Source: Sphingomonas crusticola (GTDB lineage Bacteria > Pseudomonadota > Alphaproteobacteria > Sphingomonadales > Sphingomonadaceae). Taken from it: a stretch of DNA of 64,000 nt. The translations under genes and the position numbers were made by a program. A model generated the notes under the pieces. That model did no database searches, was not told the origin of the DNA, and saw only the letters and a list, made by a program, of their open reading frames with translations. Of the stretch, positions 1-64,000 are shown piece after piece. The DNA is taken from assembly GCF_003391115.1 (NCBI RefSeq), contig NZ_QTJP01000001.1:992001-1056000 (forward strand), given 5' to 3'. The stretch's first letter is position 1, and every line of letters begins with the position of its first letter.

Positions 1-527
1 GGCAAGGCAATCTGATTGTCCGACGCGAGGCCGATATTGCGGGCCCGGATATAGAGTTCGCACATCAGATGGGCAACGCGCTCGACGCTCGTCCGCCGTC
101 CCATGCTTGTGATCCAGGAACGCATCGTCCCTTCATCGACCAGCTGCGCGATATACATCGCCTTCGCCACGGCACGGTGCCGGTCCATGATCGCATCCAT
201 CTCGTTCCGCGCGATGGTCGCGACAACCGCCGGCGTGATCGTCTGGATGCCGTGATCCATCTCCGCCAGCAGCCCGATATGCAGGTCGCAGCAATCGCCC
301 GGCATCAGAAACGCCAGCACCTGCCGCGAGCCGTTCGGCAGGATTTTGTAACGGCATGCCCATCCTTCGAGCATGACGAACACCGGGCCTGGACGATCGC
401 CCTCCCGGATCAGGTCTTTCCGCGCCGCGATCTTGCTCGGCCTGGCCGTCGCCCCGGCAAGAGCAGCTTCATCATCCGGGCTTAATATGCCGAAATTACG
501 CAGCTTTTCGACGAAGCGATTGCCCAT
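1..527 (-). CDS. Crp/Fnr-family transcriptional regulator, C-terminus cut by window edge
   Basis: The frame starts at ATG 525-527 and runs off the left edge; 175 residues are visible out of the roughly 230-250 usual for the family. Residues about 20-110 form a cyclic-nucleotide-binding-like beta-roll (LEGWACRYKILPNGSRQVL, then LMPGDCCDLHIGLLAEMDHG). A dimerisation-helix region follows (RHRAVAKAMYIAQLVDEG) and then the start of the DNA-binding part (SMGRRTSVERVAHLMCELY). The helix-turn-helix itself lies outside the window. No Fnr-type N-terminal Cys cluster is visible, so oxygen sensing through Fe-S is not supported. A GGGA lies about 9 nt upstream of the start. Two ATGs just upstream (535-537 and 532-534) are out of frame. 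It is divergent from the small gene at 702. Ligand and targets are unknown. Confidence 0.85.
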   Translation of the reverse strand, partial: MGNRFVEKLRNFGILSPDDEAALAGATARPSKIAARKDLIREGDRPGPVFVMLEGWACRYKILPNGSRQVLAFLMPGDCCDLHIGLLAEMDHGIQTITPAVVATIARNEMDAIMDRHRAVAKAMYIAQLVDEGTMRSWITSMGRRTSVERVAHLMCELYIRARNIGLASDNQIAL

Positions 528-701
528 GGGTCATCATCCCACGGCCGAGAATAGTTTAATATTGTCGAAAGTTATAGTCGAATGTTGATATGGATAAGGA
601 TCGTGGCGGTTTCTTCCGCTATAGCGGACCATCGCTGGCCCGTTTCCAGGCTCCGGCGGCTGAGAGATACGCGCGCTCTCGCCTGACCCGGAGACCCCGT
701 C
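528..701. promoter_or_regulatory. Divergent intergenic region with possible Fnr/Crp-like half-site
   Basis: This 174-nt A+T-richer gap separates the Crp/Fnr-type gene (minus) from the small gene at 702 (plus). Positions 585-598 read TTGATATGGATAAG, which keeps the left half of an Fnr box (TTGAT-N4-ATCAA) but matches the right half poorly. Autoregulation is possible but only weakly supported. Confidence 0.25.
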
Positions 702-1040
702 ATGGGCGCGCGCAATTCGAACGATAACAGCCCGCCGGGCAAGGAACCGCCGCACCGGCCGGACCCCCACGGCCAGGCCGCGATCCTGCTGGTGGAAAGC
801 CTGATCCACGGGCTGGTGGCGCGTTCGGTCCTGACCGTGGCGGACGCGGTCGAGATCGTCGCGACGGCCGCCGCGGTGAAGGAGGATGTCGGCGCCGATA
901 TGGGCGACACGCCCGCGACGCTGGCGCGATCGCTCGCCATTCTTGAGGCGATCGAAGCGAGCCTCGCCTTGGATCTGCACACGGCGGACGCGTCGGGGCC
1001 CGCGGGTCCGCCCATGCCAATATGGCCGGACTCCCCCTGA
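702..1040 (+). CDS. Small conserved hypothetical protein
   Basis: This encodes 112 residues with no signal peptide or membrane segment. The first 20 residues are polar and proline-rich. Residues about 24-90 look like packed amphipathic helices (HGQAAILLVESLIHGLVAR, then ILEAIEASLAL), consistent with a small all-helical cytoplasmic protein. I recognise the general style (short helical proteins carried by many sphingomonads) but no named family, and I assign no function. It starts 174 nt from the divergent Crp/Fnr-like gene, so the two may share control. The tail after residue 95 (GPAGPPMPIWPDSP) is low complexity. Confidence 0.6.
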   Translation: MGARNSNDNSPPGKEPPHRPDPHGQAAILLVESLIHGLVARSVLTVADAVEIVATAAAVKEDVGADMGDTPATLARSLAILEAIEASLALDLHTADASGPAGPPMPIWPDSP

Positions 1041-1123
1041 TGCCTGCCCTTAATGCGTCGGCCCCGTGCGGCCATAGCCGGCGGAGAAAGGGGCCGACCC
1101 CTTTGAATGCGACGGAGAAGTCA

Positions 1124-1312
1124 ATGCGGCCGATAGAAGAGACGGAATTGGTCTACCTGCTCCGCCGCGAGGCAGAAGAGCGAGCCCGCGCCGTCCAGGC
1201 GAGCGTGGGGGCAAGGCCGCTTCACTGCCGGCTGGCGGACGGCTATGCCGCGAAGATCGTCGGGTTGATGGGCGAACCGCGCTTCGAACGCGACAAACAA
1301 CGCGGGAAATGA
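1124..1312 (+). CDS. Very small hypothetical protein (62 aa)
   Basis: I chose ATG 1124 because GGAGAAG at 1114-1120 is a well-placed ribosome binding site; the frame stays open further upstream, but without such a site. The product is charged and helical (YLLRREAEERARAVQ at about residues 9-23), followed by HCRLADGYAAKIVGLM. It has the pattern of a short sphingomonad protein of unknown function. Its TGA (1310-1312) directly abuts the stop codon of the oppositely oriented gene at 1313-1516, with no intergenic base, so the transcripts must overlap at their 3' ends. Confidence 0.55.
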   Translation: MRPIEETELVYLLRREAEERARAVQASVGARPLHCRLADGYAAKIVGLMGEPRFERDKQRGK

Positions 1313-1516
1313 TCAGGCCGTCTGGTCCGGCATGACCTGTGCCAGGCCGGCCGCGCGCAGCGACCGCGCCAGCTGCCGCCGCCGCGCGGTTGCGGTGTCG
1401 TATCGCTCCAGGCGCTCCTCCGCCTTCTCCGCCAGCAACCGCAGCGCGATCGCGTCGACGTCTGGTTCGTCCGTGAGCAGCGCCACGCCGCGCATCCGGC
1501 AGGGTTCCAGGCTCAT
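1313..1516 (-). CDS. Very small hypothetical protein (67 aa)
   Basis: The frame is open from a GTG at 1603, but the product beginning MSLEPCRMRG at ATG 1516 looks more natural: the upstream extension has a different composition, and a G-rich stretch precedes 1516. The body is a charged helix (LRLLAEKAEERLERYDTATARRR at about residues 22-44), probably cytoplasmic and possibly self-associating. It is convergent with the 62-aa gene ending at 1312. No function can be assigned. Confidence 0.45.
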   Translation of the reverse strand: MSLEPCRMRGVALLTDEPDVDAIALRLLAEKAEERLERYDTATARRRQLARSLRAAGLAQVMPDQTA

Positions 1517-1793
1517 CGCCCACGCCCCCCGGTAGGACGATCCGTCATGATACCCCGAGAATATGCGCCAAATCGGCCGGATGGGTCCACGAAGTTTCTC
1601 CACGAGGTGACAGCTAGAACAGCAAGAAAAAGCGTCACGAACCGGCCGCCGTTGCCACCTTTCGACCGAAGAAATATAGATTTGGATTAATAAATAGCGC
1701 CCGGCCCTGCGTTACTATTTCATCGCGCTTGATTCGGGCGTCGGTGGCGGCGAGCCGATGTGAAGCTCCCGCACGAAGTTGCAGGGGGCTCTT

Positions 1794-2033
1794 ATGACGC
1801 ATTACCGTCTTTATTTCATGAATCCCCGCTCAGGGCATATTGATCGAGCCCAGGATCTTGACGCTCCCGACGATCAGGCGGCGCTTCGCTTGGCCAGCAC
1901 TTATGATGGCATCCATCCGCTGGAGCTTTGGTGCAATTCCCGCAAGGTTTACCGGATCGAGCGACCGAGCTCGGGGGTGATCGTCCGGTTCGGCACGGCT
2001 CAAGCGGCCCACGAAAAACGGACCGGCGCTTAG
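1794..2033 (+). CDS. Small conserved hypothetical protein, RLYF-type
   Basis: ATG 1794 is preceded by AGGGGG (1783-1788). The 79-residue product starts MTHYRLYFMNPRSGHI, then has DDQAALRLA and ELWCNSRKVYRIE, giving alternating beta strands and one helix typical of a compact single-domain protein. Many sphingomonad genomes carry several short proteins of this pattern without known function. It stands alone, with about 190 nt of A+T-richer sequence upstream that would hold its promoter. I see no signal peptide or membrane segment. Confidence 0.6.
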   Translation: MTHYRLYFMNPRSGHIDRAQDLDAPDDQAALRLASTYDGIHPLELWCNSRKVYRIERPSSGVIVRFGTAQAAHEKRTGA

Positions 2034-2107
2034 CCGCTAGGGTGCGAAGTCCGCGCAACCGAACTGCGCCCGCCGTTCAGTCTTCCGCCGCCCGACGCCC
2101 CTCGCGG

Positions 2108-2308
2108 CTATGCCTTACGCGTCACCCACACGTCGACCGGGGTGGCGAATTTGCCAGGTTCGGGCTTGCCGACATCCACCCGCTGCGCGGTGACGCGTTC
2201 GCCATTTTCCAGATAGAAGGCGGTGCCGACGAACGGCATCCGGCCGAACAGATGCTTCTGGATCGGCTGGCCGCTGGCCGCATTCATGATCGTCGCTTTG
2301 ATGCTCAT
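2108..2308 (-). CDS. Small hypothetical protein (66 aa), possibly coupled to the frame upstream
   Basis: The product is MSIKATIMNAASGQPIQKHL followed by FYLENGERVTAQRVDVGKP and VDVWVTRKA, mostly beta strand by pattern, without Cys clusters or membrane segments. Its ATG (2306-2308) overlaps the TGA (2305-2307) of the short frame upstream in an ATGA arrangement, which suggests translational coupling and supports both frames. No family recognised. Confidence 0.5.
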   Translation of the reverse strand: MSIKATIMNAASGQPIQKHLFGRMPFVGTAFYLENGERVTAQRVDVGKPEPGKFATPVDVWVTRKA

Positions 2309-2376
2309 CGCTTGCGGATAGCGATTGCGCCGCAGCTGTCGATGCGCGCTTCGATTTCGTCCCCCGACATTGTCAT
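2305..2376 (-). CDS. Possible 23-codon ORF upstream of the 66-aa gene
   Basis: From ATG 2376 the frame reads MTMSGDEIEARIDSCGAIAIRKR; an alternative ATG is at 2370. It ends in the ATGA overlap with the next gene. The ribosome binding site is poor and the frame stays open to about 2553, so a longer product is possible. It could be a small protein or only a coupling leader. Confidence 0.3.
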   Translation of the reverse strand: MTMSGDEIEARIDSCGAIAIRKR

Positions 2377-2570
2377 GGGGACCCGCTGGTCAGATGAGTG
2401 CAGCTCACGATAGCGGTGGATTTCCTGCGAATTCACCGCTCGACAAATGAGAACATATAGAGTACAAAGCGCCTGCGGTTCGGCCGCTGCTAAGGAGGGT
2501 AGGTTTTTCGCGCTGATATCGGGACCGAATTTAAGCGCCCGCAATGACGGCATGAGCCTCTCTCGCCCCG

Positions 2571-2610
2571 CAAATCATCAAGTTCGTTTCTGGTGTTTTT
2601 TTGATTTTGC
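2571..2610 (-). repeat. Dispersed 40-bp A-rich element, copy A
   Basis: Read on the minus strand this 40-nt stretch begins GCAAAATCAA and ends AACTTGATGATTTG. It matches positions 50454-50493 (plus strand) at 37 of 40 bases without gaps, the differences being at element positions 7, 18 and 31. It lies 50 nt downstream of the gltB stop codon, just beyond a G+C-rich hairpin. Function unknown. Confidence 0.75.
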
Positions 2611-2621
2611 CCTTCATGGAG

Positions 2622-2652
2622 GGGCGGGACGGAGGCGCCAACGCCCCCGCCC
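2622..2652 (-). terminator. Hairpin after gltB (possible terminator)
   Basis: GGGCGGG at 2622-2628 can pair with CCCGCCC at 2646-2652. The hairpin starts 8 nt after the gltB stop on the transcribed strand. No U-run follows, so intrinsic termination is uncertain. The dispersed element at 2571-2610 comes next. Confidence 0.4.
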
Positions 2653-2659
2653 TTCCCGC

Positions 2660-7188
<4,529 letters not shown>

Positions 7189-7192
<4 letters not shown>

Positions 7193-7767
7193 GAACTCGT
7201 ATTCTTGGTTGATACCAACTCTTTGGCTGCCCGCTCCATCATGCGCGTGCCCGCTTCGATTCCGGCCTGGCGGCCAATAGCGCCGGCGATTGGGCCGATA
7301 CTTTGCTGGAGCTGCGGGCTTAGCTGGACCCACTTCGCGCCGGGACCCGATTGATAAAAGACGATGATCCGATCGAGTTCTGCGGAAGTGAAGGCCGAAG
7401 CATATTCACGTGCGGCGGCCTCCAATATTTCCGGATAACGGCTCCGCATCGACTTCAGCATTTCCTCGTCGAAGATACGCTCCAAGCCTTCACGTCCGCC
7501 GGGCGTAGTCTTGATCTGCTGGATCAAGCTGTCCGAGTTATCCTGCTCGATTTGGGCAACTACACCCTTGCCCATCGTCGGGATGAGCGTCCCCATCATC
7601 TGGTCCAGGGTCTGGTCGAAATGCATCAGCTTTATAAGCTGGCGGGCGGAGTTCATTGCCGCTGGATCCGCCGGTTTGGCCGGGACCGCCTCTATGACTG
7701 GCGGCACAAGTGGGGCCGGGGCCGGAACGCTAGCGGCAGCGGCAGCGGCTAAGACGAATATGTTCAT
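7189..7767 (-). CDS. DUF2059-type exported protein between gltD and gltB
   Basis: This encodes 192 residues. A short hydrophobic Ala-rich N-terminus (MNIFVLAAAAAASVPAPAP) looks like a signal peptide, so the protein is probably periplasmic. The C-terminal part (about residues 95-165) has the helical DUF2059 pattern, including REYASAFTSAELDRIIVFYQ and GPGAKWVQLSPQL. The function of DUF2059 is not known. The gene overlaps both neighbours by 4 nt (ATGA with gltD at 7764-7767 and with gltB at 7189-7192), so it is translated as part of the glutamate synthase transcript. An exported protein inside a cytoplasmic enzyme operon is unexpected. Confidence 0.85.
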
Positions 7768-9200
7768 GCCGCCACCTTCTCGGCTTGCGCCTTCGCCTTG
7801 AGCCATTCGTGCATGCGTTCGCTGACGTCGCGGCCGTCGCGCACCGCCCACACGACCAAGCTCGCGCCGCGCACGATGTCGCCTGCCGCGAACACACCGT
7901 CCAGACTGGTCATCATCGTCTTGTGATCCACCCGCACCGTGCCCCAGCGCGTCACCGACAATTCCGGCGCGTCGAACAGGCGCGGCAACTCTTCCGGATC
8001 GAAGCCGAGCGCCTTGATTACCAGATCGGCCTCAAGACTGAACCCCGCGCCCGGATCGGGCTCGGGCGCGCGGCGGCCCGACGCGTCGGGCTCACCCAGC
8101 CGCATTTTGGTCACCTGTACGCCGGCCACCTGTTCGGTGCCGTGAAAGGCCTCCGGCGCCGACAGCCAGACGAACTCGACGCCCTCCTCCTCGGCATTCT
8201 TCACCTCGCGCTGCGAGCCCGGCATGTTGACGCGGTCGCGGCGATAGAGGCAGCGGACCGAGGCCGCGCCCTGGCGAACCGCGGTCCGCACGCAATCCAT
8301 TGCCGTATCGCCGCCGCCGACCACCACGACATGCTTGCCCAGCGCGTTGAGACTGCCATCGTCGAACGCCGCGACATCGTCACCGAAGCCCTTGCGATTG
8401 GAGGCGGTGAGGTAGTCGAGCGACTCCACCACGCCGGTCGCGCCAACGCCAGGCGCCTTGATCGCGCGCGGCTTGTAGACGCCGGTGGCGAGCACAATCG
8501 CATCGTGCCGCTGGCGCAGTTCGTCGAGCGTCGCGTCACGCCCGACCTCGAAATCGTGGTGGAAGACCACGCCCCCCGCCGCCAGCCGGTCAACCCGGCG
8601 CATGACGATATGCTTCTCCAGCTTGAAGCCGGGAATGCCGTAGGTGAGCAGCCCACCCATCCGGTCATGCCGGTCATAGACATGCACGTCGTAACCGCGC
8701 GCGCGCATCAGATCGGCGACGGTCAACCCGGCCGGGCCGGCGCCGATCACGCCGATCGACTGGCCGCGCGCCGGCCCCGGAACCAGCGGCTCGACCCAGC
8801 CTTCCTCCCACGCCGTGTCAGTGATGAACTTTTCGACCGAGCCAATCGTGACCGCGCCGTGACCGGAAAATTCGATGACGCAATTGCCCTCACACAACCG
8901 GTCCTGCGGGCAGATGCGGCCGCAAATCTCGGGCATCGTGGAGGTAGCGTTGCTGAGTTCATAAGCTTCACGCAGCCGTCCTTCAGCGGTCAGCCGTAGC
9001 CAATCGGGAATATGGTTGTGGAGCGGGCAGTGAGTCGAGCAATAGGGCACCCCGCATTGCGAGCAGCGCGACGACTGCTCTTCCGCCTTGGCGACGGCAT
9101 ATGCGCGGGAAATTTCCTCGAAATCAGCCGCCCGAGCGCCCGCAGCGCGCTTTTCAGGATAATCCTGCTCGACGATTGGGAAAGTCAGCATTCCGGCCAT
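7764..9200 (-). CDS. gltD: Glutamate synthase small subunit
   Basis: GltD oxidises NADPH through FAD and passes electrons via Fe-S clusters to GltB. The 478 residues match the family. Cys46, 49, 54 and 58 (RCSQCGVPYCSTHC) and Cys93, 97, 103 and 107 (CGRICPQDRLCEGNC) are the N-terminal Fe-S ligands. The FAD-binding motif VIGAGPAGL is at about 150-158, and the second Rossmann motif VVVVGGGDTAMDC at about 290. ATG 9200 is preceded by GGAG about 8 nt upstream; a TTG two codons earlier is less likely. First gene of the gltD-DUF2059-gltB unit. Confidence 0.97.
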   Translation of the reverse strand: MAGMLTFPIVEQDYPEKRAAGARAADFEEISRAYAVAKAEEQSSRCSQCGVPYCSTHCPLHNHIPDWLRLTAEGRLREAYELSNATSTMPEICGRICPQDRLCEGNCVIEFSGHGAVTIGSVEKFITDTAWEEGWVEPLVPGPARGQSIGVIGAGPAGLTVADLMRARGYDVHVYDRHDRMGGLLTYGIPGFKLEKHIVMRRVDRLAAGGVVFHHDFEVGRDATLDELRQRHDAIVLATGVYKPRAIKAPGVGATGVVESLDYLTASNRKGFGDDVAAFDDGSLNALGKHVVVVGGGDTAMDCVRTAVRQGAASVRCLYRRDRVNMPGSQREVKNAEEEGVEFVWLSAPEAFHGTEQVAGVQVTKMRLGEPDASGRRAPEPDPGAGFSLEADLVIKALGFDPEELPRLFDAPELSVTRWGTVRVDHKTMMTSLDGVFAAGDIVRGASLVVWAVRDGRDVSERMHEWLKAKAQAEKVAA

Positions 9201-9247
9201 GTGCAATCTCCGTCGCCCCCATGATGGCGGACGCCGCTGATGTCACG

Positions 9248-9289
9248 CGGAAAATGGCCGATGTGGAAGCTGTTCTGTCCTATTTTCCG
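9248..9289. promoter_or_regulatory. Inverted repeat upstream of gltD
   Basis: CGGAAAAT (9248-9255) and ATTTTCCG (9282-9289) form an 8-bp inverted repeat with centres 34 bp apart, 48 nt upstream of the gltD start. GAAGCTGTT occurs twice in the same gap. This could be a regulator site for the glutamate synthase operon; no named regulator motif is recognised. Confidence 0.3.
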
Positions 9290-9352
9290 ATAATGAAGCT
9301 GTTTAGCCGATGCCTCAGAGCCTCTTCGGCGATATTTAGTGCCGCAGCGGAC

Positions 9353-10159
9353 CTAGATAATGTTAAGCCATACCAGAGCAGCCGCTCCGGCAGCGATCCG
9401 ATACCAGGCGAACGGCGCGAATCCGTGTTTGGTCACGATTGTCACGAAGGCCCGAATAACGACGATGGCCACCAGGAACGAGACCAGGAAACCGACGCCG
9501 ATCGTCGGCAATCCGACTGCTCCCGGAGCAGTCAATTCATGCCGGTTCTTGTAGAGCTCTATTACTGTCGCTCCCATCATCGTGGGAATCGCGAGAAAGA
9601 AACTGAACTCCGCAGCCGTGCGCCGTTCGACGCCTAAAGCAAGAGCGCCCATGATGGTCGCTCCCGACCGGCTGACGCCCGGCACCATCGCCAGACACTG
9701 AATAAAGCCAATGCCGGCCACTGTCGGCAGCGGGATATCCGCCACCCCGGCAACGTTCTGGCGCTTGGCCAATCGCTCCACGAGAAGGATCACGATGCCG
9801 CCGACGATCAACGCAACGGCCACCACCTGCGCATTACTGAGCAAAGCCTCGATCTTCTTGTGCAGCGCCAGCCCGATCACGCCCGCGGGGATGAAAGCGA
9901 CGAGGATGTTACGCAGGAAGCGCCACGAAGCCGCATCGCGCCGCGCCAACCCCATCAGGACGGCCCAGAAAGTTCGCCAGTAGAGCACGATCACCGCGAG
10001 GATCGCGCCCAACTGGATGACGATGTTAAATACCTCCCACCGGGCGGCATCATAGCCGAGTAACTTGGTGGCGAGAATAAGATGGCCGGTGGAGGAGACG
10101 GGAAGGAATTCTGTCAGCCCCTCGACAATGCCGAGGAGGATGGGTGTGACGATATCCAC
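9353..10159 (-). CDS. uppP: Undecaprenyl-diphosphatase (bacitracin-resistance type)
   Basis: UppP dephosphorylates undecaprenyl diphosphate at the inner membrane, recycling the lipid carrier for peptidoglycan and polysaccharide export. The 268 residues are strongly hydrophobic with about eight membrane segments. Both signature regions are present: EGLTEFLPVSSTGHL near the N-terminus (residues 13-27) and PGVSRSGATIMGAL at about 159-172. The start is GTG at 10157-10159, 5 nt after the stop codon of the NDUFA9-like gene, so the two are probably one transcript. The carrier is also needed by the polysaccharide genes far to the right, but there is no direct linkage. Confidence 0.97.
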   Translation of the reverse strand: MDIVTPILLGIVEGLTEFLPVSSTGHLILATKLLGYDAARWEVFNIVIQLGAILAVIVLYWRTFWAVLMGLARRDAASWRFLRNILVAFIPAGVIGLALHKKIEALLSNAQVVAVALIVGGIVILLVERLAKRQNVAGVADIPLPTVAGIGFIQCLAMVPGVSRSGATIMGALALGVERRTAAEFSFFLAIPTMMGATVIELYKNRHELTAPGAVGLPTIGVGFLVSFLVAIVVIRAFVTIVTKHGFAPFAWYRIAAGAAALVWLNII

Positions 10160-10164
10160 GCCGC

Positions 10165-11091
10165 TCAGCTCGCGTTGAGGCTGAAGCGGCCCTGGCGGCG
10201 ATAACGCACCAGCCAGGTCGGCGCGACCGCCGCGAGCGGCGCGGGCCTGATGTCAAGCTCGGCGAAGCCCTTGGCGCCTTGGGATACGACATTATCATGC
10301 TGCAGCATCAGCCATTGATCCCAAGTGATCGGCGCACCCGGAAGCCATCCGAACTTGGCCATTCCCGCGGCGAGTGGATCGGGAAGTGCCACCAGCTTCG
10401 GCGCGCGGCCGACCGCATCGGCGATCCAGCGCTGTAGCTCCAGCATCGATAGGGCCTGAGGACCGCCGAGCTCGAACGTATCGCCGGCCGTTTCAGGCGA
10501 CAGTGCCGCCTTGGCCACCGCACGCGCGACATCGACGACCCAGGCGGGCTGAAAGCGGACATCGGGCCGTATTACCGGTATGACGGGTGCCAGCGAGATC
10601 ATGCCCGCGAACTTGTTGATAAAGCCGTCCTCCGGGCCAAACAATATGGAAGGTCGGATGATCGTTGCGCCAGGAAAGGCTTCGCGCACTGCCTGCTCGC
10701 CCAGCCCCTTGCTGCGGGCATAAGCGGACTGCGCCTGCGCGTCCGCCCCTATCGCGGAAATCTGGACGAAGCGGCGCGCTCCGGCCGAAGCGGCGGCAAT
10801 GGCGGCATTGCGCGCTCCGTCAACATGGACTGCATCGAACCGCCCTTTCAGGATGCCGACCAGGTTGATGACGACATCCGCACCCTGCACGGCACGATCA
10901 AGCGTTTCCGGTTTGGTGACATCGGCGCGCACCGATTGCGCCTGGCCCAATGCCGCGAGGGGCTTGAGAAAGAAACTGTCGAGCGGGTCGCGCTCTGCAA
11001 TCCGCACGCGCGCGCCGCTGCGGAGCAGCTCCTGCGCAACATAGCGACCGAGAAATCCCCCGCCGCCGAACAGGGTTACCAGCTCATCCAT
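10165..11091 (-). CDS. Complex I NDUFA9-like NAD(P)-binding protein (atypical SDR)
   Basis: This encodes 308 residues of the extended/atypical short-chain dehydrogenase fold. The N-terminal nucleotide loop is LFGGGGFLGRYVAQELL, with ADVVINLVGIL near residue 75 and FVQISAIGADAQAQSAYARSK near 110, matching the NDUFA9-like family found in alphaproteobacteria. NDUFA9 is an accessory subunit of mitochondrial complex I; the role of bacterial homologues is not settled (quinone-related or envelope functions are suggested). The start is ATG 11091. The gene lies directly upstream of uppP. The typical YxxxK pair is present as YARSK, but catalytic activity is uncertain. Confidence 0.85.
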   Translation of the reverse strand: MDELVTLFGGGGFLGRYVAQELLRSGARVRIAERDPLDSFFLKPLAALGQAQSVRADVTKPETLDRAVQGADVVINLVGILKGRFDAVHVDGARNAAIAAASAGARRFVQISAIGADAQAQSAYARSKGLGEQAVREAFPGATIIRPSILFGPEDGFINKFAGMISLAPVIPVIRPDVRFQPAWVVDVARAVAKAALSPETAGDTFELGGPQALSMLELQRWIADAVGRAPKLVALPDPLAAGMAKFGWLPGAPITWDQWLMLQHDNVVSQGAKGFAELDIRPAPLAAVAPTWLVRYRRQGRFSLNAS

Positions 11092-11248
11092 CCCGTCAAA
11101 TCCTCACGCGGATACCGGCCCGCCCATGCCCCCAGCCTCGCGCCCATGCAAGCATCTGAACTTAGTCTCGCGATTGTAGGCGGCGAGAGGCGGCGACTTC
11201 GGTTGACAAGCCGCGAGCCCGCCCCCTAAAGCGCGCCCCCTACCCCGT

Positions 11249-11335
11249 GCCCAGATGGCGGAATTGGTAGACGCACCAGCTTCAGGTGCTGGCGCTCGCA
11301 AGGGCGTGGAGGTTCGAGTCCTCTTCTGGGCACCA
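11249..11335 (+). tRNA. tRNA-Leu (anticodon CAG)
   Basis: An 87-nt class II tRNA. The acceptor arms GCCCAGA (11249-11255) and TCTGGGC (11325-11331) pair fully, followed by discriminator A and an encoded CCA. The anticodon stem CCAGC/GCTGG holds the loop TTCAGGT with anticodon CAG at 11283-11285. A long variable arm and the T-arm GGTTCGAGTCC follow, as expected for leucine tRNA. It decodes CUG. Confidence 0.97.
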
Positions 11336-11563
11336 CTCACTGCCGAAGCATTCATATCTCAACCGCGGCGCGGTTGACCGATCGCTATCGGTGCGCCTGG
11401 ATCATCTCCCATCGGCAGGAAATCGAGGCTTGGCCGTTGCGACTCCGCTGGCGCACCAGATCATTCACTCTCTACATAATTAGCATTGAACTTTACGTGA
11501 ATATGCTCCAGCCTGCTGAAATGCGTCGAAGAGCGCAGGAAAGAGTAGATGCTAGGAGGGGTT

Positions 11564-13804
11564 ATGAAGACCTGGAGAATGTGGCTGGGTGCGTCCGCAC
11601 TGGCATTGACGTGGACCGGACTTGCCCATGCGCAGACGTCCGCGGGATCGTCAGGTGGTAACGCGGCGGCCGATGCGCCTGTGGACGAAATCGTCGTTAC
11701 CGCCCAGCGTCGATCAGAAAATCTGATGAGAACGCCGGTCGCGGCGTCCGTGCTCGGCGGTTCGGAGCTTGCCGCGAAAGGCGTGGCCAATGTCGACGCG
11801 CTGCAATTCGCGACCGCCAGCATCGTGGTCAACAATTTCGGCCAGGGCAACGACTTCAACGTGCGCGGTATCGGCAAGGCCGAACACAATACGCAGACGA
11901 CGACCGGGGTGATCACCTACCGCGACGGCGTTCCCACCTTCCCCGGCTATTTCCAACAGGAGCCCTATTTCGACGTTGCGAATATCCAGGTGCTGCGCGG
12001 CCCGCAGGGCACGATCGTGGGCCAGAATGCGACGGGTGGAGCGGTCTTCGTCAACACCAACGATCCGGTCATTGGCGGCGGGGTGCATGGCTATTTCAAC
12101 GCCAATTACGGCAATTATAGCGATTTCGGCGCGCAGGGCGCGATCAACCTTCCCGTAGGCAAGAACATCGCGGTGCGTGTCGCCTTCTTCGGCGAGCGGC
12201 GCGACGGCTTTTACCACATCACCGGTCCCGGCGGTTCGAAATATACCGGCAATAATGGCGATCTGCGCCAGTTTGCTGGCCGGATCAGCGTGCTGTGGAA
12301 GCCCACCGACCGGCTGTCGATCCTCTTCAAGACTGATGCGGACTATCTTGATATGGGGGCCTATCCGGCCGATCCTTACACGGATCGGTTCAAGTTTCTT
12401 CCCTATGGCAGCACCACGCCCAATCCCAATTATCGGGACCCGTTCGATATCACTGCCAACTCGCCGCAGGGTGCGCGCGACAAATTCTTCCGGTCGATCC
12501 TGCGGATCGAATATGAGCTTGGCGGCGGCGTCAAAGTTCGCTCCGTCAGCGGACTTTCGCATGGCCACAGCTTCTACCTGGCCGATCTCGACGGCACATC
12601 GGCGAACACTTCCACCTTCGGCGACACACTGACCGAAAAGCAGTACTCGCAGGAAATCAACCTTATCTCGCCTGACAACCAGCGCTTTACATGGCTGCTC
12701 GGTGCGTTCGGGCTTTGGAATAAATATAATTTCCTCGCACCCTACAAATTGTTCATCGGCTTGCCCGGCTTCGGCATTCCCGATTATTACAGTCTGCAAG
12801 GCACCAATCCGGAGCGCTCCCTCGCGCTGTTCGGTCAGGTCGGATACAACCTTACCTCCGACCTGAAACTGGATCTGGGCGGCCGCTACACGGCTAGCCG
12901 CAGCACCAACCATGTGCTCATTCGCGAGCTTGGGAGCTTTATCACCCCCGCCGAGCAGACGACCAAATCGGACGATTTCTCCTACAAGGTGTCGCTCGGC
13001 TGGAGGGCCAGCTCGGATCATTATTTCTACGGCTTCGTGGCAACCGGCTTCCGTCCGGGCGGCTTGAACACGCCTACCTTCGGAAGCGGCCCGATCCCGC
13101 CATTCGGCCCGGAAAAGGTGCGGTCGTTCGAGGCGGGCTGGAAAGCCAATTTCCTTGGCAGCCATATCAGAACGACGGTCGACGGCTTCTATAACGAGTA
13201 CCACCATTTCCAGGCGATCCTCGGGCGACCGGACAATCCACGACTGACCACCGAACTCAACGTTTCGGGCACCACCAAGATATATGGTGCCGAAGCCGAG
13301 GCGGACTTCAAGTTCGGCGGCCTGTCATTCGGTGCCGGGGCCAATCTGCTTCACAGCCAGATCGGCCAATTCTACGCAGTGGATCCGCGCAACCTGCCCC
13401 CGGCGGTGCCGGCTCCAGGGCTATGCAACCCAGATACGGGTCCTGCCACTCCATACTGCATCAATTTGAAGGGGCGGCGGCAAACTTATGCACCGAACTT
13501 AACCTTCAACGTCTTCGCCGAATATCAATTCAGCCTCAGTTCGGGCGACACGCTGACGCCCCGCGTCAATTTCGGCCATGTCGGATCGCAATGGGCGACG
13601 TTGTTCGAGAAGCCGGCACTCGGCGACAGGCTGGAGGACCGCAACATCCTCAATGCACAACTGGCATTCACGCACCGCACCTGGACGGTGACCGCTTATG
13701 CCACCAACCTGACCAACCAGCATTATGTGGGCGCACTTAACAGCAGCCTCAACTTTGCCGGGCCGCCGCGTCAATATGGCGTCAAGCTGTTTAAGACGTT
13801 CTGA
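11564..13804 (+). CDS. TonB-dependent receptor
   Basis: This outer-membrane active transporter has 746 residues. ATG 11564 has an excellent ribosome binding site (AGGAGG, 11554-11559). A signal peptide (MKTWRMWLGASALALTW, cut after AHA) is followed by a TonB-box-like EIVVTAQRR and the plug domain (NVRGIGKAEHNTQTTTGV, then VLRGPQGTIVGQNATGGAV). The C-terminal barrel ends in the usual aromatic residue (YGVKLFKTF). The substrate is not readable from the sequence. It sits ahead of an acyl-CoA ligase and near a secreted esterase and a transporter, so uptake of a hydrophobic or ester compound is plausible. A hairpin follows it. Confidence 0.93.
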   Translation: MKTWRMWLGASALALTWTGLAHAQTSAGSSGGNAAADAPVDEIVVTAQRRSENLMRTPVAASVLGGSELAAKGVANVDALQFATASIVVNNFGQGNDFNVRGIGKAEHNTQTTTGVITYRDGVPTFPGYFQQEPYFDVANIQVLRGPQGTIVGQNATGGAVFVNTNDPVIGGGVHGYFNANYGNYSDFGAQGAINLPVGKNIAVRVAFFGERRDGFYHITGPGGSKYTGNNGDLRQFAGRISVLWKPTDRLSILFKTDADYLDMGAYPADPYTDRFKFLPYGSTTPNPNYRDPFDITANSPQGARDKFFRSILRIEYELGGGVKVRSVSGLSHGHSFYLADLDGTSANTSTFGDTLTEKQYSQEINLISPDNQRFTWLLGAFGLWNKYNFLAPYKLFIGLPGFGIPDYYSLQGTNPERSLALFGQVGYNLTSDLKLDLGGRYTASRSTNHVLIRELGSFITPAEQTTKSDDFSYKVSLGWRASSDHYFYGFVATGFRPGGLNTPTFGSGPIPPFGPEKVRSFEAGWKANFLGSHIRTTVDGFYNEYHHFQAILGRPDNPRLTTELNVSGTTKIYGAEAEADFKFGGLSFGAGANLLHSQIGQFYAVDPRNLPPAVPAPGLCNPDTGPATPYCINLKGRRQTYAPNLTFNVFAEYQFSLSSGDTLTPRVNFGHVGSQWATLFEKPALGDRLEDRNILNAQLAFTHRTWTVTAYATNLTNQHYVGALNSSLNFAGPPRQYGVKLFKTF

Positions 13805-13813
13805 TGAAGCATA

Positions 13814-13844
13814 AGCGGTCGTCGCAAGCCGCGCGGCGACCGCT
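13814..13844 (+). terminator. Strong hairpin after the TonB-dependent receptor
   Basis: AGCGGTCGTCGC (13814-13825) pairs with GCGGCGACCGCT (13833-13844) over 12 bp with one G-U pair and a 7-nt loop, starting 9 nt after the receptor stop. A short T-containing stretch (CTTGTTTCG) follows. It may act as terminator or attenuate read-through into the CoA ligase. Confidence 0.55.
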
Positions 13845-13874
13845 GCGCTTGTTTCGCTCTATTTCGAAATCGTG

Positions 13875-15482
13875 ATGCAGCCTTATAGCCTAACCGTAGA
13901 CAAGTTTCTCGACCACGCGGCCAAATGGTGTGGCGACGGCCAGATCGTTCAGGCCGACGCGGGCCAGGTCGTGCGGCGCTCAACCTATCGGGCGCTGCGG
14001 GAACGTAGCAATCGGCTGTCGGGCGCGCTTGAAGCGCTAGGGCTGCGTTTCGGCGACCGTATAGGCACGCTCGCCTGGAACACGCAGTATCATCTCGAGA
14101 CCTATTATGCCGCGATGGGCATTGGGCTGGTGTGCCACACCCTCAATCCGCGCCTGACTATCGCCCACCTGGCAAAGATGATCAACGAGGCGGAGGATCG
14201 TGCCATCGCGGCGTCGGCAGACCTCATGCCGCTGCTGCGCGAGTTGGGGCCGCTTTGCCCGACTGTCGAGCATGTCATTCTGATGGATGACGGCTTAGCG
14301 GCAACGGAACTTCAGGACTCCGATCCTCCCCGCATCTGGCCATATGAGGCATTGCTGGAACGTTACGGCGCGCCCGCCAAGTGGGGCGATTTCGACGAAA
14401 ATGCCGCCGCCGGCCTGTGCTACACGTCGGGTACCACCGGTCAGCCCAAGGGCGTGCTCTATACGCATCGATCCAACTACCTCCACGCGATGCGTGCATT
14501 GCAGGCGGATGCGATCGGCCTGGCCGGCAACGACGTTGTCCTGCTCGCGGTGCCGATGTTCCACGCCAATGCGTGGGGACTTCCCTTTGCCGCGCCGGCG
14601 GTCGGTGCCAAGCTGGTACTGCCAGGGCGGCATACCGATGGAAAAAGCCTTGCCGCATTGATCCGCGACGAAGGCGTGACGGTCGCGGTGGGCGTCCAGA
14701 CTGTGTGGATGGGCGTGGTCGACCATCTCGACGCGGTCGGCGGCGAACTGCCTGACCTCAAGCGTGTCCTGATCGGCGGATCGAACTGCCCTGAGGCATT
14801 GATTCGCCGCATGGAGGAACGGCTGAGCGCGCGTGTGCAGACCAGCTGGGGCATGACCGAATTGTCGCCCATGGGCACGATCGCCCCTTCGGACGCGGCG
14901 CCGGGGGATGCCCAGGCGTCTGGTCGTCCGCCAATGGGCCTCGACCTCAAGCTGACCGATGCAAACGGGGCGACGCTCGCGCAGCAGCGAGGCGTCGTTG
15001 GCCATCTTAAGGTCAAAGGCCACAGCGTGCTCGACCGTTACTTCAAGGCGGAAAGCGACGCGCTGGATGAGGAGGGTTATTTCGATACGGGCGACCTCGC
15101 CTCGATCGATGAAGCGGGAAATCTCACCATCAGCGGGCGCTCGAAGGACTTGATCAAGTCCGGTGGCGAATGGATCAATCCAACCGAGATCGAAGCAATC
15201 GTCGGATGCGACCCGACCATCGGGGCGGCTGCTGTGATCGGGCGTCTCGACGCGAAATGGGGCGAGCGCCCGGTGCTGATCGTCGAACCGCGGCAGGGCC
15301 GGGACATCGATCCGGAGAAGCTGATCGGCGCACTCCGGGGCAAGGTGGCCGATTGGTGGATTCCCGACCAGATCGTGGAGATTTCATCGATGCCGCTTGC
15401 CGCAACCGGCAAGATCGACAAAAATCGGCTGCGCTCCGATTACGAAAACGGGAAGATGGAAGCCAAACGGCTCCGCCGTTAA
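13875..15482 (+). CDS. Acyl-CoA ligase (AMP-binding family, fatty-acid type)
   Basis: It activates a carboxylic acid with ATP and CoA through an acyl-adenylate. The 535 residues carry the AMP-binding signature YTSGTTGQPKG at about 181-191, the GYFDTGDLASIDE motif near 405, GRSKDLIKSGGEW near 421, and the C-terminal catalytic lysine region TGKIDKNRLR near 513. The overall layout resembles medium/long-chain fatty-acyl-CoA ligases (TWGMTELSP-type motif seen as SWGMTELSP). The start is ATG 13875, with an in-frame GTG just before; no clear ribosome binding site. It follows the TonB receptor after a 70-nt gap with a hairpin. The substrate acid is unknown; release by the neighbouring esterase is an inference. 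Confidence 0.92.
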   Translation: MQPYSLTVDKFLDHAAKWCGDGQIVQADAGQVVRRSTYRALRERSNRLSGALEALGLRFGDRIGTLAWNTQYHLETYYAAMGIGLVCHTLNPRLTIAHLAKMINEAEDRAIAASADLMPLLRELGPLCPTVEHVILMDDGLAATELQDSDPPRIWPYEALLERYGAPAKWGDFDENAAAGLCYTSGTTGQPKGVLYTHRSNYLHAMRALQADAIGLAGNDVVLLAVPMFHANAWGLPFAAPAVGAKLVLPGRHTDGKSLAALIRDEGVTVAVGVQTVWMGVVDHLDAVGGELPDLKRVLIGGSNCPEALIRRMEERLSARVQTSWGMTELSPMGTIAPSDAAPGDAQASGRPPMGLDLKLTDANGATLAQQRGVVGHLKVKGHSVLDRYFKAESDALDEEGYFDTGDLASIDEAGNLTISGRSKDLIKSGGEWINPTEIEAIVGCDPTIGAAAVIGRLDAKWGERPVLIVEPRQGRDIDPEKLIGALRGKVADWWIPDQIVEISSMPLAATGKIDKNRLRSDYENGKMEAKRLRR

Positions 15483-15518
15483 CGCCACTCCCGGCAGTCC
15501 ACGGCTCGCCGCTTTATA

Positions 15519-17192
15519 TCATTCGCATCGCGCCACCCTTGGCGGGAGCTTGGACGCGTAGAGACCGACATTCCAGTTCCAGGCAATCGTCCCATCGGCC
15601 CTGCGTCGGCACATCACCTGCTCGTTAAAGGAATACATGCCCGGCATCAGATTCTTGTCCGGACGCGGCCTGTCGGCAAAGTGCATATAGGCTTCCGCCC
15701 CCATGAAGGCAGGCCAATCCGGTGCATTTCGCGCTTGCGGACGGCCGGTGCGCGCGAAGCTCGTCCAATAGTCGATCATCGCGTCAGAGATCGCACGCTC
15801 GGCCGCGGTTTCGGGGACTTTCGGCCAAAGTGGCGGGGTGCCGTCGAAGGTCCCGAATACGAAGGGCAGTTCGCTTGCGTGGAAGGCATGGAGATCGGAT
15901 TGGTCCGCGCTCGGGTAACCATGGTCGAACAGATAAAGGTAGGACGGCACACCCAACGCAGCCTGCTTGCGGGCGAGGCGCTCGGCGGTCCAGCCATAAA
16001 GCGCGTCGCGCGTAGTGGCGAGAACGCTCTGCTTCAGGTGGGTTGACGGATAGAGCTTCAGAAATGCCTCGGCGAGATCACCATAGCGATCGCGAATGGT
16101 CGCTTCATACTCGGCTGCGCTGCCCGGCACCGGGGGCGCGAGAACGGTCAGCGATCGAATTTCGCCGCTGTTGAACCCCGCCAGCAGCGGCACAGGCGCC
16201 TGCTGCCCCTTGTCGAACACGGTGACGAGCTGGTCCGGTAGCAATTGCCCGTCAACCGCACCCCAGGGCCCGAAGCCCGTCGCGCGAGCGGCGCGGGTGA
16301 GCGTCTCCGCGTCTATCGCACGCAGGGCGGCAATGTCCGGGGCATGAAGCCCGGCGGCAAAAGATGCACCGCTCTGCTCGGCCGAGGGAGCGCCATGCCT
16401 GGCTGCCTTCAGATCGGGCGTCGAAATCATGTATGCGCTTTGTGCGATCGCTTTCGCGAACAGCCCGCGCGCTGGCGGTGAGGCCAGCAGGTACATGACG
16501 CTGAGGGCGCCCGCGGACTCGCCGGCGATGGTAACGTTGGCGGGATCACCCCCGAACGCGCCGATATTGTGCTTCACCCAGCGCAGCGCCTCGATCTGAT
16601 CGAGCAGACCGTAATTGCCCGATATGCCTTGCTTGGACTCCGCGCTGAGATCGGGATGCGCCAGCCAGCCGAGCACGCCCAGTCGGTAGTTGATCGACAC
16701 CACGACAACCCCGCGCTCGGCGAGCCGCCTGCCGTCATACATGGGATCGCGGCTCGCCCCACTCCACAACGCGCCGCCGTAGATCCAGAAGAAGATGGGG
16801 GCGTTACGGGCATTGGCGGGTGCCCAGATGTTGAGCGTCAGGCAATCCTCGCTCATCGGCATCGGATCGGACGCATAGATGTTCGACAGCTTTTCCTTTG
16901 GCTGGAAGCAGGCGGGCCCGAATGTGGTCGCGTCCTTAACCCCTTCCCAGCGCGGCAGTGGATGCGGCGCTTGCCAGCGCCGCGGACCGACCGGCGGCTC
17001 CGCAAAGGGAACGCCCCTGAACACGCGCAGATCGCCTTCGACCGTGCCGCGCAACGCTCCGGCGGTAGTGTCGACGACCGAACCGATATCAGCTGACGAT
17101 GCAGACATGGCGGAACTCCGCTGGGCAAAGGAAGGCGAGGCAAGGATGATGGCGGCGACACTTCCAAGCAGGCCAAGTCGACGCAGGATCAT
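15519..17192 (-). CDS. Secreted type-B carboxylesterase
   Basis: This is a 557-residue alpha/beta-hydrolase of the carboxylesterase/lipase family. A signal peptide (MILRRLGLLGSVAAIILASP, cut after SFA) points to the periplasm or outside. Family signatures are FRGVPFAEPPVG near residue 58, EDCLTLNIWAP near 115 (the second family signature), the nucleophile elbow GESAGALSVMYLL near 222, and the likely histidine in FHASELPFVFG near 430. It cleaves an ester of unknown structure. The start ATG 17192 overlaps the stop of the MFS gene by 4 nt, so transporter and esterase are one unit, transcribed towards the CoA ligase. Confidence 0.92.
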   Translation of the reverse strand: MILRRLGLLGSVAAIILASPSFAQRSSAMSASSADIGSVVDTTAGALRGTVEGDLRVFRGVPFAEPPVGPRRWQAPHPLPRWEGVKDATTFGPACFQPKEKLSNIYASDPMPMSEDCLTLNIWAPANARNAPIFFWIYGGALWSGASRDPMYDGRRLAERGVVVVSINYRLGVLGWLAHPDLSAESKQGISGNYGLLDQIEALRWVKHNIGAFGGDPANVTIAGESAGALSVMYLLASPPARGLFAKAIAQSAYMISTPDLKAARHGAPSAEQSGASFAAGLHAPDIAALRAIDAETLTRAARATGFGPWGAVDGQLLPDQLVTVFDKGQQAPVPLLAGFNSGEIRSLTVLAPPVPGSAAEYEATIRDRYGDLAEAFLKLYPSTHLKQSVLATTRDALYGWTAERLARKQAALGVPSYLYLFDHGYPSADQSDLHAFHASELPFVFGTFDGTPPLWPKVPETAAERAISDAMIDYWTSFARTGRPQARNAPDWPAFMGAEAYMHFADRPRPDKNLMPGMYSFNEQVMCRRRADGTIAWNWNVGLYASKLPPRVARCE

Positions 17193-18526
17193 GGCGCACT
17201 GTCTCCGACGGTAGTCGCCTCACGCCGCAGCAGGCGCGCCAGCCACAGGAAAATGGCAATGGCGATGAGATAGAATGGTGTGAGCGTGTAGAGCGCGATC
17301 TGCAGCGAATTATGAGGGTGCGCGGCGCGGAAATAATCGCTCGCCGCGCCGACATAGGTCGGTCCCAGACCGAGGCCTATGAAGTTCATGACGAGGAGCA
17401 GCAATGCGCCCGACATGACGCGCTGATCGGGTCGGACCTCTTCCTGGACGAGTGCGACCGAGGCCGAGAGGTAAGAATAGTTGAGCGCCATCGGGAAGGC
17501 CAGAAAAGCGAGCGCAAGCGGCCAGGATGGCGCCCACACGAAACCGATATAGAATGGGATGGCGAGCGCCAGCGTCGCCGCGGGGATTAGTGCGTAAGCG
17601 GCCTTGTGACGCTGCGTGAAGCGATCGATCATCCGCCCAGAGATCAACATACCGGCGCTCATGCCGATGCCGGCGACGAGGGCGTAATAAAGCGCGATCT
17701 GCTCAAGCCTCATCCCCTTCTCGCGCATCAGGAAAAGGCTGGTGAAATTACCGAGGCCATAGGTGATGAATTGGGTCGCCCCGCTCCCCAGCGCGACGAG
17801 GACCAGCACGGGCCTGGAGAAGAACATCCTGACGGTTTCCCAAAAGCCTGATCGCGCGATCGTCTGGCCGTTTGGCACAGGATCGAACGCGCCACGCGGG
17901 GGTTCGCGCACGATGACGCGGAGGGCTATCGCCGCGACCAGACCGACGGCGCCGAGCGCGATGAAGGCGTAGCGCCAGTTGAACGCCGCGGCGATCGAGG
18001 CGCCGAAAGCTATGCCGAGGGCAGCGCCGATGGGCGGCCCGAGATTGTAGATGCCGAACGCCATGCCGCGCCGGCCGGGCGGAAACGTATCGGTGATGAT
18101 GGCATAAGACGGCGGGACACCCCCCGCCTCACCAAATCCTACGGTCATGCGCGCTGCGACAAGCTGCGTATAACTGGTCGCCAACCCGCAGCATGCGGTC
18201 GCTGCGCTCCAGATCGCGCAGGCCCAGGCGAGCACGGAGACGCGATTGGTCCGATCGGCGAACCAGCCGACCGGGATGGCAATGAAGCAATAGAAGCAGG
18301 CGAAATAAAGCCCGCCGATCAGGCCGAGCTGGCCATCCGAAATGTGCAGCGTGTCCTGGATCGGTTTGGCCAGGATCGCCAGCAGCTGGCGATCGAGAAA
18401 ATTCAGAACATAGACGCCGCACAGGGTGTATAGGACGATCCAGGGTCGCAGTCCCAAAATAGGCTGCGAGCGTGTAGCGCTCCGGACCGAAGGGTCGATC
18501 GGAAGCACGGGTTCAACCGCCGCCAT
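17189..18526 (-). CDS. MFS transporter
   Basis: This inner-membrane secondary transporter has 445 residues and about 12 hydrophobic helices. The loop 2-3 motif appears as GWFADRTNRVSVLAWACAIW after YFACFYCFIAIPVGW, and RRGMAFGIYNLGPPIGAALG fits the helix-5 region of the family. It resembles the spinster/hexuronate-like MFS group common in sphingomonads. The cargo is unknown. It is first in an operon with the carboxylesterase (ATGA overlap) and is divergent from the TetR regulator, with palindromic sites between them. The ATG at 18526 has no clear ribosome binding site. Confidence 0.9.
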   Translation of the reverse strand: MAAVEPVLPIDPSVRSATRSQPILGLRPWIVLYTLCGVYVLNFLDRQLLAILAKPIQDTLHISDGQLGLIGGLYFACFYCFIAIPVGWFADRTNRVSVLAWACAIWSAATACCGLATSYTQLVAARMTVGFGEAGGVPPSYAIITDTFPPGRRGMAFGIYNLGPPIGAALGIAFGASIAAAFNWRYAFIALGAVGLVAAIALRVIVREPPRGAFDPVPNGQTIARSGFWETVRMFFSRPVLVLVALGSGATQFITYGLGNFTSLFLMREKGMRLEQIALYYALVAGIGMSAGMLISGRMIDRFTQRHKAAYALIPAATLALAIPFYIGFVWAPSWPLALAFLAFPMALNYSYLSASVALVQEEVRPDQRVMSGALLLLVMNFIGLGLGPTYVGAASDYFRAAHPHNSLQIALYTLTPFYLIAIAIFLWLARLLRREATTVGDSAP

Positions 18527-18705
18527 CGACTAAAAGCCGCCGAAGCTGGATTGGTCTACAGAAACTCTGGACCAGCGCGCGCAGCTGCGCCCAAAGGCCC
18601 AAGCGACGCGCAAAGCAGTCTGATAAACCACGGCATCATCCTCTGATCGATACTTTTCGTATCTTATTGCCACTTCATGCAGCCGCCCGGCCATGCGTGT
18701 CAACG

Positions 18706-18763
18706 CACACTATCGTGTGTGTGAATGTGTTGATCGTGGATGTGAGCGTGCTGCTCGAGCAGC
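18706..18763. promoter_or_regulatory. Candidate TetR operators between MFS and tetR genes
   Basis: The 280-nt divergent gap holds two palindromes: CACAC-TATC-GTGTG (18706-18719) and the perfect 14-bp GCTGCTCGAGCAGC (18750-18763). TetR-type repressors usually bind palindromes in their own divergent promoter. The word GCTGCTCGAG recurs downstream of the tetR gene at 19519-19528. Confidence 0.45.
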
Positions 18764-18806
18764 TTACACTCCTCCTGCCTGACGCGGGTGGCTTGACGCT
18801 CAAGGT

Positions 18807-19511
18807 GTGAGGCTCGAAAGACACTGCGTGACCGACCATCTAAGATCCAGGCCGCCCTCCAAGAAAGCCGAGCAACGCGCCGAGACGATCGAGCAGATCC
18901 TCGACGCGTCCGAGGAGCTGTTCTCCAAGCACGGCCTGCATGGCGTGACCCTGAAAGACGTCGCGAAGCGGGTCGGCGTCCATCATACGCTGCTCAATTA
19001 TTATTTTGCCGACAAGAAGACGCTGTTCGACGCCGTCTTTGCGCGCCGGGCAACGATCACCAGCGAGCGGCGCATGAAGGCGCTCGAAGAATATGACGCT
19101 GCAACCAACGGCAAGCCGACGGTCGAGGGCGCCTTACACGCGTTCCTCGACACCGACCTCGACCTCTATATCGAGGGCGGGGAGCGCTGGAAGAACTATG
19201 CCCAGCTCAGCGCCCAGGTCGCCAACACGCCCGAATGGGGTGCGGAGCTGATGGACCAGCATTTCGATCCGGTCGTACTGCGCCTGATCGGCCTGCTGCG
19301 CAAAGCGCTGCCCGAATGCGCGGAGGAGGACATCTTCTGGTGTTATCACTTCGTCACCGGCGCGCTGATGAACACGCTGGCGCGAACTGGCCGGATAGAC
19401 AAGCTTTCCGGCGGGCTGTGCAAGTCCGACGATTTTGTGGCCGTTAAAGAACGTATGGCGTCCTTCATGGCGTCTGGCTTCCGAACTGTCTGTAAGCACC
19501 GGACCGGCTAA
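18807..19511 (+). CDS. TetR/AcrR-family transcriptional regulator
   Basis: This encodes up to 234 residues. The N-terminal helix-turn-helix spans about 24-70 (IEQILDASEELFSKHGLHG, VTLKDVAKRVGVHHTLLNYY, FADKKTLFDAVF), a standard TetR DNA-binding domain. The C-terminal half is a helical ligand/dimer domain, with WCYHFVTGALMNTLARTGR near 190. The start may be GTG 18807 or GTG 18828; neither has a strong ribosome binding site. It is divergent from the MFS-esterase unit and upstream of the SDR-thiolase pair. It probably represses both in the absence of a substrate-derived ligand, possibly an acyl-CoA, but the ligand cannot be read from the sequence. Confidence 0.92.
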   Translation: MRLERHCVTDHLRSRPPSKKAEQRAETIEQILDASEELFSKHGLHGVTLKDVAKRVGVHHTLLNYYFADKKTLFDAVFARRATITSERRMKALEEYDAATNGKPTVEGALHAFLDTDLDLYIEGGERWKNYAQLSAQVANTPEWGAELMDQHFDPVVLRLIGLLRKALPECAEEDIFWCYHFVTGALMNTLARTGRIDKLSGGLCKSDDFVAVKERMASFMASGFRTVCKHRTG

Positions 19512-19514
19512 AGC

Positions 19515-19528
19515 AGCAGCTGCTCGAG
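19515..19528. promoter_or_regulatory. Second GCTGCTCGAG site, upstream of the SDR gene
   Basis: AGCAGCTGCT (19515-19524) is palindromic and runs into GCTGCTCGAG (19519-19528), the same 10-bp word that forms most of the palindrome upstream of tetR. It lies about 90 nt before the SDR start. A shared regulator for both promoters is the inference. Confidence 0.35.
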
Positions 19529-19616
19529 ACTGCATTAGCTATGAGTGTGCCATTTAGATTCGCTATCTTGTGAGTTAGTATAATTCCGATTATCCCGCGG
19601 CATCGGGAGAGAGGGA

Positions 19617-20516
19617 ATGAGGATGTTGCTGCAGGATCGTGTTGCCATCGTTACCGGATCTGGGGGCGGGCTGGGTCGAACGCATGCGCTGTTTCTCGCG
19701 CGCCATGGCGCCAAAGTCGTGGTCAACGATCTGGCGCAGGAAGCCGCCGACGGGGTTGTGGCCGAGATCATAGCGGCGGGCGGTGAGGCGCTGGCAATTG
19801 CGGCGTCCGTAACGGACACCGCCGGGGTAACGGCCATGGTCGCGAAGGTCATGGACCGTTGGGGCCGCATAGACATCCTCGTCAACAATGCCGGCATCTT
19901 GCGCGACAAGAGCTTCGCGAAGATGTCGATCGACGATTTTCGCTTGGTGGTCGACGTCCACCTGATGGGCGCGGCGATCTGCGCCAAGGCAGTGTGGGAG
20001 ATTATGCGCGAACAGCGCTACGGCCGCATCGTCATGACGACATCGTCGAGCGGACTCTACGGCAATTTCGGCCAAGCGAATTACGGTGCCGCGAAGATGG
20101 CCTTGGTGGGGCTGATGCAGACGCTCGCCATCGAGGGCGAGAAGTACAATATCCGCGTCAATTGCCTCGCGCCGACTGCCGCGACGCAGATGACCCATGA
20201 CGTGCTGTCCGGCGAAAGCCTGCGTCTGCTCGATCCCGCCCTCGTCAGTCCCGCGCTGCTGCCGCTCGTCGGCGGCGAGGCGCCGAACCGCGCTATCCTG
20301 TGCGCCGGCGCCGGCCACTTCGCCCGCTCCTATGTGACGCTGACCGAAGGCTATTATGTCGGTGCGGATAGAGATGCCGGCGAGCAGGTGATCGCGCACT
20401 GGGGTGCGGTTTCGGAACGCGCGGGCGAGATCGTGCCCGCTTACGGCTTCACCCAGGCCGAGCGCGAGCTGGCCAGCGCGGGCATGACCGAGCCGGTGAT
20501 GGCGGAAACGCATTGA
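19617..20516 (+). CDS. Short-chain dehydrogenase (MFE-2/FabG-like hydroxyacyl-CoA type)
   Basis: A 299-residue NAD(P)-dependent oxidoreductase. The cofactor loop [14 protein letters not shown] is at 13-26, NNAG near 90, and the catalytic Ser-Tyr-Lys set in [20 protein letters not shown]. Sequence style and the long C-terminal extension (to 299 rather than about 250) resemble the dehydrogenase part of peroxisomal multifunctional enzyme 2, which oxidises 3-hydroxyacyl-CoA. ATG 19617 has a purine-rich GGGAGAGAGGGA ribosome binding site. The TGA overlaps the start of the thiolase gene by one base (TGATG), so the two enzymes are made together. A beta-oxidation-like role is the inference. Confidence 0.9.
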
Positions 20517-21688
20517 TGCGCGATGCGGTGATCGTCTCGACGGCACGCACGCCGATCGGCCGCGCTTATCGCGGCGCCTTCAACATGACGCCGTCGCCGA
20601 CGCTCGCGGCGCACGCAATCACTGCGGCGATCGAGCGTGCCGGGGTCGAAGGCGGTGAGATCGAGGATTGCCTGCTGGGCTGCTCGCTGCCGCAGGGTTT
20701 CCAGCAGACGATCGGACGGACCGCGGCGTTGCGCGCCGGCCTGCCCACCTCCGTGCCGGGAATGACGATCGACCGGCAATGCTCGTCGGGGCTGATGACC
20801 ATCGCGACGGCGGCCAAGCAGGTGATCGTCGACCGCATGGACATCGTCGTCGCCGGTGGGGTCGAATCCATTTCTCTCGTCCAGACGCCCGAGCTCCGGA
20901 TCGACTATGATCCGGCCCTGGTGGCGCTCCACCCCGACATCACCATGCCGATGCTCGACACGGCCGAGGTCGTCGCCGCGCGCTACGGCGTCGGCCGCGA
21001 CCGATCCGACGCTTACGCCCTGCAGTCGCAAAAGCGCACCGCCGCGGCGCAGGTCGCTGGCCGCTTCGATCTTGAGATTGTGCCGATGAGCACCACGATG
21101 AAGGTGGTCGACAAGCAAAGCGGCGAGATCAGCCAGCGCGAAGTAACGCTCGAGCGCGACGAAGGCGCGCGGGCCGATACGACGCTTGAGGGACTGGGAG
21201 CGCTCAGGACGGTGGTCGAGGGTGGTACGGTCACCGCGGGCAATGCCAGCCAATTGTCGGATGGCGCCTCGGCCTGCGTCATCATGGAAGCACGCGTCGC
21301 CGAGCAGCGCGGCCTCGCCCCGCTGGGCCGCTATATCGGCATGGCAGTCACCGGCACGAAGCCGGACGAAATGGGGATCGGCCCGGTATTCGCCGTGCCG
21401 CGGCTGCTCGAGCGGTTCAATCTGAAGGTCGAGGATATCGGCCTGTGGGAGCTGAACGAGGCGTTCGCGGTCCAGGTGCTCTATTGCCAGGATCAGCTCG
21501 GCATCCCTAACGGGTTGCTCAATGTCGATGGCGGCGCGATCTCGATCGGCCATCCTTACGGCATGTCGGGCGCGCGGATGGTGGGCCATGCGCTCATCGA
21601 GGGGAAACGCCGCGGCGCGCGCCATGTCGTCGTGACAATGTGCGTCGGCGGCGGCATGGGCGCGGCGGGTCTGTTCGAAGTCCTGTAA
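20516..21688 (+). CDS. Thiolase (acetyl-CoA C-acyltransferase)
   Basis: This 390-residue thiolase cleaves 3-ketoacyl-CoA or condenses acetyl-CoA. The acylated nucleophile is Cys89 in [26 protein letters not shown] near 316, the histidine in [18 protein letters not shown] near 347, and the second cysteine in [15 protein letters not shown] near 377 are all present, so it should be active. The start is ATG 20516, one base into the SDR stop codon. It is the end of the SDR-thiolase unit, followed by the convergent regulator gene. The immediate neighbours contain no acyl-CoA dehydrogenase or enoyl-CoA hydratase, so any beta-oxidation spiral would need genes elsewhere. Confidence 0.95.
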
Positions 21689-21714
21689 CCCGGCGAGCGC
21701 CCGATAACGGAACG

Positions 21715-23118
21715 CTAAACCTGCCGGAACGGGAACGGGCTGGCCGCTCGATGGATGGAGCTGACCTCCAGCGATCGCGTCACCGGCGGCTGCGCCCGAT
21801 CCGGGCAGCGCTGCCGTTCGCATAATCTGCAGCCCGGACCGATCGTGACCGGGTCGCGCAATCCGTCGGCGCACGCGATGCGGGGCGCATGCCTGGCGTG
21901 GCAGCCCAGCGCGAGCGTGACGGGGCCGCCCACGCGCTCCATCCCTCCCGGCCAGATGGTGCGCAAGAGCGTCACATAGACCTGCCCGTCGGGCATCTCG
22001 ACCAAGCGCGTGGTCCAGCGGCCTGCCGAGGCGTCGTGCAATCGCCAGCGCGGGCATCCTTCACCCAGCCGGGCAATTACGTCCCCCTCGCTTCCAGTCA
22101 GTCGCTTCGACACATTGCCCGCGCGATCCACGCGGATCAGAAAGAAGGGAATTCCTCGCGTGCCCGCACGGTCGAGCGTGACCAGCCGCTGCGCTGCCTG
22201 CTCGGGCGAGACGCCGAACCGCGTTTCCAGAAGATCGAGGTCGTAGCGGCTTTCCTCCGCCACGGCGGCGAAGCGTGCATAGGGCATCAGCAATGCCGCG
22301 GCACTGTAATTGGCCAGCGCGATCTTGAGCAGGGTCTGCGTCGGGATGTCGGGCGCATCATTGCGCGCCACCGCCTCCTCGATCGGTCCGGAAAGTAGAG
22401 ATAGCGCGAGTTGATAGGCGATCGCGAAGGCGCGGCTGGCGGCCGGCAGGCGTTCGGACAGCATCAGCCGCTTCCGATGAAGGTCATAATGGCGCAGCGC
22501 GCCGCTCATTACCGCTGGAGGCATGGCCTGGACCGCAATGCCGCACTTGTCCGCTAGCATGACGCGCAGCCGTTCGAGACGTTGTGCGGGTTCGTCTGGA
22601 AGTCCCTCCGCCAGCTTTTCCGCAACCGTCTCCATTGTGGGAAAGTGATTGCGGCGGGCGGCGAGGAATGTTCCCAGCCACGTCAGCGGCGAGCCGGGCG
22701 TGGCGGCAGCCTGGAGCTGATCGACCAAAGCAGGCGTACGCCGCAGGTCCGCCAGCGCCGCATGGAAACGGACCAGCGCCTCGGCGATGCCGGGATAATT
22801 TTCGCCCAGCTCCAACACTTCGTGGCGCGGCACGTCGATATCCTGCACCAGCGGGTCCGACAGCGCCTCGCTCAGCCCGCCGCCCACGCCAGCGGCGGCC
22901 GCGCCGGATACGAAATCGCGAATGTCGACGTCGTAGGAATTGGCGAGCCGCACCAGCATCTGCGCCGTCAAGGGCCGCTGATTTCGCTCAATATGATTGA
23001 GGTAGCTTGGCGAAATGCCGAGCTCGGCGGCCATCTGTGTCTGGTTGATGCCAAGCTCCCGTCGCAACACGCGAATGCGTGGGCCGAGATAGAGTTTGCG
23101 ATCGGGAATTGTCGCCAT
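21715..23118 (-). CDS. ScfR/RamB-type XRE-family regulator
   Basis: A 467-residue regulator. The N-terminal XRE helix-turn-helix covers about residues 12-66 (GPRIRVLRRELGINQTQMAA, ELGISPSYLNHIERNQRP). A central DUF955-like region follows, and the C-terminus has the cysteine-rich CRLCERQRCPDRAQP typical of the short-chain fatty-acyl regulator group. Family members such as RamB and MlxR control glyoxylate-cycle and methylcitrate genes. This one is divergent from aceA, which fits. ATG 23118 gives the usual family length; an in-frame ATG at 23157 would add 13 residues and overlap a likely operator. It is convergent with the thiolase gene. Confidence 0.9.
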   Translation of the reverse strand: MATIPDRKLYLGPRIRVLRRELGINQTQMAAELGISPSYLNHIERNQRPLTAQMLVRLANSYDVDIRDFVSGAAAAGVGGGLSEALSDPLVQDIDVPRHEVLELGENYPGIAEALVRFHAALADLRRTPALVDQLQAAATPGSPLTWLGTFLAARRNHFPTMETVAEKLAEGLPDEPAQRLERLRVMLADKCGIAVQAMPPAVMSGALRHYDLHRKRLMLSERLPAASRAFAIAYQLALSLLSGPIEEAVARNDAPDIPTQTLLKIALANYSAAALLMPYARFAAVAEESRYDLDLLETRFGVSPEQAAQRLVTLDRAGTRGIPFFLIRVDRAGNVSKRLTGSEGDVIARLGEGCPRWRLHDASAGRWTTRLVEMPDGQVYVTLLRTIWPGGMERVGGPVTLALGCHARHAPRIACADGLRDPVTIGPGCRLCERQRCPDRAQPPVTRSLEVSSIHRAASPFPFRQV

Positions 23119-23126
23119 GCCCCAAT

Positions 23127-23167
23127 TTGTCACATTTTCACTGTTCGTACTAGTCATTCTGTGACAA
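23127..23167. promoter_or_regulatory. Inverted repeat TTGTCACA/TGTGACAA between scfR-like gene and aceA
   Basis: TTGTCACA (23127-23134) and its exact complement TGTGACAA (23160-23167) lie in the divergent gap with centres 33 bp apart, about three helical turns. A further GTCAC follows at about 23171. This suits a dimer or tetramer of the ScfR-like protein controlling itself and aceA, but the DNA motif of this family member is unproven. Confidence 0.55.
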
Positions 23168-23238
23168 TGCGTCACTAATCGCCCTTCCGCCATGCCCACT
23201 AGATCGCAAGGGTAAGCTACAACATTGGAAAGACGATC

Positions 23239-24831
23239 ATGACCTATGAGGCGCAAACGGAACATTCACAGGCCATCATTGCCGCCCACGGCGATGGGTG
23301 GAGCGGCATTCAGGCCGAGGCGGTAGCCCGCATGCGCGCCCAGAACCGCTTCCGGACGGGACTGGATATTGCCCGCCACACCGCCAAGATCATGCGTGCG
23401 GACATGGCGGCTTACGATCGCGATCCGGCCCATTACACCCAGTCGCTCGGCTGCTGGCATGGCTTTATCGCGCAGCAGAAGATCATCTCGATCAAGAAAC
23501 ATTTCGGTACGACTAAGGGTCGGTATCTCTACCTGTCCGGTTGGATGGTAGCGGCCTTGCGCTCGGAATTCGGCCCCCTGCCCGACCAGTCGATGCACGA
23601 GAAGACCAGCGTGCCGGCGCTGGTCGAGGAACTCTACACCTTCCTGCGCCAGGCGGATGCGCGCGAGCTCGGCATGATGTTCCGCGATCTCGACAAGGCG
23701 CGATCGGACGGCGACGGTGCGCGCGAGCAGACTCTGCTGTCGGCGATCGACAATCACCAGACGCACGTGGTGCCGGTAATCGCCGACATCGATGCGGGCT
23801 TCGGCAATGCCGAGGCGACCTATCTGCTCGCGCGCAAGATGATCGAGGCCGGCGCCTGCGCGCTACAGATCGAGAACCAGGTTTCCGACGAGAAGCAGTG
23901 CGGCCATCAGGATGGCAAGGTCACCGTGCCGCACGAGGACTTCCTCGCGAAGATCCGCGCCTGCCGCTACGCTTTCCTGGAGCTTGGCGTGGAGGACGGG
24001 ATCATCGTCGCGCGGACCGACTCGCTCGGCGCCGGTCTGACGAAGCAGATCGCGATCAGCCATGCGCCCGGCGACATTGGCGACCAGTATAACAGCTATC
24101 TCGATTGCGAGCCGGTCGGCGATCTCGCCGTGAGCGAAGGCGATGTGCTCTTCGTCCGGGACGGGATGCTGGTGCGGCCCAGACGACTGCCGTCCAACCT
24201 TTATCAGTTCCGCGAGGGCACGGGCGAGGACCGCTGCGTGCTGGACTGCGTCACTGCGCTCCAGAACGGCGCCGACTTGTTGTGGATCGAGACCGAGAAG
24301 CCGCACATCGCCCAGATCGCGGGCATGGTCGACCGCATCCGCCGGGTCATTCCCGATGCCAAGCTGGTCTATAATAATTCGCCATCATTCAACTGGACGC
24401 TAAACTTCCGCCAGCAGGTGTTCGACGCGTGGCAGGCCGAGGGGCGCGACATCTCATCCTACGCACGCGACGCGCTGATGAGCGTGATCTACGACTCCAC
24501 CGATCTGGCACAGGAAGCGGACGCGCGCATCCGCAGCTTCCAGAGGGATGCGTCGCGCCGCGCGGGCATCTTCCATCACCTGATCACGCTACCGACCTAC
24601 CATACGGTGGCGCTGTCGACCGACATGCTGGCACGCGACTATTTCGGTGAGGCCGGCATGCTCGGCTACGTCGCCGGCGTGCAGCGGCGCGAGATCCGCG
24701 AGGGTATCGCCTGCGTCAAGCACCAGAACATGTCGGGCTCCGACATCGGCGACGATCACAAGGAATATTTCGCGGGCGAGGCCGCCCTCAAGGCGAGCGG
24801 CGCGCACAACACGATGAACCAGTTCGCCTGA
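23239..24831 (+). CDS. aceA: Isocitrate lyase
   Basis: It splits isocitrate into succinate and glyoxylate in the glyoxylate shunt, allowing growth on acetyl-CoA-yielding compounds. The 530 residues match the longer isocitrate lyase group. The catalytic cysteine motif is KQCGHQDGK at about 219-227 (KKCGH in many others), with PVIADIDAGFGN near 178, ARTDSLGAG near 257 and NNSPSFNW near 380. The start ATG 23239 is preceded by GGAAAG. It is divergent from the ScfR-type regulator. No malate synthase is in this window, so the shunt is completed elsewhere. A small broken gene follows closely. Confidence 0.98.
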   Translation: MTYEAQTEHSQAIIAAHGDGWSGIQAEAVARMRAQNRFRTGLDIARHTAKIMRADMAAYDRDPAHYTQSLGCWHGFIAQQKIISIKKHFGTTKGRYLYLSGWMVAALRSEFGPLPDQSMHEKTSVPALVEELYTFLRQADARELGMMFRDLDKARSDGDGAREQTLLSAIDNHQTHVVPVIADIDAGFGNAEATYLLARKMIEAGACALQIENQVSDEKQCGHQDGKVTVPHEDFLAKIRACRYAFLELGVEDGIIVARTDSLGAGLTKQIAISHAPGDIGDQYNSYLDCEPVGDLAVSEGDVLFVRDGMLVRPRRLPSNLYQFREGTGEDRCVLDCVTALQNGADLLWIETEKPHIAQIAGMVDRIRRVIPDAKLVYNNSPSFNWTLNFRQQVFDAWQAEGRDISSYARDALMSVIYDSTDLAQEADARIRSFQRDASRRAGIFHHLITLPTYHTVALSTDMLARDYFGEAGMLGYVAGVQRREIREGIACVKHQNMSGSDIGDDHKEYFAGEAALKASGAHNTMNQFA

Positions 24832-24849
24832 GCCTGAAAGGAGATGTCG

Positions 24850-25046
24850 ATGATCAGCGAGACCGAAATTGTCCGGCGCGAGCCGGCGCGAGCACGCACC
24901 GTATTCGCTACCGAGGATTTCAGCCTGCTGCGAACCGCGGTGGCCCACTATATATGCGTCATATCGAAGAGCCGGGCGCGCTGCGGAAATACGGCAACCT
25001 CTATCACCGCCTCGCGCGGCTCGAGGAACCAACCGGCCGGCCCTGA
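24850..25046 (+). pseudogene. Frameshifted small gene downstream of aceA
   Basis: ATG 24850 is preceded by AAGGAG six bases upstream, 18 nt after the aceA stop. The frame reads MISETEIVRREPARARTVF and continues to AVAHY, then loses sense. Another frame resumes directly with MRHIEEPGALRKYGNLYH and ends TGA at 25044-25046. Removing one AT from TATATAT (24949-24955) joins the halves into a 64-residue charged protein. So this is a two-base slippage in a dinucleotide repeat, or a sequencing error. Without correction the first frame runs on to 25110, overlapping the GH43 gene. The intact protein is a small one of unknown function. Confidence 0.6.
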
Positions 25047-25100
25047 GCTCGATGGCTGGAAAGCGCAGGGCTTAGGGCCTCCGCCGAAATCCTTCCGTTT

Positions 25101-26138
25101 CTATCGGTAGCGCAGCACTCCGTTGGCGACCGGTTCGCCGAAGTCGGGCGTGCCGTCGGCGCGATAATGGATCGGCTGAACGCGGGTGTGGCGATTGGGA
25201 TCGAACAGGGGGTCGCCCTTGATCTGAGCGTAATCGCGCGCGTGATAGACGAGCATGTCGCGGCCGTGTTCATCGACCGTAAAACTGTTATGGCCCGGCC
25301 CGTAAACGTGATGCGCGGTCGAGGTACGAAAGACGGGCACGGGAGACTTAGTCCAGCTTTCTGCGCGCATGATGTCGGCATCGGCGGGGGCGGTCAGCAT
25401 CCCCATGCAATAGCGCGCGTCGGTCGCGCTCGCCGAGTAGGTGACGAACAGCCGGCCGTGGCGGGCAAGCAAGGCCGGTGCCTCGTTGACCTTGAAACCC
25501 TGGATCTCCCAGTCGAGCGCTGGCATCGACAGCCGCACCGGGCGCCGTGCCAGCGTCAGCGGGGTGGCAAGCGGTGCGAGATAAAGGTTGCTGTTGGTAT
25601 CGATGCCGGGCTCGCGTTGCGCCCAGCAGAGATAGCGGGTGCCGCGATGGACGAAGCTGGTCGAATCGAGTGTGAAGCTGTCCCACGGCGTCTTCAACTG
25701 GCCGAGCAACGACCAGCGGCCGGCCATCGGATCGGCACTGTCGCAGACGATGGCATAGGTGCGGATGTGGAACACATCTTCGCCGCCGCCGCTCGGGCCT
25801 GCCGCGAAATACATGATCCACCGCCCATCGATCAGGTGAAGCTCCGGCGCCCAGATGAAGCCGGACAGCGGGCCGCTGCGCAGATGGCGCCACAACACCG
25901 CCTCGCTCGCATCGCTCAGTCCGGCCAGCGTGCGCGAACGGCGCAGCACCAGCCGATCATATTCGGGTACGGATCCGGTCATGTAATAGGTGCCGTCCGT
26001 ATGACGGAAGATCTGGGCGTCGGCGCGTTGCCGCACCAGCGGGTTGCGCAACACAGGTTGGGCCGCACGCGCCAGAACAGGGCCGGCGATCGGCGTAGCG
26101 GCTGCGGCGGCGAGGAAAGAGCGGCGGCTAATGATCAT
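25101..26138 (-). CDS. Glycoside hydrolase family 43 (arabinofuranosidase-like)
   Basis: A 345-residue five-bladed beta-propeller enzyme, probably removing alpha-L-arabinofuranosyl or xylosyl groups. The N-terminus is a Tat-type signal (SRRSFLAAAAATPIAGPVLA), so it is exported folded. Propeller motifs include ADAQIFRHTDGTYYMTGSVP with an early catalytic Asp, GFIWAPELHLIDGRWIMYFA in blade two, and VNEAPALLARHGRLFVTYSA holding the probable acid Glu. HHVYGPGHNSF is a conserved late motif. It follows the other GH43 gene after 64 nt and belongs to the receptor-GH43-GH43 run. Confidence 0.9.
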   Translation of the reverse strand: MIISRRSFLAAAAATPIAGPVLARAAQPVLRNPLVRQRADAQIFRHTDGTYYMTGSVPEYDRLVLRRSRTLAGLSDASEAVLWRHLRSGPLSGFIWAPELHLIDGRWIMYFAAGPSGGGEDVFHIRTYAIVCDSADPMAGRWSLLGQLKTPWDSFTLDSTSFVHRGTRYLCWAQREPGIDTNSNLYLAPLATPLTLARRPVRLSMPALDWEIQGFKVNEAPALLARHGRLFVTYSASATDARYCMGMLTAPADADIMRAESWTKSPVPVFRTSTAHHVYGPGHNSFTVDEHGRDMLVYHARDYAQIKGDPLFDPNRHTRVQPIHYRADGTPDFGEPVANGVLRYR

Positions 26139-26202
26139 GGCGATCTCCGTTGAGGTGCAGCGCTATGCCCGATCTGTAGCAGTTTACAGAAGGTCGAAGC
26201 GA

Positions 26203-27240
26203 TCAGGGACGCGCCACCGGCCAGCCGTCGCCGGTCCAGCCGATCGGGTTGATCCGCAAGGTCGGGATGCCGCCGTGCTGGGCGTCATAGGCATGATAGG
26301 CGATGAAGAAGCGGTTGCCGTCGTGAAGGATGGCGGGGTGGCCGGGGCCCCGCCAGCGGTGGCTCGGGTCGAGATTGCCGTGGAGCACGATCTGACCGTA
26401 GCCCTGCATCATCGGCTTGCCGTCATGATCCACGTAGGGGCCTGTCACGTCCTTTGAGCGGCCGACGACGGTATAATAGGTACTATTGACCCCCCGGCAG
26501 CAGGCATCATTGCTGGCGAACAGATAATAATAGCCGCCGTGCTCGATCAGGAACGGCGCCTCGATCGCGTCCGAGTTGGTCCGGCGCGCGAGCGAATAGA
26601 CTTTCTGGTCCTCCGTTGCGCGCAGGCCGGTGGCCGGATCCAGCCGGATCAGCTTAAGGCCGGTCCAGAAGCTGCCGAACGCCAGCCAGGCCTTGCCGTC
26701 GCGATCGGTGAACGCGGCCGGATCGATCGCATTGAAATCGCTGGCCAGCGACGAAGCGATCACGGCGCCCTTGTCGGTCCATTTGTAATCGGGTGCGTTC
26801 GGGTCGAGCGTCGGCGAGGTCGCCAGTCCGATCACGGAATGATTGCTGCCAAAGGTGGAGGCAGCATAATAAAGGCGATACTCGCCATTCTGAAACGAGA
26901 TATCGGGCGCCCAGATGCCATTCGCCTTGGGTATCTCGCGCTTCGCCCAATCCGGCATCTGCGCGAACACCGCGCCGGCACGCGTCCATTTGATCAGATC
27001 CTTCGATATACGGATCGGAATCTGGCCGGCCTCCTCGCGCGGGCGGCTGGTGCTGAAGACATAATAAGTATCGGCCTGCCGGATGATGGCAGGATCGTGC
27101 ACCGGCGCGATATCGCCCGTCATAGTGTCGGCGAGAGATATGGCGGCGGGCCGCTGCGCAGACGTCGCGTCGGGTGCGAGTAAGCCGATGCCGGCAATCG
27201 CCAACACCATCGCGCCGCGGATCCCAGTAGGGTGGTTCAC
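26203..27240 (-). CDS. Glycoside hydrolase family 43, endo-1,5-arabinanase-like
   Basis: A 345-residue exported enzyme. I chose GTG 27240 because GGAGG lies just upstream; an in-frame GTG at 27252 lacks this. The signal peptide is AMVLAIAGIGLLA. The catalytic base is in APVHDPAIIRQADTYYVFST, a pKa-modulating Asp in FNAIDPAAFTDRDGKAWLAF, and the acid in DAIEAPFLIEHGGYYYLFAS; RGPGHPAILHDG is also present. This arrangement matches endo-alpha-1,5-L-arabinanases, which cut the arabinan backbone. The paired Cys in FASNDACCRGVNSTYYT is frequent in that group. It sits directly downstream of the large TonB receptor. Confidence 0.9.
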   Translation of the reverse strand: MNHPTGIRGAMVLAIAGIGLLAPDATSAQRPAAISLADTMTGDIAPVHDPAIIRQADTYYVFSTSRPREEAGQIPIRISKDLIKWTRAGAVFAQMPDWAKREIPKANGIWAPDISFQNGEYRLYYAASTFGSNHSVIGLATSPTLDPNAPDYKWTDKGAVIASSLASDFNAIDPAAFTDRDGKAWLAFGSFWTGLKLIRLDPATGLRATEDQKVYSLARRTNSDAIEAPFLIEHGGYYYLFASNDACCRGVNSTYYTVVGRSKDVTGPYVDHDGKPMMQGYGQIVLHGNLDPSHRWRGPGHPAILHDGNRFFIAYHAYDAQHGGIPTLRINPIGWTGDGWPVARP

Positions 27241-27333
27241 TCGTGCCTCCACACCTTGTCCTCAGCGCATCGGGGACATGGCTGAACCATCGGCACAAGC
27301 CGAAGGCCGCTGGCGCATGTCCCTGTCCCCCAC

Positions 27334-30249
27334 TTAGTTGAACGAAAGGCGCGCGCCGAGCGCGAACTGGCGCCCCCGGATGGTCGTCCCGAAATTGGTC
27401 GTGCTGGGGCTGCCGGCGTTTCCGAATGCGTAATAGGATTGATCGAGTTCGTTGGTCAGGTTGGTGGCGTCGAAGGTGAGCGCGATCGCCTTGCTGACAT
27501 TGTAACTGAGCTGGAAATCGAGGCTCTTTTCGGGGACCCGCCAGATCCCGATCGGGTTGGCGAACAGCCGCGCTTCGTTGTTGTGGATGAAGCTCTTGCG
27601 CCAGACATAGGAGAGCCGCGTTCCGATCGGGCCGTGATCATAGGCAAGCGTCACGTTGTAGGACAATTTCGACACGCCGAAAAATGGCGTCTGCACATGA
27701 CCGGTGACGTTGCCCTGCGCATCGACGACGGGAATGGTCTGCGACGAATCGAGCACGGTCAGGCTGCCCTGCACGCCAAGACCGTTAAGCAGTCCGGGGA
27801 GGAATTTGGGGAAATAGACCAGGCCTATCTCTGCGCCCTTGAGCTTGCCATTGGAGGCGTTGTCGGGGGCGTTAATGACGAAGTTTTGCGTATTGTAGTT
27901 GGTGTTCGGGATGTTGATCAGGCGAGCGGTGGACACGACCAGCCCGTCGATATTGCGCTGGAACAAGGTCGCGTAGATCGCGCTGTCGCGATCGAAATAC
28001 CATTCCGCGCCGAGATCGTAATTGGTCGCCTTGGTCGGCCGCAGATTCGGATTACCGCCGGTACCCGATCCGTAACCGACGTTGGTGAGATCGCCGGTCA
28101 GGATATAATTGGGATTGAGATCGACGAAATTGGGCCGGCGCAGGGTACGGCCGTAATTGAAGCGGAAGCGCAATTTGTCAGTCACGTCGTAGCGGACGGT
28201 CACGCTTGGCAGGAAGGAATGGACCTTCTTGCTGGCGCCGCTGACCGAGCCGTCGAGCTGGCTGCGGAAATCCATATCGGTCTTGACGCCGACATAGCGC
28301 ACGCCCGCCTGGAGGCGCAGCGGCCGCCCGGCGATATCCTGCTGGAAATCGCCCTGGACGTAAGCCGCCGAGGTCCGCTCGCGGATGTGGAAATTCTGGG
28401 TCAGCGTCAGTTGGTCGCTCAGCTGGATGCCGGGATCGACGCTGTTGCGATAGAGCGAGCGGATGTCGTCGAGATGAGACGTGACATAATAGCCGTTCGC
28501 CACGACCCACGTCCGCGGCACGTCCGCGCGCCCGTCGAAAAAGCCCTTCTCGATATATTGCAGGCCCGGATCGAGGCTGCTGAGCGGCACGCCGAGCCCC
28601 GGCGCATCCTGGGTACGCGACGCCTCCGTTGCCCGGCGATCGTCGTAGCGCACGCCGAAGCTGATCTTGCGCAACAGCCCCTCTCCCGCGTCATAATCGC
28701 CGTCGAGTTGTGCGGTGCGGGCATTGCCCTTGTTCTTGTTGGCGTTGTCGTAAAATTCGGCGACGGTCCAAATCGCGGGATTGGTGAGGATACTGTCGTC
28801 GTTGAAATGGAAGCCGGTGATGCCGTTGCCGGAGTTGAGATCGACGTTGATCTGATCGGCGACGCGGGTGGTGCGCAGCGCGGCGAAGGATGATTTGAAA
28901 GTGCTGTCTTGATAGGACAGATCACCGCGTAATTTCAGCCGATCGCCAATGTCCCATTTGCCACTCAGAGCATAGACGAAACTATCGGTGCTCGACTTGG
29001 TCACATCGCCGCTGTTGAAGCCGAATACCGACCCGACCTGACGGGTCTTGATCATGTTTGAATCCGGATAGAGCGTGATGGTCGAAGCGGGATTGGGGCC
29101 GAGATTGCCCCACCAGTCGACAAAGGTGAAGAACAGGTCGTTGAAAGTCGTGTTGCGATAGCCGTCCCAGAAGAATTCGGCGGTATATTCGGAACTGCTG
29201 TTCGGCGCCCATTGCAGCGCGACGTTCACCGCCGGGCGTTTGCGATCGCCGTGGAGCGCGTTCTGAAAGACCGCGTCGCGTGACAGCAGATAAGGCGACT
29301 GCACCCCGTTGATGAGCAGGGTCGAGCCGGGCGCCTCGGGCAGGCCGGCGTCGAGGCCCGGCACCCACAATTGCTGGCCGGGGGCGCGTCCATCGGTCGG
29401 CTGGATCCGCTCCAACGGAGTCCAGCCGGCGGGCGGATTGGTGGGCGACGCGAACGGCACCAGCGCGCCGGCGGTGACGCCCTGGTCCTTATAGCGGGTG
29501 CGGGCATAGCTGACGTTGACCAGCGCGCCGAGGTCGCCGATCCCGGTATTCCACCGATCGCTGATCAGCGCGCTGACATTGGGGTTTATCTTGTCCGCCT
29601 GCTGGAGATAGATGCCGCGCCCGACTGCCGAAAAGGCGAGGCCGTCGAAGTCGAACGGGCGGCGGGTGAAGACGTCGACCTGGCCGGCGATGCCGGTTTC
29701 GATCTGGGAAGCAGCGCGCGTTTTGTAGACGTCGATCCGGCGCACCAAATTGGCCGGAATATCGGCAAGCGCGAACTGACGGCCCGACGCGGTGAAGATG
29801 TTACGCCCGTTCCAGGTGGTGGTGATATCGGGCAGGCCGCGGATCGAGATGGTGCCGGTTTCGCCCGCGCCGCGATCGGTGACCTGAACGCCGGTAACGC
29901 GCTGAAGGGCCTCGACGACATTGTTGTCGGGCAATTTGCCGACATCTTCGGCAACAACCGACTCCACGATCTGCGTCGCCTCGCGCTTGACGGCGAGGCC
30001 GGCGCGAAGGCTGGCGCGGACACCGGTTACCACGATTTCTTCTTCCGTCGCGTCAGCACCGGCTTGATCGCCATTGAGCGAATTGGCCGACACTGCTGCC
30101 GCCGGCCTGCCCCCCGGCGCGCGATCGGGCCCGTTGGCGGGCGACGCGGCCTGACTAGCTGAAGATTGTCCGCGCGCAGCCGCCGGGGCAGCCCCGGCAA
30201 CCAGCGCCACCAAGGAAACCGTGCACATGGCAGCGCGGCCTGTCGACAT
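27334..30249 (-). CDS. TonB-dependent receptor, oligosaccharide-type
   Basis: A 971-residue outer-membrane transporter of the large Caulobacter/sphingomonad type. I chose ATG 30249 because AAGGGAG is six bases upstream; the ATGs at 30252 and 30255 and GTG 30267 are alternatives. The signal peptide ends near AAARGQ. A long linker leads to EEEIVVTGVRASL (TonB box) and the plug KLPDNNVVEALQRVTGVQVT, a marker of this subfamily, then ISIRGLPDITTTWNGRNIF. The barrel ends IRGRQFALGARLSFN. It heads a unit with two GH43 enzymes, so uptake of arabino-oligosaccharides is likely. An operator-like TTGTCAGACAA lies 43 nt upstream. Confidence 0.94.
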   Translation of the reverse strand: MSTGRAAMCTVSLVALVAGAAPAAARGQSSASQAASPANGPDRAPGGRPAAAVSANSLNGDQAGADATEEEIVVTGVRASLRAGLAVKREATQIVESVVAEDVGKLPDNNVVEALQRVTGVQVTDRGAGETGTISIRGLPDITTTWNGRNIFTASGRQFALADIPANLVRRIDVYKTRAASQIETGIAGQVDVFTRRPFDFDGLAFSAVGRGIYLQQADKINPNVSALISDRWNTGIGDLGALVNVSYARTRYKDQGVTAGALVPFASPTNPPAGWTPLERIQPTDGRAPGQQLWVPGLDAGLPEAPGSTLLINGVQSPYLLSRDAVFQNALHGDRKRPAVNVALQWAPNSSSEYTAEFFWDGYRNTTFNDLFFTFVDWWGNLGPNPASTITLYPDSNMIKTRQVGSVFGFNSGDVTKSSTDSFVYALSGKWDIGDRLKLRGDLSYQDSTFKSSFAALRTTRVADQINVDLNSGNGITGFHFNDDSILTNPAIWTVAEFYDNANKNKGNARTAQLDGDYDAGEGLLRKISFGVRYDDRRATEASRTQDAPGLGVPLSSLDPGLQYIEKGFFDGRADVPRTWVVANGYYVTSHLDDIRSLYRNSVDPGIQLSDQLTLTQNFHIRERTSAAYVQGDFQQDIAGRPLRLQAGVRYVGVKTDMDFRSQLDGSVSGASKKVHSFLPSVTVRYDVTDKLRFRFNYGRTLRRPNFVDLNPNYILTGDLTNVGYGSGTGGNPNLRPTKATNYDLGAEWYFDRDSAIYATLFQRNIDGLVVSTARLINIPNTNYNTQNFVINAPDNASNGKLKGAEIGLVYFPKFLPGLLNGLGVQGSLTVLDSSQTIPVVDAQGNVTGHVQTPFFGVSKLSYNVTLAYDHGPIGTRLSYVWRKSFIHNNEARLFANPIGIWRVPEKSLDFQLSYNVSKAIALTFDATNLTNELDQSYYAFGNAGSPSTTNFGTTIRGRQFALGARLSFN

Positions 30250-30291
30250 CATCATCTCCCTTTTCACCTATGCTCACGGCGTTCGGCTGTA

Positions 30292-30302
30292 TTGTCAGAC
30301 AA
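30292..30302. promoter_or_regulatory. Operator site 1, TTGTCAGACAA
   Basis: Perfect 11-bp palindrome around a central base, upstream of the TonB receptor. It fits the TNGTNNNACNA pattern of FCD-type GntR regulators and is the reverse complement of site 3 at 36077. Confidence 0.65.
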
Positions 30303-30434
30303 GTAACATGCGTCTTTCTAGACGGCAATACTGGAAACGGAGCGATAATTAGCGATGGCAAGACGGCTACGTGTTAAGGGCGCACAGCTGACGATGCGCT
30401 CAGTTGCGACTGATGATTCCCGCTGCTAAGCTTT

Positions 30435-30445
30435 ATGTCTGAGTA
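30435..30445. promoter_or_regulatory. Operator site 2, ATGTCTGAGTA
   Basis: Imperfect copy of the same motif, 47 nt upstream of the AraD1-like gene start. The core GTCTGA is kept and the right half is TA instead of CAA, identical to the right half of site 4. Confidence 0.5.
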
Positions 30446-30492
30446 AATGGTAGCGCTCCCTTAAGCGCGCCGAGAGAATGGAGAGATGCCGC

Positions 30493-31476
30493 ATGTCCCT
30501 TTCACTGGTTCAGTTCCAGGATGCCGATGGCGGTCGCGGTGTCGCCGTTGTCGCGCAGGGGTCCGCCCCCCGCCGGGTGCTGGCGACGGACAGCCTGCGG
30601 GCGCTTGCGCTGGCGGCACTGAACAGCGGCCGCGGCCTGGCGGATCAGGTGGCAGCCAACGGCGTGGGTGAGCCGGTCGATCTGAGCGAGGTGCGGTTGC
30701 TCCCGCCGATCGATCATCCCGACAGCGCGCATCTGCTGATGACCGGGACCGGCCTGACCCATCTCGGCTCGGCCGAGGGTCGCGACAAGATGCACCGCGC
30801 CGCGGTCGAGAATCCGGCGCCGACCGATTCGATGAAGATGTTCATGATGGGCGTCGAAGGCGGCAAGCCGGCAGCCGGCACGGCCGGCGTCCAGCCGGAA
30901 TGGTTCTACAAAGGCGATGGATCGATGCTGGTCGCGCCAGGCGAGCCTTTATCCTCGCCCGCGTTCGCGCTCGACGCGGGCGAGGAACCGGAAATTGCCG
31001 GCATCTACCTGATTGATGCAGAGGGCATGCCGCGGCGGCTGGGCTTCGCGCTCGCCAACGAATTTTCCGATCACGTGACCGAACGCGGCAATTATCTGTG
31101 GCTGGCCCATTCAAAGCTGCGCAACGCCGCGCTCGGGCCGGAGCTGCTGACCGGCGAGCTGCCCGCTGATGTGCGGGGCACCAGCAGGATCGTGCGCGAT
31201 GGCAAGACGATCTGGGAAAAGCCGTTCCTGTCGGGGGAGGCGAACATGTCCCACACGATCGCCAATCTGGAGCATCACCATTTTAAATATGGCCTCTTCC
31301 GCCGCCCGGGCGATATCCACGTTCACTTCTTCGGGACGGCGACCCTGTCGTTCAGCGAAGGCGTGAGAACGCAGGAGGGCGACGTGTTCGAGATCGAGGC
31401 AGCACCTTTTACCTTGCCGGTGCGTAACCCTATCGCGATCGAAGCGCCGATCGCCGTCGCCGTGAAGGCACTCTGA
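30493..31476 (+). CDS. AraD1/GguC-type FAH-fold protein
   Basis: A 327-residue member of the fumarylacetoacetate-hydrolase superfamily group often annotated AraD1 or GguC, which occurs with aldose catabolism genes and is thought to act on 2-keto-3-deoxy sugar acids. Visible features are LMTGTGLTHLGSAEGRDKMH near residue 88, PEWFYKGDGSMLVAPG near 140 and EEPEIAGIYLIDAEGMPRRL, carrying the metal-binding acidic residues; VHFFGTATLSFSEGV follows. ATG 30493 has GGAGAG upstream. It is followed after one base by the dehydrogenase gene, so they form an operon. The exact reaction (dehydratase, aldolase or other) cannot be set from sequence. Confidence 0.85.
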   Translation: MSLSLVQFQDADGGRGVAVVAQGSAPRRVLATDSLRALALAALNSGRGLADQVAANGVGEPVDLSEVRLLPPIDHPDSAHLLMTGTGLTHLGSAEGRDKMHRAAVENPAPTDSMKMFMMGVEGGKPAAGTAGVQPEWFYKGDGSMLVAPGEPLSSPAFALDAGEEPEIAGIYLIDAEGMPRRLGFALANEFSDHVTERGNYLWLAHSKLRNAALGPELLTGELPADVRGTSRIVRDGKTIWEKPFLSGEANMSHTIANLEHHHFKYGLFRRPGDIHVHFFGTATLSFSEGVRTQEGDVFEIEAAPFTLPVRNPIAIEAPIAVAVKAL

Positions 31477-31477
31477 C

Positions 31478-32398
31478 ATGGCGATCCGCATCGGCATCGT
31501 CGGGTTCGGCAAAATCGCGCACGATCAGCATGTGCCGGTGCTACGCGCCTCGCCCGATTTCGAACTGGTCGCCGTCGCCAGCCCCAACAGCATTCTCGAT
31601 GGCTGCGCGAACTTCAAAACGATCGAGCAGATGCTGGCAAGCGACGACGCACCCGAGGCCGTTTCCCTGTGCCAGCCACCGCAGGTGCGCTTCGCTGCCG
31701 CGCAGACGGCGATGAAGGCCGGCAAGCATGTCTTTCTCGAAAAGCCGCCCGGCGCGACGCTGAGCGAGGTCGAGGCGCTGACCCGGATCGCGCGCGACCA
31801 TGGTGTGACCCTGTTTGCCAGCTGGCATTCGCGTTACGCCTCGGGCGTGGAGACGGCGCGCAGCTGGCTGCAGGAACGGACGATCCGCTCGGCGGAAATC
31901 GAATGGAAAGAGGATGTCCGCCACTGGCATCCGGGCCAGGCGTGGATTTGGGAAGCGGGCGGCATGGGCGTGTTCGATCCCGGCATCAACGCGCTGTCGA
32001 TCGCGACCCGGATCCTGCCCGATTTCTACCTGAAACAGGGCGCCCTCTCCTTCCCCGCCAATCGCGCCGCGCCGATTGCGGCCGATCTCGACTTCGTAAC
32101 GGTTGACGGTGTCGCGATTCGCGCCGAGTTCGACTGGCGCCAGACCGGGCTGCAAACCTGGGACATCCGCGTCGATACGGATGGCGGCAAGCTCGCGCTG
32201 AGCAAAGGCGGCAGCGAGCTGGCGATCGACGGCGTTGCCCAGCCGTTGCCGCCCGAGGCTGAATATCGAGGCCTCTACGATCGCTTTGCCGAGCTGGTTC
32301 GTGCAGGCGAGAGCGACGTCGATGTGCGCCCGCTGCGCCATGTCGCCGACGCCTATCTCCGCTCCGAACGCAAGCAGGTCGAGGCGTTCGAGGATTGA
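31478..32398 (+). CDS. Gfo/Idh/MocA dehydrogenase, L-arabinose/D-galactose 1-dehydrogenase type
   Basis: A 306-residue NAD(P)-dependent dehydrogenase. The Rossmann motif is IRIGIVGFGKIAHDQHVPVL, the family-specific KHVFLEKPPGATL sits near residue 85, and DVRHWHPGQAWIWEAGGMGV includes the substrate-pocket region, with FDPGINALSIATRILP after it. Size and motifs match the Azospirillum-type L-arabinose 1-dehydrogenase and galactose dehydrogenases, which oxidise the sugar to its lactone. The L-arabinose assignment rests on the surrounding arabinanases and pentonate dehydratase. It lies between the AraD1-like and hydrolase genes with 1-nt gaps, a tight operon. Confidence 0.85.
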   Translation: MAIRIGIVGFGKIAHDQHVPVLRASPDFELVAVASPNSILDGCANFKTIEQMLASDDAPEAVSLCQPPQVRFAAAQTAMKAGKHVFLEKPPGATLSEVEALTRIARDHGVTLFASWHSRYASGVETARSWLQERTIRSAEIEWKEDVRHWHPGQAWIWEAGGMGVFDPGINALSIATRILPDFYLKQGALSFPANRAAPIAADLDFVTVDGVAIRAEFDWRQTGLQTWDIRVDTDGGKLALSKGGSELAIDGVAQPLPPEAEYRGLYDRFAELVRAGESDVDVRPLRHVADAYLRSERKQVEAFED

Positions 32399-32399
32399 G

Positions 32400-34430
32400 A
32401 TGCGGCGGTCGGGGCTGCTCGCTTGCCTGACCGCGGTCCTCGTCCTTCACGCGCCCGCCCGAGCCGAAGACGGACCGCTCGATACGCACGCCCGCGCGCG
32501 AGCGGCGTTCGGTGATGACGCGTCCTGGTATGAGGGCAATGTCCCCTTCTTCGAAGCGGCGGATGCAACGCTGGAGCAGGTCTATTATTATCGCCTGAAG
32601 GTGCTGCGGGCCCACCAGCGCGACCTCGGCGCGCAGGGCTATATCACGACCGAATTCCTCGATGATGTCGGTTGGCAGCGCGAGCCCTATGCCAGCCTGA
32701 ACGATGCGACCGGCTTCCACATCCGCGAAGCGCGCTGGCTGCACGATCGCCGCTACGCCAACGACTATATCGACTTCATGTACGAGGGCGGCGGCAACGA
32801 CCGCCATTTCGCCGAGGGGATTGCGGATGCGACCTATGCCCGCTTCCTGGCGGACGGCGATCGTGGCTTCGCCACCAGCCATCTCGCCGCAATGCGCCAC
32901 ATTTACAATCTGTGGGACGATCATTTCGATTTCGACAAGGGGCTCTACTGGATCGAACCGCTGCTCGACGCGACCGAATATACGATCGCCTCGATCGATG
33001 CCTCGGGCGGCACCGACGGCTTTCGCGGCGGCGACGCATTCCGCCCTTCGATCAACAGCTATATGTTCGCCAATGCGACCGCGATCAGCCGGCTGGCCGC
33101 TCTGGCCGGGGATGCGCAGGTGGCGGCCGATTATCAGGCGCGCGCCGACGCGCTGCGGGCGAAGGTCGAAGCCAGTTTGTGGAGCCCGGCGCTGTCGCAC
33201 TTCATCGACCGCTACAAGGTCGGCGACGAGCATGTCCGCACTTGGGAGCCGATCCGCGGCCGCGAACTGGTCGGCTACGTCCCCTGGTCGGTCGGACTAC
33301 CGCGCGATCGTCCCGAATATGCCGCCTCGTGGCGCCATCTGCTCTCGGCGCAGGAATTGGGGGGAAAGGCGGGGCCACGCACGGTCGAGCCGTCTTATCC
33401 TTATTATATGCGGCAATATCGCTATGATAAGGCGACCGGCCTGCCCGAATGCCAATGGAACGGCCCGTCCTGGCCCTTCCAGACGACGCAGACGCTCACC
33501 GGCATGGCGAATTTGCTCAACGATTATCGCCAGGATGTCGTGACGCGATCGGATTATACGCGGCTGCTGCGCCAATATGCGTCGCTGCATTTCCACGAGG
33601 GCAAGCTCGACCTGGAAGAGGATTATGATCCTGACAGCGGCAAGCCGATCGTCGGCCTGGCGCGCAGCCATCATTATGATCATTCGGGGTTCGTCGACCT
33701 CATCGTCACCGGCTTGGTAGGGTTGCGGCCGCGCGCCGACGACGTGCTGGAGGTGAACCCGCTGCTGCCGGCGGCGCCCGACGATCCAGGCTACCAGAGC
33801 TATTTCGCGCTGCAGGATGTGCCTTATCACGGCCACCGTATCACGGTCTTCTTCGACGCCGACGGCAGCCGATATCGGCGCGGCCGAGGCCTGTCGGTGA
33901 TGGTGGATGGCAGCCTCGCCGCCAACAGCCCGATCCTGACACGGATCACAATGCCGCTTCCCCCCAAGGCCCTCGAGCCGGTCGCCCGGCCGATCGATGT
34001 GGCGGTACAGCTGCTGCGATCGGGCTATCCGCGGGCCCGCGCCTCGATCAATGCCGACGCAAAGGCGCTGCATCAGGCGATTGACGGCCGCATCTGGTTC
34101 TTCCCCGAGATCGTCAACGGCTGGTCTACCAAGGGATCGTCCGGCAACCATGAATGGCTGGCGATCGATCTCGGCCGCGCGCAGCCGGTGCATGCCGCCG
34201 AACTGGCCTTCTTCGCGGATGGCCGGACGTTTCTGCCGCCCGACCAATATCGCCTGCAACAATGGCGCGCGGGACGCTGGGTCGACCTGCCGGTCGTCGC
34301 CCATCCGCGCGCGATCGGTAACGGCGTGACGCGCCTGGAGTGGCCCAAAATAACCACCAGCCGGGTGCGACTGGTGGTCCGCAACAAGCGCGGTACCGCA
34401 ACGCGGCTGGTCGAGCTCAAACTGTTTTGA
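32400..34430 (+). CDS. Putative exported glycoside hydrolase, six-hairpin type with C-terminal beta domain
   Basis: A 676-residue protein with a signal peptide (GLLACLTAVLVLHAPARA). The central part has the aromatic-rich pattern of (alpha/alpha)6-barrel hydrolases such as GH63 and MGH1-like enzymes: HIYNLWDDHFDFDKGLYWIE, TDGFRGGDAFRPSINSYMFA, CQWNGPSWPFQTTQTLTGMA and DYDPDSGKPIVGLARSHHYD. The last 150 residues (NGWSTKGSSGNHEWLAIDLG) look like a discoidin/F5-8-type carbohydrate-binding domain. I cannot place it in a numbered family; activity on arabinose-containing side chains is an inference from context. It starts at ATG 32400, one base after the dehydrogenase stop, and ends the plus-strand operon. 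Confidence 0.7.
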   Translation: MRRSGLLACLTAVLVLHAPARAEDGPLDTHARARAAFGDDASWYEGNVPFFEAADATLEQVYYYRLKVLRAHQRDLGAQGYITTEFLDDVGWQREPYASLNDATGFHIREARWLHDRRYANDYIDFMYEGGGNDRHFAEGIADATYARFLADGDRGFATSHLAAMRHIYNLWDDHFDFDKGLYWIEPLLDATEYTIASIDASGGTDGFRGGDAFRPSINSYMFANATAISRLAALAGDAQVAADYQARADALRAKVEASLWSPALSHFIDRYKVGDEHVRTWEPIRGRELVGYVPWSVGLPRDRPEYAASWRHLLSAQELGGKAGPRTVEPSYPYYMRQYRYDKATGLPECQWNGPSWPFQTTQTLTGMANLLNDYRQDVVTRSDYTRLLRQYASLHFHEGKLDLEEDYDPDSGKPIVGLARSHHYDHSGFVDLIVTGLVGLRPRADDVLEVNPLLPAAPDDPGYQSYFALQDVPYHGHRITVFFDADGSRYRRGRGLSVMVDGSLAANSPILTRITMPLPPKALEPVARPIDVAVQLLRSGYPRARASINADAKALHQAIDGRIWFFPEIVNGWSTKGSSGNHEWLAIDLGRAQPVHAAELAFFADGRTFLPPDQYRLQQWRAGRWVDLPVVAHPRAIGNGVTRLEWPKITTSRVRLVVRNKRGTATRLVELKLF

Positions 34431-34437
34431 CCATGTG

Positions 34438-34461
34438 GCGGGCGGCAGAGGCGCCGCCCGC
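34438..34461. terminator. Bidirectional hairpin between convergent genes
   Basis: GCGGGCGGC (34438-34446) pairs perfectly with GCCGCCCGC (34453-34461) around a 6-nt loop. It lies between the convergent hydrolase (ends 34430) and GH51 gene (ends 34471), so it could stop transcription from both sides. Confidence 0.6.
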
Positions 34462-34470
34462 AACGACCGA

Positions 34471-36045
34471 TTATTGCAAGTCGAGCACCACCACAGATTT
34501 AGGCGGCAAGGTCACGGTCAATGTGCCGCCGGCAACCTGCGCGCCCGTAAATGTCTGCGGCACCACCACGTTTGGCTGATCGAAGCTGTTGATGGCGTTC
34601 ATGGCGCTGGCCGTGATGATCGTGCCGCTGACGCTGGCCGCGCTGATACCGGCCAGCGTGGTGCTGACCGTGGCGGGCTTGTTGGGATCGAGATTGGCGA
34701 GGCCGATATGGACCTGGCCGGCCTTGTCGCGCACGGCAGACGCGCTCACGCCGGGCATCGTCCATTCGCCCTTATTGTACCAGGGGGATTTGAGCTCGAT
34801 CGGCAGGTTGGTCGCGTCCTGCCACGGCTTGTACATTTTGAAGACGTGGTAAGTCGGCGTTAGCACCATCTTCGGGCCGTCGGTCAGGATCATCGCCTGA
34901 AGGACGTTGATCATCTGCGCGATTGCCGTCATTTTCACGCGATCGGCATGCTTGGCGAAGATGTTGATGTTGATCGCCGCTACCAACGCATCGCGCAGGC
35001 TGTTCTGCTGAAAGAGGAAACCCGGATTGGTGCCGGGCTCGGCATCGTACCAGGTGCCCCATTCGTCGACGACCAGCCAAACACGCTTCTGCGGATCATA
35101 TTTGTCCATCACCGCCGAATGGCGCGTGATGAGCTCCTCCATCCGCAGCGTTTTCTTGAGCGTCATCGCCCACTCATTTTCGTCGAACTGGGTCGCCGAA
35201 CCCTTATGCTCCCAGCCGCCGGGGAAGGTGTAGTAATGGAGCGTGATGCCGTCGATCTGGCTGCCCGCGATACGCATCATCGTATCGGTCCAGTCATAAT
35301 CTTCGGTGTTGGCGCCGCTCGCGAACTTCATGATACGCGTGCCGGCCGGCGCCTTGATGAAGGTCGCGTAGCGGCGGGTGACGTCGGCGGCATATTCGGC
35401 GCGCATGTTGCCGCCGCAGCCCCACAGTTCGTTGCCGATGCCGAAATAGGGTAATTTCCATGGCTCTTTGTGGCCATTGGCCGCGCGTTCCTGCGCCAGG
35501 CTCGAGCCGGTTGGCGAGGTGATATATTCGATCCACTCCGCCATTTCGCGCGGCGGAGCATCCCCGACATTTCCGGAAATGTAAGGCTCGGCGCCGATCA
35601 GATCGACAAAGCCCATATATTCGTCGGTGCCGAAGCTGTTGGGCTCGGTCACCCCGCCCCAATGCGTGTTGACCTTGACCGGGCGCTTGTTGGGCGCGCC
35701 AACGCCATCGCGCCAATGATATTCGTCGGCGAAACAGCCGCCCGGCCAGCGCACCACCGGCACACTCAGGGCCTTGAGCGCGTCCACGACATCGCTGCGA
35801 TAGCCTCGGACATTGGGGATTTTCGAGTTTCGGCCCACCCACACGCCCTCGTAAATGCCGTGGCCGAGATGCTCCGCAAACTGGCTGAAGACCTGGCGGT
35901 TGATGATGGGGCCCGGCTGATCACCGTGGATGACGAGCGTTGCATCCGCACCCCCTGTTTGTGCAGAAGCAGGCGCAAGAGCGCTGGCCATCAACAGGGC
36001 ACCCACAGCACTTCGCAGTAAAGCGCGACCTGAAAATCCGTGCAT
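34471..36045 (-). CDS. Alpha-L-arabinofuranosidase, GH51
   Basis: A 524-residue retaining hydrolase that releases L-arabinofuranose from arabinan or arabinoxylan. The signal peptide (LLRSAVGALLMASALAPASA) predicts periplasmic location, unlike many cytoplasmic GH51 enzymes. Family motifs are VVRWPGGCFADEYHWRDGVG near 97, the acid/base Glu in YFGIGNELWGCGG near 208 and the nucleophile Glu in WLVVDEWGTWYDAEPG near 325. HYYTFPGGWEHKG fits the substrate loop. The C-terminal 100 residues are a beta sandwich. An operator-like site (36077-36087) is 31 nt upstream, and the gene is divergent from the GntR regulator. Confidence 0.95.
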   Translation of the reverse strand: MHGFSGRALLRSAVGALLMASALAPASAQTGGADATLVIHGDQPGPIINRQVFSQFAEHLGHGIYEGVWVGRNSKIPNVRGYRSDVVDALKALSVPVVRWPGGCFADEYHWRDGVGAPNKRPVKVNTHWGGVTEPNSFGTDEYMGFVDLIGAEPYISGNVGDAPPREMAEWIEYITSPTGSSLAQERAANGHKEPWKLPYFGIGNELWGCGGNMRAEYAADVTRRYATFIKAPAGTRIMKFASGANTEDYDWTDTMMRIAGSQIDGITLHYYTFPGGWEHKGSATQFDENEWAMTLKKTLRMEELITRHSAVMDKYDPQKRVWLVVDEWGTWYDAEPGTNPGFLFQQNSLRDALVAAININIFAKHADRVKMTAIAQMINVLQAMILTDGPKMVLTPTYHVFKMYKPWQDATNLPIELKSPWYNKGEWTMPGVSASAVRDKAGQVHIGLANLDPNKPATVSTTLAGISAASVSGTIITASAMNAINSFDQPNVVVPQTFTGAQVAGGTLTVTLPPKSVVVLDLQ

Positions 36046-36076
36046 TGCCCTCTCCCTCGGTGCTTATTGCCTATAC

Positions 36077-36087
36077 TTGTCTGACAA
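36077..36087. promoter_or_regulatory. Operator site 3, TTGTCTGACAA
   Basis: Palindrome between the GH51 gene and the divergent FCD-GntR regulator, the reverse complement of site 1. Its position suits control of both GH51 and the regulator gene itself. Confidence 0.65.
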
Positions 36088-36180
36088 TTACGATAGCGTT
36101 ACGGTCGGCGTCAATCAAGCAGCCTCGGCTGCTCGACAAAGCGGCGACAGCTCCGCATATCAGGCCGGGGAGGACCTTGA

Positions 36181-36930
36181 ATGAGTGCGCAGCAGAGGCT
36201 CGGGGCCGAGAAGGTCAACCCGCCGCCCACCGCTCCTCGGTCGAAGCGCCTGCATGACTCGATCGCGCATCAGCTGGGTGTCGCCATCCTGACCGGCCAT
36301 TATCAGCCAGGCGACATATTGCCCGGTGAGATCGAATTCGCCGAACAATTGCAGGTTTCGCGCAGCGCCTATCGCGAGGCGGTGCGGATGCTTTCAGCCA
36401 AGGGGCTGGTGGAAAGCCGGCCCAAGACCGGTACCCGGGTGAGCGAGCGCGACCGGTGGAACTTGCTGGATCCCCAAGTGCTGGGCTGGGCGTTCGCTTC
36501 GGAACCGAGCGAGAAATTCATCCGCGACCTGTTCGAGCTTCGCTCGATCGTCGAGCCCGCAGCCGCTGAAATCGCCGCAATCCGCCGCACCGGGGCCGAC
36601 CTGGCCCATATGGGACATGCTCTCGGCGAGATGGCGCGGTTTGGGCTCGCGACCGAGGAAGGCCGGGCGGCCGACCAGAAGTTTCATCACGCGATTCTCG
36701 CTGCCGCGCGCAACGCACCGCTCATGGCCCTGTCCAGTTCGATCGCGGCCGCGGTGCGCTGGACGACCATCTTCAAGCAGCGCAAGCGGAAGCTTCCCCG
36801 CGATCCGCTTCCCGACCACCGCCTGCTTTACGACGCGATCGTGGAAGGGAACCCGGTTGCCGCGCGCCATGCGATGACCGAACTGGTCCGGCTCGCGCTG
36901 GAGGACACGGAACTGTCGCTTCGCGCCTAG
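36181..36930 (+). CDS. FCD-type GntR regulator of the arabinose island
   Basis: A 249-residue repressor. The winged helix-turn-helix is at about residues 25-90 (IAHQLGVAILTGHYQPGDIL, EIEFAEQLQVSRSAYREAVR, GLVESRPKTGTRV). The FCD ligand domain follows, with the Asp and His metal/ligand residues expected in FELRSIVEPAAAEIAAIRR, DQKFHHAILAAARNAPL and DHRLLYDAIVEGN. FCD regulators typically bind a carboxylated sugar or acid and release DNA; a pentonate or keto-deoxy-pentonate would fit here. GGGGAGGA is its ribosome binding site. It is divergent from GH51, with operator site 3 between them, and lies in the middle of the genes it probably controls. Confidence 0.93.
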   Translation: MSAQQRLGAEKVNPPPTAPRSKRLHDSIAHQLGVAILTGHYQPGDILPGEIEFAEQLQVSRSAYREAVRMLSAKGLVESRPKTGTRVSERDRWNLLDPQVLGWAFASEPSEKFIRDLFELRSIVEPAAAEIAAIRRTGADLAHMGHALGEMARFGLATEEGRAADQKFHHAILAAARNAPLMALSSSIAAAVRWTTIFKQRKRKLPRDPLPDHRLLYDAIVEGNPVAARHAMTELVRLALEDTELSLRA

Positions 36931-36999
36931 CGCCTGAATATAGCCCGATTCACGCCGTGGGCGGAAACGCGCAGCGCCTCCACCAATAACGATCTGGCT

Positions 37000-38805
37000 C
37001 TAGTGGTTGTCGCGCGGCAGGCCCTTGGTCTGGGCGATGCGCTGATATTTCTCGCTGCCTTCCAGGATCGCGCCCTTATCCATCTGCCCGACCAAGGCGC
37101 GCTGGATCTCCTGCCAGGGCGTTTGGGAAGCCGGATAAGGATAGCCACCGTTGACCTCCAGCGCCTCACGGCGGCGCTGCAGCTCGGCCGCGTCGACCAG
37201 CATATCGGCCCGCCCCTTGGCGAGGTCGATCCGCACGCGATCGCCGGTCTGAAGCAGCGCCAGCCCACCCATCGCCGCCGCTTCGGGCGAGGCGTTGAGA
37301 ATCGAGGGCGAGCCGCTTGTGCCCGACTGCCGGCCATCGCCGATGCAGGGTAAGGCATGGATGCCTTCTTCGATCAGATAGGCCGGTGGGCGCATGTTGA
37401 CCACCTCAGCCGCGCCAGGATAGCCGATCGGCCCGGCGCCGCGCATGAACAGTACCGTATCAGTGGTGATCCCGGTCGCCGGATCGTCGATCCGGCGGTG
37501 ATAATCCTCTGGCCCGTCGAACACTACCGCCGGCCCTTCGAATGCCTCAGGGTCATCCGGATTGGAGAGATAGCGTGCGCGGAAATGCGGGCTGATCACG
37601 CTCGTCTTCATGATCGCAGCGTCGAACAAATTCCCGCTTAGCACGATAAAACCTGCGTCCGTCATCAGCGGCTGACCGAAGCGGCGGATGACGCGATCGT
37701 CCTCGATCGTCGCATCGCGGCAATTGTCACCAATGGTGCGCCCATTGGCGGTGATCACGTCCTCGCGGATCAGCCCCTGCTTCATCAGCTCACTGACGAC
37801 CGCAGGTACGCTACCGGCGCGATAATAATCTTCGCCAAGATACTCGCCGGCCGGCTGCAGATTGACCAACAGCGGCACTTTATGCCCGAACTCCTGCCAA
37901 TCCTTGAGCGTGAGCTCGGCACCGACATGGCGCGCGATCGCCTGGAGATGGATCGGCGCATTGGTCGATCCCCCGATGGCCGAGTTGACGACGATCGCAT
38001 TGAGGAAGGCGTCGCGGGTCATGATGTCGGACGGCTTCAAATCTTCCGCCACCATCTCGACGATGCGTTTGCCGGTGCGATAGGCCGCCTCCTGCCGATC
38101 GCGATACGGTGCCGGGATCGCGGCCGTGCCGGGCAACATCATGCCGAGGGCTTCCGCCAGGCTGTTCATGGTGCTGGCGGTACCCATCGTATTGCAGAAG
38201 CCGGTCGACGGTGCGGACGAGGCGACGAGCTTGATGAAGCCTTGTCCGTCGATTTCTCCGGTCGCGAGCAACTCGCGCGCCTTCCATACGATCGTTCCGG
38301 ATCCGGTGCGCTCCCCCTTGAACCAGCCATTGAGCATCGGCCCGACCGACAGGGCGATGGCAGGCAGGTTCACGGTCGCTGCCGCCATCAGCAACGCGGG
38401 CGTCGTCTTGTCGCAGCCGGTGGTCAGGACCACGCCGTCAATCGGGTAACCGTACAGGGCTTCGACAAGGCCGAGATAGGCAAGGTTGCGATCGAGCCCG
38501 GCGGTGGGCCGCTTGCCGGTTTCCTGGATCGGATGAACCGGAAACTCCAGCGCGATCCCCCCAGCCTCGCGGATGCCTTCGCGAATGCGCTCGGCAAGCA
38601 CGAGGTGATGCCGATTGCATGGCGACAGATCCGATCCGGTCTGGGCGATGCCGATGATTGGCTTGCCCGACTGCAACTCTTCCAGGCTCAACCCGTAATT
38701 GAGATACCGTTCCAGATAGAGAGCGGTCATGTCGATATTGTCGGGATTATCGAACCAGGCGCGGGAACGGAGTTTGGCGTTCCCGGGCGGGTCACGGTCG
38801 GTCAT
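37000..38805 (-). CDS. IlvD/EDD-family sugar-acid dehydratase (probable L-arabinonate dehydratase)
   Basis: A 601-residue Fe-S dehydratase that removes water from an aldonic acid, giving a 2-keto-3-deoxy acid. The three cluster cysteines are present: Cys63 ([10 protein letters not shown]), Cys131 ([12 protein letters not shown]) and Cys204 ([10 protein letters not shown]). [18 protein letters not shown] and [19 protein letters not shown] are further family motifs. Within IlvD/EDD it resembles pentonate dehydratases rather than the branched-chain enzyme. With the 1-dehydrogenase and AraD1-like gene nearby it gives steps of the non-phosphorylative L-arabinose route. It is convergent with the GntR gene and divergent from the permease. 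Confidence 0.9.
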
Positions 38806-39279
38806 GTTCTTACTTTCGAGATGCTAAGCGCGGACTGACGGAAAAAGAATAGATCATCATATTGTGGTAGGTCGCCGCCATATCCAGCGGGGCAGACCCG
38901 AATTTTGTCGGGCTTGGCGTACCGGAAAGACCTTTCGCGCCATCCCTGCCTCGTTCTGTTGCCGGCATGCATAGCCGGAGTTACCAACTGCCGTACCGTT
39001 CGGGAAGTTGCCCGTATAGGGTTGAAGTCTATACCGATTGCTCGATATTTTAATCACATCGGCGGCCGGCGGGTTATACGGGCTGCGCTCGGCATCTCTG
39101 CCCGATGCTGGGCCCGTCGTTGCACTAACCGGTAAGGCGGAACTCGCCCCTCCTCTCCGCATCGCTTCTCCCTCCGCCATAGACGCCCATTGACGGGTTT
39201 GATGAGGCTTTATACTCAGACAAAAGCAAAAGGGAATAAACCCGGTCAGCTTTCGGCTGATCATCGCAGAGGATGAAGT
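38806..39279. promoter_or_regulatory. 474-nt divergent region with promoter and operator site 4
   Basis: No convincing gene is seen here. A sigma70-like promoter for the permease may be TTGACG (39190-39195) and TATACT (39211-39216), spacer a short 15 bp. Operator site 4 is TACTCAGACAA (39213-39223), reading TTGTCTGAGTA on the minus strand, overlapping that -10. The remaining sequence is unremarkable apart from a 28-codon frame beginning at 38968 without a ribosome binding site. Confidence 0.5.
39213..39223. promoter_or_regulatory. Operator site 4, TTGTCTGAGTA on the minus strand
   Basis: Fourth copy of the motif, 57 nt upstream of the sugar permease start. It shares 10 of 11 bases with site 2 and the left 8 bases with site 3. 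Overlap with a -10-like TATACT suggests repression. Confidence 0.55.
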
Positions 39280-40590
39280 ATGGCCGGACCGGCGGGTTTG
39301 ACGCCCCATTCGACTGGTGCCTCCGGGGCCGCGCCGTCCTATCGCGCCGCGCTGACGCTCCTCGCCACATTATTCTTCATGTGGGGCTTTATCACCGTCA
39401 TCAACAACACGCTGCTGCCGCACCTCAGAAGCGTCTTCGACCTCAACTATACCCAGACGACATTGATCGAAAGCGTATGGTTCATCGCCTATTTCGTGGC
39501 GTCGATCCCTTCCGCCAAGCTGATCGAGCGGATCGGCTATCAAAAGTCACTGGTCGTCGGCCTCCTTGTAATGGCGGCGGGCGCGCTCGGCATGGTGCTC
39601 GCGGCCAGCCTTCCCTCCTATGGGGTGACCCTGGTCATGCTGTTCGTGATCGCAAGCGGAATCACGCTGCTGCAGGTCGCGGCCAACCCCTATGTTGCCG
39701 TCGTCGGCCCGCCGCAAACCGCATCCTCCCGGCTCAATCTCGTCCAGGCGCTCAACTCCGCCGGGACTATGTTGGCGCCCTTATTTGGCGCTTACCTGAT
39801 CTTGGGCCGCTCCGTTGGCGGCACGGTCGCGGAAGGCACGGTACTGACCCCGGCCGAACGATTGGCCGACGCGCATTCCGTGGTCTTGCCTTACGTCCTG
39901 GTCGCAATCGTGCTGGTGGTGCTGGCGGTAGCGATCGCGCGCTTTCCACTGCCGGCGATGGGTTCGGCGACGAGCCGGCTAGCGAAGGAAGAGCGCAGGC
40001 ATCATTCGCTCTGGCGCCACCGCAATCTCGTATTCGGTATTCCCGCGATCTTCATTTATCTGATCGCGGAAATCGGTGTCGCCAATCTGTTCGTCAACTT
40101 CGTGAGCCAGCCCGATATCGCCAACCTCACGCATGAGCATGCGGGCCGCTACCTCACGTTCTTGTGGGGGGGCATGATGATCGGCCGTTTCGCCGGTTCC
40201 GCTATCATGCAGAAAGTACGCCCCGAAACCCTGCTCGCTGTCTTTTCGGTGGGCGCCTTCCTGGTGATGATGATCACCGTCTTCGCCCACGGCCCGGTGG
40301 CGATGTGGTCGTTAATCCTGGTGGGCCTGTTTCACTCGATTATGTTCCCGACCATCTTCACGCTCGGCATCCGAGGGCTTGGGCCGCTGACCGAGGAAGG
40401 GTCGGGCCTGCTGATCATGGCGATCGCGGGCGGGGCGCTGGTTGTCGTCCAAGGCAAGCTCGCCGATGCCTATGGCTTGCAATGGTCTTTCCTGTTGACC
40501 GCGGCCTGCGAGCTCTACGTCCTGTTCTACGCCTTATGGGGCAGCCGCCCGACCAATGCGGTTGAGGATGCGGGGCAGACCGGGGGCTGA
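39280..40590 (+). CDS. FHS-family sugar:H+ permease (FucP/GluP-like)
   Basis: A 436-residue inner-membrane transporter with 12 predicted helices. FFMWGFITVINNTLLPHL at the first helix and SGITLLQVAANPYVAVVGPP near 125 are hallmark motifs of the fucose/galactose/glucose:H+ symporter family, as are SRLNLVQALNSAGTMLAPLF and ALVVVQGKLADAYGLQWSFL. Family members take up neutral hexoses or fucose; the context points to L-arabinose. The start ATG 39280 has AGAGGATGAAG upstream. It is divergent from the dehydratase and carries operator site 4 in its promoter. Confidence 0.92.
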   Translation: MAGPAGLTPHSTGASGAAPSYRAALTLLATLFFMWGFITVINNTLLPHLRSVFDLNYTQTTLIESVWFIAYFVASIPSAKLIERIGYQKSLVVGLLVMAAGALGMVLAASLPSYGVTLVMLFVIASGITLLQVAANPYVAVVGPPQTASSRLNLVQALNSAGTMLAPLFGAYLILGRSVGGTVAEGTVLTPAERLADAHSVVLPYVLVAIVLVVLAVAIARFPLPAMGSATSRLAKEERRHHSLWRHRNLVFGIPAIFIYLIAEIGVANLFVNFVSQPDIANLTHEHAGRYLTFLWGGMMIGRFAGSAIMQKVRPETLLAVFSVGAFLVMMITVFAHGPVAMWSLILVGLFHSIMFPTIFTLGIRGLGPLTEEGSGLLIMAIAGGALVVVQGKLADAYGLQWSFLLTAACELYVLFYALWGSRPTNAVEDAGQTGG

Positions 40591-40648
40591 GGGAGCGAAC
40601 TTACGGCGTTGCCAGCATCGGTGCCGGGCGGGCACATGCTGCGCATCC

Positions 40649-41686
40649 CTAAGCTGCGATACGACCACGCATCGTTTCAAAAGGACAAAGCCCGGCGAGA
40701 AATTGATCGGTGCACGCGTCCCAGCTGTAGCGACGGCCCTCCACCGCACAAGCAGATGGTTGCGCGGTAAGAGCGAGACTGATTGCCGCGGCGAGATCCT
40801 CGTCCAGCGCCCCCACCCGGCGGCTGGCTCCGCCGACGATATCGAGCGGACCTTGGACCGGAAAAGCGGCGATCGGCGTGCCGGCCGCCAGCGCCTCTAT
40901 CATGACCAGCCCAAACGTATCGGTCCGGCTCGGAAAGACGAAGACGTCGGCGGAGGCATAAGCTGACGCCAACTCGGCACCGTGCAAGGGCCCGAGGAAA
41001 TGAGCATTGGGATAGCGCCGTTCCAGCTGCGCGCGCGCCGGGCCGTCGCCGACGATTACCTTCGATCCGCCGACCGGGGCGTCGAGGAATGCGTCAATAT
41101 TCTTCTCGACGGCGACCCGTCCAACATACAGCTGAATCGGCCGCGGAAGGCCGGCCATGGCGGTGAGGCCAAGTGTGCCGGGTGTAAACAGATCAAGGTC
41201 GACGCCGCGCGACCAGGCGTGCGTCTGCGGCAAGCCGTGATGGGCGAGCTCCTTTGCAAGGGCCGCGGTCGCGACCATGATCCTGGCAGCAGGCGCATGG
41301 AAACGCCGGACGATCGGCCAGAACCAGCCCGAGGGCAGCCCCGTACGCAACGCCACATAATCGGGGAAACGGGTGTGAAAGGATGTCGAGAAAGGCAAAC
41401 CTCGATCAAGACACCAGCGTCGGGCCGACCAACCAAGCGGGCCCTCCGTCGCGATATGAATCGCGTCCGGGCGGAAAGCTTCCAGCCGCCGTTCGGTTTC
41501 ACGACCGGCGCCAATTGCCAAGCGGATTTCGGGATAACTCGGACACGGGATCGTGCGGAACTGATCGGGCGTGATCGTCTCGACGCTGTGGCCGCGCGAC
41601 CGCAGCCGTACGACTGTGGTCTCGAGCGTCCGCACCACCCCGTTCACCTGCGGACGCCATGCGTCGGAGATCAGCGCAATCTTCAT
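40649..41686 (-). CDS. GT4 glycosyltransferase (mannosyl/lipid type)
   Basis: A 345-residue GT-B enzyme. The N-terminus ISDAWRPQVNGVVRTLETTV and HIATEGPLGWSARR are typical of GT4 proteins related to the mannosyl- and sulfoquinovosyl-transferases that glycosylate lipids. The donor-binding region has LYVGRVAVEKNIDAFLDAPV, and the C-terminal FPSRTDTFGLVMIEALAAGT holds the EX7E-like pair. Its start overlaps the stop of the LpxH-like gene (ATGA at 41683-41686), so the two form one unit. A role in glycolipid synthesis is the inference. Confidence 0.87.
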   Translation of the reverse strand: MKIALISDAWRPQVNGVVRTLETTVVRLRSRGHSVETITPDQFRTIPCPSYPEIRLAIGAGRETERRLEAFRPDAIHIATEGPLGWSARRWCLDRGLPFSTSFHTRFPDYVALRTGLPSGWFWPIVRRFHAPAARIMVATAALAKELAHHGLPQTHAWSRGVDLDLFTPGTLGLTAMAGLPRPIQLYVGRVAVEKNIDAFLDAPVGGSKVIVGDGPARAQLERRYPNAHFLGPLHGAELASAYASADVFVFPSRTDTFGLVMIEALAAGTPIAAFPVQGPLDIVGGASRRVGALDEDLAAAISLALTAQPSACAVEGRRYSWDACTDQFLAGLCPFETMRGRIAA

Positions 41687-42615
41687 GCCGGTACGAGCGC
41701 GAGGGGGGACATCGCTTTTTTCGGGACCGCACCTGCCGCCTCACTTCGCTTATGCTCTGCCCAATCGATGATCTCCATCCGACCGTCTTCATGCTCGGTC
41801 AGGGCGGTGCAGCTCTCCACCCAATCGCCATCATTGTAATAAGTGATGTCGCCAAACTGGCGGATTTCCGCCGAGTGGATGTGACCGCACACCACGCCGT
41901 CGACGTGCCGCTCGGCGGCGGCGTGCGCCACCACCTCCTCGAACTTCGAGATGAACTGGACCGCATTCTTGACGCGCTTCTTGAGATGCGCGGCGAGCGA
42001 CCAATAAGGCAGGCCAAAGCGGCGCCGGACGAAATTCACCGCCGAATTCGCCTTGAGCAGGAATTCGTAGGCGCTGTCCCCGAGGAAGGCGAGCCACTTG
42101 GCGTAAAGCACGATGCTGTCGAACTGATCCCCATGCAGCACCAGCAACCGGCGGCCGTCCGCCGTCTCGTGGATCGCCTCGCTCACCACGGTGACGTCGC
42201 CGAACGCGAGGCCGGTATAGTCGCGCAGCACCTCGTCATGGTTGCCGGGCACGTAAACTACATGAGTGCCGCGCTTCGCCATCTTGAGAATACAGCGGAC
42301 GACATCGTTATGCTGGGGTGGCCAATACCATCCCTTGCGCAGCCGCCAAGCATCGATGATGTCGCCGACCAGGTAAAGCGTGTCGCACTCGATCGACTTC
42401 AGGAAATCGAGCAGCAATTCCGCATTGCAGCCCGGGGTGCCAAGATGGATATCAGAGATCCACACGGTGCGATAACGCGTACGCTGGCGCGGCGCGGGTT
42501 TGGGATCAGCATCGTCGTCGAGCCAGGCCGGTAGCGATGTCGGCGCCGAAAAAGGCTTCTTAGGGCCGGAGGGAGACGTGCGAAACGCCATCGGGAGATC
42601 TGGGAGAGAGGCCAA
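41683..42615 (-). CDS. LpxH-like calcineurin-type phosphoesterase
   Basis: A 310-residue binuclear-metal phosphoesterase. The five metal motifs are all present: WISDIHLGT (54-60), VGDIIDAWRLRKGW near 82, VPGNHDEVLR near 122, LLVLHGDQFDSIV near 157 and VCGHIHSAEIR near 240. This is the UDP-2,3-diacylglucosamine diphosphatase family, but members are also found with glycolipid genes. The best start is TTG at 42613-42615, because GAGGAG lies 7 nt upstream; ATG 42591 has no ribosome binding site. The first 45 residues are a low-complexity Pro/Ser extension. It is coupled to the GT4 gene and divergent from the methyltransferase gene. Confidence 0.88.
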   Translation of the reverse strand: MASLPDLPMAFRTSPSGPKKPFSAPTSLPAWLDDDADPKPAPRQRTRYRTVWISDIHLGTPGCNAELLLDFLKSIECDTLYLVGDIIDAWRLRKGWYWPPQHNDVVRCILKMAKRGTHVVYVPGNHDEVLRDYTGLAFGDVTVVSEAIHETADGRRLLVLHGDQFDSIVLYAKWLAFLGDSAYEFLLKANSAVNFVRRRFGLPYWSLAAHLKKRVKNAVQFISKFEEVVAHAAAERHVDGVVCGHIHSAEIRQFGDITYYNDGDWVESCTALTEHEDGRMEIIDWAEHKRSEAAGAVPKKAMSPLALVPA

Positions 42616-42790
42616 GCTTTCACTCCTCGCGCCGTTTCAATGGGCTCGCCTCTAGTACAGCCTGATGAAAGCCCGGGGTCAGTCTTGTGGCAGAATGATG
42701 AAGCAGCGCGTGTCTCGTGCCCTTTGTAACAAAACCGTGATCATCCCGTCGCGTTTCTGTCGCCGAACTGACCGATAGCCTTTCTCCAGC

Positions 42791-43438
42791 ATGGGAGAAC
42801 GGCGCGTGGAAACAGTGATGCAAACGCGATCGGTGGCGGCAGCCTATGATCGTTGGGCGCCCATCTATGATCTTGTCTTTGGCGCCGTTTTTCGGCGCGG
42901 TCGTGGCATCGCGATCGAGGCCGCGAACCGGGTTGGCGGACGCGTGCTGGAAGTCGGCGTCGGCACGGGCATCTCGCTGCCTTATTACAGCAAGCGTTGC
43001 ACGCTCTACGGCGTCGACATTTCGGACGGTATTCTCGCCAAGGCCCGGGCCCGCGCCGAGTTGCTCGACAATGTCGAGGCGATCGCGGTGATGGACGCCG
43101 AAGACCTCAAGTTCGCGAACGGCGCGTTCGACGTGGTCGTTGCGCAATATGTCGTCACCGCCGTGCCCAACCCGGAACGCGCGCTCGACGAATTCGCGCG
43201 TACCGTCCGCCGGGGCGGCGAGATCATCATCACCACCCGCATCGGTGCCGGCAAGGGCCTGCGCGGCGGTATCGAGAAAGCCTTGATGCCGGTTACCAGT
43301 CGCCTGGGCTTCCGCACCGAATTCCCGTTCGAACGCTATGCCGATTGGGCGATGCAGAACGGGAACGTCGAACTGATCGAGCGCAGCCCCCTTCCCCCGC
43401 TCGGCCATTTCGAGCTTCTCCGCTTCCGCAAGAACTGA
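42791..43438 (+). CDS. Class I SAM methyltransferase, PmtA-like (phospholipid N-methyltransferase)
   Basis: A 215-residue enzyme with the SAM motif VLEVGVGTGISLPYYSKRC near residue 53, the acidic YGVDISDGILAKARARA, and FDVVVAQYVVTAVPNPERAL near 113. The pattern RWAPIYDLVFGAVFRRGR at the N-terminus is that of Rhodobacter-type phosphatidylethanolamine N-methyltransferases, which add methyl groups towards phosphatidylcholine. The start could be ATG 42791, GTG 42806 or ATG 42818. It is followed after 11 nt by the membrane-protein gene. Substrate not proven. Confidence 0.87.
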   Translation: MGERRVETVMQTRSVAAAYDRWAPIYDLVFGAVFRRGRGIAIEAANRVGGRVLEVGVGTGISLPYYSKRCTLYGVDISDGILAKARARAELLDNVEAIAVMDAEDLKFANGAFDVVVAQYVVTAVPNPERALDEFARTVRRGGEIIITTRIGAGKGLRGGIEKALMPVTSRLGFRTEFPFERYADWAMQNGNVELIERSPLPPLGHFELLRFRKN

Positions 43439-43449
43439 ACGGATTTTGC

Positions 43450-44085
43450 ATGACCGACACGCTGTCTCACTCCACGGGCAAGATCGCCGCCTTTCGCGCG
43501 CAGCTCGACGAACAGCGCTGGGATGATCACCGTTATTATCATCACAGCACTATCAACCAGAGCCTGCACTTCCTGAGCGCGAGCACCTTCATCGGCGCCT
43601 ATATCCTGATGTTCCACGATCCGGCGCTGGCGAGCCTGCTCGGCTGGTGCGTTGCGATGACCAGCCGACAGGCGGGCCACTTCTTCTTTGAGCCCAAGGG
43701 CTTTGACACGGTCAACGATGTGACCCACCAGCATAAGGAGGAGATCAAGGTCGGCTATAATCTCGTTCGCAAGGTCGTCTTCATGACGATGTGGGCGCTG
43801 ATGCCGCTGCTCCTGCTGGTCAGCCCGACATTGTTCGGCCTCTTCGCCCCGATCCCCGGTCCGATGGGGTTCCTGCGCCATGTTGGCCTAATGTGGCTGG
43901 CGCTCGGCATCGGCGGGCTGCTCTTCCGCACGTTTCAATTGTTCTTTGTACGCGATGTACCAACGGGGCTGGTGTGGGCGGCAAAGATCATCACCGACCC
44001 GTTCAACGATTTCATTCAATATCGGCACGCGCCGGTGCGGCTGCTGAAGGGCGAACGCCTCGACGCCGGTATCGCGACGCGTTGA
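43450..44085 (+). CDS. Multi-spanning membrane protein of unknown function
   Basis: A 211-residue inner-membrane protein with about four hydrophobic segments (LHFLSASTFIGAYILMFH, ASLLGWCVAMTSRQAGHFFF, ALMPLLLLVSPTLFGLF, VGLMWLALGIGGLLFRTFQL). Histidine- and acid-rich stretches sit at the membrane surface (RYYHHSTINQ, GHFFFEPKGFDTVND, THQHKEEIKVG); scattered histidines near membranes are also found in fatty-acid hydroxylase/desaturase-like enzymes, but the standard histidine boxes are not clear. It begins 11 nt after the methyltransferase and so likely works on the same lipid. No family name recognised. Confidence 0.8.
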   Translation: MTDTLSHSTGKIAAFRAQLDEQRWDDHRYYHHSTINQSLHFLSASTFIGAYILMFHDPALASLLGWCVAMTSRQAGHFFFEPKGFDTVNDVTHQHKEEIKVGYNLVRKVVFMTMWALMPLLLLVSPTLFGLFAPIPGPMGFLRHVGLMWLALGIGGLLFRTFQLFFVRDVPTGLVWAAKIITDPFNDFIQYRHAPVRLLKGERLDAGIATR

Positions 44086-44103
44086 ACGGGGAAAATCGTC
44101 TCA

Positions 44104-44189
44104 TCCGTTCGTGCTGAGCCTGTCGAAGCACTGCCCTCTCAGCGGCAGCGAAAAAAGTGCAGCCCTTCGACAAGCTCACAGCGAACGGA
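44104..44189. repeat. Sphingomonad-type palindromic intergenic repeat
   Basis: TCCGTTCGTGCTGAGCCTGT (from 44104) and its near complement ending at 44189 (CAAGCTCACAGCGAACGGA) form long imperfect arms around an 86-nt element with GTCGAAG/CTTCGAC inside. The wording matches a palindromic repeat I associate with sphingomonad intergenic regions. It sits between convergent genes and may also end transcription. Confidence 0.65.
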
Positions 44190-44205
44190 GAATCTCTTGT
44201 TGCCT

Positions 44206-45855
44206 CTACCAGCCGAGCCGCTTCGCGATCAGCTCACGCAGGATGCCGCGGCGGACCTGCTTGTTGGTGGCGCCTGCGGGATGCCACCACCAGCCGTTCG
44301 CCGCCATGCGCTGCGCCGCGCGAGTGAAGCGCTCGACCACCGCGTCGAAATCGGCGTCGCTATAGTTGAGACTGAAAATGATGCGGCCGGTACCCACCCA
44401 GCTCAGAAGCAGCCCTTCTTCGCGCAGATAATATTGCAGCATCCAGTTGAAGCGCGAGGGCACGGTATAAATTATGGTCCAGATCGACGACAGGTTGGCG
44501 ACGCGCACCGGCAGCCCCGCCGCCTCCAGGCTGGCATTCATGCGAGCTGCGCGGCCGTTCCAGCGCTCGTCGAGCCCGTCATACAGCGCCTGTGTTTCCG
44601 GCAGGTCGAGCGCGCGCAGGAACGCGTTGGTCGTCGCCATCACATAGGGATGCGCGTTGAATGTGCCGCGGGCGAAGCAGATATCGACCGGCCGGTCCGC
44701 GCGAAAGCGCTTCATCAGCGCCGCCTTGCCGACCAGCACCCCGATCGGCAGGCCGCCGCCCAGCGTCTTGCCGTAGGTCACCATATCCGGCCGGATGCCG
44801 AAATATTCGGCGGCGCCGCCGCGTGCGATCCTAAAGCCGGTAAAGACGTCATCGAGGATCAGCACGATCCCGCGCTCGCGGCAGACTTCCGCCAGGCGGG
44901 CCAACCATTCCACATAGCCGTTGCGATGAAAGGCAGCGCTACGGCTGCCATCCACCAATGTGTTGTCGGAAGGCGCTGCCGCATTGGGATGAAGCGCCTG
45001 CAGGGGGTTGATCAGCACGCAGGCAATGTCGTGCCGCGTCGCCAAGGTGCGCAACGCCTTTTCGGACATTTCAGCCAGGGTGAAGGTTCGGTCGGCCGAA
45101 ACCGGGTTGCCGATGCCCGGCTGCACATCGCCCCACCAGCCGTGATAGGCGCCGCAGAAGCGCACGACACGGCTGCGCCGCGTGTGATAGCGGGCAAGGC
45201 GCACGGCCTGCATCACCGCTTCCGTGCCCGACATGTGGAACGAGACCTCGTCGAGGCCAGTCAGCGCCCGCAGGCGCGCGACATTGTCGGCCACGACCGG
45301 ATGCATCGCGCCGAGCACGGGACCGAGCCCGCCAACCTGCGCGACCGCCTCGACAATCATCGCCTTGTAGGCATCGTAGCCGAGCAGGTTGACGCCGTAG
45401 GAGCCGGCGAGGTCGTAGAAATCATTGCCGTCGAGATCGGTGACGGTGACCCCGTGCGAGCGCTCGACGAACGCGCCGACGCCGAGTTGCTCGCGCACCA
45501 CCTTCGCGAACTGGAACGGCACGCGATAGCTGCCGGTGAATTGCAGGTCGGACAGGCCCTCGCGCGTCTCGGCGGTGAGCGCGCGGCTTTTCGGAAAACG
45601 CTCGGCGAACAGCGCCGCCAGCCGGTGGAAGCCTTGTTCGCGTTTATGCACCACATCCTCGGGCGCACCGTCGCAGCGGAAGAATGTGGCTTCGTCATAA
45701 TCGAGCGCAGGGATCAGCCCGGCGACGCGCCGCGACCATTTGGAATGGCCGGCCAGCGAGCGGTGTTTCGCTTGAGACAGCAAAAGGCGGCGTCGGCCAG
45801 CGGTAGCGCCGAGCCCGACCGATCCAGCCGCGAGGAAGGCGAGAGACCAGTTCAT
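44206..45855 (-). CDS. Class III aminotransferase (GSA-aminomutase-like) with N-terminal membrane anchor
   Basis: A 549-residue PLP enzyme. ATG 45855 is chosen although its ribosome binding site is weak. Residues 1-20 (MNWSLAFLAAGSVGLGATAG) form one membrane segment or signal, followed by about 90 extra residues before the aminotransferase fold. The PLP lysine is Lys363 in TYGKTLGGGLPIG, with VLILDDVFTGFR holding the cofactor Asp and FHMSGTEAVMQAVRLARYHT the phosphate-binding part. The EPxxG-like element of glutamate-1-semialdehyde aminomutase is altered to INPLQALHPN, so heme synthesis is unlikely. It is divergent from the decarboxylase with 32 nt between start codons. Confidence 0.85.
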   Translation of the reverse strand: MNWSLAFLAAGSVGLGATAGRRRLLLSQAKHRSLAGHSKWSRRVAGLIPALDYDEATFFRCDGAPEDVVHKREQGFHRLAALFAERFPKSRALTAETREGLSDLQFTGSYRVPFQFAKVVREQLGVGAFVERSHGVTVTDLDGNDFYDLAGSYGVNLLGYDAYKAMIVEAVAQVGGLGPVLGAMHPVVADNVARLRALTGLDEVSFHMSGTEAVMQAVRLARYHTRRSRVVRFCGAYHGWWGDVQPGIGNPVSADRTFTLAEMSEKALRTLATRHDIACVLINPLQALHPNAAAPSDNTLVDGSRSAAFHRNGYVEWLARLAEVCRERGIVLILDDVFTGFRIARGGAAEYFGIRPDMVTYGKTLGGGLPIGVLVGKAALMKRFRADRPVDICFARGTFNAHPYVMATTNAFLRALDLPETQALYDGLDERWNGRAARMNASLEAAGLPVRVANLSSIWTIIYTVPSRFNWMLQYYLREEGLLLSWVGTGRIIFSLNYSDADFDAVVERFTRAAQRMAANGWWWHPAGATNKQVRRGILRELIAKRLGW

Positions 45856-45887
45856 GACTTTTGCTACCGCCTTTTGGCAACGGGAAT

Positions 45888-46751
45888 ATGACAATGCGCT
45901 CCGCTATCGCCAGGCTCGCCGCGAACGAGGATCTGAATTTCCTGCTCACCAACCGCCTGCCGCGGCGGCTCGCGACCGATTTCATCGGCTGGTTCAGCAA
46001 GATCGAACAGCCGCTGGTGGCACGAGCTTCAATTGCGCTGTGGCGGTTATTCTCGGACGTCGACCTGACCGACGCCGCCGCCCTGCGATTTCCTAGCATG
46101 CACGCCTGCTTCACGCGCAGCCTACGTCCCGGGTCCAGGCCGGTAGACGCTGACCCGGATGTCCTTGCCAGCCCTTGCGACGCGATCGTCGGCGCGTACG
46201 GCATGGTCGCCGGCGACACTGTTCACCAGATCAAGGACGCACCCTATCGACTGAGCGAATTGCTCGGCGATGCGGAAGCATCCCGGGCCTACGAAGGCGG
46301 CACCTACGTCACGCTGCGGCTCACGGCCGGCATGTATCATCATTTCCACGCGCCGCATGACCTGACGGTCGAGCAGGTCACCTATATCTCCGGCGACTGC
46401 TGGAACGTGAATCCAATCGCGCTGAAACGTGTCGAGCGGTTGTTCTGCAAGAACGAGCGCGCCGCGATCCACTGCCGGCTCGCGGACGGCACGCCGGTGC
46501 TGCTGGTGGCTGTCGCCGCGGTGCTGGTGGCGAGTATCCGGCTGACCTTCCTGGATACGGTTCAGGCCTTGCGCGTCGGCGGCCCGCGCGAGATTCGCCT
46601 AGAAGCCCGGCTGTCGAAAGGGGTGGACATGGGCTGGTTCGAGCACGGTTCGACCATCGTCATGCTCACACCGCCGGGTTTCAAGCTGGCGGAGCGTATC
46701 GATGCCGGGCTGCGGCTGCGCGCCGGCGAAGCGCTGTTCAGGCGCAGCTGA
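45888..46751 (+). CDS. Phosphatidylserine decarboxylase-like protein
   Basis: A 287-residue member of the PS decarboxylase family, which forms a pyruvoyl group by self-cleavage. The cleavage motif is WFEHGSTIVML with Ser255 as the expected pyruvoyl precursor. LTAGMYHHFHAPHDLTVEQV near 150 carries the conserved His, and SPCDAIVGAYGMVAGDTV and CWNVNPIALKRVERLFCKNE fit the family. HGST replaces the more frequent LGST. It may convert a serine-type head group to ethanolamine for the methyltransferase encoded nearby. I chose ATG 45888; ATG 45894 is the alternative. Whether it is the main cellular enzyme or a second copy cannot be told here. Confidence 0.88.
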   Translation: MTMRSAIARLAANEDLNFLLTNRLPRRLATDFIGWFSKIEQPLVARASIALWRLFSDVDLTDAAALRFPSMHACFTRSLRPGSRPVDADPDVLASPCDAIVGAYGMVAGDTVHQIKDAPYRLSELLGDAEASRAYEGGTYVTLRLTAGMYHHFHAPHDLTVEQVTYISGDCWNVNPIALKRVERLFCKNERAAIHCRLADGTPVLLVAVAAVLVASIRLTFLDTVQALRVGGPREIRLEARLSKGVDMGWFEHGSTIVMLTPPGFKLAERIDAGLRLRAGEALFRRS

Positions 46752-46805
46752 GACTTTCCTGCGAGGTGTGTGCCAAGCTACTCCGCGTCGCCGCTCGGCG
46801 CGCAA

Positions 46806-48092
46806 TTACGCCGCCCGCCGGAGCTTCCTTCTTCCCGATCCGGCGAGTTTTCCGAGCAGGGCCGCGAAACGATCAAGGCTGTCTGTCGCCGATATCGTAC
46901 GCGCCAGCGCAAGACGCGCTGCCTGCGTGGTGTCGCGGGCCTGGATAAGGCTCAGCAAACCTTCGACGATCGCGCTTGGGCTGCCGGGGGCGACGATCGT
47001 AGCACTTGCCTGCAGGAACTCCGCAAGCTCGGAATCGGGATCGGCGGTAACGAGGATGCGCTTTCCGCTGGCGAGCATGCCACCCAATTTCGACGGCAAT
47101 ACCAGTTCGCTCATGCCGGCATCCTGAGGCAGCATGTGGCAATCGGCGAGGTTGAGGAATTCGGGAAGACGCGTTTCAGGCTGCAACGGCAGGAAGCGGA
47201 CGTTTGGAAGAGCGCCGTAACGCTGTTGCAGACTTTCCCGCTCCGGTCCGTCGCCGGCGATCACGAACGCGAAACGGGCATCGTCCTGAAGCGACTCCGC
47301 CGCATCGAGCACGAGGTGCAGCGCCTGTTTGCGCCCGATCTGCCCTGAATAAAGGCACACGAACCGATCCTGGAGACCCAATTCCTCACGATAACCGTTT
47401 GGCGTGCCAAGCGGACGGATGCGCTCTACGTCAACCCAGTTGCGAACGAGCACCAGCCGCTCGGCAGGCACGCCTTTGCGTTCGATTGCCGTCTGCATCT
47501 TGGTCGAGATCGTGACGATCTGGTCGAAGCGGCGCATCAACAGGCGTTCCACGCCGAAAGCCAGGCGCAGCAGCGGCTTGGGCAGCCGGATGTGGCCGAC
47601 GGCGAGCGCCGCGTCGACCTCCAGATCCTGCACGTGCAGCACCGTGCGCGCGCCCACCAGCCAGGCAGCAAGCAAGGCGGTCGGTGCGGTCGCCAATGTC
47701 GGCTCGACGCACAGTACGACATCGGGACGTTGCGACAGAATGCGCCAGACGAGCACCGGCGATGCAGTCAGCCCGAAGGACAGCGAGGTCAGCAACCGGA
47801 CCAGTCCGCTCGCCTTTTTCCTCAGGAAAATGGGGCAGCGCCAGACCCGCACTCCGTCCAACCATTCCGCCGCATAACGCGAGGCGGAATATGGTGGACG
47901 GACATACCAGCCGGGATAATGCGGCGGCGGGCATACGACTTCCGTCGCCGCGCCTCGAACGGCCAGTCCCACCGCAAGCTCTCCGGTATAACGGCCGACG
48001 CCGGTCAGCTCGGGCGCGTAGGACGGCGTTGTAATGAGAACCGAATATGCCGGGGCCGCCATGCCAATTCCATCGATGGACGGACGGCTCAT
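46806..48092 (-). CDS. GT4 glycosyltransferase, WcaI-like
   Basis: A 428-residue (or 418 from ATG 48062) GT-B glycosyltransferase. The N-terminal TTPSYAPELTGVGRYTGELA and CPPPHYPGWYVRPPYSASRY are hallmarks of the WcaI group from colanic-acid clusters, where the enzyme adds a fucosyl or related residue. The donor site includes CLYSGQIGRKQALHLVLDAA and the C-terminal DAGMSELVLPSKLGGMLASG motif. Its stop is convergent with the PS decarboxylase-like gene. Followed upstream by the GDP-fucose genes, it probably uses GDP-fucose or a related donor. Confidence 0.9.
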   Translation of the reverse strand: MSRPSIDGIGMAAPAYSVLITTPSYAPELTGVGRYTGELAVGLAVRGAATEVVCPPPHYPGWYVRPPYSASRYAAEWLDGVRVWRCPIFLRKKASGLVRLLTSLSFGLTASPVLVWRILSQRPDVVLCVEPTLATAPTALLAAWLVGARTVLHVQDLEVDAALAVGHIRLPKPLLRLAFGVERLLMRRFDQIVTISTKMQTAIERKGVPAERLVLVRNWVDVERIRPLGTPNGYREELGLQDRFVCLYSGQIGRKQALHLVLDAAESLQDDARFAFVIAGDGPERESLQQRYGALPNVRFLPLQPETRLPEFLNLADCHMLPQDAGMSELVLPSKLGGMLASGKRILVTADPDSELAEFLQASATIVAPGSPSAIVEGLLSLIQARDTTQAARLALARTISATDSLDRFAALLGKLAGSGRRKLRRAA

Positions 48093-48179
48093 CTCGCCGC
48101 CGCAATTACTATGTCAATCAGCAGCCGATCAGCCGGAAGGAGGTATCGGCAATCTCTGCGATACAAACCCGCGCGCGCA

Positions 48180-49133
48180 TCATGCGTCCGGCTGCGTCGC
48201 GAGAAATGCGCGATAGGCATCGGCTATGCCCTGCCGCAGGGTGATGCGTGGGCGCCACCCCATTTCCCGCAGCTTTTCGCCGCTCATCAGTTTGCGTGGC
48301 GTACCGTCGGGGCGATCAGGATTGGTGGTAATTCCGCCGGTGAAACCGACTACCTCAGCCACCAATTGCGCCAGCTCGAGGATTGGCAGATCTTCGCCGG
48401 AGCCGACATTGATATGCTCGTCTTGCGAATATTGCTTCATCAGGAAGACGCAGGCGTCGGCAAGATCATCGACGTGAAGGAATTCGCGGCGCGGCGTCCC
48501 CGTCCCCCAGATTTCGATGCTGGCGGCCCCGCTCTGCTTCGCCTCGTGCGCCTTGCGGATCAACGCCGGCAGCACATGGCTCGAAGCGAGGTCGAAATTG
48601 TCGCCAGGGCCGTAAAGATTGGTCGGCATGGCGGAGATGAAGTCTCGTCCATGCTGGCGTCGATAGGCCTGACATAGTTTGATGCCGGCGATCTTCGCGA
48701 TCGCATACCATTCGTTGGTGGGCTCGAGCGGGCCGCTCAACAGCGAATCTTCAGAGATCGGCTGCGGCGCGAATTTGGGGTAGATGCAGGAGGAACCGAG
48801 AAACATCAGCTTCTCCACCGCGCTGCGATGCGCCGCCTCGATGATGTTCGCCTCGATCATGAGATTGTCGTAGAGGAAGTCGGCCGGGAAGCTGTCATTG
48901 GCAAGAATCCCACCGACCTTCGCCGCGGCCAGAAACACCGCGTCCGGCTTGTTGGCGGCAAACCAGGTGCGCACCGCATTCTGGTCGCCGAGGTCCAGGT
49001 CGCTGCGCGTTGCGGTCACGATCGTGCAATCTTCGCGCGCCAGCCGTCGCACGATCGCCGACCCGACCATACCGCGATGGCCGGCGACATAGACCCTCTT
49101 GCCGCGCAGATCATAAGGTTCGCCCAACGCCAT
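48180..49133 (-). CDS. fcl: GDP-L-fucose synthase
   Basis: It epimerises and reduces GDP-4-keto-6-deoxymannose to GDP-L-fucose in the cytoplasm. The 317 residues fit the family. [18 protein letters not shown] is the NADPH loop near residue 15, [13 protein letters not shown] follows, and the catalytic Ser-Tyr-Lys set is in [17 protein letters not shown] and [22 protein letters not shown] 49133 lies one base after the gmd stop; an in-frame GTG at 49142 would overlap gmd. It is the second gene of gmd-fcl. Confidence 0.96.
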
Positions 49134-49134
49134 C

Positions 49135-50202
49135 TCAGGCACTCTTGTCGATCGGGGCGAGCTTCATCACCTCGAGATCGGCCAGCACCATTTCGCGCGC
49201 GAGTTCGCGAACCGGCGTTTCGTGGCTCCAGCCGAGCCTGGCCTTCGCTTTGGCGGGATTACCGATCAACAGGTCGACCTCGGTCGGACGGAAATAGCGG
49301 GGATCGACCTCGACCAGGCAGGCGCCGGTTTCCACGCAATAACCTTTCTCGTCGACGCCCTGCCCTTCCCAGCGCAAGGTGATGCCGACATCCGCGAACG
49401 CCCATTCGACGAAGGTACGCACGGGCGTGGTCTCGCCGGTCGCCAATACATAATCGTCGGGCACATCCTGCTGCAGCATCAGCCACATGCCGCGGACATA
49501 TTCACGCGCATGGCCCCAGTCGCGGCGGGCATCGAGATTGCCGAGATAGAGCTTGCTCTGGCGGCCCAGCTTGATCGCGGCGGCGGCGCGGGTGATCTTG
49601 CGCGTGACGAAGGTCTCGCCGCGCAGCGGGCTCTCATGATTGAACAGGATGCCGTTGGAGGCATGGATGCCATAGGCCTCGCGATAGTTCACCACGATCC
49701 AGTAGGAATACATCTTGGCGACCGCATAGGGCGAGCGCGGGTAGAAGGGGGTGGTTTCCGACTGGGGCACTTCCTGCACCAGGCCGTAGAGTTCGGAGGT
49801 CGAGGCCTGATAGAAGCGCGTCTTCTTCTCAAGCCCGAGGATGCGGATCGCCTCCAGCAGCCGCAGCGTGCCGATGCCGTCGGCATTGGCGGTATATTCG
49901 GGCGTCTCGAAGCTGACATGGACGTGGCTCATCGCCGCCAGATTGTAGATCTCGTCCGGCTGGGTTTCCTGAACGATGCGGATGAGGTTGGTGGAATCGG
50001 TAAGATCGCCATAGTGCAGCTTGAACCTGGCGCCCTCGACATGCGGATCCTGATAGATATCCTCGATCCGGCCGGTGTTGAACGAGGAGGAGCGGCGTTT
50101 GATGCCGTGGACCTCATAGCCCTTGGACAGGAGCAGATGGGCGAGATAGGCCCCGTCCTGGCCGGTCACACCGGTAAGCAAGGCAACCTTAGGCGCAGTC
50201 AC
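49135..50202 (-). CDS. gmd: GDP-mannose 4,6-dehydratase
   Basis: The first enzyme of GDP-fucose synthesis, forming GDP-4-keto-6-deoxymannose. Its 355 residues carry the NADP loop [18 protein letters not shown], the substrate region [20 protein letters not shown], and the Tyr-Lys pair in [40 protein letters not shown] near the C-terminus is typical. The start is GTG 50200-50202 with AGGGGAATGAC in front. It is followed immediately by fcl; a 570-nt gap separates it from the divergent GT2 gene. Confidence 0.97.
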
Positions 50203-50404
50203 GTCATTCCCCTGAATTTGCGGGCATCAGGTCGCAGAGCGGAGGGGGTTTATCAAGGGGGGTTGCGGAGGGCGCGGCGCGACGAGCGGTTGCGAGCGGC
50301 CGGGGTGCTGCGCTTCACCGCCCAAGCCTGGTGAAATCGAAGCGCGCCGGCGCAATTAAGCAGGCCGGGGATCATTGCCTCCTCCCGCGTGATTTTTCTT
50401 CGGC

Positions 50405-50428
50405 CGTCAGGCCTCAGCTGGCCTGACG
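50405..50428. terminator. Perfect hairpin in the gmd upstream gap
   Basis: CGTCAGGCC (50405-50413) pairs with GGCCTGACG (50420-50428) around TCAGCT. On the minus strand a T-containing stretch of plus AAGAAAAATC complement follows; on the plus strand a poly-A tract follows, not poly-T. It precedes the dispersed element as a hairpin does at copy A. Confidence 0.4.
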
Positions 50429-50453
50429 ATGGTTCAAAGAGCCAAAAAAAGCG

Positions 50454-50493
50454 GCAAAAACAAAAAAACAGCAGAAACGAACTAGATGATTTG
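50454..50493 (+). repeat. Dispersed 40-bp A-rich element, copy B
   Basis: It begins GCAAAAACAA and ends AACTAGATGATTTG, matching 2571-2610 (minus) at 37 of 40 positions. In one frame both copies would encode KN(S/T)RNELDDL, but neither sits in a convincing gene. A perfect hairpin lies 25 nt upstream on the same strand. Confidence 0.75.
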
Positions 50494-50772
50494 TCTGAAC
50501 GCGCGGCATTTCCTGATGGAACAGATAGCGAACGTTTGGCGGAGAGTCAATTGCAAAGCTGCCCAGCATCGCTCTAGCGAAGGCGGCGATTCATGGCCTT
50601 GTCCTTATCGGCGGCTTGTTTGTGCCGTGCGGGGAATGCAGAAGCGTAACAGAGCGTAATGCCGCGCCGCTTGGGGGCAGTAAGTATTATGCTTTCCCTG
50701 GAAAAGGGTAAGCGGCGGGCGCCAACGCGAATCACCTCGAAACCGACGTCGGTGAGCAGGAACTGATAACAT

Positions 50773-51693
50773 ATGTCCAACGTCGCCACTGTAATTCTCA
50801 CCTACAACGAGGAAATGCACATCGCGCGAGCGATCGACAGTGCAAAGGCATTCTCAAGCGATATTCTTGTCGTCGACTCTTTCTCTACGGACCGGACGGT
50901 CGATATTGCGCGCAGTTCTGGCGCGCGAGTGCTTCAGAATAAATTTATAAACCACTCCCGGCAGTTCGCGTGGGGTCTAGAGAATGGCGATATTCGCGCC
51001 GAGTGGACTTTGCGCCTCGATGCCGATGAAATCATAGGAGCCGACCTCGCGCAGCGAATCCGCAACGAGCTGCCCAATCTTCCTAGTGACGTCGCCGGGG
51101 TAACATTCTCGCGCCGCCACATCTTTATGGGCCGCTGGGTGCGTCACGGCGGCCGGTATCCACTTCACCTTCTTCGGTTATGGCGCACCGGGCAAGGAGC
51201 TGTCGAAGACCGGTGGATGGATGAGCATGTCGTCCTCACCGGAGGCCGGGCGATCCAGTTCGAAGGATTCTTCGCCGACGCGTCTTTACGCGATTTATCA
51301 TCCTTTATTGCTAAGCATAATCGCTACGCGACCTTAGAAGCCGTCGAGGTTCTCAACCAAAGGCACAACCTATTCGAAAGAGCTAGAGACGCCAATCTTC
51401 ACAACAGTGGTCGGCAAATGAAGATGAAGCGCCTTATAAAAGAACGAATCTACAATAAGCTTCCATTTGCAATCGGTCCGTTAGCATACTTTCTTTTTCG
51501 CTATTTGATTCAGCTCGGCTTTCTGGACGGGCGAGAAGGACTAATCTATCACTTTATGCAAGGCCTATGGTACCGGTTGCTGGTCGAGGCCAAAACAGAC
51601 GAGTTAGAACCGCGGATCGCAGCGTGCAAAAGTCGCGACGAGAGAATCGCGCTTCTCATCGATGCAACCGGATTAAACTTAACGATGGAATAA
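50773..51693 (+). CDS. GT2 glycosyltransferase (WaaE/KdtX-like)
   Basis: A 306-residue GT-A enzyme. The N-terminal TVILTYNEEMHIARAIDSAK, the VVDSFSTDRTVDIARSSGAR segment and the DXD-type RLDADEIIGADLAQRI near residue 85 are typical of the small WaaE-like group in LPS and exopolysaccharide clusters. RYPLHLLRLWRTGQGAVEDR near 133 continues this pattern. The C-terminus carries a hydrophobic FAIGPLAYFLFRYLIQLGF, a likely membrane-associating helix. It is the first plus-strand gene of the A+T-richer section. Sugar specificity unknown. Confidence 0.9.
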   Translation: MSNVATVILTYNEEMHIARAIDSAKAFSSDILVVDSFSTDRTVDIARSSGARVLQNKFINHSRQFAWGLENGDIRAEWTLRLDADEIIGADLAQRIRNELPNLPSDVAGVTFSRRHIFMGRWVRHGGRYPLHLLRLWRTGQGAVEDRWMDEHVVLTGGRAIQFEGFFADASLRDLSSFIAKHNRYATLEAVEVLNQRHNLFERARDANLHNSGRQMKMKRLIKERIYNKLPFAIGPLAYFLFRYLIQLGFLDGREGLIYHFMQGLWYRLLVEAKTDELEPRIAACKSRDERIALLIDATGLNLTME

Positions 51694-51727
51694 AGTAGAG
51701 GAAGCAACCAAGTGCCCGTGACTGCCG

Positions 51728-53059
51728 CTACAACTGTTCCGCCGACATATCGCTCATAAGCGACGATGAAGGCTCGGAGGATCCTAGCGACTGCCGCCTA
51801 CGCAGCGTGTAGAGCACGCAAAACAAACTCAGAACATCGCCGGCAACGGCGCTCGCGGCGACGCCGTTGAGCCCCGCATAAGTCCCGCCGACAATTGCTG
51901 CCAGAACGGTCACGAGGGAGGCTAGGAATAGCGGGAGGCCCAGCGCTCCATGACGGTTGAGCGAAAGCAAAAAGCTGAATGTGAAGAACCAAACGCCATG
52001 GACGACCATCCCCAGCGCCATAAGGGCCAAGAAAGACCGATCTACAGTGATCTTTCCGCCGGTCCACAGGTGCATTAGCCATGGGCCAAAAGTTACCAGG
52101 AATAGCCACCCCAAAACGAGAACGGCACCTGCGATAACGGCGTTTACTACTGCCAGCCGCCGTAGCAGGCGAAGGTTTCCTTTCGCATAAGCTGCGGCAA
52201 TCTCCGGCATCGACGCTCGGTTGAATATCCCAACACCTTGCACGAATATTCTGGTTAATGTGCGCACGGCGACGAAGGCACCTGCCGCGGCAGGCGATAG
52301 AACCGAGCCGACAACCAGAACCATACCTTGTAGGTTGAGCGCAAGTGTAGCCGGCACCGACATTGCCGATAGCGCCGGCCCGACGAGGCGCTTGATTTCC
52401 GCCCGGGATGCATGTCTCACGCCCAGCTTCAACCAAGGCTCAAACCGACGCATCAAAATGTATAAGATGGTCATGCTGATGCAGCGGCCGGCAAACTGCA
52501 CTGCGATGCAAACGAAGAAATTTGCCCCACTCCATGCCACCGCGAGTACAATCACCCCCTCGACGAACGAGGAGCCATCATATGCCAGCGTGCCGTGAGC
52601 GTAGTGCCCGGTCGAACGAAATCCAGACAGAGTTATTCTAGAGAATAATGCCACAGCCGAATAGATAATCAGCAATGCTAACGTAGCTATGTTGCCGGAT
52701 ATCCAACTGGCAAACGGAAAGTCGAACGCGTTGGCGAGTAAGAGGCTGACCGCGGCTAACGCCGATAAAGGTATCAGCAAACTTATAAGGACGGCAGTGC
52801 TTTGAAAGACACGAACGACCGATTCCTTTTCATTACGCGCATGATGCATTGTCATGTCCGCAGTAGCCGCTTGAATGAAACCGAGATCGGTTAACGCAAA
52901 ATATGTCGGGATCGTGGTGAGCATCAGCCACACACCATATTGGGAGACACCCCAAGCCGAGGTTAAGATAGGAACCGCCGCAAGTTGAAGAATCGCGCTC
53001 ATGGTAATGCTCAACGCGTTCGCAGCTGTGCCACTCACTAACCTACTGACAACCGACAT
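51728..53059 (-). CDS. Wzx-type polysaccharide flippase
   Basis: A 443-residue membrane protein with about 12-14 helices, of the MOP/polysaccharide-exporter type that moves undecaprenyl-linked repeat units to the periplasm. N-terminal ANALSITMSAILQLAAVPIL and TSAWGVSQYGVWLMLTTIPT, then YFALTDLGFIQAATADMTMH, are typical of Wzx. ATG 53059 follows AGAGGAATAG; a TTG directly before is less likely. The C-terminal 25 residues are Ser-rich and soluble. It is convergent with the GT2 gene and downstream of an FkbM methyltransferase gene. Confidence 0.9.
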   Translation of the reverse strand: MSVVSRLVSGTAANALSITMSAILQLAAVPILTSAWGVSQYGVWLMLTTIPTYFALTDLGFIQAATADMTMHHARNEKESVVRVFQSTAVLISLLIPLSALAAVSLLLANAFDFPFASWISGNIATLALLIIYSAVALFSRITLSGFRSTGHYAHGTLAYDGSSFVEGVIVLAVAWSGANFFVCIAVQFAGRCISMTILYILMRRFEPWLKLGVRHASRAEIKRLVGPALSAMSVPATLALNLQGMVLVVGSVLSPAAAGAFVAVRTLTRIFVQGVGIFNRASMPEIAAAYAKGNLRLLRRLAVVNAVIAGAVLVLGWLFLVTFGPWLMHLWTGGKITVDRSFLALMALGMVVHGVWFFTFSFLLSLNRHGALGLPLFLASLVTVLAAIVGGTYAGLNGVAASAVAGDVLSLFCVLYTLRRRQSLGSSEPSSSLMSDMSAEQL

Positions 53060-53147
53060 CAACTATTCCTCTGGGAACTCTCGCGTACGACCGCATGATC
53101 CAAGTACGCATCTTGGGGTCTGCCGTATTGCAGGCAAATTTCCAAAT

Positions 53148-54029
53148 CTATGACGGCAAAATGGGCCGTCCTTCATTATAATGGCTGATGAGGCTGTCAG
53201 ATATATCAGTATCATCGTCTGTCATCGCGACCAGGTCGTAGTAAAATACCGATGTCCTCTTATCTTTACGGGCAGACTGAACATATGCATGTAACGAATC
53301 TAGGTTGCCCAAATCTTCAGTCTTAAGACGGATCATGTGATTGCCGAAGTTGTCATAGAAGTGAAAGCGCTTATAACCAATTTCCGTCAACGTCTTTACA
53401 AGTTCAGAATGCTCCCTCGCCACTTCAGGGGAACCGACCGGCGTGTATTCGATGTGAAGTATGGGACGCATCTCTGCGATGACATCCTTCGCGGCCATAA
53501 TAATCTTGGGATCGAATCCATCGGTGTCTGTCTTAAGGAGCCTAGACTTACCAAATCGAGGCTTGCTTGCGATAATCTCGCTCAAGGGCAGCGTTTCTAT
53601 GGCCTGACTCCCCTCGACGAAGGAGGCCGTGCCATGGATCGTGCGAACCGCACCTTTAACCTGATTGCCGAAACCCACGTAAGCGGCGACAATCTCCGAA
53701 CCTTTGGAAATGCGTGCGATATTACGCTCCAGCCACGGCAGGAACGCGTCATTCCCTTCGATGCAGAGGACGGCGATGTCCGGCCGCCGGAGCATGAACG
53801 CGGCGGTGTCACCCACGTTTGCGCCGATATCTATCATGGTGGGCTGCTCGTATTTTCTGGCGATTAACTCCGAGATCTCGGCGACCGGGAGGTCAAAACG
53901 CCGGTTTCGGTAGATATGCCAATCCAGTAGATGGCCCGCAGGAAGGTCTATGGGCAACCCCAAGATATCAAATCGTCTGGCGAACCGAGTTCGTTGCTTC
54001 CAAATCAGCTGCGCGACGGGATGCGTCAT
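53148..54029 (-). CDS. FkbM-family methyltransferase
   Basis: A 293-residue SAM-dependent methyltransferase. The SAM motif TMIDIGANVGDTAAFMLRR is near residue 65, with VLCIEGNDAFLPWLERNIAR and LLKTDTDGFDPKIIMAAKDV as the usual FkbM motifs. The family commonly adds O-methyl groups to sugars or polyketides; here a sugar of the exopolysaccharide is likely. AAGGAGG precedes ATG 54029. Placed upstream of the flippase on the same strand. One of three FkbM genes in the cluster; their sequences differ clearly, so they are not recent duplicates. Confidence 0.9.
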   Translation of the reverse strand: MTHPVAQLIWKQRTRFARRFDILGLPIDLPAGHLLDWHIYRNRRFDLPVAEISELIARKYEQPTMIDIGANVGDTAAFMLRRPDIAVLCIEGNDAFLPWLERNIARISKGSEIVAAYVGFGNQVKGAVRTIHGTASFVEGSQAIETLPLSEIIASKPRFGKSRLLKTDTDGFDPKIIMAAKDVIAEMRPILHIEYTPVGSPEVAREHSELVKTLTEIGYKRFHFYDNFGNHMIRLKTEDLGNLDSLHAYVQSARKDKRTSVFYYDLVAMTDDDTDISDSLISHYNEGRPILPS

Positions 54030-54440
54030 TTAACCTCCTTCGATCCTATGGACGGCACGACGCCTCTTATTAACGCTGCGTCAATTAATAGTTGGGTCTA
54101 ACTTAATCGTGTTCGCTGAATCTAAATTGCCGGGAGCGTGCGTTGCTCAATGCGATACCATCCCGGAGGGGTCAACGGGGCGCGCTGAGCGAGGGTTGGG
54201 TTTCGCGTGCTCGGCCTCTATAGAGCTATCATACATGATACGACCAAGAAGGCGCGTCACGTCAACGCCGCTTCGGCGATCGTAACGCTCGAGCATATGC
54301 AGGAGGCAAACATTGCGCCCCGATCGCTTGGGGGGGGGCACATGCCGAGCTGCGGCAGCTGGAAACGGCAGCCACCGGTGGAGCGTGAGGCGCGGCGGAG
54401 ACCAGCCTTCCTGGCTGATGATCTATAAAGGAATATTGAC
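54030..54440. other. 411-nt gap with a 9-G tract upstream of the polymerase gene
   Basis: No gene is supported. Short open frames exist on both strands (54207-54428 plus, 54147-54341 minus) but show no family resemblance or good ribosome binding site. A run of nine G lies at 54330-54338. The gap divides the minus-strand FkbM gene from the plus-strand polymerase and should contain both promoters. Confidence 0.4.
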
Positions 54441-54455
54441 TTGGCGCGGTTAGAA

Positions 54456-55640
54456 ATGAGTAAGGTATCGACACCGCCGCTTGGCACGATATTATTCTTT
54501 GTTTCGTTGGTGGGACTCGCTCTTCCGCTTGGTTTGAGTAACGCGACCTGCCAGATACTCGGAGCAGTTCTTCTGCTCCCGTTTGTGTGGGTATGCCGTC
54601 GCCAGGCTTGGGTGGGCGCGATCGTGCTGTTCTGGTTAGTGTCTCTTTGGATACTGCGGCGAAATCCAGCCGACGGTAATGTCTGGTTTCAATTTATGCG
54701 GTCCGGCGCGCCGCTTACAATGATCGTGATTTTTCTAGTCTCCTATGACACTTTGTCACGTAAGTTCTCATCCGTCCTATCGGCAGATCGGTCGATTTCG
54801 ACTAGACTGATGAAAGGGATAGTTTACATTTTCCCCGCGTTGCAGCTTATTCAGGTTGTAGCGTTTAAGGCAGGAATTCCGATCGCCAACACGGTATTGT
54901 TTTCGATAGGTGACAATACGCGGGTGTTTCTGCCGCAATTATTTACCAGCCTGATGTTAGTTTATTTTGGGGTGAGGTCCAACAGGATCACAATCGTCGG
55001 TATGGCGGCGGTAACTATCCTCGCCACAGGATCGAAGTCGGCATTTGCTTGCTTCGTTCTGCTGGCCTTTCTCGCTCTATTCCATGGTAAAAGGCTAGGT
55101 GCCTTCAGTGGCAGGCTGTTTACGATTGGCATCGTCGGCTTTTTTGCTATTGGCACTAGTGCTCTGGTTCTGGACCGGGCGCATGATTATTTTCGGAGTG
55201 ACTTTAGCGATATCACTCGAGAATGGGAAATATCCTACGCAAAGGAAGCTTTTTCAGCCGATGTCACATCGGTACTTTTCGGGGTAGGCGTTGCTAAGCC
55301 TTTGACGCCGGGTGCACTAACGGAAGATCCTGCCTGGTTTGAAAACTCCCGTTTTGATATCGAAAATGCCTATTGGAGCATCCTGGCGAAGCTCGGGGTT
55401 GTGGGGTTCGGTCTTATCTTATGGTTGTTTAGCCGGCTCCGCATGAGCGGTGTGGTCCTTGCGCTCTATGTCATCGAGCTGGTCGTCTCTCTTGGCTCTG
55501 GCTACACCTTCTTCGGTAACTTCGATGGCGCGTTTTTGATCGTATGGGCAGCCCTTATCGAAGCCCTTCTGAGGCCGGAGCGCCGTGCGCGGCCATTGAC
55601 TGAAGCTTCTTCTCATCGCTCAGGCGCTGCTGCTGTATAG
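54456..55640 (+). CDS. Wzy-type polysaccharide polymerase
   Basis: A membrane protein of 394 residues from ATG 54456, or 399 from an upstream TTG at 54441. It has about ten hydrophobic segments, a large periplasmic loop (SDFSDITREWEISYAKEAFS to PAWFENSRFDIENAYWSILA), and the general layout of Wzy/O-antigen polymerases, whose primary sequences are poorly conserved. ILATGSKSAFACFVLLAFLA in mid-protein is a pattern frequent in the O-antigen ligase/polymerase superfamily. It would join repeat units exported by the flippase. A+T-rich codon use compared with housekeeping neighbours suggests transfer. Confidence 0.8.
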   Translation: MSKVSTPPLGTILFFVSLVGLALPLGLSNATCQILGAVLLLPFVWVCRRQAWVGAIVLFWLVSLWILRRNPADGNVWFQFMRSGAPLTMIVIFLVSYDTLSRKFSSVLSADRSISTRLMKGIVYIFPALQLIQVVAFKAGIPIANTVLFSIGDNTRVFLPQLFTSLMLVYFGVRSNRITIVGMAAVTILATGSKSAFACFVLLAFLALFHGKRLGAFSGRLFTIGIVGFFAIGTSALVLDRAHDYFRSDFSDITREWEISYAKEAFSADVTSVLFGVGVAKPLTPGALTEDPAWFENSRFDIENAYWSILAKLGVVGFGLILWLFSRLRMSGVVLALYVIELVVSLGSGYTFFGNFDGAFLIVWAALIEALLRPERRARPLTEASSHRSGAAAV

Positions 55641-55891
55641 AATGCTCATCGAGAAAATAGACCGGTTACCTCATAGCTGCCTTCAATAAGGAGTGAGGTA
55701 ATGATGGGCGTTTGAAGCGGCCCGCTCGCTTGTGGTGCACCGCCCTGACCGAGTGCGATCACCTCGTATCCCATGTCATCCGGGTGCCGTATGGATTGAT
55801 CATTCTATAGAGCGGTTTGTCGAAGCTGTCGGCATTCGCACGATACGACGTAATGAAAGACATTCGGACAGATGAGGACGATCCTGTGACC

Positions 55892-56458
55892 ATGCTTATT
55901 CGGCCTAACGACGCCGAATTTCGCTCGGCTAATGATCCATTTCGCCGAACACATAAGCTGCTGCGGCTTGTATGGGGATTCGTATGGGCTGTAGGGGCCT
56001 CTTGGACGCCTCCCTCCTTTTGGCGATGGCGGCGCTTTCTTTTGCGACTGTTCGGCGCATCAATGGGCGAAAAAGCAGATGTCCGCGCTGGTGCCAGGGT
56101 GTGGTACCCGCCCAATCTTGTTATGGAAGACGAGACCCTACTCGCCAATGGAGTAAATTGTTACAATCAGGCCAAGATTACGGTCTGTATGGGGTCCATA
56201 GTCTCGCAGGGAGCACATCTTTGCAGCGGCAGTCACGACGTAGATAGAGCTGACTTTGCGCATTACGCACTTCCTATTACGATTGATGCGGGAGCATGGA
56301 TAGCCGCCGAAGCCTTTGTTGGACCGGGCGTCACAGTAGGGGCCGGTGCAGTACTTGGGGCCCGTGGCGTTGCGTTTCGATCGTTAGACCCACAGACGAT
56401 CTATGCCGGAAATCCGGCAAAGGCCATCCGGAGGAGGAAGAACGTTGCCCCTCTTTAG
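55892..56458 (+). CDS. WcaF-like acetyltransferase (left-handed beta-helix)
   Basis: A 188-residue acyltransferase from ATG 55892; the frame extends upstream (ATG 55853 or TTG 55817), but this length matches the colanic-acid WcaF group. The N-terminal FRRTHKLLRLVWGFVWAVGA precedes hexapeptide repeats (GARVWYPPNLVMEDETLLAN, NCYNQAKITVCMGSIVSQGA, HLCSGSHDVDRADFAHYALP, EAFVGPGVTVGAGAVLGARG). It probably O-acetylates a sugar of the repeat unit using acetyl-CoA. Its 3' end overlaps the following GT2 gene by 14 nt. Confidence 0.85.
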   Translation: MLIRPNDAEFRSANDPFRRTHKLLRLVWGFVWAVGASWTPPSFWRWRRFLLRLFGASMGEKADVRAGARVWYPPNLVMEDETLLANGVNCYNQAKITVCMGSIVSQGAHLCSGSHDVDRADFAHYALPITIDAGAWIAAEAFVGPGVTVGAGAVLGARGVAFRSLDPQTIYAGNPAKAIRRRKNVAPL

Positions 56459-57215
56459 TATCGTAACCGTTACCTATAAAAATCTGGCCGGACTTAAAAG
56501 AACCGCTGAATCTGTTCTCAATCAGGTCCACTCTGATTATGAATGGCTAATTATTGACGGCGGCTCCCAAGATGGGACGTTACAATATTTGGAATCGATT
56601 GATAACGATTTCATCAATATTGTTTCCGAGCCTGACGGTGGCATCTTTGATGCTATGCAAAAGGGATTGAACCGCTCACGCGGGAAGTACGTGATCTTTA
56701 TGAACGCCGGCGACATGTTTGCTGGCTCGGAAGTACTTGCCAAAGTTAGGGATGCCATCGGCACATCTGAGCCCGACATTGTTTATGGTGATGCGATCGA
56801 AGAGGGCGTGGGAAGCCATTATCTTAAGCCCGCGAGAGCTCCAGCAGCAAACCGCTATGTTCTTTTTACGCATCATCAGGCGATATTTTATCGGACCGCA
56901 CGGGCTCGGGCCGTCGGCTATGATCAAAGTTATCGATGGAGCGCCGACTGGGTCTTCACCATCCGAATGATGGTTGGCGCAACGTTACTACAAGTCCCTA
57001 TCCCAATTTGCGTGTTTGAACGCGGTGGCGTCTCGCAGGGCGACAGGCACCGCCGAGCTATGAACGCGGAACTCTTTCGCATCTATCTGAGCGAGCATCG
57101 GCACGGATGGTTCAAGAGCTGCCTATTTTGGCTGGCTAAGGTGGGGACAAACAGAGCGCGAAAGGTTTTCCCAAACCTATACGATAAGGTACGATATAAG
57201 AAAAAGCACCAATAA
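56445..57215 (+). CDS. GT2 glycosyltransferase
   Basis: A 256-residue GT-A glycosyltransferase. The best start is TTG 56445, because GGAGGAGGAAG lies just upstream inside the preceding gene. N-terminal LFSIVTVTYKNLAGLKRTAE, IIDGGSQDGTLQYLESIDND and VSEPDGGIFDAMQKGLNRSR are the classic motifs of WcaA/WcaE-like transferases; the GDMFAGSE region near 84 may hold the metal-binding acids. It overlaps the WcaF-like gene and so is cotranslated. Convergent with an FkbM gene ending at 57217. Confidence 0.9.
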   Translation: MPLFSIVTVTYKNLAGLKRTAESVLNQVHSDYEWLIIDGGSQDGTLQYLESIDNDFINIVSEPDGGIFDAMQKGLNRSRGKYVIFMNAGDMFAGSEVLAKVRDAIGTSEPDIVYGDAIEEGVGSHYLKPARAPAANRYVLFTHHQAIFYRTARARAVGYDQSYRWSADWVFTIRMMVGATLLQVPIPICVFERGGVSQGDRHRRAMNAELFRIYLSEHRHGWFKSCLFWLAKVGTNRARKVFPNLYDKVRYKKKHQ

Positions 57216-57216
57216 C

Positions 57217-57933
57217 TCAGTCTCGGACGAAGGTTCCGTCAACCTGTACGACCTCTCGCTTGTTCTGATCGAAGTAGCCAGGTTTGATGTTTACACATCG
57301 ATAGCCCATGCCGATAAGTGTCGCACTCAGTTCGTAAAACAAGGGCTCCCCGGCGTACAATGGCTGAAGCGACATTTCGGTAAATACTATCGGACATCGA
57401 TCAAGGACGGGTGCGGCGCCCTTCAAAACTTCGCCCTCAAAGCCCTGGACGTCCAGCTTTAAGATAAAACGTCCGGAAAGACCCGCTTCAGTAAGCACCT
57501 GCGGCAACGTTTTGACCGCAACCGTTTCAGTTCTGACGTAACTCGAGTCAGGCGCAGCTTGCTCGTGGCGCCGAAGCATCGGAAGCAGCGAGGAGCTTTG
57601 CGAATTACCGGCCACGTTGATTGTCGCAATACCTTCTGTCGCGCCAAGAGCTGCTGGAGCTGCTACCTTCCATCTTGAGGTAAGCGCCGCCATTTCCACG
57701 AGCTTGGCATGAGCGCTCGACAGTGGTTCTACCGACAGTATTGATCCAGTCCAACCGGCGTCGATCATTCGGAGGCTGAACTGCCCGACGTTAGCGCCCA
57801 CATCGACTAGGGTGTCCACCTGACACTGCTGCCCCCAATAAGTCAGCAGCTCATACTGGTCACTTACGACAGTATATCGAGACAGATTGACCCCAAGGCG
57901 TCGCGCCAATCTATGCACAAACTTCTCTAACAT
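57217..57933 (-). CDS. FkbM-family methyltransferase
   Basis: A 238-residue SAM-dependent methyltransferase. The SAM-binding DTLVDVGANVGQFSLRMIDA is near residue 40, ILSVEPLSSAHAKLVEMAAL near 65, and FILKLDVQGFEGEVLKGAAP near 155, a very typical FkbM set. GGAGG lies upstream of ATG 57933. It stands directly downstream of another FkbM gene on the same strand (171-nt gap). Methylation of a sugar hydroxyl in the exopolysaccharide is the likely role; the position is unknown. Confidence 0.92.
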   Translation of the reverse strand: MLEKFVHRLARRLGVNLSRYTVVSDQYELLTYWGQQCQVDTLVDVGANVGQFSLRMIDAGWTGSILSVEPLSSAHAKLVEMAALTSRWKVAAPAALGATEGIATINVAGNSQSSSLLPMLRRHEQAAPDSSYVRTETVAVKTLPQVLTEAGLSGRFILKLDVQGFEGEVLKGAAPVLDRCPIVFTEMSLQPLYAGEPLFYELSATLIGMGYRCVNIKPGYFDQNKREVVQVDGTFVRD

Positions 57934-58104
57934 TTGTCCTCCGGCATTGGCGATCCGAGTGGCATGATCAGCAGCGCATGTCTCGCTTGATTATGACTAT
58001 ACCTCGCAGCGTTCGGGGGCCTCCGTCGCCTGTCTGGCGCGCAGCTGATTTGGACGCCTCGCCCAGCCCAGCGGGACCGGACTCGAAGGGGCAGAACCAG
58101 AATA

Positions 58105-58980
58105 TTAGTCCTTAGGAATGCATACAATATCGCCATCTCTTCCTCTCGGATCGGCGACATGATCTTCAATACTATAGACGTTGTAATTCTGCTGTTCGAT
58201 AAACGAAACCAGATCGTCGCGGCTTCCACCTAAACTACTGAGCATCTTCTCCGATATTTCCGAGATAATCACAGGTCGCCACTTTAGAAGTGTCTCGCAG
58301 GAACCCTTAAAGACGTTAAGTTCGGCACCCTCAACGTCAACCTTGATAAGCCCAGGGCGCAGCCCATGCTCAACCACCAGCGCATCGACTGTCGTCATGC
58401 CGACGCGCTCGGTCACAACCTGCGCGCCGGCATCTACCACGGACGGATGGGTCATCGTCCCAATTGTGGAATATTCCTCCCGCCCCACAATCTGGCGGAT
58501 CTCGATCGATCCCTGGTGATCGGACACCGCAGTCTTAATTGCCATAATGTTGGCTGCTTTATTACGTTCAATATTTTGCTGAAGCCGATTAAAGGCGCCA
58601 CTCGTCGGCTCGATCGCTAAGACCCGACCGCTGGTTAATCTCGAGGCCGCGGCAACGGCGAAAAGCCCAATGTTGGCGCCGACGTCGATGAAATCCCTGT
58701 CTGGCTTAAGATGTGCGATGAGGACCGCCAGGACATCGGGCTCGTAGTCCCCGTATCGGGCGATTCGAACAAGCAGCGCGGACTCCGCCGGCGTCAGAAA
58801 GGATCCTCCATAGTTCGGCAGTGACACACTTACGTCGGCGTCGATCCGCTGCGCCAAACGGGCCATACTAGTGTAGAATACTGCTTCTTTCCGCTTGCGA
58901 TATCTGCGGTATAGCCCGGTGTCGCCCCCGATCACATTGGCAAGAAGCGGATGCCGCTGGATGAATAGTTTAAGGCTCAC
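58105..58980 (-). CDS. FkbM-family methyltransferase
   Basis: A 291-residue enzyme from GTG 58980, which has GGGGAA 8 nt upstream; an in-frame GTG at 59013 would add 11 residues. The SAM motif RDFIDVGANIGLFAVAAASR is near residue 100, followed by VLAIEPTSGAFNRLQQNIER and LIKVDVEGAELNVFKGSCET. The longer N-terminal region (LYRRYRKRKEAVFYTSMARL) distinguishes it from the shorter FkbM protein next to it. It is divergent from the unknown gene at 59269. Confidence 0.9.
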   Translation of the reverse strand: MSLKLFIQRHPLLANVIGGDTGLYRRYRKRKEAVFYTSMARLAQRIDADVSVSLPNYGGSFLTPAESALLVRIARYGDYEPDVLAVLIAHLKPDRDFIDVGANIGLFAVAAASRLTSGRVLAIEPTSGAFNRLQQNIERNKAANIMAIKTAVSDHQGSIEIRQIVGREEYSTIGTMTHPSVVDAGAQVVTERVGMTTVDALVVEHGLRPGLIKVDVEGAELNVFKGSCETLLKWRPVIISEISEKMLSSLGGSRDDLVSFIEQQNYNVYSIEDHVADPRGRDGDIVCIPKD

Positions 58981-59268
58981 TTGCGGTTCCCCGATCGACC
59001 TAACGCACGGCACCGGAACGCAATTGGCAAGCGCGGCGCAGAAAGATCTCTCCTAACAGCGCGAATAGCGGCTGGAAAGATTCGTTGATCAAGGCGGGTC
59101 GATGCCCACCCCGCCCGAGCCTATCTCGACCCGGCAACGGCCTTGGGGTTGCCCGCGGCCTACCGCCCATCACGCCATACGACAGTAACGCTCTCTAGGC
59201 ACTCGTGAACTTCTTGATCATAATGGTAATTCACTGCATGGTGATCATCAAATTGACCGGGACTAGTT

Positions 59269-60126
59269 ATGCTCACCAGTGCTTTTCGCCTCACTAACAA
59301 AATTCTTGGGCAGGTAGGTTTAGGAATACAACGGGTTGGACCTGATTTTACGGCCCGGCTGGCCGATGGGCCATACATTACTGAAATGTGCCGTAGGATC
59401 GCCGCAAGGTTTGAGGACTGGAAGGGAAGCCAGACGCTTTTCGAAAGCCTTGCTGAGTTCGACACGGCCGCCGCGGTTGAGCAGTTCTATAACGCTTATC
59501 TCAATTCGCCTTTCCGCACGAGACAAGGCGGAAGCCGCTTCAATAACATGGTCTTACTTTTCCTAATGGCGCGTTCAATCGAGCCCACAGCCATCATAGA
59601 CAGCGGGAGCTTTCAAGGCGCGAGCGCGTGGGCACTTGCGCAAGGCGCCCCGAAGGCGACTACGATAAGTTTCGATATCGACATGTCTCGCGTGCTGTTC
59701 GCACATCCCGGCGTTCAGTTCGTTGAGGCCGATTGGACCACATACGACTGGGCCACCGTCGATATGTCTAATGCTCTCGCATACTTCGACGACCACATAG
59801 ACCAAGTCCGCAGAACGCTGGAATCATCCAAGGCGGGAGTTAACGTAATATTGTTTGACGACGACCTTAGTCTAACAGCGTTCCCGGAGATGGCGCATGG
59901 GGGAATGGCGATCCCAAAGATCGAATTTGTCTTCGATGCTTTCCTCGCAGGACAGGGCGCGATTTCCTGGCTGGAAGGCGGCCGGGAGCGCCGCTGGGAG
60001 GTAGATCAAGACTATCTACAGGCTGCCCGCGAGGTGATCGATTCAAAGGACCGTCTTCCGGACACCTCGGCCATCACCGGAATCCATCAGCTTCCATATA
60101 GCGTGGTCAAACTCAAGAAGCTGTAA
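59269..60126 (+). CDS. Uncharacterised protein, possible SAM-methyltransferase fold
   Basis: A 285-residue protein without signal peptide or membrane segment. TAIIDSGSFQGASAWALAQG near residue 108 followed by ATTISFDIDMSRVLFAHPGV resembles motif I and the acidic second strand of class I methyltransferases, and NVILFDDDLSLTAFPEMAHG near 200 may be an active-site loop. The match is weak, so a methyltransferase or hydroxylase-like role in polysaccharide decoration is only a suggestion. It lies between an FkbM gene (divergent) and minus-strand genes. Confidence 0.65.
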   Translation: MLTSAFRLTNKILGQVGLGIQRVGPDFTARLADGPYITEMCRRIAARFEDWKGSQTLFESLAEFDTAAAVEQFYNAYLNSPFRTRQGGSRFNNMVLLFLMARSIEPTAIIDSGSFQGASAWALAQGAPKATTISFDIDMSRVLFAHPGVQFVEADWTTYDWATVDMSNALAYFDDHIDQVRRTLESSKAGVNVILFDDDLSLTAFPEMAHGGMAIPKIEFVFDAFLAGQGAISWLEGGRERRWEVDQDYLQAAREVIDSKDRLPDTSAITGIHQLPYSVVKLKKL

Positions 60127-60161
60127 TTCTGCGTGAGCGTACTAGTGCCGGCCAAGCAACG

Positions 60162-60461
60162 CTACGTAGCCGTGTGAACAGGCATTTCCGACGCGGAGAG
60201 GCCTAACGGGCCCTGAGATGCCTTAGTGTCTGCCTCGGGTGCTAACACACTTTTTCGCTCCGACGCCTGATGCTGATGCAGTTCGCCAATCATCTGATGC
60301 AGTTCCTGCGTCCGGTCCACGATCCCACGGGTCGCCTCACCTACCATGATACCCAGTTCTGATTGGACGGCACGTATCTGCCACAACATCCGTGCGAGGC
60401 CCCAAAGGATGCCAAGCTCCGCCAGATTGAATGCCAGCAATATAGCAAATCTGGTCGTCAT
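60162..60461 (-). CDS. Small membrane-anchored hypothetical protein
   Basis: A 99-residue protein. ATG 60461 is preceded by GGAGAGG. One N-terminal membrane helix (FAILLAFNLAELGILWGLAR) is followed by a likely coiled coil (LWQIRAVQSELGIMVGEATR, RTQELHQMIGELHQHQASER) and a disordered tail. It is close to the GT4 gene (25 nt), so it may be a scaffold for the biosynthetic enzymes; no family recognised. Confidence 0.65.
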   Translation of the reverse strand: MTTRFAILLAFNLAELGILWGLARMLWQIRAVQSELGIMVGEATRGIVDRTQELHQMIGELHQHQASERKSVLAPEADTKASQGPLGLSASEMPVHTAT

Positions 60462-60486
60462 ATACCTCTCCACGCGAGCATGACCG

Positions 60487-61728
60487 TTATCCGGCGCCGA
60501 TACTTCCAGTATGGACCTTTTTTTCCTCTAGGATAATCCGCATATTTCGCAAGATACCGGGGGCGATCTCGGCCATGCAAAACCGCTCCTTGAACAGCCG
60601 CTCGGCCGCTGCGCGCATCTCCGCGCGGGCTTCCGGCGTAAGGGCAAGCCATTGTCTCAGCTGCTGTTCCACGGATCGCGGATCATCGTGCGCAATGATA
60701 CCGGCGCCGGCCGCCTCAACCTCGCGCCAAATATTCACCTTGTCGGTAATCAACACCGGGGTGCCGCAGGCCAGCGCCTCCGCCACGACGATCCCGAAAT
60801 TCTCCTGGTGTGACGCCAGCACGAATGCGTCCGCCGCGCGGTAGGCCGCCCATTTTTCCGCGCCGTAAAGCGGGCCCGGCCACAGGACGCGCGAGCCGAT
60901 CCCCAAGGTTGCCGCAAGCTCCACGAGCGCGGGCTGGCGTCCCTGCTGGTCCGGGCCAGCGATCATCAGGTCTACGTCCGGAAAATCGCGCGCGACTGCC
61001 GCGAACGCCACTAGCAGATCGTCGCAGCCCTTCTTCTCATGAATCCGGCTAAGGAACAGCAGGAACTTACGCGAACGCAAGTGCGGATAGAGATCGATCA
61101 ATCGCGCGAAAGCCGATGGATCGCTGTCGGGCGGGGATGCGGTGCCATAACCCACCACGGTTTCACGATACGGATGCCCCCAGAAACTCTTCCGCGCGAG
61201 CAGGCGCTCTTCCTGGGTCGTGAACAATATGCTCCGGGCATGCCGTAGCAGCCGCCCTTCGACCAACGTCCACGAAATCTGCTTGGCGATGTGCTTGAGC
61301 GGGTAACGACGTCTGAACCACGGATCCATCATCCCGTGGGTGAAGACGAAATAAGGAAAGCCGCTTTTCGGCAGCACCTGCGCGGCGGCAAACGTACAAT
61401 AGTTCCACAGACCGTGGACAATGGCGACGTCGAACCGATGCATGTTCGTTTGCAGCCAGGGAATATACCGTGGCGTGTATCCATAATGGCGCAGAAACCA
61501 GCCGATCGGATTGTGGCGCGAGGCTCGACCGCCCGGATCTCCCAGGCAATGCAGCGCGACCGGGTAGTTGGCAGCCCACCGCTGCCCCGGCGCGTCTAGG
61601 GTCGCGATCTCACGGATTGCCGCGTTGCCATAGCCGCCCGTGACCTCTTCCTGACGCAATATCCCTTCGATCGGGCCGCCGGTCGCCGGGTCGGCCGATG
61701 CGATAAGGTGCAAAATCTTTATCTGCAT
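60487..61728 (-). CDS. GT4 glycosyltransferase
   Basis: A 413-residue GT-B enzyme. ATG 61728 begins MQIKILHLIASADPATGGPI, a typical N-terminus for this group, with TPRYIPWLQTNMHRFDVAIV and HGLWNYCTFAAAQVLPKSGF near 100. The donor region contains FLLFLSRIHEKKGCDDLLVA and FVLASHQENFGIVVAEALAC with the EX7E-type pair. It transfers an unknown sugar. It is downstream of the ligase-like gene in the minus-strand unit that starts with the Wzc-type kinase. Confidence 0.9.
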   Translation of the reverse strand: MQIKILHLIASADPATGGPIEGILRQEEVTGGYGNAAIREIATLDAPGQRWAANYPVALHCLGDPGGRASRHNPIGWFLRHYGYTPRYIPWLQTNMHRFDVAIVHGLWNYCTFAAAQVLPKSGFPYFVFTHGMMDPWFRRRYPLKHIAKQISWTLVEGRLLRHARSILFTTQEERLLARKSFWGHPYRETVVGYGTASPPDSDPSAFARLIDLYPHLRSRKFLLFLSRIHEKKGCDDLLVAFAAVARDFPDVDLMIAGPDQQGRQPALVELAATLGIGSRVLWPGPLYGAEKWAAYRAADAFVLASHQENFGIVVAEALACGTPVLITDKVNIWREVEAAGAGIIAHDDPRSVEQQLRQWLALTPEARAEMRAAAERLFKERFCMAEIAPGILRNMRIILEEKKVHTGSIGAG

Positions 61729-61777
61729 GTGGTTACGCGCCTCATCGCCGCCGCCGCTAGATCCCGTCCCGCCGCGC

Positions 61778-63166
61778 CTACCGCGTCTCACGCACTTTCA
61801 TTCTCGGTACGTTCGGGCGTTGTGCTGATTCAGCCATCGGGAATGCCTGCGCCACCCCCAGCCCCAGCAACGCTGCGAAGATATATTGCACGCCGGGGAT
61901 CTGCAGGCTGAAATCCAGCATCGAATGAACCGCGACGAGCACAGACGCCGCCACCGCGATCGCCGGCAGCGAACGATCGCGCTCGCGCCGGAACACGCCG
62001 ACTAGGGCGATCAGGGTGAACCAGAGCAGGCTCAGCACCATAGCGACCGCGGCCAGGATGCCGATTTCCATGGCGAGTTCGAGATAGGTGCTGTGCGCCA
62101 TCTCGTAATTTTGCCCCGGCAAGGTCGTGTCGCGATACATCGGGAACACAGTTTCGAAGCTGCCATAGCCGCTGCCGATGAGCGGCGCGGTGGCGATGGC
62201 GCTGCGGGTGAGTGCGATCAGCGCGGGTCGGCCGCTCGTCTCACCGGCGGCGATCCGGTCGAACGTATTGGCGCCGCTGGCGTAGAATGCGCCGGCGACG
62301 AGAATGACGATGACGACGATCGATCCGCGCCCCCGCAGCTGGCGCGACAGGCTGAGCAGCAGGAGCAAGGTGACGAAGCCGGCAAGGGACGCCAGGAAGC
62401 CCATACGCGAATGGCTCTGCAACAGCGCCATGGCGTCGATCAGCGCGCCGACCAGATAGGCGGTGGGCCAACCCGCCATCGCCGCCTGGCGACGGCCGAT
62501 CCAGCTCAATGTCGGGTCGGTTTCGCGGAACGCGCGGCGATAAGTGTCGACGAACAGGGTCACCAGCGCCAGCAGGCCGAGGCCGGCAAAGGTGGCGTAG
62601 GTGTTGCGGTTGACGAATGTGCCGGTGACATCGTTGAGATAGGCCCAGCGCGTGTAGAAGAGCAGATAATGATTGCCGGTGATGAAGCTCACCAGGCCGT
62701 AAAGCGCGATCGCCGCAGCGGCCACCGCGAAGCAATGCACCAGTTCAATCGCGTGCTCACGCGCGCGGGTGAATTGCAGGACCAGCCAGAAGATCATGGC
62801 TGCCGACAGGAGGCGGATCAGCGCGGCGCAGCCGGCTTCAGGATCGGCGCTGATGCGGGCGTGAACCGGGCTGCCCAATGTGGCGGCCGTCAGGTCCCAA
62901 ATCGGGTGGGCGAGGCCGGGGGGGGCCGGCCACGCGATCTGAATGACGATCCATAGCACCACGCCCGCGAACATCACCGCCGGCGGCCACAGCCACACAC
63001 GCCAGAATAGGCGGAGCCGCCCGGTTGCGACCAGAACCATCCAGGCCACGCTGAGCAGTGCGACGACGATGCCGGCGATGCTCCATGGCCCTGCGCGGAA
63101 GCTGCCCAGCGGAATGGGAATGAGCAGGAGCAGCGCAAGCAGCGTGCGCCAAACGATCTTGGTCAA
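61778..63166 (-). CDS. O-antigen ligase/polymerase-family membrane protein
   Basis: A 462-residue protein with about 11-12 hydrophobic segments. The core Wzy_C/WaaL region includes LLFYTRWAYLNDVTGTFVNR and NTYATFAGLGLLALVTLFVD, then MALLQSHSRMGFLASLAGFV and GSGYGSFETVFPMYRDTTLP with NYEMAHSTYLELAMEIGILA (periplasmic loop His and Arg residues). It starts at TTG 63164-63166 with GAGG upstream, overlapping the stop of the gene before it by 3 nt. It could be the polymerase for a second polymer or a ligase; the Wzy-like gene at 54456 is a separate candidate. Confidence 0.9.
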   Translation of the reverse strand: MTKIVWRTLLALLLLIPIPLGSFRAGPWSIAGIVVALLSVAWMVLVATGRLRLFWRVWLWPPAVMFAGVVLWIVIQIAWPAPPGLAHPIWDLTAATLGSPVHARISADPEAGCAALIRLLSAAMIFWLVLQFTRAREHAIELVHCFAVAAAAIALYGLVSFITGNHYLLFYTRWAYLNDVTGTFVNRNTYATFAGLGLLALVTLFVDTYRRAFRETDPTLSWIGRRQAAMAGWPTAYLVGALIDAMALLQSHSRMGFLASLAGFVTLLLLLSLSRQLRGRGSIVVIVILVAGAFYASGANTFDRIAAGETSGRPALIALTRSAIATAPLIGSGYGSFETVFPMYRDTTLPGQNYEMAHSTYLELAMEIGILAAVAMVLSLLWFTLIALVGVFRRERDRSLPAIAVAASVLVAVHSMLDFSLQIPGVQYIFAALLGLGVAQAFPMAESAQRPNVPRMKVRETR

Positions 63167-63867
63167 GGTTTCGCCTCGGCCTGGCGCTTAAGCCGCGCGC
63201 CCGCCCCGGCGACCCACGCCTTGGTCGCCTGTTCGAAGGCGGCGGCTTGTTCGCTGCCGGCGAGGATGGCGCGCACGGGTGCTTCGACACCGCCGCGGCG
63301 CGCCGCCTGCGCCAAGGAAGCCGGATCGCCTTCGGCCAGGACGCGCACCTGATCGATAACTGAGGCGGTGAGGCTGCGGTCGTATGGCGCGATCTTCATG
63401 CCCAGCAGAAGGCGCGACTGCATCAGATTGGGGACATATCGGCCGACCATGACCGACATCTCCCACGCCCGGGTCGCGCCGGGAATGTCGCCCCGTTGGA
63501 AGCGCAGGAATGCCAGTAAGGTCCAACCATAAGCCGACATCGGCGCGCTCCTGAGGGAGGCACGGGTCAGCTGCTCGACCCGGGGCAGTTCGCGCGTGCG
63601 CAGCGGCGCGGGCAGCGCCAGTAGCGCGCGCGCGGCATGGAGGCGATACCGGGACCCCTCGAACCATGGTGCGGCGCGGACGTTAGCAGCCGCTGCCGCA
63701 CGGGCCTGATCGGCTGATATCGCCACCTGGCCTTCGGCGGACGCTATGCTCTCGCTTGAAGGAAGGGTGGTAAAGACGGCGACGGTTGACGTCGTACTCA
63801 ACCAGCCCAGCAGAGCGACAAACGGGACAAGGAACAGGATCGCGGCGAGGCTAGCTCGCGGTACCAT
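63163..63867 (-). CDS. Membrane-anchored hypothetical protein of the polysaccharide cluster
   Basis: A 234-residue protein from ATG 63867. One N-terminal membrane helix (SLAAILFLVPFVALLGWLS) is followed by a periplasmic helical region with TPR-like pattern (YGWTLLAFLRFQRGDIPGAT near residue 115, RAWEMSVMVGRYVPNLMQSR). Similar genes occur next to Wzc/Wzy pairs. It overlaps the 3' end of the kinase gene by 17 nt and the start of the next gene by 3-4 nt, so these three are translationally linked. Upstream in-frame ATG at 63900 is possible but lies deeper inside the kinase gene. Confidence 0.7.
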   Translation of the reverse strand: MVPRASLAAILFLVPFVALLGWLSTTSTVAVFTTLPSSESIASAEGQVAISADQARAAAAANVRAAPWFEGSRYRLHAARALLALPAPLRTRELPRVEQLTRASLRSAPMSAYGWTLLAFLRFQRGDIPGATRAWEMSVMVGRYVPNLMQSRLLLGMKIAPYDRSLTASVIDQVRVLAEGDPASLAQAARRGGVEAPVRAILAGSEQAAAFEQATKAWVAGAGARLKRQAEAKP

Positions 63868-64000
63868 AATATTCGCTATATTTGGAATAATGGTAGCCAT
63901 AGTCGCCGAAGCCGTACTTGGCATGGCGCAACACGTTCACCTGGCTGAGCACCGAACCGGCCAAGGGCGCGCCCACGCGCCGCAGCTGCCTGATCGTCGC
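63851..64000 (-). CDS. C-terminus of Wzc/ExoP-type tyrosine kinase (partial)
   Basis: Only the last 49 codons before TAG (63851-63853) are in the window. They read RQLRRVGAPLAGSVLSQVNV, then LRHAKYGFGDYGYHYSKYSE and end YYGTAS. The first part matches the segment after the P-loop ATPase of polysaccharide co-polymerases (control of chain length), and the tyrosine-rich tail (nine Tyr in 24 residues) is the autophosphorylation cluster of bacterial tyrosine kinases. The kinase domain and membrane parts lie outside the window. Confidence 0.8.
   Translation of the reverse strand, partial: ATIRQLRRVGAPLAGSVLSQVNVLRHAKYGFGDYGYHYSKYSEYYGTAS

Follow-up and report, generated by a model that had tools for sequence, protein, structure and literature searches.

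Described relatives and genes of the locus

Operators of FadR-subfamily GntR regulators have been described as generally following the pattern TKGT/ACMA (PMC4494728). For Atu1419 of Agrobacterium fabrum, a member of the FCD/VanR group, the reported consensus is a 10-bp palindrome in which guanine 3 is essential (PMC7797058). Escherichia coli DgoR is described as a FadR-subfamily GntR repressor of D-galactonate genes whose sites overlap the promoter (PMC12288454), and its residues D146, H150 and H195 are reported to hold a metal (PMC7674646). The GntR regulator AraR2 was predicted by comparative genomics for the L-arabinose/L-arabinonate genes of Halomonas (PMC5507952). Among the papers listed for sphingomonads, none dealt with the regulator or operator analysed here; a prior prediction in RegPrecise or in supplements is possible.

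The locus lies in a 64,000-nucleotide stretch of the Sphingomonas crusticola genome, which was analysed as a whole (the window; positions up to 64,000 are counted from its first nucleotide). Its genes are:

25101–26138, minus strand: GH43 (PF04616)
26203–27252, minus strand: GH43, arabinan endo-arabinosidase-like (AbnA model, 301 bits, under the cut-off of 480)
27334–30267, minus strand: TonB-dependent receptor (TIGR01782, 546 bits)
30478–31476, plus strand: AraD1 family (GguC) protein (NF040903, 515.5 bits, exceeding the cut-off of 340)
31478–32398, plus strand: GFO/IDH/MocA dehydrogenase, candidate L-arabinose 1-dehydrogenase (PF01408; substrate presumed)
32235–34430, plus strand: MGH1-like glycoside hydrolase with F5/8-type region (PF22422; open frame as listed, true start probably downstream)
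34471–36045, minus strand: GH51 alpha-L-arabinofuranosidase (PF06964; NF051901, 229 bits, under the cut-off of 625)
36181–36930, plus strand: FCD-GntR regulator of 249 aa, predicted repressor (Pfam GntR PF00392, 60.5 bits, and FCD PF07729, 74.7 bits, both over the cut-off)
37000–38805, minus strand: IlvD/EDD dehydratase, candidate L-arabinonate dehydratase (PRK13017, 1030 bits, exceeding the cut-off of 684; L-arabinonate dehydratase model, 516 bits, under the cut-off of 882)
39280–40590, plus strand: FucP/GluP-type MFS sugar permease (TIGR01272, 293 bits, exceeding the cut-off of 202.55)

With a GntR winged helix, an FCD domain and aligned metal-binding residues, the protein encoded at 36181 belongs to the FCD (FadR-subfamily) GntR regulators. 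The nearest solved structure to its alignment was that of E. coli DgoR (7c7e, E = 4.2e-42). Residues R121, D165, H169 and H213 of the pocket aligned with R102, D146, H150 and H195 of DgoR, so that the metal triad and one ligand arginine are common to both proteins; D165, H169 and H213 were invariant in 8/8 aligned orthologs. Four of the eight checked pocket positions of DgoR (W181, T191, R179 and Q173) were not kept, with W181 in a gap and T191 replaced by P209, and the ligand residue R224 lies beyond the end of the alignment. The protein does not qualify as a DgoR ortholog: of the ligand residues checked, R102 was kept and W181 and T191 were not, and the neighbouring genes are arabinose genes rather than the galactonate genes found beside DgoR. 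D-Galactonate and L-arabinonate have the same configuration at C2–C4. Elsewhere in the genome, an FCD paralog of 37% identity at 1272 kb has a DGOK kinase and a galactose epimerase nearby. Halomonas AraR2 is likewise a GntR regulator predicted for a non-phosphorylating arabinose pathway; it is gammaproteobacterial, and its regulon as described has a TRAP transporter and the AraA–AraE set.

Predicted operators and their conservation

A first set of 88 loci, including the window, was assembled from the best 80 ortholog contigs and the loci of seven near relatives. Arabinose genes recurred beside most regulator orthologs of this set (AraD1 at 57 loci, permease at 52, GH51 and dehydratase at 47 each, KGSADH at 40). 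The loci supplied 318 non-redundant upstream regions, 316 of which entered the matrix fit after two with ambiguous letters were dropped; upstream regions under 80–120 bases were excluded from the counts per gene class and of −35 spacing. Spaced tetramer pairs were counted independently of any motif proposed earlier, and the most enriched pair was TACTNNGACA (TACT-N2-GACA), present in 66 of the 318 regions against 0.4 expected. The matrix fitted from this seed, TASTCNGACAW with A/T-rich flanks, covered 63% of the 316 fitted regions; at 9 bits it marked 62.3% of the non-redundant regions, and the reversed matrix 6.9%.

In-sample, at a threshold of 9 bits, matches preceded the permease (52/52), TonB receptor (23/24), KGSADH (36/40), dehydratase (41/47, a count inflated, like that of the MocA dehydrogenase, because some matches are coding sequence of the preceding gene) and regulator (62/88) in the first set, as well as GH51 (31/47), AraD1 (26/57) and the two GH43 genes (8/30 and 3/31). 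The second set of 71 loci came from an even draw of 397 family genomes; in 76 of these, counting known ones, the regulator had a match with an E value of 1e-72 or below, and nine of 80 loci were dropped as overlaps. Here, a matrix trained elsewhere and applied at 14 bits matched upstream of the permease (41/42), TonB receptor (13/13), KGSADH (29/36), dehydratase (21/46, with the same inflation), regulator (28/70), AraD1 (13/47), GH51 (5/32) and GH43 (0/13 and 0/16), and the reversed matrix gave at most one match per gene class. GH51 and AraD1 were often without a site of their own, as expected of internal operon genes.

Four predicted operators were located in the window, together with one promoter element:

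30292–30302, no strand assigned: operator A, TTGTCAGACAA, a symmetric site ahead of the TonB receptor/GH43 run (held-out matrix, 20.0 bits)
30435–30445, plus strand: operator C, ATGTCTGAGTA, an asymmetric site ahead of the AraD1 operon (23.6 bits, the best position of the window)
36077–36087, no strand assigned: operator B, TTGTCTGACAA, a symmetric site in the gap that separates GH51 from the regulator gene (17.7 bits)
39190–39195, plus strand: TTGACG, which would serve the permease promoter as −35 box and begins 28 nt ahead of the operator D centre
39213–39223, minus strand: operator D, TTGTCTGAGTA (TACTCAGACAA on the plus strand), an asymmetric site ahead of the permease (20.6 bits)

The held-out matrix was built without the window and near relatives, from 280 regions upstream of genes in other genomes. 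Over all window positions, the four operators ranked highest (23.6, 20.6, 20.0 and 17.7 bits) and the fifth position scored 14.1 bits; an earlier matrix with L126, a contig of the near relative G006, in its training ranked the window sites identically. After column permutation, the first full matrix reached at least 17 bits in the window 0.29 times on average (100 permutations; largest number, 3), and after reversal it did so once. The four sites are genuine and stand out from chance by a wide margin. A preceding sequence-only reading had placed 11-mers at 30292, 30435, 36077 and, on the minus strand, 39213; all its coordinates and strands were correct, and the gene neighbourhood it described was borne out. 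Genome-wide, exact TTGTCWGACAA occurred twice in 3,367,145 bases, both copies at the arabinose locus and 5.8 kb apart. The exact 15-mer WNTWSTCNGACAWNW, a pattern drawn post hoc from the sites, was found at five places genome-wide, four of which are operators A–D. An exact copy of TTGTCCGAGTA at 485367 scored below 11 bits and was rejected as an extra site. The textbook FCD consensus TNGTNNNACNA is too loose to single out the operators because it matched the window nine times against 4.96 expected, a number reached in 5 of 100 shuffles; among the four operators it matched only A and B. The recurrence of the motif upstream of arabinose genes in the 88 and 71 loci agrees with what the same reading had expected of homologous loci, and there is good support for reading the four sites as a single arabinose regulon controlled by the FCD-GntR protein at 36181.

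The probable regulator and its asymmetric operator

The presence of the motif followed that of the regulator. Dehydratase loci with a regulator ortholog scored at least 16.9 bits with the held-out matrix in 7/7 genomes (S. crusticola included), whereas those without an ortholog stayed at or below 11.0 bits in 3/3 genomes with dehydratases of 73–79% identity; loci of more distant dehydratases were at or below 12.4 bits in 8/8 cases. Genome G031 has kept the permease, dehydratase, AraD1 and dehydrogenase, lacks the ortholog and has no site there above 11.3 bits. One isolated 16.8-bit match was seen in G031 about 8 kb from its permease; the isolated matches at regulator-less loci, some kilobases off, were two (L179:542, 16.8 bits; L181:3128, 15.7 bits). 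At the loci of paralogs with 48–53% identity (L048, L050, L051) no match of 13 bits or more was found, and such matches were present at those of paralogs with 57% and 61% identity (L046, L041).

The sites might belong to another regulator, such as one of the six weaker FCD-GntR matches in the genome (30–37% identity to the 36181 protein), and ATGTCTGACAA does lie just upstream of the FCD paralog at 984.4 kb. Since the motif tracks orthologs of the 36181 protein, and none of the loci around distant paralog matches in other genomes (L008–L018) reaches 13.5 bits, we consider this very unlikely. The four sites very probably form one switch worked by the adjoining repressor. Of the earlier claim that the protein at 36181 controls all units, its role as the likely regulator thus stands, on the 88 and 71 loci and the missing motif where the ortholog is missing, but its control of the dehydratase by way of operator D (39213) is no more than putative. 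Operator D is centred 413 bp from where the dehydratase starts, and all window positions closer to that gene score below 14 bits.

The conserved operator is asymmetric, TASTCNGACAW, unlike the TNGTNNNACNA palindrome that the sequence-only reading had assumed. Symmetry was counted on exact sites with TAS or WTG, two equal-chance choices, on either side of TCNGA, which avoids matrix bias. The first set contained 128 mixed, 13 TAS/TAS and 7 WTG/WTG sites (101, 11 and 7 when non-redundant) and the second set 73, 2 and 4; three scrambled-centre controls gave no match in the first set and one match in all in the second. Free half-site pairing would give an even split, against which the asymmetric to symmetric ratios were 128:20 and 73:6 (first set, p about 9e-21, uncorrected for relatedness). 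The sites at 30435 and 39213, previously taken as half-degenerate, are therefore the archetype, and the supposedly perfect ones at 30292 and 36077 the minority form. A reading in which the two palindromes represent the strong consensus, with C and D as decayed copies, was ruled out by the tetramer-pair count, the fitted matrix and the symmetry counts in both sets. An asymmetry arising merely from overlap with a −10 box was also ruled out, because the site occurs in both orientations to the gene (one way at permeases, 52/52, and the opposite way at AraD1, 26/26).

The half-site WTGTC/GACAW and the 3-nt centre fit the operators described for the FadR subfamily, but the TASTC half-site breaks their TKGT rule in most sites: palindromic TKGT-N3-ACMA fits A and B and fails in C, D, 128/148 and 73/79 related sites. 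The TAS half-site lacks the very guanine that arginine is reported to contact in this subfamily (PMC4494728). In terms of the Atu1419 consensus as reported, the base matching guanine 3 is, on one side, a C in about half of the sites, and the IR1 site given for DgoR is symmetric (TTGTAGTACAA), in contrast to the usual operator here. We put forward, at about even confidence, that a homodimeric FCD-GntR regulator uses two different half-sites, TASTC and WTGTC, as its standard operator across sphingomonads and other alphaproteobacteria and in either promoter orientation. The same protein would have a second mode of reading for TASTC, which lacks the TKGT guanine, and the choice of symmetry would set promoter strength, with the symmetric form at the GH51/regulator promoters of the window's clade.

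In the window, operators A (TonB) and B (GH51) are symmetric and C (AraD1) and D (permease) asymmetric. The first set showed the same split, with symmetric sites in 19/35 cases at TonB/hydrolase promoters versus 1/113 elsewhere (17/33 versus 1/111 with the window removed; 5/13 versus 0/31, p = 0.0012, when collapsed to genus and gene). Because the rule was formed on the first set, the second set was the fair test, and there it was not replicated (2/10 versus 4/69, p = 0.16; TonB 0/8). Symmetric operators as a general mark of TonB/hydrolase promoters were rejected for now. The graded responses suggested earlier thus agree with the split in the 88 loci but not with the second set. Both forms may be equivalent for the same protein and differ by drift, with no graded response; the failed replication speaks for this reading, but the 128:20 and 73:6 ratios show that the forms are not interchangeable overall, and we hold it as a serious though somewhat doubtful possibility. 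The GH51 promoter beside the regulator was symmetric in the window and in L059, L060, L063, L185 and L188; L185 and L188 share 19-mers with L060 and L063 and are not fully independent of them.

Promoter geometry and extent of the regulon

At permease promoters, the first base of TTGACG lay 28–29 nt before the operator centre in 51/52 cases of the first set, and the −35 spacing was 28–30 nt in 40/41 cases of the second. With the operator reversed, TTG[AC]C stood 28–30 nt before its centre at 19/25 AraD1 and at least 16/36 KGSADH promoters of the first set; in the second set such spacing was seen at only 3/12 AraD1, 7/28 KGSADH and 0/12 TonB promoters. A generic promoter scan (spacer 16–18) of 38750–39350 and 30200–30520 found no promoter. 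Given the fixed −35 distance, the permease operator covers the −10 box, which argues for steric repression.

The conserved blocks could instead be promoter elements and no operator, as at permease promoters the site keeps a constant spacing from TTGACG and shares bases with a TATAcT-like −10. The same element, however, stands in both orientations to the gene and reaches beyond the −10, and the permease–dehydratase gap of the regulator-less G031 has none, which makes this explanation extremely improbable. It is also unlikely that the 36181 protein is an activator at some promoters: TonB promoters do lack a fixed −35 spacing, but at permease promoters the −10 region lies under the operator. LldR-type relatives are repressors. 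The relative DgoR, too, is described as a repressor (PMC12288454).

From the computed sites, their statistics and conservation, the link to the regulator, the asymmetry and the permease −35 spacing, we infer binding, repression, an inducer and an effect of symmetry. The FCD-GntR protein at 36181 would act as a dimeric repressor that, without inducer, occupies a single operator per promoter at four promoters, covering the −10, and excludes RNA polymerase. A sugar acid, most likely L-arabinonate made in the cell by the dehydrogenase (and lactonase), would enter the metal-containing FCD pocket and release the protein. Release would open the TonB/GH43 run, the AraD1–dehydrogenase–hydrolase operon, the permease, and GH51 along with the regulator gene. 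The protein would read an asymmetric pair, TASTC and WTGTC, separated by one free base; less commonly, as at two of the sites here, one half-site occurs twice. We have high confidence in this local arabinose-utilisation regulon under the 36181 repressor, with four −10 operators, release by a sugar acid and asymmetric half-sites.

The regulon is not complete, contrary to what had been claimed. KGSADH is within it in many relatives, but S. crusticola has only distant homologues (best 31%), and its best candidates for KGSADH and lactonase map to about 2.275–2.278 Mb, where sites are absent. An aldehyde dehydrogenase (GucD model, 491 bits, under the cut-off), a 49% lactonase relative and a second dehydratase (61%) were found at 2.275–2.281 Mb; 2272000–2279000 contained no site of at least 11 bits and 2279001–2292000 none of at least 13 bits. 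The last step of arabinose breakdown is probably borrowed from this second, perhaps xylonate, cluster. As a further regulon member, a GH3 gene at about 2.570 Mb with a 17.3-bit site upstream is a lead only; its relative in G006 adjoins a GH51 gene with a 26.1-bit site between them, and the relative in G002 has no site.

The regulon is real, its regulator was very probably named correctly and the earlier consensus is wrong; the asymmetry of the operator is the interesting part. If true, the asymmetric operator would show how the symmetric dimer of a very large regulator family can settle on a site that is systematically asymmetric; motif searches based on palindromes would misread such a site, as the sequence-only reading did. 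For sphingomonads, bacteria living on plant polysaccharides, the analysis offers a regulon and an operator code of arabinose use that can be tested, and for engineering them a switch at hand that responds to arabinose or arabinonate.

Candidate operators beyond the window, and a hairpin within it

G000:C1 (the contig itself) about 2.570 Mb, L144:3093-5801: GH3 gene, matching xylosidase/arabinosidase models with scores below cut-off

Upstream of this gene, the operator matrix placed a 17.3-bit site (L144:2969-2987), suggesting a possible fifth target of the arabinose regulator. Another FCD-GntR gene, adjoined by a TonB receptor gene, was located ~7 kb left of the window (L052:8232-8975; G000:C1 about 984.2-985.0 kb). 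Immediately upstream of it lay ATGTCTGACAA (L052:9085), a possible sign of cross-talk or of a related operator. Within the TonB promoter gap of the window, a small terminator-like hairpin (30311-30324, minus strand) directly precedes operator A, read along that strand.

Interrupted relatives of the regulator

Two regulator relatives carried in-frame stops within the matched stretch, TAG in L006 (G003:C5:60104-60811) and TAA in L002 (G006:C3:19408-20124). These are possibly copies in decay, or misassembled.

Other metabolic genes

Window 21715-24831: regulator of short-chain acyl-CoA type (domains ScfRs, M78, HTH) and divergent isocitrate-lyase family gene
G000:C1:2274981-2281347 (L148, L178): second pathway cluster, encoding a KGSADH-like aldehyde dehydrogenase, a lactonase relative and an IlvD/EDD dehydratase

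The first pair looks like a local glyoxylate-shunt switch. The operator-matrix scan (at least 11 bits in 2272000-2279000, at least 13 bits in 2279001-2292000) found no arabinose-type sites in the second cluster. This cluster may supply the steps absent from the window's arabinose locus.
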